DNA of 64,000 nucleotides from Cyrtodaria siliqua (Eukaryota > Mollusca > Bivalvia > Adapedonta > Hiatellidae): contig JAWPHD010008289.1 of the NCBI GenBank assembly GCA_037043455.1, positions 1-64,000 of the forward strand, in the 5' to 3' direction. The translations under genes were made by a program, and so were the position numbers. Position 1 is the first letter of the stretch, and the number at the start of each line of letters is the position of its first letter. The notes under the pieces are model-generated. The model saw only the letters and a program-made list of their open reading frames with translations, ran no database searches and was not told where the DNA came from. Shown one piece after another: positions 1 through 64,000 of the stretch.

Positions 1-1140
1 ATATATATCTTATTTTTTAATTTCACACGGATCACAAACACGTTACTGGATTCTAGCGCATGACTCAGACACTTCTGTAAACAAATAATGGGGCTAAAAC
101 AACAGATGTGGTTATATTGGGACAGTGATAGAGGGAGCTAATAAATAAAAATTATGAAGTATGTTACGGATAAACGCGGGGCAGAGGTGTTAGCTCCAAA
201 CTACAGTGCATTATCCACTGAGCCACCGAGTACATATTCAGTACTATATCTCTCAAATTATGTAGAAATCTATACATTCTGCAATGTTTTTCAAATCAGC
301 TATTCCCATTTCCTCTGCGTCACACTTGACTCCTACTTTTTATTATTAACAATGGAAATTTACCATGTTTACCAATTTAAACATTAATATTAATTAAATT
401 GTATTCGTATGATACTGTCTTTTAATATTTTGTATAATCAAATCTCGTATTTCTCGTAGGTTCTGTTTTTCCTTTTCCGGTTTTCTCTTATTTCCATTAT
501 GACTAATGCTGTTTTCATTTATTATGTAACCTGAGTGTATTCCCTGAACTTACAAATTATTTTTACGGAACAGAACATATATTTTATTTAACTTGTACAT
601 ATGTACATCGTCTTTTATGCATATATTAATACAATTGTTCATACATAAGTATAAGTCACGTGATTTTGCAAATCGATCATTTTATATCAGCGATATTTTT
701 ACAACACTGTATAATAAAAAATATTTATGTTTCATTCTTCCGGTATGTATATTGTGAAAATATCTAATTACTGAAGTCTCTAATTAAATCGCAGTGAGCG
801 TGTACACACTACGCGATCTATGGATTAAACAATTAGGGATTGTCGATGTCGGGTGCTTATGGCAATAAAACAGTTATTGCATATCCAAAACCCGGCTAAT
901 TAAACGATGCATCTAGTCTGGGCTCTATATGTCATATATTAACTCGATGGTGGCATGAATATAAATGACAGGCGAATGCATGGGGTTTGCACGTAGGAAT
1001 TAACATAATTATTAAGCATCAACTTTTGTTTCTAATTAATATAAATATTAATTAGTTTGTTTCATTTCTGCATCAATCAATCACTCTTAAATCAACGATC
1101 GTAGAAGAGAATTATCTAATTATACTGTACTTTTTTTAAT
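1..1140. other. AT-rich non-coding DNA
   Basis: No supported gene. AT-rich sequence with short, unconvincing open frames and no repeat that I can match elsewhere in the window. Confidence 0.6.
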
Positions 1141-1147
1141 TGGTCAA

Positions 1148-1375
1148 ACGCAAAAAAAAACAAAAACTCAAAAACGCGTTTGGAAACTCTGCGCATGCGC
1201 TCTACGCGCGTTTGGAAACTATGCGCATGCGCACTACGCGCGTTTGGAAACGCCCGTTTCAGAGCGTTTGGAAACGGAAAAAACTCTGAGCATGCGCACT
1301 TTAAGCATTTGCAAACCCGTTTTCGGTCGTTTTCCGTTTTTAAACGACAAACGAACGACAAACTGGTTTGAAACG
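1148..1375. repeat. Short GC-rich repeat with 'TGCGCATGCGC' palindromes
   Basis: Several imperfect copies of a ~31-bp unit built on 'CGCGTTTGGAAAC' alternate with the palindrome TGCGCATGCGC (1190-1200 and 1222-1232, plus a weaker GAGCATGCGCAC). The palindrome equals the NRF1 binding consensus. Related 'AAACG' motifs in both orientations flank it, which suggests a small hairpin-forming element. The open frames on both strands here are products of the palindromy, not genes. Confidence 0.5.
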
Positions 1376-2300
1376 GTAGATAAACAGTAAAACTCGGTAA
1401 TAAAACGATTCGTTAGCTGTACCCCTATTATCTATACTACTATTGAACCCTCAGGATGCTTAATGCGATCTGAAAATATCTTTATTTAGGTACTAGTTTA
1501 CTTAGAAAAGTTCAAATGTACTGAACCCACAGAAGCTGAAAGCATTCTATGTCGATCTGCGGTCAGACTGTCCAATTTGTGTGTAAGTAAAATGTGAATA
1601 ATTTGCTTAACACAGACTTCACCTTGATAAGATATAATCCCCGCTGAGAGTGTACCCACTTGATTAACATTCAAACGAAAGGTGTGGAACCTCTATCTTC
1701 AGAATATGCCGAAGCACTAAAGGTGTTTGGATGCAAATGCTGCATTAGTATAGATCAATATGTATAATTTGTAAAATCTAAGAAATACCTGATGCAAGAA
1801 TAATATTCATATGGGTAAAGAGACCTATAGTATACATCACAAATTCATTAATAGTATTTGCTATTGTTTAGCGTGATTATTAAAATGTCTGATGTATTCA
1901 GTATAAAGTCATTTTAGTAATGATAATATTATACCGCAATAGCAATCAAATAACCTCTCTGATAAGTAAATATATATATATCTATTATATATAGGAAACA
2001 AGACTAATTCGGTATATACAATATATGCGCTTTATATGAAACTGCATTACTCATTCATTATAAATAGGAAGGTAATCGCGTACTTTAAATATAGTATATA
2101 AAGAATAACTTCTGAATTCAAGGTTCGGAGTGAGATTCATTTCATTGTGAAATCTCAGATGTAAGAATGGGAATACGTACCATATTTCTTCCATGTTCAT
2201 GGTTTTGATATATTTCTTCCATATTCATGGTTTTGATTTCTCTACCGTAGTAGGATGTTTTGAGTTGTGTTATATTTGTATATATTTTGTTTTGGTATAT
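1376..2300. other. Non-coding DNA
   Basis: No gene seen. A 34-bp direct duplication ('ATTTCTTCCAT.TTCATGGTTTTGAT') sits at about 2185-2237. Confidence 0.5.
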
Positions 2301-2309
2301 AGTGTTAAC

Positions 2310-4330
2310 GATAGACGCACGAGAATTTACTTTACTATGGTATAGTTTTACAGGTTGGATGCCGGTCTTTGTAATTGGTTTATTATGTAGTTGTTAGCCC
2401 GGAGTCATTAACTTTTTTTAATAAGGAAATTAGTATTTCTAATTCATTATCCATGTCCGGTTGTACCTGTATTCCTGGGTGTAATTTTGCCTGGACTAAG
2501 TTATCACTGAGATTTTCCTCCGTCTATATGCTATCATAGATTTTTCAGGGAAGATACCTCGAAGTGTTTCGTTTTTATCTAGTATGTGTCAATTATTTTA
2601 AACTTAATCCGTAAAGGGTGTAATGAATACCAACGGTGCGCAATTGCTTGCATTTTCATTTGTTTCCTGTAAGTGTGTATTACGTTTTCAGTGATCTACC
2701 TGTGTACATGTAAATGTGTCGAATTCCTCATTACTATATCTCCGTAGTAGGAATTTGTTTTAAAATAAGGGTGCTCTTGTTAAGAAATCCTCCTGGTTCA
2801 TGGATGCGCGTATGAATCTAAAGAGTTTACCCTTTATTAGACACAAAAATAGTTTTCGGATGTGATGATTGCCTGTGAATATGTTGAAATTGGTCACTGG
2901 GTTTCACGTATGGTTTGAAGTCTAGTATATTTTCTTTTTTTAATAGGCGACCTTTAAATATAGATATAAAAATCGAACAGAAAAAATAGCATTTAAGGAC
3001 GACAGTCAGCCACAAACACACATAAAAAAGAAAGACTTTAAAGATGAATTAAATAAAAGGCCAAATAAGACATCACAAACACAAAATAGTTGACAATAGA
3101 TGACAGTGTCTAAAGATGACAGTGTCTAGGAAGATTCCCTCGCACATTGATATGTTATATTTAAATTTAAGAGTGGGTTGGAGCTGATTTGCTTTATTTA
3201 GAAATGAGCGTGCCTTTGTTTCATTTCCTAGATACAATGCAAACACATCGTCCCTAAAGGGTAACCAAGTGTGTATCTTGTTTTCAGCTGAGGCTAACTC
3301 TTTTTTTCTAAGCAACACCACGCGATTGGTAGCAGTTTTTACCATTGAATTTAAAGTTATTGCATCGGATTGCTAGTTCAAGAAGCTTGACAAATGATTC
3401 TGTTGAGGGTCATTTTATCCCATTTACATGATTGTGATTGGTGTCATTTTCATTTGTTTTACGAACCGCTTCTATAGCTTCATTGTGTATAATAGTTGCA
3501 TACATATTTTCATAGTCGAGAGTGATAATTAGTGCTTCCTGTGGGATGTTAATTTGTGCTACCTTTCTGATCAGATCCGACGTATCCTTGAGGTATGTGT
3601 CTTGTTCGAAACAACAGTTGTAAAAACTGATCAACACATTTTGAGATCCGCTCCACTGGAAAATTATTGGCAGAGATATTGCGTCTCGCCTTTGTCGATG
3701 GATTCGCTTCTTTCTTATCGAGTAGAACAGATATAATCCTGTTAACCTTTTGGGATATTTCGGGTGTAATGTCATTTTCTATTTAAATGTAATGCTCACA
3801 TGAGTTTAATTGCCACATACCCTATTTAGTGTATTGTTCTCTATGAATAATCACCATGGAGTTTTCCTTGTCACTTTCCTTAATAATAAGGTTTTTGTCT
3901 TCAGTCTTTTTAAGGCCTTGTTTATTTTTTTTGAAAAGTTACCTTTCATGTATTTGTAAACATTTTAATTTCTCTTTTTCAACATGTCTTTTTTTCTCCT
4001 GCATATTGGCTAGCTCAACTTTCGTTGCAGTAATAGTTTTCTAAGGTAACACTTCCGGAACGTACATTTGGTCTCCCTTTTTTACATGTAAACGGAGTGC
4101 GCTTGTGGACTATAATTTATTTTTTTCGTGTATCCAAAGTCTAATTCTCATTAGTTTATCAAAATCTTCGATGTCCTTTATTAACTCTAATGTTCTAGGT
4201 AGTTCCGGCGTCGTTACAAATTTGAGGTTTTTACTTAGCACCAGGATTTCCCCATCGGTTAGTATAGTATTGAATAGGTTTGTTATGTAGGTTTTCATAG
4301 CCTGACTCTGCCTTTTTAAAAAAGGTGTTC
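2310..4330 (-). pseudogene. Decayed reverse transcriptase, 'family B' (Penelope-like in appearance)
   Basis: Read on the minus strand from 4330 to about 2310 in several broken frames. In order: an N-terminal block ('TDGEILVLSKNLKF', ~4260-4210) typical of such RTs; 'ALIITLDYENMYATI' (RT motif A, ~3540-3490); 'WLPFRDDVFALYLG' (catalytic xxDD, ~3265-3220); 'HPKTIF' (~2845); and a C-terminal 'FPEKSMIAYRRRK' (~2545-2505). The tract 2956-3095 is a foreign insertion (see separate entry). Many stops and frameshifts; no endonuclease domain recognised. Family assignment (Penelope-like) is inference from motif style. Confidence 0.7.
2956..3095 (-). mobile_element. Tail-only copy of RT family A inserted in the family-B RT
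   Basis: Minus-strand match to the 3' terminal ~140 bp of RT family A (the 'GGCAGTCAACCACAAAACACA...CATCACAAACACAAAA' tail ending in TATAAAAATCG). The interrupted RT reads FLDTVI before it and FKGR after it, so the insertion lies inside the coding frame. 'GATGACAGTGTCT' is present twice at 3098-3128, which could be part of a target duplication. Confidence 0.65.
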
Positions 4331-4424
4331 TTTCTTTTGTTACGATTTCTATATATACGGTTGAGATACTACTGTTTTTCCTTTTAATGTATTGTGTATA
4401 AGTTCAATCGTACATACTTTAGAG

Positions 4425-4525
4425 CAACACCGAATGTACCCATGTACAGTCTCAATCACACCGAGACTGCAATATTTCGTATGGTCGTGCTCGGCCGTTT
4501 TCAAAGGTCCATTATTATACTCTTG
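4425..4525 (+). repeat. Dispersed hairpin repeat H1, partial copy
   Basis: Contains the H1 hallmark 'GTCTCAATC...ACCGAGACTGC' hairpin followed by 'ATTTCGTATG..CGTGCTCGGCCGTTT.CAAAGGTCCATTA'. Other copies lie at 5785-5930, 8245-8385, 31640-31690 (-), 58452-58600 (-) and 59085-59235 (-). Confidence 0.6.
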
Positions 4526-4644
4526 ATGATCCCAAAGGACCAGTAAATAATAACACTACTGAATTGTAGTCGGGGCAACTGTTTACGGCCGCCATACAGC
4601 ACTAAACAGACGCTAGCGTGCATGTCAATAAAAACTCTAAATAT

Positions 4645-4695
4645 TATCCCTTGGAAGCAACAAACACAAACAAGAGAGAAAAGTAGTAGCCTCTT
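4645..4695 (+). repeat. Fragment of dispersed repeat H2
   Basis: 'CCCTTGGAAGCAACAAACACAAACAAGAGA.AAAAGTAG' matches the start of the H2 repeat at 61910. Confidence 0.5.
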
Positions 4696-4727
4696 TACAA
4701 TGGGACCCTATGGAAAATTAATTGTGG

Positions 4728-5250
4728 TGTGAGACGTTGAGTACCTTCTTTGTGGCTTTCTAGGCTGTTGTATTTTAGTTTTTGTATTTATATATATATA
4801 CGAGCATGTTTGGCTGTTGACCCTATGATGACGTCTGCCTAAAGACCAAAAGGGCGGTGACGTTTGATGTTTGTCTGCAGTCTTGTCTTGTCGTGCCCTC
4901 AATGGTTTATCTTTTTTCGCTCTGGCTTCTGACAAGTCATTGAGTACCTTCTTTTTTGTTTTCTAGGCTATTGTGTTTTTGTATTTATATGTACACGAGT
5001 ATCTTTGTGCTTTACTTATATTGCCTATTAATGCTGCCTTGTTGGTTAGAGGATAGTTCATGGCGGGGATTATTAATTTACACGGTCCTGTTTTATTGGA
5101 ATGACTTTGGGGTAACTGTGAGGTTTGTGCACCCTAAAACCTGGTTTAAACCCCACAGTGGCCTTTTGTGCCACTGACCGTTCCAAGGCGGTAACCCTAT
5201 TGTCAACCCTTCTTGTATTGTGATGTCATATGTCTTTATTCTTTATTAAC
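4728..5250 (+). mobile_element. Tail copy of RT family A
   Basis: Plus-strand copy of the non-coding 3' region of RT family A: 'GTCGTGCCCT.AATGGTTTAT', 'TGCTGCCTTGTTGGTTAGAG', 'CACTGACCGTTCCAAGGCGGTA'. The block 'TTGAGTACCTTCTTT.TGG.TTTCTAGGCT.TTGT' occurs twice (4738 and 4940), so the copy is rearranged or two fragments are joined. Confidence 0.7.
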
Positions 5251-5504
5251 ATTTCCCTTCATTTTTGTCGTTTTGCGTATGTTTGGGTTTACTGTGTTCT
5301 GTGAAAGCTGGATTTCCTGTTAGAATTTTACACATATATTGTATATACTTTCCAGTGATATATTGTATTTTATTATTAAAATAAAACCTTATATTTTCAT
5401 TGTTTATATTTCACATGGCCTGGTTTTGATCATCCCTGCAATGTTGTGTTGAAATCCGACAAGAGATTCAGAAAAAATAGTACGGACAAAGTTTGTGTTA
5501 AAAC

Positions 5505-6700
5505 ATTTAAAGGGCCATAACTCCGCCAATAATCATTGAACCAAAACACGGTGACGATATGCATAAGTAGATTTAGGACTTATCAAGCATGCATAGTTTC
5601 ATTAAAATCAGGCCAAACAAAGGCCCTTTCGTCTTAATGGGGGAAAATACAGTACTTTTAACTAAATCAAGGGACCATACGCCACTGGACATGGGAGTGT
5701 AATAAGTATAAAGATCGCTATGTCCACCACCATATGCATGCTATCTTCGGGATGGTTAAAATTCAATACTATTGAGTTTATGAAGATTGAGTTCTGCTCA
5801 ACTCGGGGCTAGGGGGCGTGAGTGGTAGCAAGCATATTTCACTACCGTTCATGAACAGTCTCAATCAAACCGAGACTGCACTATTTCGTGTGTATCGTTT
5901 TCGGCCATTTCCAAAAGTCCACTCTCATACTCTTGTAATTGCAGTATTACTAACCCAGTCTGGCTGGTTTTCAAACAGTGTTCAAGCTTTCATTGATATC
6001 AACAATCTGGTAAAGTTTTGGAAAAGATCCGATGAAAAATGAAAGAAATATCGTGTTAACGAGGCCAAATTATAGCTTATTCTAGAAATTCAAGGGCCAT
6101 AAGTCCTGTGTAAATTGTCCGATTTAGCTGGTTTTTGAACCCGTTCAAGATTTCTTTGTTGTTAACAATATGTGCATGTTTGGTAATTATCAAATAATAA
6201 ATGAAGGTGCTAGAGTGTTCAAAGCGCAGAATATGGATTTTCAGAATATCAAGGGCCATAACTCTGCTGTTACTAATCCGATTTGGCTGGCTTTCGAACT
6301 TGTTCGAGCTTTCATTGATATTACATTCTGTGTAAGTTTGGTTTGTTCACACAGAAAATGGCATTATTTTTAGCAAAAACACGGGCGTAAAGGGTCCGTT
6401 CTGATTGTTTTTTCAAACTCGTTCAAAATTATATTGCTATTAACAATCTATGCAAGCCTGGTAAAGATCAAATAATAAAGGAAGATACTAGAGTGTTCAT
6501 AAGGCAAAACATGGGATTTTAAGATCGCATAAAAAATGAAGGAGCTGGCGTTTCACAAGGCAATATAGCATTGTTCGTTAATTCAAGGGCATTAACTGTG
6601 GTGCTACTAATTCGATCTGGCCGGTTACAAACTAATCCGAGCTCTCATTGATATAAAGGTATACAGATTTTGTCCAGGTTTGGTTAATATCACAAAAGAA
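5505..6700 (+). repeat. Degenerate tandem 'GGGCCATAACTC' repeat
   Basis: Imperfect copies, about 160-180 bp each, of a unit with 'CAAGGGCCATAACTCTG', 'CTAATCCGATTTGGCTGG', 'TTCGAGCTTTCATTGATAT' and 'AAATAATAAATGAAGG'. Copies begin near 5510, 6090, 6245 and 6580. I recall this as a common molluscan dispersed or tandem repeat; no protein is encoded. An H1 repeat copy lies inside (5785-5930). Confidence 0.65.
5785..5930 (+). repeat. Dispersed hairpin repeat H1
   Basis: Near-complete H1 copy: 'GCTCAACTCGGGGCTAGGGG' then 'CATGAACAGTCTCAATC' with the 'ACCGAGACTG' hairpin partner, ending 'TCATACTC'. Confidence 0.65.
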
Positions 6701-7275
6701 ATGGTGTAGGTTAACGTCCACTAGCTCTATATAATGGGTATCGTAGCTTTAAATACCCGAATTTTCCATGATCGGGTGAACATTAAATGACAAAAATGAC
6801 TCGTCTAAAAAAGAGAAATTGAATATAAGGTCTTCAGTTTTAAGTAATTGAGACGGCGGATAAGGCTTACCCATAAGGCGTTATTTAGTGGAAACCAAAC
6901 CGCGAATGACAAACTTGTCCAGTGCCGGGGTTGAAACTTAAACGCCAAATCCTAGGATATAGAGATACATACCTCTGTCAGCTCCCTGGCATAGGAATAT
7001 CTTATAGCAACCTTAATCTTTCATCTTATCTCACTCTGAGGTTGCTGTCACAATTTAAGATGATGTAAACTCTTTTCATTTCATTTATATAACTATCACG
7101 TGATAAATTTTACCAGGTGTTATAAATTATCGGAAATTAATAAAATATATTTATATGCGTGCGGCTTTACAATTTTCAAATCTGTTTCGCTCGCTTCAGC
7201 TTCGTCAATCCAATAACAAATTTACTCTGAGATGTCCGTATATATCCGATAAGAACGTTATCCCCGAATGAGTTG
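6700..7275 (+). other. Upstream region of the opsin gene
   Basis: No repeat or gene recognised. Any opsin promoter and 5' UTR would lie here, but no convincing TATA box or initiator can be defined by eye. Confidence 0.3.
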
Positions 7276-7618
7276 ATGGCAGAAACACGTTTTAATATTA
7301 GTGGCGATAAAATGTACAATGCGTGCGCGTTGACAACTAATGCAACATGCCGTCAGTTAAGACCTGCAGAAATCAGATCATATGTAATTCATGAAGGGTT
7401 GTATATAGTATTTTGTGCACTTCTGATGGTAATAATTATTGCAGGACTCGTGCAGAATACTTTGACAATTTATGTGTTTGCCAAAGAACGGCTTCTTCGG
7501 AAAGTTCATAATGTGTTTATAGTAAGTTTGGCTATAGGTGACGTATCGATGTGTGTCTTTGGGGTGTGGATGGTGGTTGTAGCGGCGATATTCAGAAACT
7601 GGATTTTTGGTAGTCCAG
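7276..7618 (+). CDS. Opsin exon 1 (N-terminus, TM1, TM2)
   Basis: Encodes residues 1-114 plus one base. The start is the ATG at 7276; another ATG lies in frame 13 codons on (7312). The extracellular tail has two N-glycosylation sequons (Asn7-Ile-Ser, Asn22-Ala-Thr). TM1 spans about 43-67 with the conserved Asn61, and TM2 about 78-102 with Asp89 in the 'LAIGD' motif. The donor is CAG|GTGGGT. The exon ends just before the TM3 cysteine, leaving phase 1. A further upstream non-coding exon cannot be excluded. Confidence 0.9.
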
Positions 7619-8240
7619 GTGGGTAGAAGTTCATACTATATATAAAACGTATATTTCCCGTTTTGTTTAAGCTTGCAATGAAACAGTGGATATTAGCAGT
7701 TTAATATAAGTAATATCCATAATGCAGGATGCAGAATTTTAGTTCTTTACAGTAGGATGCCATGAATATATTTAAATGTTAAAAAATATATGACAATAGC
7801 TGATGAACTCATTTCATTTAAAAATGAAAAGTAGTTGAAAATAAAAAACACAAAAAGAAAACGGTCAAATATTTTAGTAAATCTAACCCTTTAAGGATAG
7901 TAGTTTGCTGCGTCAAAACTACCTTCAAAGAGGTCCTATATATAGGACCTTAAACGCATTCTCATTCTAAATAAGATTATGTATTTATACATTATTTTAA
8001 TTTTAAGGAACTCTTTGAAGAGATATACTGCATTTGAAAAGAATTCAGCACGTGTTTCATGAATATTGTATGGAAAGGGGACTAGTTTAAAATCCTTTTT
8101 ATCACATGACATTAGAGTCTTATGTGTAAAACTAATATAGATTGATATAAAACCGCCAGGTCGTCAGACCAAGTTAAAACCAAAACGTTGCGTCTTGTCT
8201 AAAATGTCATAGCTTCATGTCCTAAATAACGTTAGATGTA
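7619..8240 (+). other. Opsin intron 1, start
   Basis: AT-rich intronic DNA with no repeat that I can match. Confidence 0.5.
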
Positions 8241-8244
8241 ATGA

Positions 8245-8390
8245 AATTCGCTCAACCCGGGGCTAGAGGGCGTGAGCGGTAGCTAGCATATTTCACTACC
8301 ACTCATGAACAGTCTCAATCGAACCGAGACTGCAATATTTCGTATGTGTCGTGCTCGGCCGTTTCCAAAGGTCCATTATCATACTCTTTT
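8245..8390 (+). repeat. Dispersed hairpin repeat H1
   Basis: The best H1 copy: 'GCTCAACCCGGGGCTAGAGG', 'GAACAGTCTCAATCGAACC', 'GAGACTGCAATATTTCGTA' and 'CTCGGCCGTTTCCAAAGGT'. The inverted 'CAGTCTC / GAGACTG' would form a hairpin. Confidence 0.7.
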
Positions 8391-8475
8391 TTTATCTTCT
8401 TAAAAGTGCATTTTACGCCGACCTTTAAATAATTACAGACTTTTATAATGTTACTTATTTATTAGGAGATGTTGG

Positions 8476-9085
8476 TAAATACAAATATAGATATAAAAAT
8501 CGAACAGGAAAAGTAGCATTCAAAGACACACAGAAACAAAGAACAACTTTAAAGATGAATAAAAGGTCAAATAAGACATCACAAACACAGAAGTGTTTAC
8601 AATTGGGCTACCGCCTTGGTACGGTCAGTGGCAAAAAAAAGACCGCTTGGGGTTTAAACCACGTTCTAGAGAGCACCACACCTCACACTTACCCTACTGT
8701 CATCCCAAAAAAACGGGACAGTGTAAATAAAGAAAACCTGCCATGAACTATTCTCTAACCAAAATTAGTATGCAATATAAGCAGAACAAAAAGATGATCG
8801 TGTATATATAAATACAAAAACCCAATAGCCTAGAAAGCCAAAAAGAAGGTACTCAGTAACTTGGCAGAAGCCAGAACAACAAGAGAAGAAAACATTGAGG
8901 GCACAACAAGACCAAATTGCAGACAAACTTCAAACGTCACCGTCTTTTTGGGCTATAGGTAGACGTCATAGGGTCCACTGACTGTCCTGTCATCGCACAA
9001 TTAAAGAGAAAAGCATGGTGGCGAACTGTAAATGGGTCCACCACCAACCATGCAGTGCCACTACGTGGTCCGATTATTCTTATTC
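8476..9085 (-). mobile_element. Tail copy of RT family A
   Basis: Minus-strand copy of the family-A 3' region, ending in TATAAAAATCG at 8496. It includes the 'ACGTTCTAGAG.GCACCA' and 'AGGTACTCA.T.ACTTGGCAGAAGCCAGA' blocks and the 'CATAGGGTCCAC' block. It ends 5' near 9085. No coding sequence is retained. Confidence 0.7.
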
Positions 9086-9840
9086 TTCATACCCCCATCC
9101 AACCCCTTCTCAAGAAGAGAAATCGGGCTTGGCTCGGGTATGAAATAAAACCCGAATTTCAGCTTAAAAGGTTGCATATTGTGAAAATTGAAACATTAAA
9201 TAGTTAATTTTAAGCAAGTTAACGCATTTTTGCAGTAAATCATGTTTTTAAACGTGTTTTATTTTCGAAATATCCGTTATCAAATCCGGGTAATATAAAT
9301 TTTCCCATCGCTTAATGGAATAAAGGCGGGACACACGTAATGGCGTTGGTTTAAACATATTTTATTTCACAAGCTTTTTACAACATAATATTTGTACACA
9401 ATAGAAGAAAAAGGATTAGAACGAAAGTAAGATACTTATGATGTTCTTCTCCTAGGTATGATATTAACTGTACACAGTTGATGGCATAGTAAACAGCAAT
9501 AATTAGATATTTTCACAATATACATTCTGGAAGTATGAGAACTTAAATTACTTAAGTGTAAGTTTTTTGTATATACATATTCTAGAATAATGCTTAGATA
9601 TAATTGAAATAATAAAAAGTAACAAAAAGGAAAAAATAGAAAGTAACTTGAAAAATGCGAAATTCAAACAGACAAAAAATTAAATGAATAGATTATGCAA
9701 ATACATTTAATTGTTATTAATATTTATTTATAAATCTCCAGTATAAATCAATTTTTTGAAAATAATCAGGGAATTTGGGGTGACACAGGGAAAGGGGGTG
9801 TAGTTGATTTGGGAATTCAACAAAAGAACAAATCGATCTA
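9086..9840. other. Non-coding DNA; 3' region of the LINE
   Basis: The part next to 9840 is presumably the 3' UTR of the minus-strand LINE. Its 3' terminus is not definable because no poly-A or simple-repeat tail is obvious. Confidence 0.4.
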
Positions 9841-11568
9841 CTAGTTAAAACGTTTTGAGTTTTTAATATAATTGTGTACCGCACTGAATATAAGAATATT
9901 TGTATCGTACGATACATTTTGATCTCCAAATAGAAGTGTTTTCAGTGTAATATTTGGAAGACGGGGTAATGAATTTACCAATACATTTCTAATATCAGTA
10001 TATTTATTGCACTTAAAGAAGAAGTGGTCACCGTTTTCAACACATCCGCATGTACAAATAGGCGATTCTACCATGTTTTTGGAAAACAGATCATTGTTAA
10101 GGGAACTGCAATTTAGACGCAGTCTAGTATGCAATATCTGTATGTTTCTTTCTCCGAAGAGATAGTGTTTAGGAGTTCTGTTTTGATTACTTTTAAGTGA
10201 GTTTTTGAAGGAAATAACTGTTTCGGCGTGCCTTGATTCTTCGGTTAAGTTATTCCATTCGCGAATAACAGAGGGGAGAAAAGAATCATAGTAGTAGTTG
10301 GCTCGGGCGTTGACAGTTTGGATGTTTGAAGAGTTCCGTAAGTTATACCGTGATATATTACCTACAGGAGGAGGAACAAGCTCAGAGAGAAAATTGGGAG
10401 TTAAGTGGTTTGTCATTTTATAAAACATAACGAGTTTATGCTTACGGCGCCTATTTCCGAGGGTTTCCCATCCAGTTTCTTTGTATAGGTTGTCAATAGA
10501 GACAAGTTTCGTTGCTCCAGTTACTATCCGAGCGGCCTCATTTTGTATTTTGTCTAACTCATATTTTTCATATTGTGTGCAGTTATCAAAGAGAATATCT
10601 CCGTATTCTAAAATAGGTCTTATGAAGGACGTATATATAGTTTCTAAGGACACTCTATCTAGTTTGTATTTAAGTTTCCGCATAATGTTAATCCTCTGCC
10701 ATGCCTTTGATTTGATATATTCGATGTGCTTGTGCCAGGATAAATCATTTGACAAAAGGACGCCGAGGTGTTTATGATCATCGACTTCAGTTATTATCTG
10801 GTCATTCATAAAAACTGGTGGGTGGTTGATAAAATTGACTTTCCGTGAAATAAGAAGAGATTTAGTTTTGGATGGATTAAATTTGACAAGCCATCTATCT
10901 GCCCAATTTGATATTTTCAAGAGATCGGAATTCAGTGTATTCGCAGCAGATATCGGATTATCTGCAACAATAAACAAACCTGTATCGTCTGCAAAAAGAC
11001 GAATATTTGAATTGATGTCTATAACAATATCATTAATGTATAGAAGGAATAACAGTGGTCCCAAGATGGAGCCTTGGGGAACACCGGCTTTAATGTTATT
11101 CCAATCAGATTGGACACCTGGTAGGACAACGCGTTGTTTTCTATCTGTAAGATAGCTTTTGAACCATGTTAAGAGATTTCCTGTGATACCAACAGCCTTT
11201 AATTTTACAAGAAGTCCCTCGTGCCAAACACGATCAAAGGCTTTGCTAATATCACAAAAAATCGCCCTAATTTCCTTTCCAGAATCAAGAGCTTGACAGA
11301 AAAAGTTATATAAATACGCAAGCTGGTTAACTGTTGAGTCACCTGGAACAAAACCAGACTGCAGTGAAGTTAAAATGCTATTGGTTAGAAAGAAGTTGAA
11401 TACGTGTTTGAAAACGATTTTTTCCAAAACCTTTTCAACAGTACAGAGAAGTGCTATAGGTCTGTAGTTAGAAACAATTGATTGGTCGCCAGATTTGAAA
11501 ACTGAGCAAACGTGGGCTTCTTTCCAGGTAACCGGGACCATGCTATCGTTTAAGGAATGATTAAACAA
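9841..11568 (-). CDS. LINE reverse transcriptase part
   Basis: 575 codons as an open frame. RT motifs in order: 'SNYRPIALL', 'FCDISKAFDRV' (motif A, catalytic Asp), 'GVPQGSILGPLLFLLYIND' (motif B), 'IRLFADDTG' (catalytic F-A-D-D), 'KTKSLLIS' and 'HLGVLLS'. The C-terminus has a Cys-rich stretch 'CTCGCVENGDHFFFKC', typical of CR1/L2-like clades. The first ATG is arbitrary, because the true reading enters from the upstream frame through the frameshift. The catalytic residues are intact. Confidence 0.9.
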   Translation of the reverse strand: MFNHSLNDSMVPVTWKEAHVCSVFKSGDQSIVSNYRPIALLCTVEKVLEKIVFKHVFNFFLTNSILTSLQSGFVPGDSTVNQLAYLYNFFCQALDSGKEIRAIFCDISKAFDRVWHEGLLVKLKAVGITGNLLTWFKSYLTDRKQRVVLPGVQSDWNNIKAGVPQGSILGPLLFLLYINDIVIDINSNIRLFADDTGLFIVADNPISAANTLNSDLLKISNWADRWLVKFNPSKTKSLLISRKVNFINHPPVFMNDQIITEVDDHKHLGVLLSNDLSWHKHIEYIKSKAWQRINIMRKLKYKLDRVSLETIYTSFIRPILEYGDILFDNCTQYEKYELDKIQNEAARIVTGATKLVSIDNLYKETGWETLGNRRRKHKLVMFYKMTNHLTPNFLSELVPPPVGNISRYNLRNSSNIQTVNARANYYYDSFLPSVIREWNNLTEESRHAETVISFKNSLKSNQNRTPKHYLFGERNIQILHTRLRLNCSSLNNDLFSKNMVESPICTCGCVENGDHFFFKCNKYTDIRNVLVNSLPRLPNITLKTLLFGDQNVSYDTNILIFSAVHNYIKNSKRFN

Positions 11569-11597
11569 AGAACATAGAGGTTCTGATAGTTCGGTAG

Positions 11598-13376
11598 CTA
11601 GTTCTCTAAGAACACGGTTATTAATTTATCAGGACCTACAGCTTTTCCTAAGGCTAGGGTTTCTAAAATTTGTTTTACTTCAAGAGGACATAGTGTAATG
11701 GAACTTAGGTTCGAGTCGTTTACAGTAGGTAAGACAGGAATTTGAGCATTAATGTCATTTATAAGAGTTTGATCTCGAAAAAAATCATTCAATAAGTTTG
11801 CTTTGTCAAAGTCATTGTTAATAATAGAATCGTTTGAGTGTAACGGGGGTACAGATTCCTTGCGATTTGAAAACATAAAATATTTCAACGTTGACCACCA
11901 GTTTTTAGAAGATCGATTTTCAGTTTTAAGTTTTTCAGACAATTGTTGGAGATGGACAACTTTTTTTTTCCGAATAAGGTCAATTGCTTCGTTTCTAAGT
12001 TTTCGAAATTTCGCCCACTGGGCCGGTGTATTGTTTCGTTTAGCTTTTCGATAGGCTCGCTTACGTTTTCTGATCAAGCATTTAATAGCGGTAGTAATCC
12101 ATGGAAGATCGTTTGGCTTGATTCGAACTAATTTATTTGGAATGCATTGTTTTGATATGTGTATTATATGTTCTGTTATATTGTTTGTGTGGACATTAAT
12201 ATCATTGTCATAATGCATAGTCCAGTCGGTATTTAGGGCCATCTGCCTTAACGTATCGTAATCCCCTTTATCGTAATACCAGATATGCCGTGTAAACGAT
12301 TTAATATGGTTCTTTTTAAAGTTAAGAATACCAAATATTGGACAGTGGTAACGAATATCTTGTTGTAAAAAGGGGTCCCCTACACCGCTTAGCAATACAT
12401 TGTCTTTATTATTAACCAAAATAATGTCGATTATTGAAGATGAATTTTCTGTGAAATGAGTTGGTTCATTTATGCATTGGTGTAATGAGAACTGTTCACA
12501 CATTGACGTTATTTGCCGACAGGAATTGGCATTGTTAAGATTAAAATTAAAATCACCGGTAATAATTATGTCGTTAATGTTCGTATCGACTGCAAGGTGT
12601 ATTGAATTTTCAATAGTGGAATTATGAATGCTGTCTGCATTTGGTGGTCTGTAAAACAACCCGAAGAGAATGCGTTTCTGTTTCATGAAGATTTCAACCC
12701 ATATACATTCAATTCCAATCGGTTCAAGATCATGCCTGCGTTTGTAATGTATAGAATTTTTTATATAGAGCATAACGCCACCATGACTATCTAGAGGGCG
12801 ATCTTTTCTCTCAGGAGCTGAGAAGGAATCAAACGTAAGGTCAGTATCAAGTGTAGTTTGGTTGAGCCAAGTTTCAGAAAAGGCTAGTATGTCAAATTCA
12901 CTTAGCTCTGTCCGTAAAATATCGAGTTTATGAAAAATGCTCTGAACATTATAGTGGAGAAAAGACAAATGTCTTGTAAGTCCTAGTAAATCGATTGAGA
13001 AGGAAGATTGTGACGTCAAACTAGAGTTTGATAGGGTAGATGGACCAGGGTTTGGTTGTACATCTCCCGCAAGTATCAGTAGTATCGTAAACCATGTTGC
13101 AGTGACTGTACAATATAAATTGATAACTAAGCGAATTGAACATTTTATATTATCCACTTGGTTCTGGCTTAACGGATATCGTCTTATCATAAACTGATAG
13201 TGTTTGAATTCGTGTGATATCACGTTTTGTTGTTTGATACGGTAGAGTACGGCAAAGAGACTGACGTCTTCTTTGTAGATCGATATCAGGACCAATGTTG
13301 TAAGCAGTATTGGAAGGTAACATCTCATATGAAACGATTTCATGTTGGCCACTATGCCATTGCTAATTGTCTTCAT
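11598..13376 (-). CDS. LINE endonuclease part with N-terminal 2A-like motif
   Basis: 592 codons from the ATG at 13376. Residues 1-103 are hydrophobic (segments ~20-35 and ~90-103) and precede 'GDVQPNPGP' at 104-112, a 2A-like ribosome-skipping motif. An apurinic endonuclease domain follows at ~135-350 ('LHYNVQSI', 'SETWL', 'GDFNFNL', 'IDIILVN'), then a basic linker, then the start of the RT domain ('LGKAVGPDK'), where the frame is lost. If the motif works, the hydrophobic leader is released from the enzyme during translation. Related 2A-like sequences are known in non-LTR elements of sea urchin and other invertebrates; activity here is inference. Confidence 0.88.
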   Translation of the reverse strand: MKTISNGIVANMKSFHMRCYLPILLTTLVLISIYKEDVSLFAVLYRIKQQNVISHEFKHYQFMIRRYPLSQNQVDNIKCSIRLVINLYCTVTATWFTILLILAGDVQPNPGPSTLSNSSLTSQSSFSIDLLGLTRHLSFLHYNVQSIFHKLDILRTELSEFDILAFSETWLNQTTLDTDLTFDSFSAPERKDRPLDSHGGVMLYIKNSIHYKRRHDLEPIGIECIWVEIFMKQKRILFGLFYRPPNADSIHNSTIENSIHLAVDTNINDIIITGDFNFNLNNANSCRQITSMCEQFSLHQCINEPTHFTENSSSIIDIILVNNKDNVLLSGVGDPFLQQDIRYHCPIFGILNFKKNHIKSFTRHIWYYDKGDYDTLRQMALNTDWTMHYDNDINVHTNNITEHIIHISKQCIPNKLVRIKPNDLPWITTAIKCLIRKRKRAYRKAKRNNTPAQWAKFRKLRNEAIDLIRKKKVVHLQQLSEKLKTENRSSKNWWSTLKYFMFSNRKESVPPLHSNDSIINNDFDKANLLNDFFRDQTLINDINAQIPVLPTVNDSNLSSITLCPLEVKQILETLALGKAVGPDKLITVFLEN

Positions 13377-13449
13377 GATATCCTTAATAGTAATAACAGA
13401 AATAGCAGAGTAACCAACATGAACGCATTTTTGTTACCGGTATAGCAAA

Positions 13450-14650
13450 ATGTGTTGTTTCCATGATATTGTACCCCATCCCCATATGTCATCCCTAACG
13501 AAAGGAAACAAAAAACAATGAAAAAAAACGAAAGACTAAATAACATAAGGGTATGTGAGAAGGAAGTAGGTTATGAAGTATATACATTACACACATGTAC
13601 AAGGATTATGTTTAAGGTAAGCCGCACACCAACAAACAAAAGTAAAATTACTAAGTTTGAACAAGCAAAACTGATCTTAAAGCCGACATGCATGTAACAC
13701 TGCTCTTAGCTCTTATGAAGACGTAAAGCTAACGCGTATACGTTATGAATACTCGAATACAGTAATTAGTAACACAGTAGTTTACAGTTGAGTAGTTACT
13801 ATATATACATGTATGTCAAATGAAATCACCCTACAAGTTAACATTTCCTGTGAATTTTTTTAATTTTTTTACATATTAATTTGCATGAAACTAATATAAT
13901 ACCGACTATATACATGGAACTCTTAAATCACTAAAATGGGAGCGATACTTCTTTGGGAAATAACAAATTATATATCAACTAATATGAAAGCAAAACTATA
14001 GTTGTCCCTGTGAATTGCCATAATAGCTTAGTTTCTTTTGTAATATAGTATGAAAATAAAATATAAGTAAAACAAGTACACACTATTTTGAATATATATG
14101 TCCGTATGCAACACCATACATTATAACATCTCTTTGTGAAGTTTAGATACTAAAATACACTAAATTTGCATGGAAAACAGTGAAACGACGCAATATTCAT
14201 ATGTCACTGTGAAAATCACTATAAATTGTACCAACAACTCTTGGTAAAATTATATAAAGCATGTACTGTATATGCATAAAATAGTATTAAAGAGACGCTG
14301 TATATTTTATCTCACTGATGGATCACCATCCATTTTAGAAACATTTCTCATTGGCATTTGATATGTTATTAAACTGAACATGGACTCTACTAAGTTAGTG
14401 AGGAGTCACTTCAAATATAGGACAAATGAGTTCAAACTAAATGATTCCCGCCGACCATTGTGATTTATGTAAACAGTAGTGTTATATTGTGTATTTACAT
14501 ATATCGATATCCCAACTTTGCACGTGCATCACCCCGTGCGGTCTCACCAAAACAGGTTTCACAAGGTAATTCACCGTTATTAAATAAAACAGTAGCTATA
14601 CTGCTGAAAAAAGTTTATGCGGTAATGACCGTGGAGTTCAAGTTAAACGA
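13450..14650. other. Non-coding intronic DNA
   Basis: AT-rich. Its first part may be the 5' UTR of the LINE on the minus strand. No other feature recognised. Confidence 0.5.
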
Positions 14651-14653
14651 TAG

Positions 14654-15022
14654 TTAGTAGGGCATCAATACTGCTTCGTTGGTAACTCTGTGGATCTCAT
14701 TGTTTTTGTCTGTAATTAGCACAGTGCCATCCGTAGACCAGGCTCCCAAAAGACGGTTAGCTTTGACGAGATTGCGCGCTTTGAACAGCAAGTTGTTACG
14801 GTATCTCGTAAGATCTTCGTTCACAAAGACACCCGAATATCCTCGATTCTTAGCTTGCGTACGCGATCGATACAACTTCTGACGGGATCTGTATGCAACG
14901 AATTTGACTATGATAGCCCGAGGTTTGCTTGACGGTTTACCAACTCTGTGGCTTCTGTCAATATCTTCGAGTAGTATATTGGCATCAAGGGCTTTGGCCA
15001 TCTCCAAAACGATTTCGTCGGT
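14654..15022 (-). pseudogene. LINE ORF1 (RNA-binding, L1-type) fragment
   Basis: The C-terminal ~117 residues of an ORF1 protein of the kind with a coiled coil, an RRM and a C-terminal domain: 'IDRSHRVGKP' then 'IIVKFVAYRSRQKLYRSR', 'VNEDLTRYRN' and 'LLGAWSTDGTVLI'. This is an RNA chaperone in L1-like elements. The 5' part is cut off at about 15023, where a family-A RT copy begins. No matching RT is adjacent, so the fragment is an orphan. Confidence 0.75.
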
Positions 15023-15125
15023 AAAATGATAGGGTCATAACCTCTTTTGATAGAACTTTTAACAAGTTTAACTAAGATCATGACCAAGGATCTTAAGAAG
15101 TTTGTAAATCACGTCACCATAGAAA

Positions 15126-16405
15126 GAAGGATAGAAATATCGGACAGGGAACGCAGCATTCAAGGATGGCAGTCAACCACAAAACACAAAAACAAACACG
15201 CAAACAGACAAAAGAAAAGGCAAAATTGATAAAAAATGCAAACGACATCACAAACACAAAAGGGTTGACAAATGGGCAACCGCCTTGGAACGGTCAGTGG
15301 CAAAGTAGGCCACTGGGGGTTTAAACCGGTTCTAGGGTGCACCAAACCTCATACTTACCCTACTGTCATCCCATTAAAACAGGACAGTGTAAATAAAGAA
15401 ATCCCCGCCATGATCTAATCTCTAACCAACAAGGCAGCATCAATAGGCAATATAAGTAAAACACAAATATGCTCGTGTAAATATAATACAAAAAAGCAAT
15501 AGCCTAGAAAACCACAATGAAGGTACTCAATGACTTGGCAGAAGCCAGAGCAGTAAGAGAATACACCATTAAGGGCACGACAAGAAAGATCATGGACAAA
15601 CATCAAACGCCACCGTCCCAATGGGCTTTAGGTAGGCGTCATCATAGGGTACACAGCCTGTCCGGTCATCGTACAATTAAAGAGGAAAGCATAGTGGCGA
15701 ACTGTAAAAGGGTCCACCACCAAGCATGCAGTACGTTGCAAAATGATATGGTCATAACCTCTTTTGATAAACTTTTTAACAAGTTTAACAAAGATAGTAT
15801 GAAAGTGATCATGACCAAGAATCTTACGAAGTTTATAAATCACATCATCATAGAAGTCAGGTTGTGATAGTCCTTTTCGCAGAAGAGTCCTTAAATTACA
15901 TTTATATTTGGAAAGAAGATCAGGGTTACGATAATAAAATTTTGCAAAGGTTTTATGAAGTTTATGGTAACGGTAACCCTGATTGAGTAACTTTTTAGTT
16001 ATACAAAGATTACGAATATTAAATTCCTCAACTCGAGTACAAGCTCTAGAAAAACGAATAAGTTGGGCCAGATAAACTCCATAAGAAGTTGCTCGGGGAA
16101 CATCCCCATCCAAGTGGGGATAATTAACAATGTCAAAATTAAAATCATCTCTCTTGTCATAGATTTTGCTAATTATTTTACCATTTTCAATCGAGAGATC
16201 TAAATCAAGAAAAGAAGCGTTATTATTAGATATATTTTCTTTATTAAGCCGAAGTTCTTTAGGATAAATATTATGAACCATAGTTGGAAAGAAAGGGTTG
16301 TCAATGTTCAGTATGTCATCCAGATACCGAGAGGTGTCATTAAAAGCTTCAATAACATCTGCCTGGGTATCTGCTGAAAGACTCAACATGAAATCCCTTT
16401 CATAG
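15126..16405 (-). mobile_element. RT family A copy A (inserted in copy B)
   Basis: A 5'-truncated, relatively fresh copy with a 254-codon open frame (15628-16389) holding the C-terminal half of the RT and a ~500-bp 3' tail ending near 15133. It begins mid-gene just upstream of 'SLSADTQADVIEAF', so the 'GTNCAP' motif is absent. It contains 'SRYLDDILNIDNPFF' (catalytic Y-L-D-D), 'IYDKRDDFNF' and 'YGVYLAQLIRFSRAC'. The same family supplies the target into which the Polinton jumped. Confidence 0.78.
15628..16389 (-). CDS. Family-A reverse transcriptase, C-terminal fragment
   Basis: 253-residue fragment without its own start; the first Met is internal. The Y-L-D-D catalytic box lies at residues ~22-25, then 'FLDLDLSI', the conserved 'YDKRDDFNFD' and 'GYRYHKLHKTFAKFYYR', and the terminal 'RQTACLVV'-like 'LQRTACLVVDPFTV'. 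The family is widespread in invertebrates as an anonymous 'reverse transcriptase domain' protein. I cannot place it firmly; a Penelope-like relation is possible. Lacking motifs upstream of the catalytic box, it is not functional. Confidence 0.75.
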   Translation of the reverse strand: MLSLSADTQADVIEAFNDTSRYLDDILNIDNPFFPTMVHNIYPKELRLNKENISNNNASFLDLDLSIENGKIISKIYDKRDDFNFDIVNYPHLDGDVPRATSYGVYLAQLIRFSRACTRVEEFNIRNLCITKKLLNQGYRYHKLHKTFAKFYYRNPDLLSKYKCNLRTLLRKGLSQPDFYDDVIYKLRKILGHDHFHTIFVKLVKKFIKRGYDHIILQRTACLVVDPFTVRHYAFLFNCTMTGQAVYPMMTPT

Positions 16406-17150
16406 CGAAGTCAGGTTGTGATAGTCCTTGTTGCAGAAGAGTTCTTATATTACTTTTATATTTGGAAAGAAGATCAATGTTACGATAATAAAATGTTGCA
16501 AAGGTTTTACGAAGTTTATGGTAACGGTAGCCTTGATGGAATTGCTTTTTAGTTATACAAAGATAACGAATATTAAATCCTCAACTCGAGTAAAAGCTCT
16601 AGAAAATGAATAAGTTGGTCCACATAGACCCCATAAGAAGTTGCTCGGGGAACATCCGCATCTAAATTTGAATAATTAACAATATCAAAATTATCTTGTC
16701 ATATATTTTTCTAATTATTTCAACCATTTTCAATGGAGAGATGTTAATCGAGAAAAGAAGCGTTAGTATCAGAAATATTAGCTTTATTATGTTGAAGTTC
16801 TTTACATATTAACCATAGTAGAAAAGAAAGGGTTGTCAATGTTCAATATGTCATCCAGATACCGAGAAGTATTATTAAAGGCTTCAATAACATCTGCCTG
16901 GGTATCTGGTGAAAGAATCAACATGGAATCTCTTTCATAGCGATAAAAAAACAAATCTGCGACAATTGGTGCACAGTTCGTACCCATAGGGATACCAACA
17001 ATTTGTTTATAACCGGTCGTTCCATACCTGACGAAAATAGTATCTAAAAGGACGATGAGTGCTTCACAAACTTTTTGACAAGTCAGTATAGTAGTAAAAA
17101 ACGCTTTAATATTATTACTGGCCAAACATGTAGTATTTTCCCTAGCCAAT

Positions 17151-17600
17151 GTTTTTCGATGGCTAAATTACCAATGCATTTACAACAAATAACAGTTTTC
17201 ATTTAGCAAAATGTGCGTAGTGTTACATATTTAATGCATTGGTGTCTAACCTATGAAACTCGTTTCCGGTTGTATTACACTTGCGGACACACCACATAAT
17301 ATGAAATGAGTATTCGACACGGCAAACATGGGAAGTTATGTGATAAAAAGGATTGATAAATATTGGAATGGAACTAATCTTTATTAAAGTCTGTCGAGCA
17401 TATGTAAAGTTATTGTCCATTAATTATTGCAATTTTCATCCAGTTTAGCCGATATAGTTGCCGAATTTAATACTTAAAATAGTATTTTTAGTTCTCATTG
17501 CAAACATGGACTCAAAAACTAAAGAATGTCCTTTTGCATTTGAAAATGCTAATTAATATTCAACGTAGGTTTGAAAGTCGAACAGTAAATTTCACAGAAC
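17151..17600. other. Non-coding DNA
   Basis: No gene or repeat recognised. Confidence 0.5.
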
Positions 17601-17895
17601 ACTGTCAACCAAAACACGCATTAAAGCAAACAAGAATAACATGTTAATAAGCAAACCATGCAACATCAAAACACAAACGGCTTGACACGAGGGCTACCTC
17701 CTTGGCACGGTCTTTGGCAAAAAGGGCTGCTGGGAGTTTAAACCAGGTTCTAGGATGCACTAAACCTCAATATTACCCTATTGTCATCCCATTAAAACGA
17801 GGCGCCCGTTATGCTATATCATCTAACAATCTAAACAGCATCAAAAGGCAATATAATTAAAACACAAAGATGATCATGTATATATGAATATAAAA
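17600..17895 (-). mobile_element. Tail copy of RT family A
   Basis: A diverged minus-strand tail with 'ACATCAAAACACAAACGGCTTGAC', 'GGCTACC.CCTTGGCACGGTC' and 'GGTTCTAGGATGCACTAAACCTCA'. It ends in the 'CATGTATATATGAATATAAAAACAG' region. Confidence 0.65.
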
Positions 17896-19496
17896 ACAGA
17901 CCTTGGATGCATGTTTAACTACAGATATTTCAATTGAATGTTGTTGTTGTTGTTTTTATATAACATTTCATACATGCATCAGTTATTTTAAAACTTGAGG
18001 TATTTTTATTAGATGTTTATAAACGTTTGTGTTTAATCGGCATGTATGCATTATTTCATACTAATTCTAAAAAGTTTCAAGTTGTCCTGCACGTCGGCAG
18101 TTATGTGAAATATGCAGTTTAACTACTTTAACGACTCAAAACAAGAATTTACAATTAAATTTACAAAAGCCTAGACATGCCAGATAAAAATAAAATGACT
18201 GATTTGTGTGTATTGATCACTCAATATATTCCTAAATTACGTTGCACATAGGTAGATTCATAACTGCGTAACTAATATGGTAGCTGTAGAGTTAGCTAGT
18301 GTTGGCATGAGGTACAGCTGTCCACCTCCCGTCATTACGATCCGAGATCGAATCTCCTCTAAGAATACTGATTTTGTCCTCATCCGCTTACGCAATAAAT
18401 CACAACACGTAGATGTTATTTCTTGCCTTTTATTAGTAACTGATACTTTAACACATTTTCCTGCTATATATTAAATCACAGCATATGTAAAGAGTAGTTT
18501 CAATACAACTACAAAGCGAACATTCTTTTATGCTGTGCAAATTTGGTCCATTGGATAAACACCAATGTTTTTTTGTTGACATTATCGGAAGTTGTATTGA
18601 CGTATATAAAGAATCAATATTGGATTTTTTGGAAACCATTTCTTGAACCTGAACTAATTTGGATTTGAAAGCATTGAATTGGTCGAAATGGCTAAATAAT
18701 TAAATTCTCGTGTTCCTTCGCTAAATGTATCGATTGAATCTATTGGAAAAACACCAAAACAATTATAAAAGACATTAAAACATTCCTTACAATGTCAATA
18801 CTTCACCTATATTTTGGTTAAATAGGTGGTAACATTTATTTGTCCAGATGGTCAAATTCAAATTCATATCGTGATGGGATACCTTTGCTTTCTTCGTAAT
18901 GTACAAAATCTGAGAAGTATATTATAGATTATACAATTTTATAAACATGATTTCGAGATGCGATTTAACTAATTAAATACTAATCAAATAAATAAACGAT
19001 CTAGCATAAGTGATTGTGTATTATTGATTTTATTACACGAGCTGAATAAAATGATAGGATCCATTTACGACGTGATAGTTCCACTTTGATGCTGTCAATT
19101 TACCTTTTATTCGGTGGCAATTTGTAAGATAAATATTGATGCTGTTTTGCTGTTTACATGACGTCAGCTATGTTACGCAGCAAATATGCGTGTGCACTAC
19201 AAAATGTGCGAAACCTTAAACCAACTGTAACGTTACTAACATTTTGTTTTATAAAGGACGATTTCAAATATCGAAAGGTAGATATCTGAACGTTTCGTAT
19301 GATATACCGTGCGAATACTTGGGAGTTTATGTTTTACTACAAACACAGTGATTTGGTCGTCATTTGCACCTATGCGCTAGTGTATTACGATACATAAGTC
19401 ATGGCTTTATTACCTTCCTGAACGCCATATGATTATGTAAAATGTATTAAATTTGAATTAAGAGTAAATTAATATAGTTACTTTTTTTCTTTACAG
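17896..19496. other. End of opsin intron 1
   Basis: AT-rich. No gene or family-level repeat recognised; a short TGTTGTTGTTG stretch lies near 17939. Confidence 0.5.
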
Positions 19497-19685
19497 GTTG
19501 TGTGTATTATGGCTTTACAACGACGCTTTTAGGCATAACCCAGATCTCGCTACTCGCCACCATCGCCATGGATCGCTACCTAGTGATTGCCAGACCAAAA
19601 TGCCTTAAACCTATAAGCATGCGTACCTCGATCATCGTTGTCGTTTGTTGCTATGGATATGGATTATTTTGGGCTATTTTCCCTG
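19497..19685 (+). CDS. Opsin exon 2 (TM3, DRY, TM4)
   Basis: Encodes residues 115-177, entering through a pyrimidine-rich acceptor (ttttttctttacag) in the phase required by exon 1. It contains Cys116 of the conserved disulfide, Tyr119 at the classical vertebrate counterion position, and the 'AMDRYLVIARP' end of TM3, which couples to G protein. TM4 runs to about residue 175. The donor is CTG|GTGAGT. Confidence 0.93.
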
Positions 19686-20039
19686 GTGAGTGCATCATGT
19701 AACTTACGTTTATGCGTGTTAACATTGACAGGGTGTATACATTTATAGATTCTGTTTTTCAATACCTACACAACCGTACGTGTGTTTTACTTCTTAAACT
19801 GGGGCTATTGTAGAGAGTCAGCCTCGAATGCGGATGTCATGGTTTCGGTCACCTGCCAAATCAAATCAATTACTTCATAAAAATGGTACATTATCTCCAA
19901 TGGTTGATGTTCAGAATATAAAGTGTAGTTCTAGGACCGGTTGGCAAAGTGTGAAATGTCAATGAGGCAGAACTTTAAAGCTGAGCATTAAGCAGCTCAT
20001 GGCTATATGTAGACATCTCGCAATAGTATATAATACAAA

Positions 20040-20270
20040 TTAAAGTGCAAAACAACCATAAAAAGTCGAACAGGAAGTGCAGCATTCACACACACACACG
20101 CACGCAAGCACGGACACATGCACGCGCGCACGCATGGACGCACACACACACACTTTCCAAAAAAGTTAGATACAAACAACAACTATAAAGATGAATAAAA
20201 TGCAAGATATGACATCACAAACATAAAAGGGTTGACCGTCTTGGAACTGTCAGTGACAAAATGGCCGGTA
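20040..20270 (-). mobile_element. Tail copy of RT family A with CA-rich microsatellite
   Basis: Starts 'ATAAAAAGTCGAACAGGAAGT' (the family terminus) and continues 'GACATCACAAACATAAAAGGGTTGACCG.CTTGGAACTGTCAGTG'. A CA/CG-alternating microsatellite (about 20086-20153) has expanded inside it. Confidence 0.65.
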
Positions 20271-20307
20271 CACGTACGATGCATATGCTGAGTCATGTTA
20301 TGCTTGA

Positions 20308-20662
20308 AAGTAGTTCACATACTCGCAAAGCCGATACGTAGCCATTCACCAGTAAATACGTGGAAAATTAGTTCACATACTCGCAAAGCCGATACGTGGC
20401 CAATCACCAGTAAATACGTGACAAAGTAGTTCACATACTCTCAAAGCCGATACGTAGCCATTTACCAATAAATACGTGGCAAAGTAGTTCACATACTCGC
20501 AAAGCCGATACGTAGCCATTCACCAGTAAATACGTGGCAAAGTAGTTCACATACTCGCAAAGCCGATACGTAGTCATTCACCAGTAAATACGTGGCAAAG
20601 TAATTCGCATTCTCGCAAAGCCGATACGTAGCCATTCACCAATAAATACGTGGCAAAACAAT
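20308..20662 (+). repeat. 58-bp tandem repeat, about 6 copies
   Basis: The unit 'TAGTTCACATACTCGCAAAG', 'CCGATACGTAGCCATTCACC' and 'AGTAAATACGTGGCAAAG' starts at 20311, 20369 and 20427 and continues at 58-bp spacing. Copies are roughly 90-98% identical by eye, so the array is recent. The spacing is constant with no unique spacers, so it is a minisatellite. Confidence 0.9.
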
Positions 20663-22280
20663 GACGTTACATCACAGTAACAATTAAATTACTCATCTCC
20701 ACCAATACACAAAAATAATACACAATCCTTGGATTTGCACTGAAATACCGTTGTGTGGATTGCAAGTTCTTACTTGTTTTACACAGTTTTACTAATACAT
20801 GTACCTAAATAAATTATGTATACCAAATAGGCATTTTAGTGGTAAATAAATTAATGAACTTTTCCAAATCGGTTGAGAAATAAAAATATTAGATCAAAAG
20901 TTGTCTTTGATAGCGCAATGTCTCTGCAACATTCTTCTCTATTTTATTTTAGAATTTAGAAATTATTAAACCGATTGTTTAAGTTTCGTCTTTAGTTCTC
21001 TAATTCGCTGAAATATAAAATGTTCAAAGCATTGTAACACAATGAGCATTTATCATGTTCTGTATGATTATATATACCTGAACAAAATGTGTTAACAGAG
21101 AAAAGCAAAACAGAATATTTTTTACAAACACTGGATCCAGAAAGCATACTAAATGATAGAGTAATTTTGGTAAAATACAGTGTGGTACACTATCATTATA
21201 TAGAGCTATAAAGGAAAGGAAAAATAGTTAGCGTGCATACTAGCTAATATAGAATCTTTACGCCTTCTTCTTGAGACGAAAAACATAACATTTACAAGAA
21301 ATATCATCTGATTAAAGAATATAATGAAAACAAATAGAAAGAAGAGACTATATACATTTATCTGTTTATATGTGTACATATGGGGATACCATTAAGGCAT
21401 ATTGTTATATATCATGGCACCTACATTGATAACCTTAAATTGTAAAAATAATCAAACACATATAAGTAACACAACATACTGGTATGCTGTGCACACACGA
21501 CAGGCAAAACAAATTGCTATTACTGCAACTTAAAATCGAAAGAATATCCAATATCAAAAACGATATTAAAACGGCCTTTGTTGAACACAGGAACACGTTC
21601 TGCCTTCAACACAGTCATATAAGACATACACATAAAATCTCCTGCGCTCTACTCACTTGAATATTGACTGCGTAATAAACAACTAAACTCGGTGTTATTG
21701 TGTCTTTATTCGAGAGCTTCTGCATCTTATATTAGCTCTCAAGACCAGACTGAACAAAACCGAGTATGTTGCTTCCTTCTTTTTTTTGTGTTCGTTTCTT
21801 TCTTTTCTGTATTGATTGCATTAGGTTTTAGTTGAAGACAGGATAATAGCGGGGTTGTGTACACACAAAGTCAATATAAGATAACATGTAGGCTTTATCA
21901 CCTACTGACCGTTCCAAATCGGTAACACTGTCTTCACCACTCTTTATGTTGTGTATTGTCCTTTTTCAATGACTTTTTAAATGAGTCATTATTTGCGTTT
22001 GCTATGGTTTCTATTGGACCACTTTTCTCATTTTAGTGTTGTATGGCGACCATAACATGTCTCCTCGCGTTACGAATTAATAGTGCCTTTACATGTTGGT
22101 CATTTGGGATCAGGAGGTGATGCATCTTACAACAAACCGAGCCTTCTACTTTCCTCTCTTATTATGTTTCTTTTGGTTTGCTTTTGATTAACGAAGTATC
22201 TCCTTTTCTGTATTTATTGCAATCATGTGCAAGCCGTAAAAGCTTTCCGGCGCTATGATAGTGTTATTATTTAGTGATAT
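20663..22280. other. Non-coding intronic DNA
   Basis: No gene. H2-like fragments ('CTCGGTGTTATTGTGTC', 'CTCTCAAGACCAGACTGAACAAAACCGAG') lie near 21690-21770, and a related one near 22130. Confidence 0.45.
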
Positions 22281-22283
22281 TTT

Positions 22284-22410
22284 GCAGCCCAGTTAGAGTA
22301 GCGTTAGAGTAGAATACCGTCTAATCCGTGCTAGGGCGTGAGTGTTGCTGCATCTAATATTACCTCTCATGAACTGAGTAAATATAACCGACTCTACTAC
22401 TTTCCTCTGT
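22284..22410 (-). repeat. Dispersed repeat H2, diverged copy
   Basis: 'GTAGAATACCGTCTAATCCG', 'GCATCTAATATTACCTCTCATGAAC' and 'ACCGACTCTACTACTTTCC' are the reverse complement of the H2 unit at 32480-32690 and 61940-62045. Confidence 0.5.
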
Positions 22411-22918
22411 TCACGAGTGTCTTGCCCATGTTCAGTAATATTAAGATAATATTACACGCGGTAAAGGGCATCGTTTGTAAGCCAAAGACCCTAACAAGAG
22501 AAAAAAGGCAGCCACCATAGTATTAAGTCTGTCGTGACAGACATAATAATATCAAACAACCGTCACGCCTCCTAGCACCGGATTTGCCGGGGTTTACTCT
22601 AAAGACACAAATATTTCCAATGAATATAGTATAATATGCGATGCCACTAACCAGTTCATGCTCTGAGGAATCAACGTTGACCCCGCAGCAACATAAACAA
22701 TGGAACTTGACCAACTAGTTTTACAAAAAAGCACATATATAAAGTAAATGTAGGTATATAAAACAGGTCCTACTTATATATTTATTATATACAATGGGAG
22801 CCTCACCGCAAACACGTCAATGAACCAATACTTCAGCTTCCCGAGACACAAAGCAAAGTTTCGAGTTACATGCTAAGATGTTAACATGAAAATGTTGCTT
22901 TTATGCTAAGAATCTCTT

Positions 22919-23374
22919 AAGGTCTCACTACACACTTCGATTTGACTGTGTTTGCCATAGGCAGTAAAGTCCAATTTTCCATTCTGAATCAAGCATTTAC
23001 AGTCTAAAAGTATTTTTTTGGGAAAATACAGTTACTGCTGCTCATAAAAATCCACAAAATCTGGTACATAGCCCACTTTTTTTTTATTGCGAGTGGTGTC
23101 AGGCACGGTATTCTTTTCGGCTTTCACTAAACAGTTTGCACCTACATTCATACGCATTTTGAGCACCCACAAATGTGTCACATTTTGCTGTCAGTGTCGT
23201 TTAATCGCTGTTCATCCAATCTCATACTATTGTTTACTCACCTGCAACAAGAAAACAAAATATCCATGGGCAGTTATTAAAGTATCTCAAACCGAAGAAC
23301 ACACCCCTACTTTTTATGGTATAAGAATCATCCTACAGTCACATGCAAGGGAGCTAAGTGTGTAGTGAGACCTT
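22919..23374. mobile_element. MITE copy 1 with perfect 19-bp inverted ends
   Basis: Starts AAGGTCTCACTACACACTT and ends with its exact reverse complement, 456 bp in all. The interior is ~95% identical to copy 2 at 25864-26347. The frame inside (23087-23365) is a fortuitous ORF conserved only because the copies are alike. No target duplication is clear by eye, so the superfamily is unresolved. Confidence 0.85.
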
Positions 23375-25863
23375 CAAGGGGGTGGGGGGGGACTCATGTG
23401 TGTGCATGTCCTCAAAATCATAACCGCAACAACTATAGACGACTATTTAACAAACAAAATAATTTATAAATACTTTTGTCATAGATTGCATGAGTTTACG
23501 GCTCAAAATGCAACATGCATCAGTTTGCTTCGCACCATATTCATGGAGCGAAAAAATCAGGAATTTTAATCTGTATCAAGAGTAGAAAATATTCAGTAAC
23601 TTTGTATTCTAAGAGATTGGTGTTCTTAAATTCTGTAGGATTTGTGTTGGATATGTATATAATCTAAGATAAATGTGATGTTTGTCTTTCAGGCAGTGTT
23701 TCTTAATTTATTAATTGTTCACCTATGCCCATATATGACTTTTTTATTATTTTTTATTATTTTTTTATTAAATGATGCTTTCTGAAACAGAAGTAGTGGT
23801 TAGACTTATTTTCTAGTCAAAAATAGTTTATTATATTACCTGTCCTACAATGTCATTAAAGGCCATTCAAGTTGATGTCATCACAGGCATGGCTCCAATA
23901 AAACAAGCCCTCCCTTCAACTCTCAAATTGGCATCTTCTTCCAGCTTCCAGTATAAAAAGATAAAATGGCCTTTACTTTATAGCACATGATTACAATTTA
24001 ATAATAATGTCACTATTACTGTTTGAAAACCTAGCTGTTGTACAAAACAAAATCAGAAAATATACCCAACAGTGATTTAAAAGGGGAATAAATACATAAA
24101 ACCAGCAGGGGAGATAACTCGGAAACACTAAATGACACTAAAACTTGCAAAAAGCAGAAAACCAACCGAAAATCACTAGCATGCAGATTAGTTTTAAAGA
24201 AATTATCACAATACAGATAATGCTACCAACTGCACAGGAACAGCGCTTAGCTTAAAAATCTATGAAATTATAACAATCGATTAATTTCATAAAATGTCTG
24301 TCAATTCCATGCTATATCGAAACTGTTAAGAAATCGCATTGAACCGCCTTGCATGCACTTTATATATAGTTGTTGAATTCATCTCAAATTACAGTTAGTC
24401 AGTCCAGTCCAGTCCAGTCCAGTCCAGTCAAATTACAGTCAGTCAGTCGGTCGGTCGGTCGGTCGGTCGGTCAGTCAGTCAGTCAGTCACAAAACAATGG
24501 AAATCAGTAATCAACTGCTTGCGACCGACTGCGGTGTTTCTCCAGACGATACTACACACCTACTCAAAGCAGTGAAAATTTAATGCAGACCATTCGGATC
24601 AGAGCGAAAACGATTGCAGCATAATACTATACATAATGAAGCACAACACTACATGCCAAACATAAATTCAGTACAGATCTGCGAAAGAAATATCAAGGCG
24701 ACACAGGCAATCTTTACCGTGAATAATGATAGAACCAGAATTTAATATTTTATTATCACGCGAAATTCACTTGAATTTCAATAAACACATGTAATTCGCG
24801 TATATTTTTTTATTTAAACATATATATTAGCACAGTGCAAAATAACATTTATAATCAGAATTCAGAACCGAAAACACTGTTAACGCCATTTTGTTAATTT
24901 ACGTAAAAAGAGACGATGAAGAATGTAACAAGACATTAAAGTTTTGTCTGGATTCCTTTTCCCTATGTATGTTGTATGAAAAGCGCATGAAAATATATCA
25001 CGAGAGAACAAATTGCCTGCGTACAAATGGAATACAAGAAATAAGATGAATACGCTAAAAGCTGGAACGCCTCATTCAGCTAACACCAAGCATGAAACAA
25101 TTTCGTGTCTAGACACATGTGCAACTGCAAACCACAAATCTTCCCAAAAGGCACAGGGGTTCGAAAAAAGTTGTCAGACAACTTCAAAGCAAAGCGACTA
25201 AGTTAGTTAATAAACTTATTAGAGTAACATTCTCGACAAATAAGACACACCGAACAGCGGTTTTGAAATGTGTTGCACTGCATAAGTGGGTGGGGTATGT
25301 TACTAATATTGTTAATAGCTGAAATGAATAATTTGATATACAAACACATACCTATTAGAGGTCATATGAATCTGCTTTCCGTGAACAGGTCCCTGGAATA
25401 GTGTCGGTACATTGTATCCATTTGAACACAACGAGACGAGAACTAAACTTCCGGAAACAGTTTATCGACTCGCAAGCACAAACGTTGTTTTATTTTGGCA
25501 AATACAAACGAATATCCATCTTTCGCGGAATAGTTGATACTGCATGTAAATGTGTATGCACTGACATGCACTGAAAACATTTATATTGCATTTCGTCAGG
25601 ATGTTTCATCGCCTTGGATCCATATCGACATTACGGAAGTTATTTGGGAGCTGACAACAAACAGCATACACAAAATAATCCATGTTGATCAAAGTATGGT
25701 CCATTTTGATGTGCGAAATCACTAATGTATGGCCAAATCATCATTGCAATTCATCATAAAATGTTCAATTCAACTTTTTCACACAGTTGAAAACATGAAA
25801 CTCATAAATATTGATCTGTGTCAATGAAAGCTGTACTGAAAGAGTCTGGCTGACTGTTTCTTC
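23375..25863. other. Non-coding intronic DNA between MITE copies
   Basis: No gene. A GGGGGTGGGGGGGG run follows copy 1 at 23378. AT-rich elsewhere except for the microsatellite at 24398. Confidence 0.5.
24398..24490. repeat. CAGTC/GTCG compound microsatellite
   Basis: (CAGTC)n followed by (GGTC)n and (AGTC)n, with the motif drifting from AGTCC to GTCG to AGTC along the array. Confidence 0.9.
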
Positions 25864-26347
25864 AAGGTCTCACTACACACTTCGATTTTACTGTGTTGGC
25901 CATAGGCAGTAAAGTCCAATTTTCCATTCTGAATCAAGCATTGACAGTCTAACAGTATTTTTTTGGGAAAATACAGTTACTGCTGCTCATAAAAATCCAC
26001 AAAATCTGGTACATAGCCCACTTTTTTTTTTACTGCGAGTGGTGTCAGGCACGGTACTCTTTTCGGCTTTTACTAAACAGTTTGCACCTACATTCATACG
26101 CATTTTGAGCACCCACAAATGTGTCACATTTTGCTGTCCGTGTCGTTTAATCGCTGTTCATCCAATCTCACACTATTGTTTTCTCACCTGCAACAAGAAA
26201 AGAAAATATCCATGGGCAATCTCAAACCGAAGAACACACCCTACTTTTTATGGTGTAAGAATCATCCTACAGTCACATGCAAGGGAGCTAAGTGTGTAGT
26301 GAGACCTACAGTCACATGCAAGGGAGCTAAGTGTGTAGTGAGACCTT
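25864..26347. mobile_element. MITE copy 2 with duplicated right end
   Basis: Same element as copy 1 and same orientation. Its last ~39 bp ('ACAGTCACATGCAAGGGAGC' to 'GTGTAGTGAGACCT') are present twice in tandem at the right end, so two potential right termini exist (about 26308 and 26347). It also has a 14-bp internal deletion relative to copy 1 near 26217. Confidence 0.85.
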
Positions 26348-26870
26348 AATGATTAGCAGATACATACATATTCGTAAGATTTAGAATGTCTTAGTACTTT
26401 AAGTATGATGTTTTAGAAAACAATATCTGATTGATTATACCTGAGGATAAATTGTATTGTATTTAATAAATTAAGAAAGGTCAGAAATGGTCAGAATTAC
26501 CCACAGATGTGTTGTTATTTGCATTCATGCAAAATAAAATCCAAACCTGCTCTCTTGTCTCTTGTTTAAGATATATGACAAAGACAGGAAAACACCCAAA
26601 CTAGTCATGAAAAATATGCCCATGACATTGGCAACAAAAATGAATCGAATGCAAGACGACATGATGTAATAAAATAGGATGCACAATGAAATCCAAATGT
26701 GTCAACATAATAACCAACTGTGATCTTTGAAATCTAAGTGTGACCGTTACATTGTTAACAGGTCGAAAGGTTAACATAACACGTCATCATATGACAATGG
26801 CAATGTATACAAATGGAAATTCAAATCAACCCACTGGTTTAATAGATACTGGAATACTTAGAAAACAAAG
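26348..26870. other. Non-coding intronic DNA
   Basis: No feature recognised. Confidence 0.5.
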
Positions 26871-26875
26871 AAATA

Positions 26876-26985
26876 ACATTAGATATAAAGGTCGCACAGG
26901 AAATGTAGCATTCAACGACTATACAATCAAAAACACGCATAGAAACAAACACTACTTATAAAGATAAATTTAAGGCAAGATATAA
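26876..26985 (-). mobile_element. Tail fragment of RT family A
   Basis: 'TAGATATAAAGGTCGCACAGG', 'AAATGTAGCATTCAACGACT' and 'AAACACGCATAGAAACAAACA' match the terminal ~100 bp of the family. Confidence 0.6.
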
Positions 26986-27055
26986 CTAACGTTAGTTTAA
27001 ACTTATTTATTTTACATCTATTGTAACGAAAGCTCTGTGAAGTTATTTGAATCAC

Positions 27056-27240
27056 TCTCGATGTCTTCCTGGGTAGAACCAGTACTAAGCAAATACAGAA
27101 TTGCTCAGGGGCACAACGCATGTGGCAATGGCGGGGATCGAACCCACGAGTTTTCGATATGGGTCCAACGCTCTACCAATTGACCACACGTACTGTTTAC
27201 CTCCAGCCATCTGTAAGAATCGACACTTTCTCACTTATAA
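27056..27240 (-). mobile_element. tRNA-derived SINE, family S2
   Basis: On the minus strand it has an A-box-like 'TGGTCAATTGGTAGAGCG' and a B-box 'GGGTTCGATCC', so the head derives from a tRNA. It shares 'GAGAAAGTGTCGATTCTTACAGAT' and 'AGTACTGGTTCTACCCAGGAA' with the plus-strand copy at 38200-38335. The tRNA-like part lacks a proper acceptor stem, so it is not a tRNA gene. Confidence 0.7.
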
Positions 27241-27930
27241 GTTGACGAAGAAGAGGGGAGTGGCAGGCAAATTGATATCACTGAATGCCTCTACAGTTTG
27301 GGCTGGAAGAAGATTCCAATATCTGATCGTCCTTGGGTAAAAGTAGTATTTGTATACATCCTTCTGGACACTAGGTTGATACAGACGCAGGGGACCGCTG
27401 ATATGCTTGTCGTTAGGCATTACTAGGTTTGGGTCTACATCCACTAGTCCATGTGGGATCTTAAACAGTTATTCGGCTGCTGAGCCTTCGATATCGTAGG
27501 GATTTCCACTGCAGCTCCTGTATCATCTGTGTTACACAACCTGGGGTGCGATAAATATAGTTCCTTTGCACAAACCGTGCAGCTCTCCACTGGACTTGTT
27601 CCAGGTGTATATATCAGTTGTTTTTATGGGGATCACATACGGTGAATGCAAACTCTAGTTCTAGTGTAGGTCGTACAATTGTAATATATGCGGCAGACTT
27701 CAATGGTTTAGTACACTCATCTAGGTTACGTCTTATGAACCCCATGGTCCTCTTAACCTTGTCTAATTGGGATGGTGATTCCATGTGAGGTTTCCGTTAA
27801 AAGATACTCCAAGGTACGTGCTACTGCCGACTTGTTCACGTGTGGTCATGCAGCTGATAGGGTGTGTTGATCAGCTGATGCTTGTTTGATGTAGCTCTCA
27901 TAACTGTACATTTAGCTTGGTGAAAAACTA
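27240..27930 (-). pseudogene. RT C-terminal remnant of a non-LTR element
   Basis: On the minus strand, 'YKYYFYPRTIRYWNLLPAQ' near 27360-27305 is the hallmark near the end of Jockey/CR1-type RTs. Upstream fragments read 'STYLGVSFNGNLTW' and similar. Several stops; no catalytic box is present in the window. A different family from the LINE at 9841-13376. Confidence 0.65.
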
Positions 27931-29092
27931 TGTATACAAGCATAACATGCAATAATGCATATCAAACAATTATATGAATGCGCTACAGTGATAGCATTAA
28001 TGTTCGATTTTTTTTATATAAGCTTCCTGTTCCAGATTGCTATCATGGACAAATGTAATCTAACGTACATTGTTACTTTCAAAAAGTGATACCTCGCGTA
28101 GTTGCCGGGGGTAGAATACAGCCTATGCAATCTCACAAACACACCGTCACAGGACCTCCTGCCCCCACCCCACCACACCTCCCACCCAATTCATATTAAT
28201 GTTCATTTCGTAATTTTTTATTATGCTCATTCAAGGTCTTTATCATGACACCGCGTATGCAAATGTGAAAACATGGCTCTATCGTAAATGGAGTGTGTGC
28301 TATATAATTTGCAGCAACAGCTCTGCAGTACCATCCCCGGTATCCGTATAATATGAACGCGGGTCGAATAAGGCCATACGCGGGTACGGGAAAGACGCGC
28401 CATATTACATGTACGCTCAATATTTGTCATTTATTTAAATATTATATTCGTTATATAATTAGTTTTTGCTTTGTTAGATTCCCTAAATATTTTTCTTCAC
28501 CTCCAGATCTTATGTTTTTCATTTTAGTATTGTTTTAAGCAATTTTATCCGTGTCAACAATTGACATTTCGTCGATTTTTCAATTATACAATAATTTTGA
28601 CACGATAATAAGGACATGCACATGTAAAACATTCATTATGTTAGTCATTTTGTCTTTATTGGATCCCTTAATACTAAATAAGGGCTTTTAATCTGATGTT
28701 TTGTGAGAGAGGGGTCCCAGAAAGTGGATAAGTCTTACGACGGCTAAACATTTGTTCAGATAAGGTCAAACGAAGACTATGGATAAGTATTAAAGCGGGC
28801 GTTTATAACAGCACAAACGCATTTGTTTTCTTATGTGATACCCCTGTAAGCTTCTAGCTTCTTAGATACTTACCGATAGTGTTTTCCCTTACTTCATGGC
28901 ATACTTTCCTAGTACTTTGCCGGTACTTATAGGGAGAGCGGTTGAAAAACCCGGGACGTGGCCCCACCGGGAATAAGTAATACTAATGCTTTCAGATAGA
29001 ACATCTGTAATAAAAGGAATTCGGAATCGTAAGCTAAAATCTCGGCATATCCACATATATTCGGTTATATTTTTCAACAAATGTAATTTTGT

Positions 29093-29735
29093 TAGCGCAT
29101 CGGGGCTGGCTTACCCAAATGAATAGCGCGTTGGACTTTTAACTGGTCCCGGGTTCAAGCCTGGCCGTTGTCACTGACCTTCGTCGGTGTGTTCTTGTGC
29201 AAGAAACTTTCCCTCAGCCTCGTCTTTCGGACGGGGACGTTAACAGGCGGTTCAGTTTCAGTCATTCTCCGAGCATGTTAAATAACCATTGTAACCATTG
29301 GAATCTATTCGATAGTAAGAGAAGGGCAGGTTCCCGCATTCTTATGTATCTTTCCCCTCTCTCTGGCAGTCGGTAGCGCAGCGGATTTGTAACCGGAAGC
29401 CTCGGGTTCAATCCTCCGTGGTTTCACTGAGTTTCGTCGGTGTGTTCTTGGGCAAGACACTTTCCCTTAGTCTCTTCGTCGGATGGGAACGTAAACCGGG
29501 CGGTCCCGTGTATCGGTCTATCCTCGGAAAACGTTAAAGAACTATAGGAATCTATTCGATAATAATAGAAGGGCAGGGTTCCCGGATTCCTATGTATCCT
29601 TCCCCTCTCTCTGGGGCGGCTCTTAATAACCTATGCTGTGTCGTTAAACAACATTCAATTCAATTTTCTCTGGCGTGGCTCTAAATAACGTATATTGTGT
29701 TGATGAGCCGTTACACACCATTCAATTCAATCAAG
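29093..29735 (+). mobile_element. tRNA-derived SINE S1, split by a second S1 copy
   Basis: Outer copy 29093-29364 plus its tail 29673-29735, interrupted by an inner copy (29365-29672). Both contain a tRNA-like head (B-box 'GGGTTCAA.CC'), the conserved centre 'TTCGTCGGTGTGTTCTTG.GCAAGA', and the tail 'CCCCTCTCTCTGG...GGCTCT.AATAACCTAT...CATTCAATTCAAT'. 'TCTCTGG' at both junctions looks like the target duplication. Other copies: 36450-36770 (+, degraded) and 38605-38905 (-). Confidence 0.82.
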
Positions 29736-30314
29736 TGTAAGCGCATCAGAACAATGTTATCTTAATTGGCTCCGAGACTATTCGAGCCAAAGATTATTCA
29801 ATATGCAGTTGTGCTCGCGCCCAATACATAATTGTTATTGAATGAATAAGGTGCATGAATATTGTTAGGAACTGAGTAGCTTACATATATATTTGTCCTC
29901 ATAAATTACATGATTACACCGCTTTGTTAATTTTCTCCATCTGCGTCTTTTTGTAAACATTTTAAAAGATTAACTACTGTGTTAATTTATTTTTTTTACA
30001 TTTTTATCGGTGAAAGACTGGGATTTCTCAGTGAAAAAAACATTACTCATTAAACATTACACACTCTCATACGCTCGTTCGTGAAAAAAACTCACACGTC
30101 TACCATCTCATGAAGGATTTCCCTATAATCGATCCCAGCAGTTAAGTAATCTCTATATCTTAGTATGTTCACTGCTCATAATGGTAATTACTGCAAATCC
30201 CCGAGAATGGTACATTTGCATGCTGCAGTGCTTCGAGCGCAATCTCGTGTGTGTAGTCCTATAGAAACCAGCGCATTCAACGCAATGGCACCGTAGGTCC
30301 GTACTGTACTAGAA

Positions 30315-30512
30315 ACACATGAATTATTTAAGAAAAAATAAATACGTACCTGTGTTTTATCGGTGTAAAAAATACAGTTCGGAGTTCGGATGCGTAGTAA
30401 ATAAATCACGAGTGCGTTAGCCCAAGTGATTTAATTACCCGCATTCGAACGACTAACTGTGTTTTATTTACCGATAAAATTCAGGTACGTATTCATTATT
30501 TCGATTCTAACA
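30315..30512. repeat. Large imperfect palindrome
   Basis: Arms of ~80 bp (about 30315-30402 and 30426-30512) flank a loop of about 17-20 bp around 'GAGTGCGTTAGCCCAAG'. Both arms carry 'AATACGTACCTG', 'TTTTATCGGT' and 'ACAGTT.G..GTTCG.ATGCG'. Likely a small foldback element inside the 28.3-31.5 kb element. Confidence 0.75.
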
Positions 30513-31530
30513 CAAAATAACCCCATTGTTTACGCTATTGTGGGGGGCACTATATATTATCTCGGTGGTCAAGGTAATCAGGCTGTTTTGTTTACAAGCT
30601 GTTCTATTGGGCGCCTACGTATGCAAAGTTCTTGTTTAAATACACTAGTAGTCACGTGACAAACAATTAAGTCATTGCTTACGTCATATATCTTGCGCTG
30701 TATGACGTCAAACGTTCTCATGTTGTTCAAGATGCTTATTAATGTTATGTGTATTGATGCATATGATTGGTTTATATCGGGGGTGTGCAAGGTTAGGGAG
30801 CATTGCAAGTTTGTTGTAAGTAACATTTCATTAAAATTACTGTTGAGGTTGTAATTAGGGTAAAATATCAAATCTTTCAGTGCAGAAGTAGCAAAAGAAT
30901 TTCTCTATATCATTTGTACTGAAAGTATACAATACACTGTATAAAAAACCTAGTTAGACATAGTTTTGTTGCAAAATTTAGCTTAAATTCCCTGTTCTGA
31001 TGAAGTTACAACATAAAAGAGCTATATTTCTGAAATGCGTTGGTACTTATTCTTCAATTTTACGACATAACGTTGGTACTTATCTATGGCCGTCGTAAGT
31101 CTTATCTACTTTCTGGGACCCCACTCTCACAAAACGCCATATTAAAAACCCTTAGTTAGTATTAAGGGACCAAATAAAGACAAAATTACTAACATAATGA
31201 ATGTTTTACATGTGCCTGTCCTTATCATCGTGTCAAAATTACTGTATAATTGAAAATTCGACGAAATGTCAATTGTTGACACGGATTTTTCCGATCCGCC
31301 CAGTTCAAAACGGTTAAAATTTGCCTAAAACACTATCAAAATGAAAAACAAGACATGGATGTGAAGAAAGATATTCAGGGAATCTAACAAAGCAAAAACT
31401 AATTATATAGCAAATATTATATATTTAAATAAATGACAAATATTGAGCGTACATGTAATGTGGCGCGTCTTTCCCGTACCCGCGTTTGGCCTTATTCGAC
31501 CCGCGTTTATATTATACGGATACTGGGCGT

Positions 31531-32450
31531 GAGTACTGAAGGTATGAAAGTTCTTCTAAATGGAGGATGAGCCTGGCATGTCCAATCTTGCTAAGCTCCA
31601 TATAACCGTTCATGTGTTGGTGAGCCTTAAAACTCAATTCAATTTAAGAAAAGAGTATGCTAATGGACCTTTGGAAACGGCCGAGCACGAAAACTTGATG
31701 ATATAATGTGTGCCTTGAGTTGGTAACAATATCGAACAATATCGAACATTTTGGGTCATTGCCTATTATACATGAATAGTCGATAAACATTTTTCTATAC
31801 CTAATTAAATTACAGAGTTATATAAACGACACTTTCGCTTTCTTGTCAACCTCCTCGTTTTAACGCACTCGATAAAATGAGTAGACACCATATCCACTGG
31901 GTGTAAAAGATATAATTAATCAACAAGGACATATTTCATAAGATCCTCATATATTGACTTCTAAAACAATAAAATAACTTTTTCTCGCACGCAAATTGAA
32001 ATGAAATGTCTGCTATTTAATCGTGTTTATATAATTATAGTTCCGCTATTAGTCAGTCATGTGGTGAGTAGATGTAGCATTCAATGATTATAGCCTTTAT
32101 CCCAAACAATAAATATATCTAACAAGAACTATATGAAATATTGTTACGCCCAGAAAAACATCCATAGAAAATTACTAATCACGTCGAATCTTGCAGAATT
32201 TCGCATCCCGTTGAATATATTACTTTAGTGTACAGTGGTTTGGGACAGTATTCTCCGAACCCTATGAACACGACAATTCGTCATTATGCTTTTCGCAATG
32301 TGGGTTGTCCCGACAGGTTTTTAATGCTAGGATGATGTCTACCTATATCCTGTAACACGGAAAGCACCGTTTAGTGCTCGTCTTCAGTCTCTTAACGATG
32401 AATTCTCGTGTGGCAATGACTTTCTATACATTTTGTTTAAAAGAAACTGA
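31531..32450. other. Non-coding DNA with a short H1 fragment
   Basis: 31640-31690 holds 'GTATGCTAATGGACCTTTGG' and 'AAACGGCCGAGCACGA', the reverse complement of the H1 end. Nothing else recognised. Confidence 0.5.
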
Positions 32451-32454
32451 AAAT

Positions 32455-32700
32455 AGGTCCTTTGGAATCAACAAGCACAAACGAAATAATAAAGTAGCAG
32501 ACTCGGTTTTATTGAGTCTGTTCATGAGAGGTAATATAGTTGCAACACAGAACGTGCTCCCGACATATTTCATGCCAAAATTAAGGTTTATTTCATACCC
32601 CAGGCAACCCAGTTTTCGCTTCCTGGAGAAAGGATGGATTGGGTATGGAAATTAATAATGACCTCTCATTCCCCCAAGCAGTGGCTTAAGCAATATTCTA
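32455..32700 (+). repeat. Dispersed hairpin repeat H2
   Basis: 'AGCAGACTCGGTTTTATTGA' and 'GTCTGTTCATGAGAGGTAAT' form a hairpin ('CAGACTC' / 'GAGTCTG'), then 'AAGC.ATATTCTACTT.AAG'. Shared with 61910-62048. A duplicate 'TAAGGTTTATTTCATACCCC' segment separates the two halves here. Confidence 0.6.
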
Positions 32701-32739
32701 CTTCAAAGCTATAAAGATTGGGCTTGATGATCCCATGTG

Positions 32740-33005
32740 ATCATTTTTGTGTTATATTTATGTTGCCGATTAATGCTGCTTAGTGTAGTAGACGATATAG
32801 CCTGGCGGGGATTTGTTTATTTACACTGTACCTCTTAACTGGGAAGATATTGGAATGTGAGTGAGGTTTGGTGCACCCTAGTTCTTTGTTTAAATGCAAA
32901 GCAACGGTTTGCCACTGACTGTTCAAAGGCATTACCCCTATTTAACATTCATTTATTGTACATATATATTCTTATTTGTGTCCTTGAAATGTGTTTTAAT
33001 TGCTT
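32740..33005 (+). mobile_element. Tail copy of RT family A
   Basis: A diverged plus-strand tail: 'GCCGATTAATGCTGCTTAGT', 'GCCTGGCGGGGATTTGTTTATTTACACTG' and 'GAGGTTTGGTGCACCCTAG', truncated on both sides. Confidence 0.6.
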
Positions 33006-33319
33006 GTGTTTGATTGACTTTGTTCTGTGAACACTATAGTCTCTGTTTGACTTTTACACCTACATATCGTTAAACAAACAAATGAAATATGATCATAATT
33101 GAATAAACCTTTACGACATTATATAAACCTTTACGAAATGGATATATTTAAATAATATATTCGCACTTTTTGGTGAAAAGAGTATTTGTTTTGATATTGA
33201 AATGCATCGTAACAGGTCTATGTTCACCATGCTGCGCACTGTCAGGGATGTTTCGGTAGCACTATAAGCAGAACAAAACAAGTTTGCGTTTCATAACATT
33301 TCATTTTCGTCTTTTTAAG

Positions 33320-33486
33320 CAATCGGGTGGAACTCTTATGAATTAGAGGGCATCCGATTACGGTGTGCCATCAACTGGAGAAGCAAGAATTCCTCCGATA
33401 GTTCCTACACAATGACGATCTTGGTAATGGCATGGCTTGTTCCTCTAACCGCTATCGTCTACAGCTGTAGTAGAATTGGTATTTTA
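33320..33486 (+). CDS. Opsin exon 3 (ECL2, TM5)
   Basis: Encodes residues 178-233 between acceptor ttttaag and donor TTA|GTAAGT. It begins with the opsin signature 'IGWNSYELEG'. Glu187 is the ancestral counterion position and Cys193 the disulfide partner. 'CAINWR' and 'SYTMTIL' closely match the peropsin pattern of ECL2 and early TM5. A glycosylation sequon (Asn-Ser-Ser) lies in the loop. The exon has no in-frame ATG near its 5' end, so simple ORF finding misses it; it was recognised by homology and phase. Confidence 0.92.
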
Positions 33487-33904
33487 GTAAGTTATGATTT
33501 TAATTTATTTGTAACGGCGACTATTTTAAATTATGTGACTTATAATGAATAGAGCTTAAATAGTTCCTTGAAAAAGTTCTAAGTTTCTAGTTTGCATGTG
33601 TTTTTCCCAAGATAAGTTTTTTATTTCGTTGTTAAATCTAACCTGATGTTAAAGTATTATGTCTGTTGTCATGAATAGTAAGTAAATACTGTGTTTGTCA
33701 GGACTATTTCTTTGGAACGTTTGAGCACAGAGGGTAGGTAGAGATGTGGTTTTGATAGATGTTTATTTCAAAATACGCATAGTGTGAAGGAATGACGTGA
33801 AATGTTGAAAAAATGAATCGGTGTTTTAATCCATATATTGGACCGTTTGCGAGCCAAGTGTGTTTAATTCGCAGAATTCACAGAATTAAAGTGTATTTAA
33901 GCGA

Positions 33905-34404
33905 ACAAATGTAATAAACTGCCTACTATGTACTGGATTCCTAAATTACATAAAAATCCGTCTAAGGTTCGCTTTATTTCGAATTCTAGTGCCTGCACCA
34001 CAACAAACATCTCCAAACTTTTAACTTCTTGTCTTACTGCCGTTAAAGATCACGTTAAACTATATTGCGATACAACTTATAAAAACTCTGGGATTAATTT
34101 ATTTTGGTCTATAAAAGGAGACGTTCTTGATAAAATGTTCAATAAAGGTCAAGTTTCATCAATAAGCACTTATGACTTCTCTACACTATATACAACCTTA
34201 CCACATCACCTTATTAAAGACAAGCTAATTTCTCTTATTCAAAAAGCATTCGCTAGAGAAAATACTACATATTTGGCATGTACTAATATTAAAGCGTTTT
34301 TTACTAACGGCATTTCAGACAATTATACTATGTGGACTTGCTATGAAGTTTGTGAAGCACTCATCGTCCTATTATATAATATTTTCGTCAGGTATGGAAC
34401 CACC
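33905..34404 (+). mobile_element. RT family A copy C, 5' part (Polinton target)
   Basis: The open frame 33928-34404 encodes the N-terminal half of a family-A RT: 'MYWIPKLHKNPSKVRFI', 'STYDFSTLYTTLPHHLI' (motif A region) and 'FVRYGTT', ending exactly at the ACCACC duplication. The 3' part continues at 55941 ('VYRQIVGIPM', same frame). No stop lies in this half, so the copy was relatively intact when hit. Confidence 0.85.
34399..34404 (+). repeat. Polinton target-site duplication, left copy
   Basis: ACCACC, repeated exactly at 55935-55940. Six bp is the length expected for Polintons. Confidence 0.93.
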
Positions 34405-34500
34405 AGTAATATAGAAACTAGGGGTGCCAGCGCAGTTTTCTCCTCGGGGTCTCTTACACGACAAGTTGGCAAATTTGCATGTCGCGGTGTGAAAAAAAGC
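34405..34500 (+). repeat. Polinton left terminal inverted repeat, outer part
   Basis: Reverse-complement match to 55838-55934 with ~90% identity: 'GTGCCAGCGCAGTTTTC', 'CTCGGGGTCTCTTACACGAC' and 'CATGTCGCGGT.TGAAAAA'. The match stops abruptly at about 34500 and resumes at 39727. Confidence 0.9.
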
Positions 34501-34572
34501 TAAAATCACCAGAATAAACTGATCGAAAACAACAATCAGTTCGAAGACTGGGTGAAACTATTCTGTCGAGCC

Positions 34573-34648
34573 CCACCAACAAATTAAAAACTCGTTTCGC
34601 AAACCCCTCTGAGAAACCTCCACTGGCACCTCTAGTTTCTATACTACT
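34573..34648 (-). repeat. Second, related Polinton terminus
   Basis: 'GGCACCTCTAGTTTC' then 'TATACTACT' is an inverted Polinton end like 55911-55934. Its interior (reverse complement 'GTGCCAGTGGAGGTTTCTC') differs from the main element, so it comes from another subfamily. It is not followed by ACCACC, so it does not bound an independent insertion at this site. Confidence 0.7.
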
Positions 34649-36449
34649 CATAGGATAATTGATAATATGATTTGACACTTTATCCAACTAGATTCAAATC
34701 CAGCCGCTCTCCAAGGAAGTATAAGCAGTACGGGAGCAGAGAAGTCATTTCACGTGCTTGGACCGCATAACTCAAACATAAATAATTGGTGTTGGAGGCA
34801 ACGTATGTCCCATTTTGCAAGCACGTGCAGATGCGCGGATTTTATAGTACTCTTTTTAGAAACACTAGTTTAAAGCTTATACCTTATACTAGACGGCAAA
34901 GAAAACAAATCATATCAGAAGCCAGTTATTATGTCGGAGATTTATAAAACAATCGTGTTGACAGGTTTTATTGAGATATCATAGTCGGAAATCGCGGTAC
35001 AAATGCGAAAATCGAAAAAAACTAGTTTTTGTTTTCTTCGAAATTGCCAATGTTTCAAAACGGGTACAAAAATTGTATATACTTAAATATTGTTGAAATT
35101 AACAGGAGTCGAAGATCATTACCTGATCTACCTTTTTTGAAAATTTCTCATTTTTTCGTGAATATACATTTGGCGTGCCCGTTTTGAAAGTTGGTACCTG
35201 CATTTCACTCTTTCAGAGGCTATTCAAAATGGCGGCGACACAGAAAAACACCCAGCCCAGGGCCAGTCAATCGCACGCCACAAACCCACTTCTCCCTGGA
35301 CAAATTAACATCATAAAGTCACACAGTCACAGAAACTAAATATTGTGAATTGAACTGAATGGTTATAAATATCTAAGGAATGTGCTAAAAATAGCTCACA
35401 CACATTCAAAGGTCAAAAAATGCTGATCCGTGTATACACAGATAGATCGTATACGGCCCGATAGACCGATGGATTATTTCAATTTATTTGCACAGGAGTA
35501 GAATTAAAACAGTGTTACAATCACGATCGTATACAATTCCAAGTTTTGCATGAGTGCGTAATTTACAAACTACAAACAAATAGATCTATTACAGTAGACA
35601 ATGTAGAGAATTAAAATTGAAAAGTGGAACACACCAGCAAATGCCTGAAATGGGTCATGGCATTGCCTGCACTGTAGCCTATGTAAGTAAATACACTTTT
35701 AATTTCTGTATGACAAGTGTTTAACGTTGAAACATGTAAAACGGTGGTGGTTCATATATATTAACTTAGTTCTGATAATTTTTCACATGAGTGATGAATA
35801 ATTGATGAAAATGTAAGCCTTGAAAATCTACTATTTGTTCATGAATGCCACCTGTGACTTACATTTTGGACAGTATCATCTTCTGGAAAGCACCATCTTC
35901 TGGAAAGCACCACTTTCAATTCCAGTTGTGTTTTAAGTAAAATGTTATGGAATGCTGACATTGTTAGCATTGAGAAAGTTGGACAGAGTTATTAATATTA
36001 AAAACAAACGAAACAATATCATATATGACTTGTTTTTTCAGGTCTGCTAAGTTAGCTAGAGGCAGTGTGCAGTATTACCACAGCCTGATTCAAGTCAAGT
36101 TCCCCAGTCTCACAGTATAACTACATCAAGAGCCTTGTATAAGCCAGTATGTAGGCAGGGCTTTATATGACATATATAAAGCCCTGATGTAGGTAAGCGC
36201 AGCTTCAAAAAATCTATGAATTTATCGATGTATGTTCTTTGCAAAATATGTGGCATTGTGCACCAGTCCTGCACTTAGTCTCAGACTTTTTATACTAAAA
36301 ATAAAAATGGTGTTTTACAGCACATCGACACATAAATAGGTCATATTGTGCTTAGTACATATGTAAAATTAAACAAACAAAATAAAAAGGTCCTTGTATT
36401 ACATCTAAAATATTAAACTTAACCAAGACCCCGACTTAACATAATGTGC

Positions 36450-36770
36450 TGGCATGGCCCAGCAATAGCATGGTGGACGATAGCAATCTGGAGCTTCGGG
36501 TTCAAGTCACACATGCACCACTGAGTTTCTGTGTTTTCGCGCAATACATCTTCCCTCAGCCTTGTTTGTTCCTCAGCCTCTTTTGTTTGATTGGGATTGA
36601 AACTGGGGAGTCTATCCTCCAAGCACGATAAATAACCATAGAAATTATTAATATATTATATACATTAGTAAGAGTAAGACAGGTTCTCGATTTCCTATGT
36701 GTCATTTGGGGCGGCTCTAAATAAGGTATACCGGTAATAAATATGTTGATTAAGCAGAAAACAATTATTT
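36450..36770 (+). mobile_element. Degraded tRNA-derived SINE S1
   Basis: 'GGTTCAAGTCAC', 'CACTGAGTTTCTGTGTTTTCGCGCAA' and a tail 'CCTATGTGTCATTTGGGGCG' / 'GCTCTAAATAAGGTAT' correspond to S1 with substitutions. Confidence 0.6.
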
Positions 36771-38199
36771 TTAATTTATCGTACATGTAAAAAAAGTTCT
36801 ATAATCACTATTCATTTACATATTTCAATTCTACAACTTGTTACCTATTTAAGTTGAAACAAAATATCATGTATGTCATTTTTATTTTCAGAGCCTGGAG
36901 TCCTGAGATGCTGGGAGTTAGCTGAAAATAGTTAGTGAAGTCCCAATATATATGGGAGGATTTTATTGAAACAAGTAGTCACATATAACTTTTTACAACA
37001 TTAACAACAGAATCAGAAATACTTAAACGAACAAGAATAGTATATATAATAACAAGATGGTGTACAATATTTTTTTATGAATCATGAATCAGCAATACCT
37101 CATACGGACAGTACTAGCATCAACTTCAAGAAACATATGTCTAGTAAGAGGATCACCAGTTCAGCCAGCACAATATCCTATCAACATGCATATCCGACTG
37201 TTGACACAAGGTGGATCGATGGCGACATTAACTGGACAGTTCATTGGAGTGGCTCAAAATAAGGGCTTATATGAAAATATAAATGTGTTTCTGTTAATCT
37301 GACCGGCCGTGCCCAATTTATTTATTGGATTAAAATGTTTTCTGAATTGTATTGGATTATATAAAATTTTGTTGAATAACAGATGGCAGGAGGTGTATAT
37401 TACCGGTTCTACCCAGAAGAAAAGTGAGTGGTCTTCCTCACCAAAAAAATTACAAACAAAATACATGTATATATATATAACCCCACATATGTTCAAAATG
37501 ACTTGCACCATATCAACAATACGGGCTGAGAGGTGCGCATATTAAAGGGACATGCAGCAATCTTTTTTTTTTAAACTCCAAAATGTTATAACTTATAATT
37601 TAAATATATGCAAGCGGGTGTAAAGTGAAAATAAATTATTGATTAATCAATCGAGGTGCAAATTTTAATGCTTGATAACAACTTGATAAATGCTGTGTGT
37701 CCCTTTAATAAATAAAAACAATTATTGTATGATGCAATTTAATTTGTTATGTAATACCCTTTATATTTGCAATGTTTTGATGTAAATATTTTAAATAAAA
37801 TGTTTTAAATCAAATAAATAATTCATTTTGATATCTGACTTGTTACATATTTTTTACTTAGTCATGAAAGATAATATTTAAGGCCTTAATATGTACCTTA
37901 AATGTTTATTGTTTACCATTGAATGGTGAGGCGGCATATGGTGTTAGTTATCTGTGCGTCTATATCCTTCCACAGTTTTTAACCAATCTTTTCGAAACTT
38001 TACATGATCTTTATCTATGATGTCTAGAGGAGCATATCGATTTTGCATCAAAATAAAATTTATTTATGAATAGATATTCTTGCATAGTACAATTTTTTCC
38101 ACGAATTGTTTTCAGTGCGTTCATTCAAGTCCCATAGACATATTGAGTTATGGAGATGTTCGGTTGCCTTTTTATATTTGTATACATTCTCATCTTCAC

Positions 38200-38335
38200 C
38201 TCTCACCGCTGCGGGTTCAATTCCCACTGGGAGCTCAACTTGTAGGTGAGAAAGTGTCGATTCTTACAGATAGCAGTAAGTACACAGTACTGGTTCTACC
38301 CAGGAAATATGGCCTAAAATGTGCTATAATGACAT
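38200..38335 (+). mobile_element. tRNA-derived SINE S2 fragment
   Basis: 'GGGTTCAATTCCCACTGGGAG', 'GAGAAAGTGTCGATTCTTAC' and 'GTACTGGTTCTACCCAGG', as in the minus-strand copy at 27056-27240. Confidence 0.65.
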
Positions 38336-38604
38336 AAAACACAATTCAACTTTAAAAATATAAAGTAAAAAAAATGGCCTTCTTTATTTTCCTTCGATGC
38401 TACAAGTATAAGTATTACGACAGTGTTTCTGTCTGATAAAAAAATCATCTTAGGTTTCAACCGACAAATGGTCTATATTTAAACTAATACAAGTAAGATG
38501 GTGCCCTCAAACCCTTTTATGTGTGGGTGATATATTCCACTGTTGATTCATGATACTAGCATGGGACAGCTACAGTACATATGACAGTGCTGAGTGCAGT
38601 TGCG

Positions 38605-38905
38605 GATGAATTGAATTCAATATTTAACGGCTCATCAACACAGTACAGGTTATTTAGAGCCGCCCCAGAGAGAGGGGAAGGATACATAGGAATCCGGGAA
38701 CTGTGCCCTACTCTTATTATCGAACAGATTCCTATGGTTCTTTAACATGCTCGGGTGATAGACCTATACGCGGGACCACCCTGTTTACGTCCCCATCTGA
38801 CGGACGAGGCTAAGTGAATGTGTCTTGCCCAAGAACACACCGACAAAACTCAGTGGCACCACCTCCGGTTACAAATCCGCTGCGCTACTGACTGCGCCAA
38901 GTTGC
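38605..38905 (-). mobile_element. tRNA-derived SINE S1, nearly complete
   Basis: Minus-strand copy: the head at ~38905 ('GGCGCAGTCAGTAGCGCAGC'), then 'GTAACCGGAGG', the centre 'GTCGGTGTGTTCTTGGGCAAG' and the tail to 'CATTCAATTC'-like sequence at 38610. Full length ~300 bp. Confidence 0.78.
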
Positions 38906-39726
38906 GGATGACAATTAGACACTGGACAGTCTAGTCAAAAACACAGCAACAAATATATTATCTGAATATGTTTAAGAATCTATGCTTGGAAGAGCTTTCA
39001 AAAACAGACTTTCATGATTTTAGTTGGGAAGGGATGGGGATGGGGCGCATCCTTTTAAATCTCAGCTCAGATGCCCTCCCCCTCCTTCTCTCCATCCCAA
39101 CTCCCATCTTGAACAGTAGCGATTGTTACGTAAACTTTCCACATATGAGAGGGTGCCCAATACTACCCGCTCCATCGAATACGCGCCTGCAGTTCTTGCG
39201 AGGTCAGTCGAGTCAAAATTACAGTTAAATCAAACAATTCGTATTTTCGTGTACTTTTGATAAAGAAATAACATGCTTTTCGTGATATGCAGCAAAATTC
39301 ATGTAATGTGTGAGCTAAAACAACAATTCAAGTATCTCCTCGTACTTTATTTAACAAAAAACACACGGTTGATGTCATTTTAATCGTATTCTAAAAATGG
39401 CATCTTTTAGAGTTATCGCCCCTCGCTTCGACATTTTACAAGGCGGGTCTGCATTTATCACGCAGTAAAGCTTCCAAAAAAAAAGTCGGTACAGCCGAAA
39501 ATCACGAAACCTAAAGGGGAAATGAAATTTCATGATCAAAAACTGTCACAATTTTCCAAATTATGCGTTTTAAAAAATTCAAAATGGCGGACATTTTTTT
39601 TTTTTGATGTTGCCGAAAGATGACGTACTACTTTTCGTTGTCAAGCGTGGTTGCGATATTGGAAAGGTGTAGGAAAATATCAAGGCTGCTCCCGTACTGA
39701 AGAGCCAGCCCGAACCTTCAGGAGAG

Positions 39727-39796
39727 CGCAACCATTTTATTTTCCGATTTTGGATGTATCTACTTTTGGCGAAGTTCCAAAATCACACGACCCAAA
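39727..39796 (+). repeat. Polinton left terminal inverted repeat, inner part
   Basis: 'CGCAACCATTTTATTTTCCG', 'ATCTACTTTTGGCGAAGTTCC' and 'AAAATCACACGACCCAAA' match the reverse complement of 55773-55840. It is separated from the outer part by ~5.2 kb of unrelated DNA. Confidence 0.88.
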
Positions 39797-39814
39797 GCAG
39801 CATCAGGTCTAGTC

Positions 39815-40215
39815 TCAGCTGTTAAACAAAATCAGAAGGAATCATCTTCATCATCACTATACATATCACACTTGATCATGGAATATGTTATTTTTTCACA
39901 TTTGCGTTTTAGATAAGCCAGCATCCCTAATATTTCGATATCTTTGACTGGGTGATATTTCAACATGCAACCACACAAACATTACCAGAACCCCATTTTA
40001 AAATATCTTTACCGGAAAAACAATGCAGAGATGCATTTGAAGTTTGGCAAGTCCTCTTGCTAGCATGTCATGGGAAAGAACATTACTAGAAACCCGCTTG
40101 ATATCCTTCTACCGAAATGAAATGTAGAGATGCACCTGACGTTTAGCAAGTCCTCTTTTTTCCTCAATCGTCTGACTTGAAATATTTTGTTAAAATAACT
40201 TCAACATCAAGCTTC
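39815..40215. repeat. Local duplications near the Polinton left end
   Basis: 39818-39915 repeats 40212-40330 ('CAGCTGTTAAACAAAATCAGAAGGAA' ... 'ACTATACATATCACACTTGATCA'), so the end of the adjacent minus-strand ORF is duplicated. Inside, a ~90-bp unit ending 'GCAAGTCCTCTT' occurs twice (39984-40064, 40085-40165). Confidence 0.75.
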
Positions 40216-40554
40216 TCAGCTGTTAAACAAAATCAGAAGGAACAGGGCAATCATCTCGTGATCACTATACATATCACACTTGATCAAGGAATATTTTATT
40301 TTTCTACATTTGCGTATTTTGCGTTTCAAATTAAAAAGCTTTTTATTGATATGATCAAGTTTTTCTAGATAATAATCCATTCCCGATAGTAATCGCCCTC
40401 TTTTGTTAATTTGACTTTTCCTAGTATCTAGAAAATCAGTACGAATCACATCATATTCCACCCAATCCTGTTTGCATGCCAACAACGCTTTCCTATATTT
40501 GCCTTTCATCTCCTCAAGTTGTTCACATATCTCTTCCATAAATGTTTGTTCCAT
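40216..40554 (-). CDS. Unknown Polinton protein, helical and highly charged
   Basis: 112 codons from the ATG at 40554. Lys/Glu-rich helices with heptad character ('EEICEQLEEMKGKYRKAL', 'EKLDHINKKLFNLKRKIRK'), so a coiled coil is likely. It follows PolB on the same strand by ~55 bp. No family recognised. The C-terminus may be altered, because the same sequence is duplicated downstream. No TCTA motif upstream; its leader is TATA-rich. Confidence 0.6.
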   Translation of the reverse strand: MEQTFMEEICEQLEEMKGKYRKALLACKQDWVEYDVIRTDFLDTRKSQINKRGRLLSGMDYYLEKLDHINKKLFNLKRKIRKCRKIKYSLIKCDMYSDHEMIALFLLILFNS

Positions 40555-40609
40555 ATATAAAATATTATATTAAATAATTATTTATATGCTAGTGTATCCC
40601 GACCTATGC

Positions 40610-43600
40610 CTAATATGTACCTTTTGTCATCATATGCAGACAATTTTTTTTATTAATTTCATACCTGCCCAGCTTGCGTTTGTTAGATCTGGCAACTTTC
40701 ATTTTATGATGAGCTTCTGTCGCTGTGAATAAAATATTTTTGTAGTTATCATGCGTTATCTGTTTTTTGACTACACATTTTTTAACACCTGTGCATTTCT
40801 TTGCCTCAGTATTATCAGCCAAAATTTTGGAGTATGACTTACTCCTCAATCCAACAAACTCTACGATCACCGCACCACAGGCTTCGTCTTTCATCTTACC
40901 AATAACCTTTTTGTTATCGCTGAAGTAAAACTCGCTTTTTGGATCATAATCACTGTTACCAAAAAGTTGTTTGTCTTTGTAAAGATCAGCATACACATCT
41001 TCTGCCCTAATTTCATAACACAGAGAATCAGTGTCAGTAAACAATAATTTAACGTTTTCATTGTATTTGTTTTTAGCATAATTGTAGTGGAAATCATACA
41101 TCAAGTATTTTAATAAGTCTAGAATACACATACCAACATAACAAGGACGATTTAAGACCAGTCTTTCTTTCATTCCGTTTATAGCAAACAGATTTTCACT
41201 AAACATCTTACAAGAAATGAACGATGGTCTTGCCGCATACTTCAAAAGAACTTCCTCATCATACGTCAGCTTAACATTAACTCTCTTTCACAAGCTTTCC
41301 ATCATCTAACCAAAAACCGAATTATTCATAAGCTTGAGGAATTTGTTTTTGAAATCGTTTTTCCTGCTGTTCTTTTTGTAGCATTGAAGTCGATATACAC
41401 TTTCAACCATTGGGATTCATCACACTGGAGTATCCTGTGAATCTTTTGCACTTTCAACCCCAAACTGTCATACAACTTTAAATTTCTATAATGCGTGACA
41501 TATTTTTCCTTATCTTTCAATGTAGAACCAAGTTTGTTAACTTTACTAGTTCCCAAATCAAACTTACTTTTCAAATTCCTGCAGTAGTCCGACAACCACT
41601 CATCTTTTATATTTAGACTTTCCGGAGCGAGAGGATAATCGTTATGCAGGTCATGCAACTCTTCTGGATATTCAAGATCAGACTCAACAATATAGTTTGA
41701 TTTCCCTTCTTCAAATTTTTCGACCCATTTAAAATTACCAGTTGGTAAAAGCTGAAACATCGCCCACCCGTACAAGTTGTTAGCATCAAGAAACATTATA
41801 TACTTACTTTGTTTACTACTATCATAGTTTTCAAAATACTTATTAGCTTTCGAATATCTAGTCGCAATATAACTCACACCACCTCTTATTCCTTTCTCTA
41901 CAAACAGATATTATCAATATCAGTAATCAAGTCAAGTTTAATCCCAGTCATTTTCAAACAGGCATCCCAAGCTAAACCAGGACTACTGAAGTAATGACAA
42001 GGATCTAATTTGTAATACTCAAAGCACATTGTTCTAAAGTTCTCAAAAACATCCGCTAGCAGTAAAACATCGCTTTTCAAATACAGATCATGATATTCTC
42101 CCATGTTTTTGATCTTGAATGTCTTCCATATTTTTTTAGCATATTCATAATCCTCATCTGAGATATTTGCATCATTTAACTGGGAGTAGAAGCTTTTCTT
42201 TTCAGGCAATTGTTTTTCCTTGAAGCATTTAAAGCTATCCATATAATCATACGGCTAAACTCCTTTTCTTTTCAACAGTTCTAACTTTTCATCAGAGTAT
42301 TCCTGAGAGATATACTTAAACAACGGAATGTTTTTCGCTTTTATCGAGTGACTGGGACATAAACTGGAAACTATCTATAAACACCAAATTCGGCCCCAAC
42401 ATGAAAGCCATATACTTTTCCATGTTATTTGGTATAACATTTATCTTTTTTTTTTAACTTTCCGATATGCTGCATTATAAAGGGAGCGTCATGGCCTCTC
42501 AAGTTATGCAACACAACAGGTATGTTTTTAGTTAGTTTGAAACTGAGATTGCATGCATTATGAGCACTTCCTCTAAACTTCCCAGTTATATCGCAATGAT
42601 CTCTAACTGCTCTATCACACGTCATGTATCGTTCATCACCAATATGACATTTCTCGGCTGCTCTAAATTCTTTTTCTTCTGCTGCTGTCATTGTCAAATC
42701 TTTCTTAAAGCATGTATTTCCAGTTTTTTTACAATATGTTTCTTCCTCTATCATTTGTTCTAAAAACTTATAAACAGCATTTGGTCCTCTGTATGTTACA
42801 ACCGATTCGGAATATTTGTCATCATAGCAGCAGACAACCTGAACTGAACAGACTAAAAAAACCAGTCTGCTGCTTTATTCTCTTAATTGTGTTTGTTGCT
42901 CCCAAAGGATCACCTTTGTCAGTATTTTGTACCCATAACTACAATCAGTATGTTGTTGATATGCATTTGTATACGAGTTTTTTGGATTATTTGTAGCTGA
43001 AGATATTTTTTCTGTTATTGCTTCAAAGTCAGCATATATAACAAATGTAACCATTAATTGCCTGCTGTAGTTTTTAAAGAAAACCTTTTCACTCGCAAAA
43101 TGCATTTTAATGCTTACTTGCCATTTGGAGAAAGACAATCGGGTTTATGCTTTTCCAATACTTTTTCTAATGTGAATCATTGCATGCATGTTTTGCAGAA
43201 CCATTGTTTCCCTTGGTATACCGTTTGATTAAACATTAAACTGTTGAAATCCTTTATCCACACATAATGTTTGTTTTTTTCTTCAGCAATCAAAAGCATA
43301 TCGCATTCTTCTTCAGCTCTGTTTTTTGATATGTACAGAGGATACACCCCACTTTTTTCATATCCAAATATATTAAAACATATATTGTTTTGTTTTTCTA
43401 TTTTTGGGATTTGCTTCAATGCAACAGCAAATGTAATTCTGCTGTAATCAAGATCAACAATGTGCTTTTTGTACTTTGTTATTATTTGGGGATCTCTCGC
43501 AGCAGGAAATATATATGCCAGATGGCACCACCTGAAGCATTCATTGTCTTTTACATTTTTTATATTTATTAGGCCTTTCATAGAGTTAGAAAGTTATTTT

Positions 43601-43911
43601 GTTAACTCTAAATAAGAGCTACCCATCAAAGGTTTATACTTCACCCTATTTATATAATGCGCATCTACAGAATCATTTACATATCTACTTCTTCCCTCCA
43701 TCCACTCTCCAATGCTTTCCATAAGTTCAGCAGTTGCATTATCTAAAGCTCCTTTGATATCGTTTTCATCTAAGATTATTGCTGCCTTTGACACGAAGTA
43801 AACTGTTTTGTATATAGTATAGAAACCTTCATCTTTGTTTCCTCCCAATCTAGCGAAAGTCCTTCTCAAAGCAACACTCAATTTAAATCCACCCGTTCTT
43901 TTTAATTCCAT
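40610..43911 (-). pseudogene. Family B DNA polymerase of the Polinton (protein-primed type), broken
   Basis: Would replicate the element by protein priming. Minus-strand blocks in order: N-terminal part (43911-43177); a zinc-finger-like CxxC...H...C (~43195-43145); exonuclease motif 'YADFEAI' (~43040); 'DHCDITGKFRGSAHNACN' and ExoII 'NLRGHDAPF' (42600-42480); ExoIII 'YHDLYLKSDVLLLADVFENF' (~42100); polymerase motif A 'FLDANNLYGWAM' (~41790); motif B 'KLMNNSVFG' (~41330, followed by a stop in place of the catalytic-region Lys codon); motif C 'FTDTDSLCYE' (~41030); and the thumb region to 40610. At least six stops or frameshifts, including 43594, 43177 and ~41310. No upstream TCTA motif, consistent with an early gene. 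Confidence 0.92.
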
Positions 43912-44040
43912 CTTGAGGAATTCTGTGACAGTTTATCGCGTCTGATTAAGCTGAGAGAGGGACCAGCTTTCATGTACAATACCCACAGAAAAAAACCTTA
44001 CTATATTGTTTCGGGGATTTCTCAATTTCTTTTACACTCA

Positions 44041-44411
44041 TTATATAATAAGTGTATAGAAAATAATGTTTAAGTTATAATTAATTAATTTAACCAGCAA
44101 AAAAAATAGTATCAATTCCCTCCTTAATAACTCAGGAACGTAGTAATTTAAGAAATTAATATCTGCTGGGCCTCTAGTTGCTAGTGAGATCTTTTTGTTG
44201 CACAAGCTTCTTGCCCTTTTGATATCATGTTTTCTTATTTTCCACGGCAGTTTTATCTTTTGAGCCTCGGTTATAATCTTTTCAGTCAAATCCTTGAAGT
44301 TTATAAAAATGTATAGTTACCTATCCAGTTTTCGCATGCCTTCAAAATCAACTAACAAAGCTTGTTTTGCACATTCCTTTCTGAGACTTTTTATGTCATC
44401 TGTGTATATCA
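44041..44411 (-). pseudogene. Unknown small Polinton protein, frameshifted
   Basis: Two minus-strand pieces: 'MIYTDDIKSLRKECAKQALLVDFEGMRKL' (from 44411, written here in parts: start MIYTDD, end MRKL) and 44289-44041 ('KIKLPWKIRKHDIKRARSL'). A stop and frameshift separate them near 44320. Basic, with a hydrophobic C-terminus. No family recognised. Confidence 0.4.
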
Positions 44412-44480
44412 TATAATATTATGCTATTCTTAATCTTTTAAGTATTAATTAAATAAATAATATTAATAGTATATTATAAG

Positions 44481-45013
44481 ATGAACTGTATATATTGTAA
44501 GAGATTATTAGGTGCTTTAGATTCTTCTGAATTGTGCATGGATTGTTTTTGTTTTAAATAGTCGACAAAAAGACACATTGTAAAGATTGTGTTGGGTATA
44601 GACTTTGTTACAACTGCACGTACGCATATGCAAATTGTAATAGTACTTGCAGGGTTTTCAACGGAGAACGTAATTGTTTCAAATGTGGGACTCACAATTG
44701 ATATGATCTTGTTGCAGATTATCGGGGAGTTCGGAAGAAGAGCGTTTATCACAGAAAATATCATCTAGAAAAACTTTTGGGAGGGTACAATTTATCCCCA
44801 ATAGATAAGCAGAGATGTGAGGATTTGTTTTACAAGACTGTACAAATTTTAGATAAGATAGGAGGTCGGAAAAGAGTAATTAAATTTAATTACATTTTCC
44901 AGAAGATATTCAAGCTATTAGAAATAAAAAAAGAAAAAGAGCCAAAGAAGACAAAAGCTACTAGAGATAAGTACGAAGACATATGGAAACAAGTTGAAAA
45001 AGAACTGGTTTAG
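44481..45013 (+). pseudogene. Cys-rich protein, possible VLTF3-like late transcription factor, broken
   Basis: Starts at ATG 44481 with 'MNCIYC' and 'LCMDCFC'. The frame is lost near 44560 and resumes with 'HCKDC', 'LCYNC' and 'CFKCGTHN'. An in-frame TGA follows (44698-44700), then 'KKSVYHRKYHLEKLLGGYNL' and 'RKRVIKFNYIFQKIFKLLEI', and a Lys-rich end at 45013. Zinc-binding cysteines followed by a 'Y.R..H....L' helical domain resemble the poxvirus late transcription factor VLTF3 family, found in giant and some polinton-like viruses. The assignment is my inference; a generic zinc-finger protein is the alternative. It converges on the gene ending at 45010. Confidence 0.5.
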
Positions 45014-45435
45014 TAGCCGTTTAACTTATACCTCTCAATATACCTTTCTAGAGGTTCAGTAAAACTATCATTTTGCTGCAGATGGAGTATTTTAGAAAAG
45101 CTTGATGAGATTATTTCCCTATCTGGCATATTACATGTTTGGACATATGAAAGAAGTTGTTTGAAACTTCTATGATATGATTTTAATACAACCTTTTTCC
45201 CTGCCATTTTAGTTTTGTTCATCAAAACCGCAATTATTGGGGGAATTGATCCAACGATAGCTATGAAAACAGAAACTGCGGGGAACAATACCAATGCAGC
45301 GGTACAACCAATTATTCCACTTGTGATTTGTAACCCTGTATTAATTCTACCGAATAATTTGTAATTAAGTCTGTACGCTGTCGCTTGTCTAGTCAAGTAA
45401 CTAATTAATTCCTCCTTGCTTTTAATTTCTTTCAT
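45010..45435 (-). CDS. Two-helix membrane protein of the Polinton
   Basis: 141 residues from the ATG at 45435. I chose this start over the much longer in-phase frame because a TCTAAT motif lies 9 nt upstream in AT-rich DNA, exactly as for other Polinton genes. Two hydrophobic segments lie at ~38-60 and ~60-75 ('GIIGCTAALVLFPAVSVFIA', 'IVGSIPPIIAVLM'), flanked by basic helices. It may be a virion membrane or SLATT-like two-TM protein; the fold is a guess. Apparently intact. Confidence 0.6.
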   Translation of the reverse strand: MKEIKSKEELISYLTRQATAYRLNYKLFGRINTGLQITSGIIGCTAALVLFPAVSVFIAIVGSIPPIIAVLMNKTKMAGKKVVLKSYHRSFKQLLSYVQTCNMPDREIISSSFSKILHLQQNDSFTEPLERYIERYKLNGY

Positions 45436-46480
45436 TATAATAATTAGATTAATTAAAATATTTAGAAAACAATTGCACGTGTTCTCCGGTTGATATATTA
45501 CCATTTTTAATAACTCGTCGATTATGCTAATGCCTTTTTTCGTCAACTGTGGATTATTATTCCCTGATTCGATATTCCGACATACTAACTCCAGATCATT
45601 AACCAAATCATCGGGACTATTGTAATATTCTGCACAACCCCCTAAAATCTTCTTGTACTTTGAAGAACCTTTATGAATTTGCAAACCAGATAATTCTGTC
45701 AGTTCCTTGAATGCATTTTGAGATAGCTTCGAGTATGCTTTTCCGTTGCTGTAACGCTTTGTCACCAAATCAAGAAAATCATCATCCACTTTCAGATTTA
45801 GCACAACTGTTTCTCCGTGTCTAGCAATAAGTTGGTGATGACCAACAAGATTAGGTATATCAATTTGTAACATACCATAGTGGTCATCTTTGCTGACTTT
45901 ATAGGAATGCCATTCGTGTTGTATTCCTTCACCCAAAACAAAGTCTCCACTATACGCAATCATTGCAATAAATCTCTTCCTATAAATTGTTAAGGTGTCT
46001 GACTTTTTTATTATGTTTTCTCTGGCTTGTTTAATTCTTTCTTTCCCGGCTGCACTCTTTTCACTTTTGAGTTGACTTGTAAGAAAAGCCTTCTTGTGGC
46101 CGCATTCACGGATATGACTACTAACACGTTCAAGTATGTCCCCAAAATTTAGGTTATCTCTGAGCACCTTTGACGGCAAGGGTAAATCATTTTCTTCCAG
46201 CGTTGCTTTGTCGATTATAGCCTCTGGATCAATCACAATTGTCTGCTCTATTTCTTTACGAGGCTCTTCAGCAAATAACTGAGATTTTCCCTGGTACACT
46301 CTTTAACTGTTCAGACTGATTTTTTATTTCACTAGATACCGGTTTAAATATTTCTTTGTATAATTCACGACAAACTCCTTTTTCTAGTCTTTTCTGAATA
46401 ACTTTATTCTCATATTCTTTGACAAGATTACTCGTTGTTTGCATTTTATCTGCTAATTCTTTCCACTTTAACAAAGACAT
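45436..46480 (-). pseudogene. Unknown large Polinton protein, frameshifted and read through
   Basis: Starts at ATG 46480 ('MSLLKWKELADKMQ'), 14 nt after a TCTAAC motif. A frameshift near 46290 moves it to the frame that continues to 45436 and, with no stop, into the downstream gene. The N-terminal 150 residues are helical and charged. The middle has 'AMIAYSGDFVLGEG' and 'GHHQLIARHGETVVLNLKVDD', then 'KYKKILGG'. Hypothetical proteins of this kind are common in Polintons; no function assigned. Its own stop codon appears to have been lost between 45520 and 45440. Confidence 0.6.
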
Positions 46481-46546
46481 GTATACTATAAGGTTAGATA
46501 AAAATAAAATAAAATAAAATAAGCTAAGTTGTAAAACATGCATGAT

Positions 46547-46948
46547 TTATTTCTTAGTTGCTTTCTTGGCTGGTGCTTTGTTTAATTTGGCAATATTTGA
46601 TAGGGCTAGTGCTTGTTGTTTTTCCGCGCGTGCTATTTTAGCCCTAAGCTTTGTCTTTTCTTTTGCTGTTCTTGTTTTGTTGGCTAGTTGCTTTTTCAAT
46701 CCATTTATTTCCCACCCTGTTGCAAGGTGAAACAGATGTATGGCTTGCTTGTCGGTGCCTGATATGCTTCCCGGCTTTTTTGCTCTAGGTGTAAAAGGTT
46801 TTGGTGGTGCCTCATTTGGTTTTTGTATATCCTTGACTACTTTAACCAAACCATAATATCTTACCTGATTAGTTTTGAAACAATCTGCTTCTGTTCCGAG
46901 TTTTTTCCCAGATGGGATTGTTTTTATTCCGCAATAAACTTTAGACAT
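46547..46948 (-). CDS. Small basic Polinton protein (DUF5872-like N-terminus)
   Basis: 133 residues. The N-terminus 'SKVYCGIKTIPSGKKLGT' with 'CFKTNQVRYYG' resembles a short conserved module of giant-virus and polinton proteins (my recollection: DUF5872). The C-terminal half is Lys/Ala-rich ('KKQLANKTRTAKEKTKLRAK', 'APAKKATKK'), suggesting DNA or RNA binding, perhaps genome condensation. TCTAAT motifs lie 8 nt upstream of the ATG on its strand. Intact. Divergent from the ATPase gene, sharing a 43-bp intergenic region. Confidence 0.65.
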   Translation of the reverse strand: MSKVYCGIKTIPSGKKLGTEADCFKTNQVRYYGLVKVVKDIQKPNEAPPKPFTPRAKKPGSISGTDKQAIHLFHLATGWEINGLKKQLANKTRTAKEKTKLRAKIARAEKQQALALSNIAKLNKAPAKKATKK

Positions 46949-46991
46949 TATACTATTAGATTAGATAATATTATCCAAGTATATTATTATA
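46949..46991. promoter_or_regulatory. Divergent Polinton intergenic region with TCTA motifs
   Basis: 43 bp between the basic-protein gene (-) and the ATPase (+). On the minus strand it holds TCTAATCTAATAG (46957-46965), 8 nt before the ATG. No TCTA faces the ATPase. Confidence 0.55.
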
Positions 46992-47636
46992 ATGGAAATT
47001 CCAAACTGTGATATGAAGACAGAAAACGGTAATTTCAAACAGATATGGAACTTCATGCCGGACTGTTGTTTTAGAATGCTTATATGCGGTATTTCAGGAT
47101 CTGGCAAGTCAAACACATTAGTTCACATGTTGCTGAAACCTTTAGTTTACTATGATAAGGTTTATTTGTTTGCTTAAAAAATTGAAACAGTCAAAGTACC
47201 AGGTATTGTCACAAAAACTTAAAAAGACAGCAAAAAATAATAAAATTCCAGTCGAAGATATACTGGAGTGTTCGAATGATGAAGTTATCCCTGGGAATGA
47301 TTTGGACTCTGATACTCAAAAAATACCTATGCTTGATGATTATGTTCGCGAGCGTAACGAAAATGATATTGTCAATTATTTATCCAAGGCAGGCATAAGA
47401 ATTGTTGCGTAATTTACTTGTCGCAATCCTACTACAAAACTCCCAAAGACATCCGTTTAAACTGTTCTCACTACATCTTCTTCACAACTCCAGTTAATCG
47501 TGAGATGGGTATGCTTTCAAACGAACAGGGTGTTAGTAAAGAGCAGTACAGAAAACCAACTGACAAACACTATGATTTTCTATATCTTGATCGTCCTAGA
47601 AAGTTAATAAGGCATAACTTCAACGGTGAAATTTAA
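46992..47636 (+). pseudogene. Genome-packaging ATPase (FtsK/HerA superfamily), broken
   Basis: Powers DNA packaging into capsids. Start ATG at 46992. Walker A 'GISGSGKSNT' is at ~47090-47120. A stop follows at 47174-47176 with a frameshift, then 'DTQKIPMLDDYV', near where Walker B (hydrophobics then DD) is expected, at ~47310-47345. Another frameshift lies near 47405, then 'YLSQSYYKTPKDIRLNCS', the A32-like sensor motif. The frame ends with TAA at 47634, directly followed by the TCTA motif of the next gene. At least two frameshifts plus a stop make it non-functional. Confidence 0.85.
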
Positions 47637-47649
47637 TCTAATCATATTA

Positions 47650-48732
47650 ATGGGACTTTTTAATTATCTTGGAAGCGAGAAAACTAGTTCAGGTGGTGTT
47701 ACACATTTTGATATTGTGCTGTCTGAGTATGCAAAACAGAGACATGTGGTTAATTATGTTCACAAGGGCAAGAACCAGGAAAATATTTTGAGAAGTGATC
47801 TTGACATGAATAAAAATATAAATATCAATGTTGGCAATCCAGAAAAAGTAGATGATGTAGCAACCAGGCAATTTACTCAAAGAAGAATAACAAAAATCAT
47901 ACGTGATTATAATACTGATAAAATTCCAGAGATGATGAACAATTTGACAATAGGAGTTGGTGACAAAATAAGTCTAATACAAAAGCAATTACAAACAAAC
48001 CGCGAGAAAATGATTGAAATTCAAAATGGTTTGAAAGATAAAATAATCTTTCGGGTGATACTTTGGAAGAGTAAGAAAAGAAAGAAGATGGATTGGAAGA
48101 TGATAGCGAGCTCTATAAAAAGTTAGGTGAAAAAAATACAAGTTGGTGTTGACAGTATAATGAGCGAATTAAAGAAATCAATAAACAAATGGTTGATAAC
48201 AATGAACTTGAAGCTGGTTGACACTAATAAACTAGAAACTGCTATTGCTGATGCTTCAAAGCAGTTAAAAGCTGCTCAGGGTGAACGAAGCACCGATTTT
48301 GATATTGAAATAGCTTCTCTTAAAGAGCATAATCAAAAGTCTGATAGCCGGCACACAGCACTTCTTGGGATAATTAATGAGTTGAAAGCAAAAGTAGAAT
48401 ATGTAAGCCGGATTGTAATCCTTGAAGCTGCAATTGGTGGTGGAATAAGTATTATTCAATATAACAATGGTTATGCATCAAACCCAACGGGGAAACTGGG
48501 GTCAATAGCCTCCCATGGCTTCACTTGTCTCAAAGCATTTACTCTCACATATAGCTCATTCGTAAAAAGTGAAGAATATGCTACAAAGAATCCTGATGGT
48601 TGTGCCGTAACAATTGTAAAACCCGGGCGTTATGTAGTTGAGGCAGACCTTGCATACACTGTTGAAAGTACAGACATTGGGATAGAATATTTTAGCTTGT
48701 TTAATGCAGGCTACCGGGAACCATCTTATTAA
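47650..48732 (+). pseudogene. Fibre-like virion protein, frameshifted
   Basis: ATG at 47650, 9 nt after TCTAATC. The N-terminal half has 'DLDMNKNININVGNPEKVDD', the pattern typical of viral fibre shafts ('MNxNxIxNVxxPxxxxD'). A Lys/Glu/Gln-rich coiled coil follows (~47950-48390). The C-terminal ~110 residues (48415-48732) contain 'YNNGYASNPTG' and 'VKPGRYVVEADLAYTV', which read like a C1q/TNF-type jelly-roll head. Frames change near 48040 and 48220, so the chain is interrupted. A receptor-binding spike is inference from architecture only. Confidence 0.55.
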
Positions 48733-49210
48733 CCAATAATATTTCAATATTTCAATATTTTATTAGTGATACAGGCCACCGGCCAAAACACATAACATGT
48801 ATACAATATATTTATCATAAATTTACACGTGGTTTGGTTGTTATGCATAAATGTACAATTAACTAACAATACTATCAATACAATACTATTGCTGTTATAT
48901 AACAGTACATACTAATCATGAATAAATTCACTTCGTTTAACGAAAGCATAGTAAAGAAACATAGCTATATGTTTTATAACACTTTCATTTTTACATGACA
49001 TGACAATATTAAACTTGTGTTTGTTAGGAAACTCATAATAGAAAATGGTAAACGAATACTAAAAGAAACATTTGAAGCATATCTTCCAAAATCTCAACAT
49101 TGGGCCATCTTTACTATCATAACATATGACACTACTCAAGTTTTTAAATTTGAAAATCTGGTTTAAAACTGTTTTATATAGGTGATTAATTGTATCTACT
49201 TATATATATA
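48733..49210 (+). other. Polinton intergenic region
   Basis: AT-rich, no coding sequence. Ends with the TCTA motif of the penton gene (49195-49198). Confidence 0.5.
49191..49210 (+). promoter_or_regulatory. TCTA motif before the penton gene
   Basis: TGTATCTACTTATATATATA immediately precedes the ATG. TCTA followed by a TATA-rich spacer, as at 45445 (-), 46495 (-), 46957 (-), 47637, 51154, 51571, 52724 and 53884. Confidence 0.55.
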
Positions 49211-49967
49211 ATGGAACAAAAAATTGTATTATCATCAGAAAGAGCTTCAATAATTAATAGCTCAAATACACCGGGTAATTTGATAGACCATTGATATAAG
49301 ACAAGAATAAACAGTATGATATTGGACTCGATCAGATTAATTCTATGACTTACTCATGGTATAACATTAGCGAGGATTTTAATAACAAAGTGATAAGGTA
49401 TCCCTTTGGAAAATATAAAGCTCCAAAAACAATTAGTTTTACAAATGGAAATTACAATTATGCTGATATTGATAATTATATGAAATAAACATTGACTGTC
49501 AACGGTAATTTGACTGATGAATCACCTGTCCCGATAAGAACTGAATTTGATTGATCAAGTTTCAAATGTTTAGTTACCATTCATGATAACTTTATGCTTG
49601 ATTTGTGGGAATCAAACTTTCACACTTTGATTGGATTTGACAAAGATGCGGTTATTAGAGAAGCTAAATTTGGGACAGTAGTACCAAACATAACAAATTC
49701 TATTGATACTTTATAATCCACTGTGATTTGATAAGTAATTCTATCATTGATGGATCATATGGAGATGTTATTTATGATATAAGTACAGCCGACCTTAGGA
49801 GGTCATATCCTTTCAGAGATGAACCGATAAGAGTCGGGTTCTGTGGAGTAAACAAAACGATCATTAACAGTATTACTATTTACATAACAGATTTCTCCGG
49901 TAAAATTATTAATCTCAACGGAGTTCCTACGTCATTTCGATTTGTTTTGAAAGAATTAATGTAATAA
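49211..49967 (+). pseudogene. Penton / minor capsid protein (single jelly roll), broken
   Basis: Forms capsid vertices in Polinton-type virions. Start ATG at 49211 ('MEQKIVLSSERASI'), 12 nt after TCTA. Pieces: 'YSWYNISEDFNN' (~49350), 'GNYNYADIDNYMK' (~49450-49486), 'SNFHTLIGFDKDAV' (~49615), 'GSYGDVIYDISTADLRR' (~49750) and the terminal 'SITIYITDFSGKIINLNG'. At least four stops or shifts (49292, 49486, 49551, ~49710). Ends at 49964. Confidence 0.78.
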
Positions 49968-49969
49968 AA

Positions 49970-51133
49970 AGAAATATAAAAAGATCGGACAGGGAAAGTA
50001 GCATTCAAGGAAAACAGTCAACCACAAAACACAGAAACAAACATGAAAACAGACAAACAAGAAACAAGAAGGCAACAGTAATAATAAAAGTAAACTACAT
50101 CACAAACACAAAAGGGTTGATAATAGGGCTACCGCCTTGGAACGGTCCGTGGCAAAGTAGGACACTGGGGGTTTAAGCCGGTTCTAGGGTGCACCAAACC
50201 TCACACTTACCCTACTGTCATCCCATTAAACAGGATGGTGTAAAGAAAGAAATCTCCGCCATGATCTAATCTCTAACCAACAAGGCAGCATCAATAGGCA
50301 ATATAAGTAGAACACGCATATGCTCGTGTAAATATAATACAAAAATAACAATAGCAGAGAAAGCCACAATGAAGGTACTCAATGACTTGGCAGAAGCCAG
50401 AGCAATAAGAGAATAAACCATTAAGGGCACGACAAGAAAGATCAGAGACAAACATCAAATGCCAACAGAATAAACCATTAAGGGCACGACAAGAAAGATC
50501 AGAGACAAACATCAAACGCCACCGTCCCAATGGACTTTTGGTAGGCGTCATCATAGGGTCCACAGCCTGTCCGGTCATTTTACAATTAAAGAGGAAAGCA
50601 TAGTGGCGAACTGTAAAAGGGTCCACCACCAAGCATGAAGTACGTTGCAAAATGATATGGTCATAACCTCTTTTGATAAACTTTTTAACAAGTTTAACAA
50701 AGATCATGAAGATAGTATGAAAGTGAACATGACCAAGAATCTTACGAAGTTTATAAATCACATCACCATAGAAGTCAGGTTGGAATAGTCCTTGTCGCAG
50801 AAGAGTCCTTAAATTACTTTTATATTTGGAAAGAAAATCAGGGTTACGATAATAAAATGTTGCAAAAGTTTTACGAAGTTTATTGTAACGGTAACCCTGA
50901 TTGAGTAGCTTTTTAGTTCTACAACGATTACGAATATTAAAGACCTCAACTCGAGTACAAGCTCTTGAAAAACGAATAAGTTGAGGCACATACACCCCAT
51001 ATGAAGTTGCTCGGGGAACATCCCCATCCGAGTGGGGGTACTTAACAATGTCAAAATTATAATCATCTCTCTTGTCATAGATTTTGCTAATTATTTCACC
51101 ATTTTCAATCGAGAGATCTAAATCAAGAAAAGG
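49970..51133 (-). mobile_element. RT family A copy D inserted in the Polinton
   Basis: A 5'-truncated minus-strand copy between the penton and pVI-like genes. Its 3' end is at 49976 ('TATAAAAAGATCGGACAGGG') and it breaks off 5' at 51133 ('AAATCAAGAAAAG'). It keeps the C-terminal RT sequence 'FSRACTRVEVFNIRN' to 'LQRTSCLVVDPFTV' and the 3' region. A 54-bp block 'AATAAACCATTAAGGGCACG' ... 'AAACATCAAA' is duplicated in tandem (50414-50517). 'AAAAG' at both edges may be the target duplication. Confidence 0.85.
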
Positions 51134-51161
51134 TTGAGTAACTTACGTTTTATCTAACGTA

Positions 51162-51565
51162 TGTTATATGACGCGATTAAAAACGTTTATGATACTAGTA
51201 TGGGAAACTATACTGAAGTTGACAAATTAACTGGAGCCGGTATATTTGACTTTTATTTTTAAAAGTTGGCTCGAAAATATTTAGTGCGTCTGTAAAAACA
51301 GCAGTCAAGAAAGCATTAGAAACTGCTGGAAAACAAATCATAGAGAGTGGTTCTAAAAAGACTTGGAGATGATGTAGGTAAAATGGCTGCTGATAAATTA
51401 GTTTCGGTTATTAAACCTAAACCAAAAGGTGAGATAATTTTAAAAGAACTTACAAAAGCTGCCACAAAAAATATTGTGGCTGATAATATAATTGAAGAAG
51501 ATGTAAATGCAAAATTAACAGATTACTATCCGGAAGAGGAATTCATGCAAGAATTAAACAATTAA
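51162..51565 (+). pseudogene. pVI-like amphipathic capsid-associated protein, frameshifted
   Basis: ATG at 51162, only 4 nt after a TATCTAAC motif. The first part reads 'TEVDKLTGAGIFDFYF' and is stopped at 51261. The reading resumes as 'VGSKIFSASVKTAVKKAL' and, after another shift near 51355, 'LGDDVGKMAADKLVSVIKPK' to the TAA at 51563. Amphipathic Ala/Lys/Gly helices preceding the capsid gene resemble membrane-lytic minor capsid proteins such as adenovirus pVI; the homology is inferred. Confidence 0.5.
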
Positions 51566-51591
51566 TTTAATCTAATTACTAGTATACATAG
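51564..51591 (+). promoter_or_regulatory. TCTA motif before the major capsid gene
   Basis: TCTA at 51571-51574 in AT-rich sequence between the TAA of the pVI-like gene and the capsid ATG at 51592 (spacer 17 nt). Confidence 0.55.
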
Positions 51592-52723
51592 ATGTTTCGA
51601 AGTGATAAATATAATACTAAATATGAACACGTACCTATTCAGTTAGATACTCCTATAACACAACCAGCACAAGCTACCAGACAATTGAAAAGTGGTTATC
51701 AATTTACGTTAAATGACCGAAGTTCTTACTTTGATTGGTATAACGCATATTTCGAAATCAGTTTTCGAGTAAACGAAGTTGATGATGGAACCGCTTTTGC
51801 AACCGCTGATGAAATTGCTCTAATTAATGATACAGCTTCATTGATTGATCAAATGAAAGTAAAACAAAATGGAAAAACAGTTTATGATGGAAATAATCTT
51901 TACAGATTTGCTAATCTCAAAAGCCTGCTTGAAATGTCTGACGATTATGCGTTGTAGCAGAATCTCGAGGTGCTCAAGCTGGTTATAAATTAGAATTTGC
52001 AGCTTGCCATGCTTAAATCATAACTAATCGAAAAATTGATTCTATAATTCCATTAAACAAATATTTTCAAGTCAGGTGTGGTAATAATGGTCGAGTGGTT
52101 ATTAATAAATTAGTTTTGTGGATACCTAAAATGATATTTAACTCAGATGGTTTGGCTTATGTTATTTCAAATCACATGACATCAACAAAGTGGACTTACC
52201 TCCGTGAGATGATACAAGAAAACGGAAGTTCTCTAGCAACCGAACCTGTGTTTAGATTAACGGCTGGTGTAAAAAATCTCAAACATGTTCATGTGTATTT
52301 GGAAAGATCAGACAATAGTTCACACCAAGAGCGATATCCTCACCTTTTGGATAATTTTCGTCTAAATGTTGGTGATGCTGCTTCTTATTTGCAAACAGCC
52401 AGAATGGGGTATATTATCCAGAAACTGAATACAGCCATGATAATATTATAAGAATAATCAGAGATGTTATTAATTATTCTTACAAACAAAATGATAAAAA
52501 CACTGGAACTTTACTCAGTGTGGGTAATTTTAAAATTCTCTTTGGAATGATATATGTCGTTTTAAGTTACAAAGGAAATGAGGTCAGTGTTGATCCAAAA
52601 CAACTGAATTTGAGATATAAATCAAATATAACTCCAGGAGCTCCTTATAAAGCTTATGCTCTGGTTCTCTCTGAAGAAGATGTAGTTATTGATACTGTCG
52701 AAAATGAATTGGTAATAGTTTAA
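51592..52723 (+). pseudogene. Major capsid protein (double jelly roll), broken
   Basis: Hexon-type capsid subunit. ATG at 51592, 17 nt after TTTAATCTAAT. The N-terminal 121 codons are intact ('FRSDKYNTKYEHVPIQL', 'FTLNDRSSYFDWYNAYFEI'). A stop follows at 51955, then 'ESRGAQAGYKLEFAACHA' with another stop, 'NRKIDSIIPLNKYFQ', 'LERSDNSSHQERYPHL', 'YYPETEY' after a shift near 52415, 'GTLLSVGNFKILFGMIYV' and the C-terminal 'NELVIV' with TAA at 52721. The order and motifs match Polinton/adintovirus capsid proteins. Confidence 0.85.
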
Positions 52724-52740
52724 TCTAACTTATAATATAT

Positions 52741-53226
52741 AAGACTTACATAAAGTATTCGATAGATTTAACAGATGGCCAGAAACGAAGTCTGGCAAAA
52801 GCATATGAAACAAAAAGTGAATTAACGCTCAGGTTGAAGAATAATCAATTAACTGGGGATTTTCCTTTGCTGTTCACAGCTACTCAGATTAACAATATTA
52901 ACAAAGCTAAATCCAACGGATATGGATTGGATGTTAATATATCAAAATCGCAGATGAGATCTCAGTCCAAGAATGGAGGCTTTTTGAGAGCATTAGTTGG
53001 CTTGTTGACTAAAACAATATTACCGACAATTGCTAGACTAGCTCCGAAAATATTAGCACCACTAGCAACAGGAGCACTGAGTGGTCTGGCGAGTACTGGA
53101 ATTGGTAAACTATTCGGAAATGGAAGGGTAACTATCCCTAGCGGCAAAAAACAAGCACTTCTTAAATCAGGTGTGTTAACACCATCGCAAAGACAAAAGA
53201 AAATAAAGTCAAAAGGTTGTTATTAA
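52741..53226 (+). CDS. Hydrophobic Polinton virion protein
   Basis: A ~160-residue open frame with no ATG near its start; the first codon after the upstream stop is at 52729. A TCTAAC motif lies at 52724, so the start codon was probably lost by mutation. 'IDLTDGQKRSLAKAYETK' and 'LLFTATQINNINKAKSNG' precede a hydrophobic, Gly/Ala-rich stretch ('GGFLRALVGLLTKTILPTIA', 'APLATGALSGLASTG') and a basic end. Such proteins occur next to capsid genes in Polintons and may interact with membrane or DNA. Confidence 0.6.
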   Translation, partial: KTYIKYSIDLTDGQKRSLAKAYETKSELTLRLKNNQLTGDFPLLFTATQINNINKAKSNGYGLDVNISKSQMRSQSKNGGFLRALVGLLTKTILPTIARLAPKILAPLATGALSGLASTGIGKLFGNGRVTIPSGKKQALLKSGVLTPSQRQKKIKSKGCY

Positions 53227-53259
53227 ACCCTATTAAACTGACAAGAGATTAACAACAAG

Positions 53260-53477
53260 ATGGGGGGGGATTTCTTGGACTTCTTGCATAATTAGGGATT
53301 CCTTTAATTGGATCTCTTATTAGCGGTTTGACGGGAAAATGTTTACAAGTAGGTAGAAAAGGAAAAGGCTTGAGAGTAGGCAAAGGTTTACAAGTAGATT
53401 CACAATTTAGACCATATAGAAGTATCCCATTCATAAAAAAAAAGTTAATTTTTAAAATGACCCTATTTCTAACTTAG
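53260..53477 (+). pseudogene. Small Gly-rich hydrophobic Polinton protein
   Basis: ATG at 53260 leads into a G-run (53262-53269) where the frame slips. The in-frame continuation reads 'GFLGLLA', a stop (53289-53291), 'LGIPLIGSLISGLTG', then basic 'VGRKGKGLRVGKGLQVDSQ'. Looks like a second pX-like or membrane-active capsid component. Function unknown. Confidence 0.45.
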
Positions 53478-53888
53478 ACATAATAAAGTGGAGTTAGGCA
53501 GTTAGGTATACAGAAATTCAGGGGAGTGTTTAGCAAAAACAAATTACCAGCAAAACAAAATAAACACGAATGCGGTATTATTAATATTGATAATTATACT
53601 GGACCTGGTACACACTGGACTTGTTACTGTAATGAGTATTATTTTGATTCGTTTGGCTAGAGTATACCAAAAGAAGTTTTAAATTACATACCCAACATAA
53701 AATGCAACACCATTCAGTATCAAGATAAAACGAGTGTCTTGTGCGGATATTTCTGTCTGCACTTTGTCAAAAAGTTGCAAGAAGGAAATAGTGTGTACTT
53801 TATTCTTTATAAAATATTAAAACCTTACAAACCTGTGGAAAATGAAAACATAATACGATCATATTTTGAAAAACAAAGTTTAGTCTAA
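53465..53888 (+). pseudogene. Adenovirus-type cysteine protease, broken
   Basis: Would process capsid precursors. 'LDIIKWS' (then a stop and a shift near 53495), 'FRGVFSKNKLP', 'ECGIINIDNYTGPGTHWTCY' with the catalytic His, 'YYFDSFG' with the catalytic Asp (then an in-frame TAG at 53659), and 'SVLCGYFCLHFV' with the catalytic Cys. TAA at 53886. The triad residues are all still present, although the frame is interrupted. Confidence 0.85.
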
Positions 53889-53901
53889 TCATATATTATA
53901 T
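53884..53901 (+). promoter_or_regulatory. TCTA motif before the PLA2 gene
   Basis: TCTAATCATATATTATAT ends at the ATG and overlaps the protease stop codon. Nearly the same string (TCTAATCATATTA) precedes the fibre-like gene at 47637. Confidence 0.6.
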
Positions 53902-54374
53902 ATGAGTTAATGCGTGAAAGAAAAGATAATTACTGAAAATGTTAATCCTCAGTATATTTTAACAAAAAATGGTAGAAGAATGTTAAAAGCAACATGCACT
54001 TCTTGCGGTATTACTAAAACGCAATTTGTCAAAAGTACACAAGGTGGAAACATTGATATCCATAAAGCTTTGCTTCCTTTGCTACCCAAAAAGGGGTTAA
54101 CGCTTCCTGGTTATAAATATTGTGGTCCTGGTAATCCGCATGACAGTGGAGAACCATCAAATGAATTAGATGCTATTTGTAAAGATCATGATTACTGTTA
54201 TGACGAAAGTCCTAGTAATAAATCAATATGTGATAAAAACATGCTGGCTGGTTTGAAAATGAGCAAATACAAATCACTTGGAGAAAAGATCGCTTAGAAT
54301 TTGATAGTCAAGCCTGTAATTAGTGCAAAATGTAAACTAGGACTTGGAGAGCCCAAAAACAAGAACAGGCAATG
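53902..54374 (+). pseudogene. Zinc-finger plus phospholipase-A2-like protein
   Basis: ATG at 53902, 14 nt after TCTAATC; its third codon is TAA, after which the frame is open to 54297. Residues ~10-50 hold a zinc-ribbon-like '[17 protein letters not shown]'. '[11 protein letters not shown]' is the calcium-loop pattern and '[15 protein letters not shown]' the His-Asp active site of secreted and parvovirus-type phospholipase A2. An in-frame TAG (54295-54297) is followed by further similarity to 'LGLGEPKNKN'. PLA2 domains have been reported in adintovirus-type elements; the role is probably membrane breach during entry. Confidence 0.8.
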
Positions 54375-55767
54375 AGATGGTCTGATATTCTACCCGATGA
54401 ACTTCATCTTGTCGTGCCCTTAATGGTTTATTCTCTTACTGCTCTGGCTTCTGCCAAGTCATTGAGTACCCTCATTGTGGCTTTCTAGGCTATTGTTTTT
54501 TTGTATTATATTTGAACGAGCATATTTGTGTTTTACTTATATTGCCTATTGATGCTGCCTTGTTGGTTAGAGATTAGATCATGGCGGGGATTTCTTTATT
54601 TACACTGTCCTGTTTTAATGGGATGACAGTAGGGTAAGTGTGAGGTTTGGTGCACCCTAGAACCGGTTTAAACCCCCAGAGACCTACTTTTCTACTGACC
54701 GTTCCAAAGCGGTAGCACTATTGTCAACCCTTTTGTGTTTGTGATGCCGTTTGCATTTATTATTGCTTTTGCCTTCTTGTTTGTCTGTTTGCGTGTTTAT
54801 TTCTGTGTTTTGTGGTTGACTGTCCTCCTTGAATGCTACTTTCCCTGTCCGATCTTTTTATATTTCTTTCATAAACCTATACGAAGAAACTTCACTCAAC
54901 GCCGCGTGATTGTTAATGAAATAAATAAAATATGGTCGGCTGATTTGGTTGATATGCAATCGTTTTCAAAATATAATAAAGCTGTTAAATACCTGCTTAC
55001 TGTTATTGATGTATTTCGTAAATTTGCTTGGGTTGTACCAGTTCCAAATATAAAACTGGTTTAGAAATTACCAAAGCGTTCCAACAGATAATAAGCACGG
55101 GAAGACAGTGTAATTGGTTGTGGGTTGATCAGGGTGTGAAGTTTTATAACAAGACGTTTAAACAATTCCTTGATGGCAATAAGATTAAAATCTATCACAC
55201 GTTGTAGTAATCGAACGATTTAATAGAACATTGATGTGGAAATATTTTACAGCGAACAATACAAATATATATTTAAACGTGCTACAGGTGATGGTTGATA
55301 AATACAATTATACAAAACACCGGAGTATTAAAATGACACCGATTGAGGCCAGCGATGAGAAAAATAAAGGAATAGTGTATTTCAACTTGTATGGAAAGAT
55401 GACAATTAATAAAGCTTTGCCAAAGTTCAAAATAGGATACAATGTTAGAATTAGCAAATATAAAAGAACGTTTGAAAAAGGTTATACTCCAAATTGGACC
55501 GAAGAAATATTTGTTATTGATGAAATTCAATATACAAATCCTGTTATATACAAAATAAAATATTTGAACAATCAAAACATTGATGGTAGCTTCTACATGT
55601 TCTATGAATTGGAAATGTTAAAAGCTGATCAAGAAATATTCAGAATTGAAAAGGTTATACGACGTGATTACAAAAAGAAACAAGCATTGATTAAATGGAA
55701 GGGTTACAACGAGGATTTTAATAGTTGGGTACCGTTTAAGGATATACAAGACATAAAAGTGTGTTAA
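54372..55767 (+). pseudogene. Polinton integrase (DDE) with C-terminal chromodomain, broken
   Basis: Inserts the element into DNA. Starts 'MRWSDILPDELH' (54372-54407), is interrupted by RT copy E (54408-54867), then resumes in frame 'KPIRRNFTQRRVIV'. Catalytic core: 'IWSADLVDMQ' (first Asp, ~54945), 'LWVDQGVKFYNKTF' (second Asp, ~55125) and 'VVIERFNRTLM' (Glu, ~55215). One frameshift at ~55062 and a small deletion plus shift near 55203. The C-terminus has 'FRIEKVIRRDYKKKQALIKW' and 'KGYNEDFNSWVPF', a chromodomain thought to steer integration to chromatin. TAA ends the frame at 55767. Confidence 0.9.
54408..54867 (+). mobile_element. RT family A copy E inside the integrase gene
   Basis: A tail-only, 5'-truncated copy ('CTTGTCGTGCCCTTAATGG' to 'TGTCCGATCTTTTTATATTT'). 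TTCAT occurs just before it (54403-54407) and just after it (54868-54872), and the integrase codons CAT|AAA join in phase without it, so it is a clean insertion with a ~5-bp duplication. Confidence 0.88.
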
Positions 55768-55772
55768 AGAGG

Positions 55773-55934
55773 TTTGGGTCGTGTGATTTTGGAACTTCAC
55801 CAAAAGTAGATTCACCCAAAATCGGAAAATAAAATAATTGCGTTTTTCATACCGCGACATGCATATTTGCCAACTTGTCGTGTAAGAGACCCCGAGGGGA
55901 AAACTGCGCTGGCACCCTTAGTTTCTATACTACT
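55773..55934 (-). repeat. Polinton right terminal inverted repeat
   Basis: An uninterrupted 162-bp repeat, partner of 34405-34500 plus 39727-39796. The integrase stop codon (55767) lies just outside it. Confidence 0.9.
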
Positions 55935-55940
55935 ACCACC
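55935..55940 (+). repeat. Polinton target-site duplication, right copy
   Basis: ACCACC directly after the ...TACT terminus. Removing 34405-55940 joins codons GGA-ACC-ACC to GTT-TAT of the RT frame without a shift. Confidence 0.93.
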
Positions 55941-56341
55941 GTTTATAGACAAATTGTTGGTATCCCTATGGATACGAACTGTGCACCACTTGTCGCAGAT
56001 TTGTTTGTATTTTGCTATGAAAGAGATTTCATGTTGAATCTTTCACCAGATACCCAGGCAGATGTTATTGAAGCATTTAATGACGCCTCTCGGTATCTGG
56101 ATGACATATTGAACATTGACAACCATTTCCTTCCAACTGGGGTTAATAATATTTATCCTAAAGAACTTCAGCTTAACGAAACTAATATATCTGGTAATAA
56201 TGTTTCTTTTCTTGATTTAGATTTCTCGATTGAAAATGGTGAAATAATTAGCAAAATCTATGACAAGAGAGATGATTTTAATTTTGACAGTGTTAATTAT
56301 CTCCACTTGGATGGGGATGTCCTCCGAGCAACTTCTTATGC

Positions 56342-56363
56342 GGGGGGGGGGGGGGGGGGGGGG
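56342..56363 (+). repeat. Run of 22 G
   Basis: A homopolymer inside the family-A RT copy C, at the place where related copies encode 'YGVYLAQL'. Prone to sequencing and assembly length errors; could form G-quadruplex. Confidence 0.9.
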
Positions 56364-57075
56364 TCTCAACTTTTTCGTTTTTCAGGAGCTTGTACTCGAG
56401 TTGAGGACTTTAATATTCGTAATCTTTGTATAACTAAAATCTACTCAATCAGGGTTACCGTTACCATAAACTTCGTAAAACCTTTGCAATATTGTATTAT
56501 CGTAACCCCGATCTTCTTTCCAAATATAAAAATATTTTAAGGACTTTTCTGTGACAAGAACTATCACAATCTGACTTCTATGGTGATGTGATTTATAATG
56601 TTCGTAAGATTTTTGGTCATGATCACTTTCATACTATCTTTGTTAAACTTGTTAAAAAAGTTCTCAAACGAGGATATGACCCTAACATTTTGCAACGTAC
56701 TGCATGCTTGATGGTGGACCCTTTACAGTTTGCACTATGCTTTCCTCTTTAATTGTACAATGACCGGACATGCTGTGGACCTATGATTACGCCTACCTAA
56801 AGTCCACTGGGACGGTGGCTTTGATGTTTGTCTATGATCTTTCTTGTCGTGCCCTTAATGGTTTATTCTCTTGTTGCTCTGGCTTCTGCCAAGTCATTGA
56901 GTGCTTTCATTGTAGCCCTATTGACAACGCTTGTGTGTTTGTGATGTCTTATCTTGTATTGTATTCATCTTTACATATAGTTGTTCTTTGTTTCTTTGTG
57001 TGTTCGTGGTTGACTGTCGTCCTTGAATTCTACGTTTTCTGTTCGATTTGTATATCTACTTTTTATGTTAACATA

Positions 57076-57480
57076 ATTATCACACCTATAATCAAAATGG
57101 CCAACATTCCAATATGGCCGCCATGTTTTCCAATTTAATACATGTTATAATCATGTAGCCCATTCTTTAGTCATTAAGCAATTGACGAATAGACGAAATA
57201 TGATGATATCTAAATATACACATGTTTTTATTGTTCTTTCATTGTTCACCTTATATTAAATGAAACGGTTTAGAATATGCATGCACAATGTTTGCAATGA
57301 TGAAGAATAAAGCAATGTATCTTACTATTAGTCATTGTCTGGGTAAGAGTATAAACGGTTTCCACTAAATTATCAAGGTAATTGATTTTTTAGAGTAAAA
57401 TAAACCGTTTAAATTTTAAACATTTTCACGCAAACAGAAATAAAATCTATTGCATTTAGTTCTACCAAACAAATGAACTA
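57076..57480. other. Non-coding DNA between RT tail and satellite
   Basis: No feature recognised. Confidence 0.5.
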
Positions 57481-57484
57481 ATAG

Positions 57485-58160
57485 TCAAATAAATCCTCCT
57501 GAACATTTAAATGAGATCTTGATCAAAAATCAATTGTATTTAGTTCTTTCAAACACATGAACGAATAGTCAGGTAAATCCTCCTGAACATGTGAATGAGA
57601 TTTTGATCAAAAATCAATAGTATTTAGTTCGTTCAAACAAATGAACTAATAGTCAGGTAAATCCTCCTAAAAATGTGAATGAGATTTTGATCAAAAATCA
57701 ATTGTATTTAGTTCGTTCAAACAAATGAGATTTTGATCAAAAATCAATTGTATTTAGTTCGTTCAAACAAATGAACTAATAGTCAGGTAAATCCTCCTGA
57801 ACATGTGAATGAGATTTTGATCAAAAATCATTTGTATTTAGATCGTTCAAACAAATGAACTAATAGTCAGGTAAATCCTCCTGAACATGGAATGAAATTT
57901 TGATCAAAAATCAATTGTATTTAGTTCGTTCAAACAAATGAACTAATAGTCAGTTAAATCTTCCTGAACATGTGAATGAGATTTTGATCAAAAATCAATT
58001 GTATTTAGTTCATTCAAACAAATTAACTAATAGTCAGGTAAATCCTCCTGAACATGTGAATGAGATTTTGATGAAAATCAATTGTATTTAGTTCGTTCAA
58101 ACAAATGAACTAATAGGCAGGTAAATCCTCCTGAACATGTGAATGAGATTTTGATCATCC
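57485..58160 (+). repeat. 84-bp tandem repeat, about 8 copies
   Basis: The unit 'AATCCTCCTGAACATGTGAA', 'TGAGATTTTGATCAAAAATC', 'AATTGTATTTAGTTCGTTCA' and 'AACAAATGAACTAATAGTCAGGTA' starts at 57492, 57576 and so on. One copy near 57720 is shortened. Contains TGATCA palindromes. Confidence 0.9.
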
Positions 58161-58223
58161 TGATTAGTGTCTTATGGAATTTCGGTGGTTCTACCCAGGT
58201 GCCCGTCCGTACACGAAAATTCC

Positions 58224-58343
58224 CCGGAAGTCAAATTTAACATATTCGTACAAACTATTAATTTCAATGAAACTCTAAAAGGAAACACCGCTCGGAATAC
58301 ATGATGTAGTTACTCTTAACATAGAACCTAAATGCTTTCGAAA
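58224..58343 (+). repeat. Inverted repeat partner of 60712-60835
   Basis: 'CAAATTTAACATATTC', 'AAACTATTAATTTCAAT' and 'CCGCTCGGAATACAT..T' to 'GTTACTCTTAACATAGAACC' match the reverse complement of 60712-60835 at ~85%. The pair brackets opsin exons 4 and 5. Confidence 0.8.
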
Positions 58344-58451
58344 TGTCGCCTTATGATCTTAGCTGTTGGTGTGACTATAAATCCAATTTAGTTCAGTTGG
58401 GTTGTGTATGTATTCATTACCTTCCAATTATCGGTAAGGGTTAGTTTAGTA

Positions 58452-58930
58452 AAAACGAGTATGATAATGGACCTTTGGAAACGGCCGAACACGACACATA
58501 CGAAATATTGCAGCCCGGTTTGATTGAGACTGTTCATGAGCGGTAGTGAAATATGCTAGCTACCGCTTATGCCCTCTAGCCACAGGTTGAGCAGAACTCA
58601 ATATTTATAAAAATCAACAGTACAGATTCTTAACCATATCAAAGATGGCAAGCATATGGCGGTGGATATACAGATATTTGTATCTTTATTTCACCCCCTA
58701 TATCCAGCGGCGTATGGTCCCAGGATCTAATAAAACTATATGCCCCGAAGAGAGAAATAAACAAAAAGGTATTTAGTTGGGAGCAGCGGTTATGAAGCCT
58801 TGCGTATCACAAGTCACAGCCTAAATACTAAATTAAAAAGCAGACAACATATCCTATGAGTGGTTAAACAATACCCAGAGCCTTTTATCGGCCGGAGTAG
58901 TGGAACCACCGAATCGAAAATTAAGTAAGA
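58452..58930. repeat. Tandem duplication, unit 1 (contains H1)
   Basis: Repeated at 59085-59560 with ~93% identity and a 634-bp period. Starts with an inverted H1 copy ('GAGTATGATAATGGACC'...), then 'GGCAAGCATATGGCGGTGGATAT', 'CCCTATATCCAGCGGCGTATGGTCCCA' and 'CTTTTATCGGCCGGAGTAG'. Confidence 0.85.
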
Positions 58931-59084
58931 AAACAAAAGAAATTGAAAATGTACCACCGATCACTAAATATAAGTATCGGGCTCAGCGATCTCCAAAGAT
59001 CGAGAGAATTACGGTATTGATTGCAACGCGGGGAGACGTTTTACTGCCGCCACACTGCACAAGCAACGTCACTGTGATACAAAA

Positions 59085-59560
59085 AATGAGTATGATAATG
59101 GACCTTTGCAAACGGCCGAACACGACACATACGAAATATTGCAGTCTCGGTTTGATTGAGACTGTTCATGAGCGGTTGTGAAATATTCTAGCTACCGATC
59201 ACGCCCTCTAGCCCCGGCTTGAGCAGAACTCAATATTCATAAACATCAACAGTGCAGAATGTTAACCATCCCGAAGATGGCAAGCATATGGCGGTGGATA
59301 TAGCGATATTTGTATCTTTATTTCATCCCCTATATCCAGCGGCGTATGGTCCCAGAATCTAATAAAATGTTATGCCCCGAAGAGCGAAATAAACAAAAAG
59401 GAATTTAGTTGGGAGCAGCGGTTATGAAGCCTGTGTATCACAAGTAACAGTCAAAAGGCTCAATTAAAAATCAGACACATATCCTACGAGTGGTTAAACA
59501 ATATCCAGAGCCTTTTATCGGCCGGAGTAGTGGAACCACCGAATCGCAAATTAAGTTGCG
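59085..59560. repeat. Tandem duplication, unit 2, abutting opsin exon 4
   Basis: Second copy of the block at 58452. It ends 'GAACCACCGAATCGCAAATTAAGT' 47 bp before the exon 4 acceptor side, so branch-point and polypyrimidine sequences are just outside it. Confidence 0.85.
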
Positions 59561-59603
59561 TTTCATATACATTTGATAATCTCAACATTTATTTATATTA
59601 CAG

Positions 59604-59730
59604 ATTCGTCGGGATTCAGCAAAACTGATACGATTGAATATGCGAGATCGACAAAGAAGCAGCAATGGCCTGTTTCAACAATATAGAAACCGAGAGAAAC
59701 GGGTCACTGTGACTGTGCTTCTGATGATAG
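59604..59730 (+). CDS. Opsin exon 4 (ICL3, start of TM6)
   Basis: Encodes residues 234-275 plus one base, between acceptor tatattacag and donor ATAG|GTGAG. It is a highly basic cytoplasmic loop (many Arg, Lys and Gln) ending 'EKRVTVTVLLMI', the usual start of opsin TM6. Phase 0 at its 5' side matches exon 3 and phase 1 at its 3' side matches exon 5. It sits about 50 bp downstream of the second copy of a ~0.63-kb tandem duplication. Confidence 0.9.
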
Positions 59731-60199
59731 GTGAGATCACTGTTTTCGCAAACAATAACACCATTGGCATAATTTAACATCATGTAGCTATATTCAGTGA
59801 ATGTGGCGTAATATATAATACAGTTAAAACATATTTTGAAACTTAACCAGCAATTTATATTCTCAGAAAACATGTTTTCATTATTTTAAAAGGGCACATG
59901 TCGATATTGCTTTATTTGCACACAAAAGAAGTTTAAGATGCGAACTAGAACTACAATCTATAATGGAAGGTTCACCAATACATTGTTTTAATTACTTCAA
60001 TTAATTTAAAAGTAAATCAAGTAAAATAACTCAAACCAAAATCTAAATCATTCAAACTGTACACCTTGTATGCTTATTTCACATACCCTTAAATGCTAAT
60101 GTTCCATGTATTATATTACTACTAGTAATAACATATGAAAAAAATGTTAATTATGCAATGTTTAATATGGAGATCTACAAACCCTACATTTTATTTCAG

Positions 60200-60453
60200 G
60201 TGCATTCTTTCTCAGCTGGACTCCGTACTCAGTAGTAACACTTATAGTTATGTTTGGTAACCCCGACGATATTCCTGCATCTTTAGTAATGGTACCTGCG
60301 CTCTGTGCTAAATCATCAATAGTTTGGAATCCGATTATATATGTCGCACGACATCGAGAATATCGCAAGGCGTGCTTTAAACATCTTACCATTTTTCGCA
60401 ATTCTGCGAAAACAATCTTGGACAGTATCCGAAACACGTGCTTCAAATATTAA
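60200..60453 (+). CDS. Opsin exon 5 (TM6, TM7 with retinal lysine, C-terminus)
   Basis: Encodes residues 276-359 and the TAA stop. TM6 carries 'LSWTPYSVV'. The third extracellular loop reads 'FGNPDDIP', typical of group-4 opsins. TM7 has 'ALCAKSSIVWNPIIYV', with the chromophore lysine at 313 and the NPxxY motif. The 36-residue tail is rich in Arg, Lys and Cys. No canonical AATAAA is evident in the next ~550 bp. Confidence 0.94.
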
Positions 60454-61015
60454 CGAATCAGCATCTTTAAATCGGAGCGAACGTATGTCATTCAATATGA
60501 TACCTTTCCGATATGAAACACAGGTAGAAACGTACAACAATACATACTATTTTAAAAGTTAACAGGTCGATGTTTCCTGCCCTAAATACGTCACATCCAC
60601 GTTGCTCACATAATGGAACTACTGACCTATTTCAGGAAACATGTGGTATGTTTCAATTAAAATCATCATTCAGTTAAAAGTCTATATGTGCTACTAGTGC
60701 GTTCAACTCTGTCGAATGTATTTAGGTTCTATGTTAAGAGTAACTAAATAATGTATTCCGAGCGGTTTTGCCTTTTTAGAAATTGAAATTAATAGTTTGT
60801 TAGAATATGTTAAATTTGAATTTAAAAGCGACATTAAGTTTCCGTTAAAGTTTGATGTATATCTAAAGTTGCGTAAAACACTAGCATTTCAACTGATTTT
60901 CTAGAACTGTCAGTAAATAATACTGACACATCAGCAAGCATCGTATGCTGCTTAACTTTTCCTTTCAAGTTTTATACCTGTTAATGTTCAATGAAAATGT
61001 TGTTCATTATGCTGA
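60454..61015 (+). other. Opsin 3' flank
   Basis: Probably the 3' UTR at first. It contains the inverted repeat partner 60712-60835. No clear polyadenylation signal. Confidence 0.4.
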
Positions 61016-61019
61016 AGAC

Positions 61020-61910
61020 ACTTACTTAAACTGTGGTGTGACACTTAGTTAACCCTTAACCCGCTACATACTTAAACTGTATTGGTGTGACACTTAGGTA
61101 ATCCTTAACCCGCTACATACTTAAACTGTATCGGTGTACCACTTAGTTAACCCTTAACCCGTTACATACTTAAACTGTATTGGTGTACCACTTAGTTAAC
61201 CCTTAACCCGCTAAATACTTAAACTGTATTGGTGTACCACATAGTTAACCCTTAACCCGCTACATACTTAAACTGTATTGGTGTACCACTTCGCGAACGC
61301 TTAACCCGCTAAATACTTCAACTGTATTGGTGTACCACTTAGTTAACCCTTAGCCCGCTACATACTTAAACTGTATTGGTGTACCACTTAGTCAAGCCTT
61401 AACCCGCTACATACTTAACCTGTATTGGTGTGACACTTAGTTCACCCATAACCCGCTACATACTTAAAATGTATTGGTACCACTTAGTTAACCCTTAGCC
61501 CGTTACATACTTAAACTGTATTGGTGTACCACTTAGTTAACCCTTAACCCGCTACATACTTAACCTGTATTGGAGTACCACTTAGTTAACCCTTAGCCTG
61601 CTACATACTTAAATTGTATTGGTGTACCACTTTGTTTACACTTAACCCGCTACATACTTAAACAGTATTGATGTACCACTTAATTAACCCTTAACCCGCT
61701 ACATACTTAAACTGTATTGGTGTACCACTTAGTTAACCCTTAAACCGCTACGTACGTTAACAGTATTGGTGTACCACTTAGTTAACCCTTAACCCGCTAC
61801 ATACTTATGGTGTGAAACTTAGTTAACCTTTAAGCCGTTACATACTTAAAATGTATTGGTGTGATACTTAGTTAACCCTTAACCCGCTACATACTTAAAC
61901 TGCGTTGATC
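61020..61910 (+). repeat. 49-bp tandem repeat, about 18 copies
   Basis: The unit 'CTTAAACTGTATTGGTGTAC', 'CACTTAGTTAACCCTTAACC' and 'CGCTACATA' is repeated at 49-bp spacing (61120, 61169, ...). Several copies are shortened or substituted. TTAACCCTTAACCC within each unit superficially resembles telomere repeats but the period is 49. Confidence 0.92.
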
Positions 61911-62048
61911 CCTTGGAAGCAACAAATACGAACAAGAGATAAAAGTAGCAGACTCGGTTTTATTGAGTCTGTTCATCAGAGGTAATCTTAAGTGCAGCAC
62001 CTCTCACACCTCCTAGCACCGGCTTAAGCGATATTCTACTTTAAAGTC
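61910..62048 (+). repeat. Dispersed hairpin repeat H2
   Basis: 'GATCCCTTGGAAGCAACAAA', 'GCAGACTCGGTTTTATTGAG', 'TCTGTTCATCAGAGGTAATC' and 'CACCTCCTAGCACCGGCTTAA'. The most complete copy of H2; it directly abuts the 49-bp array. Confidence 0.7.
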
Positions 62049-62975
62049 ACACAAATATATGCTTGTTTTGAGGCGAGGTATTAGATTAGTTTGATAACAT
62101 ACATTATTACACCAGGCAATGCCCATTTACACGTATGATAAGATGGTCTATATATTTCTTGATCCATCTTGAGTTGCGTTCAAATATGTTATTTTAATTA
62201 ATGGTAGTTAGTTACAATTGTCTCAAGTAGCATTATATACTCCTTAAAATAAGTTAAGGACCGCAAGAATATTTCTCCATATGCTTAGCAGTGAAATTGA
62301 CTACAAACCATTTTCAAACGGTTACACAGAATATGTAAGCAATGTTGCAATAAACTGGACATTGTCAGGTCTTCTGCATTAGATGAAAGTACAAAATAGT
62401 GATATAAATTGTTCTGTTAATTAAAGAGAGTCCGAGATTTTCAATAATTTCTAAAAATCATTAATTTGACCCAAAACACCAATACTAAAAGTTGTAATAT
62501 GCTTTGTCAATTATTCATTGATTTTAATCACTACCAATGGAACTTTAGACACAAAATGGTAATTTCCCCCAAAATTGACTATCCTTTGACAGTTTAAATG
62601 GATTTGCATACACCGAACAGTTTCGAAAAACTATGATTTTTTATCCCAAGCAAAATGAAATAAATTGTCAAGACCTATTGCATATTTGACAATGAAAGCT
62701 TATCTGTAGAGTTATTCTAAAGAAAATTGTAACGAATGTTTGTTAAGAAATGAATAGTCAAGAAAATAATACGAAATAACAATTTTCGGTGAAAAAAAGC
62801 ATTTTATTAAAATTTCAATCTGAATTTTTAAATCAGTTTTTGTGAGTGTAAAATGTTCCTAAAGAATGCAGAAACACGAAACAGTTTCCATTTTTGGAAT
62901 GTATATTTAAACTTGCGTGTTGATGCAAACTTTAATCGTATTGAAATAAAGAAGGGATGGTCCTTAACTTATTTT
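62049..62975. other. Non-coding DNA
   Basis: No gene recognised. Confidence 0.5.
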
Positions 62976-62979
62976 GAGG

Positions 62980-63062
62980 AGTATAGTTCAGTGGATAGAG
63001 CACCTGACTTAAAACCAGAAGGTCGTGTGTTCGAGACCCGAAGGAGGCTAACTTTTTTTCTG
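62980..63062 (+). other. tRNA-like sequence with Pol III-type boxes
   Basis: 'TAGTTCAGTGGATAGAGCAC' (A box) and 'GTGTTCGAGACCC' (B box) are followed by TTTTTTT. An anticodon-loop-like CTTAAAA is present, but the acceptor arms do not pair and the anticodon stem has mismatches. Better read as a tRNA pseudogene or SINE head than a functional tRNA. Confidence 0.45.
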
Positions 63063-64000
63063 TAAAAAACGGTGTTACCTGTGTATTGGTACGATGTGCA
63101 CTGGTCGATGTCTATACAGTACATGATTTCCTGCTCTCTTAAATACCCGATTTCGACATGAGCTGGCGAACATAAAGTTACAAATAAGGACACGCCTACA
63201 AAGTAGAAATCGATTGATATAGACAGGGTGAAATCTAAGTATCAGAGAAAACCGAATGAAATAAACGAAAATCTAAAATAAACAGCAAAGTTATATATTA
63301 ATTTTAAGAAAATGGTATTAGTTACCTTTTACTTGTACGCGAATTCATGAACACGGGAGTAAATCAGAGACCAGATGATTCGCGAAAATAATGTGATTTA
63401 CAGTATGCATGTATCAACTATCTGATTGATCAAGTTCCGAGAGTGATATCAATAGCCGCACTTTGTCTAACTGTTTTTTTTATATTATCATGATTATACA
63501 AGTGGATAATTAAAAAAACTATTCATGTTAATATTGAAAACACATTTAATACCTGTAATTTTTAAAAAATATACTTTTACATTGAATAGACATCTACAAA
63601 CGTCATTGTTAGATAGTTTGTTGATATATATATTGTTACACTTTTTGAAGTCACAATTTGTAGATAAGACTTTCATAATTTTAAGTGGTACGTACAAAGG
63701 AGAGTGTTGGAACGTAGAGGGTAATTATTATTAATCGGGGTAATTGTTATCGTTTTGGGTACTTATTATTTTACAACTGGTCAATTAATTGCTATCATAT
63801 CATAATAATGAATCGAGTATGATAAGAACAATTTCAATTGTTGTCCATTCCTTAAGCATGCTATACAGTCAAATTCTTCCGTCAAAATTATATAATCGTT
63901 TTCAGAAATTAGGGCATATATATGTCTATTCAGTCCAATAATTTGGCCTGGTGGTGTTCATTGTTCAACTATTGGGATGTTTGCTATCATATCATAATAA
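63063..64000. other. Non-coding DNA to the window end
   Basis: AT-rich; nothing supported. 'GCTATCATATCATAATAATGA' near 63791 recurs in part at the very end (63981-64000). Confidence 0.4.

Follow-up and report, generated by a model that had tools for sequence, protein, structure and literature searches.

An extended TCTA motif as the probable late-type promoter core of a Polinton family in an animal genome

Here we show that the genes of a decayed Polinton in the 64 kb window (the entire stretch of DNA analyzed) fall into two classes, one of which is typically preceded by an extended motif, TTTWATCTAAY, close to the start codon. Late-type promoters of the Polinton family probably have this motif as their core, possibly served by a protein resembling VLTF3, a late transcription factor of giant viruses. 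Because such a protein is encoded by the same element, the genes with the motif are probably expressed late, and the late-promoter reading gains likelihood. The preliminary description of this DNA reported TCTA, 4-17 nt upstream of virion genes; this tetramer was present at each of the listed starts, as part of the longer motif, and the pattern proved stronger than first described. The longer motif, the GGGYTTAAA sequence on early-type genes and the VLTF3-like gene are new.

The Polinton spans approximately 39727..55842, as judged from its gene content and a bracketing inverted repeat. This 70-nt repeat (93%; 39727-39796 and 55773-55842), located on both sides of the Polinton genes, is probably part of the terminal inverted repeats, the exact ends of which were not placed. 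The broken integrase gene (54870..55767, plus strand, approximate span) consists of an rve core, which scored below the cut-off in this broken copy (E 0.0021), and a chromodomain, which scored above it (E 9.9e-8). Together with the PF00665 match of protein P0138, which has the same PLA2-integrase arrangement as the Polinton, these hits identify the retroviral-type integrase expected of a Polinton; in copies L055 and L008, the open frame of the integrase extends into the PLA2 gene. Two pieces of the putative ATPase matched Pox_A32, both below the cut-off (E 0.0018 and 0.023). PolB is presumed from sequence motifs; its pieces matched no polymerase family in Pfam, and the one compared with the PDB had no match. 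Viral contigs scanned with the element's proteins contained no relative of them.

The products of the genes with the motif are identified to different extents. Gene 53902 encodes a PLA2 domain (PF08398, E 1.1e-13). Gene 51592, which we take to be the major capsid protein gene from its position, had no tool hit: the 51592 piece yielded only sub-cut-off Pfam hits and none in PHROGs, and the 52017 piece yielded one sub-cut-off Pfam hit and no PDB match. The gene starting at 52741 is presumably protein-VI-like. For c45435, c46480, c46948, 47650, 49211 and 51161, Pfam hits were below the cut-off or lacking, so the original designation of the set as virion genes holds in part. That no function can be assigned to six of the nine counts against the late-promoter reading.

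To describe the motif, we scored its strict core, WRTCTAMY, in the window copy and in diverged copies from the same genome, the window contributing one row per gene. On the minus strand, the TCTA of TTAATTAATCTAAT (45445..45448) lies 9 nt from the c45435 start (strict motif in 8 of 9 rows, counting the window), and that of TTTTTATCTAACC (46495..46498) lies 14 nt from the c46480 start (11/14). Two overlapping TCTAA units (46957..46965, minus strand) precede c46948 with a gap of 8 nt (3/8), within a 43-bp region common to the divergent ATPase gene. On the plus strand, the TCTA of TTTAATCTAAT occurs at 47637..47640, 9 nt before gene 47650 (9/14), and again at 51571..51574, 17 nt before gene 51592 (10/14); that of TTGTATCTACT (49195..49198) is 12 nt from gene 49211 (7/16), and that of TTTTATCTAAC (51153..51156) is 4 nt from the next start (7/14), a gene previously reported with TCTA in front of it and a start at 51162, the ATG of which is at 51161. 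The protein-VI-like gene is preceded by the TCTA of TTTAATCTAAC (52724..52727, plus strand; 22/26), 13 nt from the start at 52741 defined by homology, which reads AAG in the window copy. The TCTA of TTTAGTCTAAT (53884..53887, plus strand) is located 14 nt upstream of the PLA2-domain gene 53902, where the strict motif is conserved in all 15 rows. For the protease gene, the start of which is uncertain, TCTAAC is found within the apparent first codons, and WRTCTAMY was not seen in the window and six other copies.

All five exact copies of TTTWATCTAAY in the window, both strands considered, are located at Polinton gene starts. TCTA within 25 nt upstream was detected for all seven tested starts (51161 and 52741 were left out) compared with 73 of 851 AT-rich control ATGs, and when the 40 nt upstream were dinucleotide-shuffled 2000 times, no shuffle reached seven (mean 3.2). 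The 25 nt upstream of the seven starts have an AT content of 80-96%, and in a leave-one-out PWM search the nine sites ranked 3rd to 171st among 127,974 positions. Thus, a TCTA core in AT-rich DNA close to start codons, the mavirus/CroV type of arrangement, is present in the Polinton.

Across copies, WRTCTAMY was detected upstream of 92 of 130 late-type starts (nine genes) and none of 40 early-type starts (PolB, the VLTF3-like gene, c44412 and c40554; Fisher 1.9e-17, with related copies treated as independent), so the enrichment upstream of homologous genes, a check proposed in the preliminary description for other molluscs, is seen in other copies of the same genome. The motif was absent from three controls (0/182 each), one being these upstream sequences in reverse complement, which bears out the claim that it follows gene orientation; given also the low frequency at AT-rich control ATGs, AT-matched and reversed controls contain it seldom or never. 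An unprompted k-mer comparison returned ATCTAA as the top late-enriched 6-mer (0.54 vs 0.00). Pieces of copies totaling 195,060 bp contained 38 exact 11-mers compared with 1.61 expected at the genome rate; for 37 of the 38, the 30 nt preceding a mapped start fall within -45 to +70 nt. In a second set of loci, chosen by VLTF3 and not by the motif, the motif was present before c45435 (6/8) and c46480 (1/1), and absent before the VLTF3-like gene (0/11), PolB (0/6) and c44412 (0/3). The 38 of 130 late-type rows that lack the strict motif, most frequent for c46948 (5/8), 49211 (9/16) and 51161 (7/14), count against the late-promoter reading.

The recurrence of the motif could in principle reflect chance or the common ancestry of AT-rich spacers in copies too young to have lost it, especially because many copies are related and hence not independent. 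For three genes, we compared the 11 columns of the motif with the upstream flank by mean pairwise mismatch and obtained 0.063 vs 0.454 for c46480, 0.030 vs 0.186 for the VI-like gene and 0.116 vs 0.528 for 51592. Mismatch in the flank is thus 4.6 to 7.2 times that in the motif, which contradicts this explanation, as do the sharing of the motif among different genes of one element and the empty controls; we consider it extremely improbable, even though the stretch between the motif and the ATG of the VI-like gene is as conserved as the motif itself (0.030). Given this spacer, and given that TTCTATA before PolB is also conserved in four related copies (mismatch 0.0 vs 0.245 in the flank), conservation alone cannot single out the late motif.

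The position of the motif could also suit a translational or mRNA-processing signal, such as a leader element, a stop-restart site, a poly(A) signal or a terminator of the preceding gene, and a stop codon of the upstream gene does adjoin or overlap TCTAA before 47650, 52741 and 53902. However, the c46480 motif lies about 48 nt beyond the upstream stop, gene 49211 is more than 400 nt from the preceding ORF, and no gene ends ahead of c46948, which is divergent. Furthermore, the distance from motif to start codon across copies is tight (4-17 nt, median 13, n=80), and an AG acceptor before the ATG is not consistent. A processing signal is therefore very unlikely.

The early-type genes carry a different signal. 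GGGYTTAAA, a TATA-like sequence, is often found before PolB, c44412 and c40554 (12 of 40 early-type rows vs 0 of 130 late ones). The broken PolB gene (40610..44041, minus strand) has its true start at 44041, with the protein beginning MSVKEIE, as kept in several other copies; the start is preceded by TTTTCTATACACTTATTATATA and, in other copies, often by GGGCTTAAA. The preliminary description placed no TCTA before PolB, which is correct for the extended motif, but the tetramer itself is found 15 nt upstream of the true start, as TTCTATA. Similarly, c40554 (40216..40554, minus strand; no assigned product), with a TATA-like sequence upstream and originally described as without TCTA, lacks the strict motif (0/7) but has a one-mismatch form, TTTAATATAAT, in the window. 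The gene c44412 (first part, 44317..44412, minus strand), likewise without an assigned product, has the late-type motif in none of 10 rows. The putative packaging ATPase (start 46992), too, was described as lacking the motif; the strict form is indeed absent (0/12), but a near-variant, TATCCAAG (46972..46979, plus strand), occurs at the same place in 5 of 12 rows, the window and four further copies. The lack of the strict motif before this presumed packaging protein, and before the protease, where none was seen, counts against the late-promoter reading.

As GGGYTTAAA marks early-type genes, both classes could have host promoters of two types, and TTTWATCTAAY could be a plain initiator-like core element of RNA polymerase II, used by host factors alone, with the VLTF3-like gene unrelated and no early/late switch. 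CTAAY resembles the pyrimidine-A initiator consensus, and a site next to the start codon would suit an initiator with a short leader. Such a clean split between genes is, however, unexpected of a host initiator, and many copies keep the VLTF3-like gene. We regard this alternative as unlikely.

The VLTF3-like gene (44481..45013, plus strand) has broken frames in the window copy, with Cys-rich N-terminal pieces followed by the C-terminal half of Pox_VLTF3; the strict motif is absent before it (0/11). The window piece at 44702-45010 scored 22.3 bits (E 1.2e-4), by itself below the curated cut-off of 25 bits for PF04947, and an uninterrupted 188-aa relative, L040, scored 25.5 bits, above the cut-off. 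There are at least 65 VLTF3 matches in the genome, with all those listed above the cut-off (150 of 587 candidates scored), compared with none in 14 control genomes. The half-length copies (best score 33.6 bits) cover about positions 86-165 of the 168-position profile, short of the whole domain; as the match is confined to the C-terminal half, we name the gene VLTF3-like rather than VLTF3. Relative L048 had no VLTF3 hit, L038, itself truncated, scored 13.1 bits, and a fold model of poor quality gave no convincing VLTF3 match; like the half-length coverage, these results weigh against the late-promoter reading.

Seven uninterrupted, near-full-length VLTF3 genes (123-142 bits) are located elsewhere in the same genome. 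These would fit the view that a large DNA virus infects the animal and that the element is its virophage-like parasite, or a descendant of one, with the motif copying the late promoter of that virus, as in mavirus and Cafeteria roenbergensis virus (CroV). TCTA in AT-rich flanks is common to mavirus-type EMALEs and CroV in the available text of PMC8547959, and a TCTA late motif is reported also for ChlorV in that of PMC13196603. Yet, WRTCTAMY is absent from the 32 nt before the ORFs at the near-full-length VLTF3 loci, a few of which have a bare TCTA, an absence that weighs on the late-promoter reading as well; the shared core amounts to 4 nt; and the VLTF3-like gene is carried by the element itself. 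A matching large virus was not met, without a directed search for one, and we know of no co-infecting giant virus of this host that shares the late promoter. We judge a helper-virus origin of the motif highly unlikely.

Under the late-promoter reading, the early-type genes would be transcribed first, by host RNA polymerase II at TATA-like promoters. The VLTF3-like protein, with predicted binding to TTTWATCTAAY, would then direct transcription from this motif; initiation at or just downstream of TCTA would produce very short mRNA leaders, and the capsid and other virion proteins would be made late. Host RNA polymerase II is assumed because the element was not seen to carry such a polymerase gene of its own. 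More generally, and tentatively, animal Polintons may run a two-stage transcription program of their own, in which replication and regulator genes would have TATA-like promoters and virion genes TTTWATCTAAY promoters, the latter opened by a self-encoded VLTF3-like factor, a scheme that we view as possible rather than probable. In the literature, as far as accessible, we found no account of how animal Polintons express capsid genes, and the available part of a 2021 vertebrate survey describes Maverick particles as not yet observed. Two promoter classes and a VLTF3-like gene provide a concrete model that is testable with RNA 5'-end data. If true, it would tie Polintons to giant viruses through regulation, beyond the capsid and ATPase genes, and place a giant-virus-type late-gene system outside Nucleocytoviricota; whether such systems originated before or after giant viruses would become directly testable, with a bearing on the debate between nuclear-escape and virophage-first scenarios (PMC10328495, as far as its available text goes).

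Among known systems, mavirus, type 4 EMALEs and CroV resemble the Polinton in the TCTA core, AT-rich flanks and location upstream of ORFs (PMC8547959, available text). Unlike these, the Polinton has the longer TTTWATCTAAY, resides in an animal genome, shows the motif in one gene class, lacks a known giant-virus partner and has its own VLTF3-like gene. The late-promoter proposal of the preliminary description thus gains from the VLTF3-like gene and the gene-class split, whereas its parallel with mavirus and CroV lies in TCTA and the AT-rich setting. ChlorV, a giant virus of chlorarachniophytes, has a TCTA late motif like that of CroV in sequence and position (PMC13196603, available text); it is a protist virus without a shown link to Polintons. 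The late promoter of the HzNV-1 nudivirus is TTATAGTAT (PMC6626001, available text), and exactly this sequence lies between the motif and the c46480 start; among the window gene starts it occurs at c46480 only, and the shorter TAGTATA precedes both gene classes. The VLTF3-like protein resembles VLTF3 of Nucleocytoviricota (PF04947) in the C-terminal half, which exceeds the family cut-off in relatives, and differs in the unmatched first half of the profile and in being carried by a Polinton. In the accessible text of the mriyavirus paper, VLTF2 and VLTF3 homologs are undetectable outside Nucleocytoviricota (PMC11253617), and in that of another study VLTF3 is listed among adintovirus-like insertions of an ichthyosporean (PMC11244446). 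A promoter motif is not described in the available part of the vertebrate Maverick survey (PMC8097293). With vertebrate Mavericks, protist and animal Polintons and adintoviruses, the element shares the integrase, a putative A32-type ATPase, the PLA2-domain gene, a putative PolB and inverted repeats.

The window holds one decayed Polinton (Maverick) at about 39.7-55.8 kb, with a 70-nt, 93% inverted repeat at both sides. Profile matches were obtained for a PLA2-domain gene starting at 53902 (PF08398, E 1.1e-13), an integrase with a chromodomain ending at about 55767 (Chromo E 9.9e-8; rve E 0.0021, under the cut-off), an A32-type ATPase (E 0.0018, under the cut-off) and a plus-strand gene matching Pox_VLTF3. 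The names PolB, capsid protein (51592), protein VI-like gene (52741) and protease are our assumption from sequence features, and none of the libraries scanned confirmed these four identities. The protein collection contains 105 homologues of the protein VI-like gene, one of them, by name, from the clam Mercenaria mercenaria. Many copies of the Polinton are present in the host genome (2.88 Gb, 26,948 contigs; 150 matches scored out of 4247 first-look candidates). No relative was found among viral contigs with five window pieces and three alignments as queries, and the genome-contig scans gave only L001, a locus that is bacterial by title and ORFs and was dropped as a chance match. A protein search with c46948 produced 23 candidates, none of which scored; four pieces were without a match in PDB sequence searches, and PHROGs, NCBIfam and PADLOC scans returned nothing useful.

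One repeat family has pieces inserted within and beside the Polinton (49968-51132, 54407-54869 and 56206-56916); these are 88-96% alike and in opposite orientation. The PLA2-domain gene and the integrase (53902-55767) form a single open frame in two other loci (L055 and L008) and in P0138, a protein from elsewhere; because the frame is open into PLA2 in these loci, the integrase may lack a promoter of its own. P0175, which is related to the PLA2-domain gene, is recorded under a bacterial symbiont genome of Bathyaustriella thionipta, which we take to be a bivalve; contamination by host DNA is the most likely cause.

The preliminary description placed TCTA 4-17 nt before nine starts, and all nine bear it: c45435, c46480 and c46948 on the minus strand, and 47650, 49211, 51161, 51592, the protein VI-like gene and the PLA2-domain gene. 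TCTA lies within 25 nt upstream of 7/7 tested starts vs 73/851 AT-rich control ATGs; none of 2000 shuffles reached 7, and the motif follows gene orientation as described, its reverse complement TAGA occurring at 0/7 tested starts. Because the start codons were those chosen in that description, with possible circularity, a leave-one-out matrix was used, in which the nine sites rank 3, 3, 4, 11, 12, 13, 14, 83 and 171 of 127,974 positions (both strands). The best sites read TTTWATCTAAY, which occurs five times in the window, always at Polinton starts, and has 23,710 occurrences across the two strands of the whole genome, roughly one every 121 kb (the pattern read backwards, 18,873).

We used tblastn to map homologous starts in separate pieces from other copies; the unique upstream sequences were tabulated, with the window copy contributing one row to each gene. 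Rows were removed where the hit began past query residue 6 or lay less than 65 nt from the locus end, as were copies that did not differ over the 45+12 nt flanking the start; starts that looked misplaced were retained in the counts (for example, PolB in L038 and c46480 in L074 and L082). The strict motif WRTCTAMY was found within 30 nt before the start in 92 of 130 rows of the nine late-type genes (c45435 8/9, c46480 11/14, c46948 3/8, 47650 9/14, 49211 7/16, 51161 7/14, 51592 10/14, VI-like 22/26, PLA2 15/15) vs 0 of 40 rows of the early-type genes (PolB 0/12, c44412 0/10, VLTF3-like 0/11, c40554 0/7), so that the enrichment extends to homologous genes of other copies in the same genome. The Fisher probability for late vs early is 1.9e-17, a value that overstates the certainty, the copies being related. 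WRTCTAMY is also missing from the 12 ATPase rows and from all 182 rows when reverse-complemented, and across these 182 it occurs neither 65-35 nt upstream nor 3-33 nt downstream. The copy pieces, 195,060 bases in total, contain 38 exact TTTWATCTAAY sites, whereas the genome rate would predict 1.61; for 37 of these 38, the 30 nt preceding a mapped start lie within -45..+70 nt. A second locus set, for which the VLTF3 family rather than the motif was the selection criterion, has the motif before c45435 (6/8) and c46480 (1/1), and before none of the VLTF3-like (0/11), PolB (0/6, misplaced-looking starts in L098 and L105 retained) or c44412 (0/3) starts. The earlier claim that PolB, the ATPase and c40554 lack the motif stands for the strict form and, for PolB, fails for plain TCTA, which is too short to be the unit and occurs in another context before PolB (4/12) and VLTF3-like (2/11).

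CTAAY resembles a branch point, but a splice acceptor was considered and rejected: of the nine starts in the window, 51592 alone has AG directly preceding ATG. Coupling to stop codons, or a terminator, was rejected as well, since it does not fit c46480, c46948 and 49211. N-terminal extensions of homologues (e.g., P0053) are compatible with an upstream TATCTAA and prove nothing, because these are protein sequences only. Mean pairwise mismatch in motif columns vs the upstream flank is 0.063 vs 0.454 for c46480, 0.030 vs 0.186 for VI-like and 0.116 vs 0.528 for 51592. In the spacer between motif and ATG it is 0.402, 0.030 and 0.147, respectively, so the VI-like spacer is conserved as much as the motif. 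This analysis excluded rows without an ATG-like start and copies whose last 30 nt were under 60% alike to those of the window copy, using 11/14 rows for c46480, 24/26 for VI-like, 11/14 for 51592, 4/12 for PolB and 4/11 for VLTF3-like; PLA2, with just 3/15 usable rows, was not counted as evidence. Four related PolB copies conserve another element, TTCTATA. TTTWATCTAAY is almost certainly a cis element under selection.

Near-variants are frequent in copies without the strict motif: two copies have TTTAATGTAA upstream of 47650, four have TCCAT before 49211 and one has TCCAAT before 51592. The ATPase (46992, plus strand) has TATCCAAG in 5/12 rows, the window included, and ATCTGAC in three further rows. 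Its divergent neighbour c46948 carries TATCCAAG in place of the motif in 2/8 rows; the short divergent region common to both genes therefore holds elements that are related but not equal. In the window this 43-bp region (46949-46991) has TATCTAA and TATCCAAG at its two sides; L034 and L041 pair TATCCAAG with TATCTGAC. At 51161, six of the seven rows (of 14) missing the motif also have no ATG at the mapped position, for which reason the gene may begin elsewhere in such copies. No WRTCTAMY precedes the putative protease start in the window or in six other copies inspected, and TCTAAC sits within the apparent first codons. An exact TTATAGTAT, the late promoter sequence of the nudivirus HzNV-1, lies at 46483-46491 (minus strand), between TCTAA and the c46480 start.

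A second element, GGGYTTAAA, precedes PolB in 6/12, c44412 in 3/10 and c40554 in 3/7 rows (12/40 early-type rows overall), about 25-36 nt upstream of the start in the rows inspected, and is found before none of the VLTF3-like (0/11), late-type (0/130) or ATPase (0/12) starts. An unprompted k-mer comparison returned ATCTAA as the top late-enriched 6-mer (0.54 vs 0.00) and CTTAAA within the ten most early-enriched k-mers (0.00 vs 0.39). TAGTATA recurs upstream of genes in both classes and was rejected as a late mark.

A piece of the VLTF3-like gene (44702-45010, plus strand) scores 22.3 bits against Pox_VLTF3 (E 1.2e-4), short of the 25-bit cut-off. An uninterrupted 188-aa relative in L040 reaches 25.5 bits, the incomplete piece in L038 13.1 bits, and the relative in L048 has no match. 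A Pfam scan of the preceding piece 44558-44698 gave just FYVE at chance level (E 2.5), and a single-sequence fold model was uninformative (pLDDT 63; best BFVD E 0.59). A search of the genome with the VLTF3 family yielded at least 65 matches, all above the cut-off (150 of 587 candidates scored), and none in 14 control genomes. Among the matches listed, 57 are half-length (~29-34 bits), seven near-full-length (123-142 bits) and one damaged (44.8). Proteins of the half-length kind match the profile at positions about 86-165 only, and their N-terminus is Cys-rich; 11 of the 12 such loci inspected (L098-L109) gave a unique mapped VLTF3-like start. The seven near-full-length genes, uninterrupted and elsewhere in the same genome (L090-L096, on G000 contigs C6506, C18383, C75, C553, C2241, C8252 and C435), have recurring neighbour ORFs and perhaps belong to another family of capsid-encoding elements; no WRTCTAMY occurs in the 32 nt before ORFs at these loci, and bare TCTA in a few. 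Two neighbour ORFs at locus L110 match no Pfam family. In published work, VLTF3 is stated to be undetectable outside Nucleocytoviricota (PMC11253617), listed within adintovirus-like insertions of an ichthyosporean (PMC11244446) and, in the metazoan E. pallida, reported as one isolated giant-virus gene (PMC5294986). The presence of VLTF3 within or close to such elements is thus not entirely novel.

Given its position, orientation and conservation, TTTWATCTAAY is very probably a promoter, which would act as the late-type core promoter at or beside the transcription start, giving short leaders. It probably belongs to a late class, and the early and late labels are provisional. The early-type genes would be transcribed from TATA-like promoters, a role suggested for GGGYTTAAA. 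The VLTF3-like protein is the natural candidate for the early/late switch, and that it drives the TTTWATCTAAY promoters is a tentative proposal.

Within the accessible portion of the open literature, a vertebrate Maverick survey included, we found no promoter motif of any animal Polinton and no description of a VLTF3-like gene paired with a late-type motif in one. Mavirus-type EMALEs and CroV have a common TCTA in AT-rich flanks (PMC8547959), and ChlorV likewise (PMC13196603). The Polinton motif is like the TCTA of mavirus-type EMALEs, CroV and ChlorV in core and placement.
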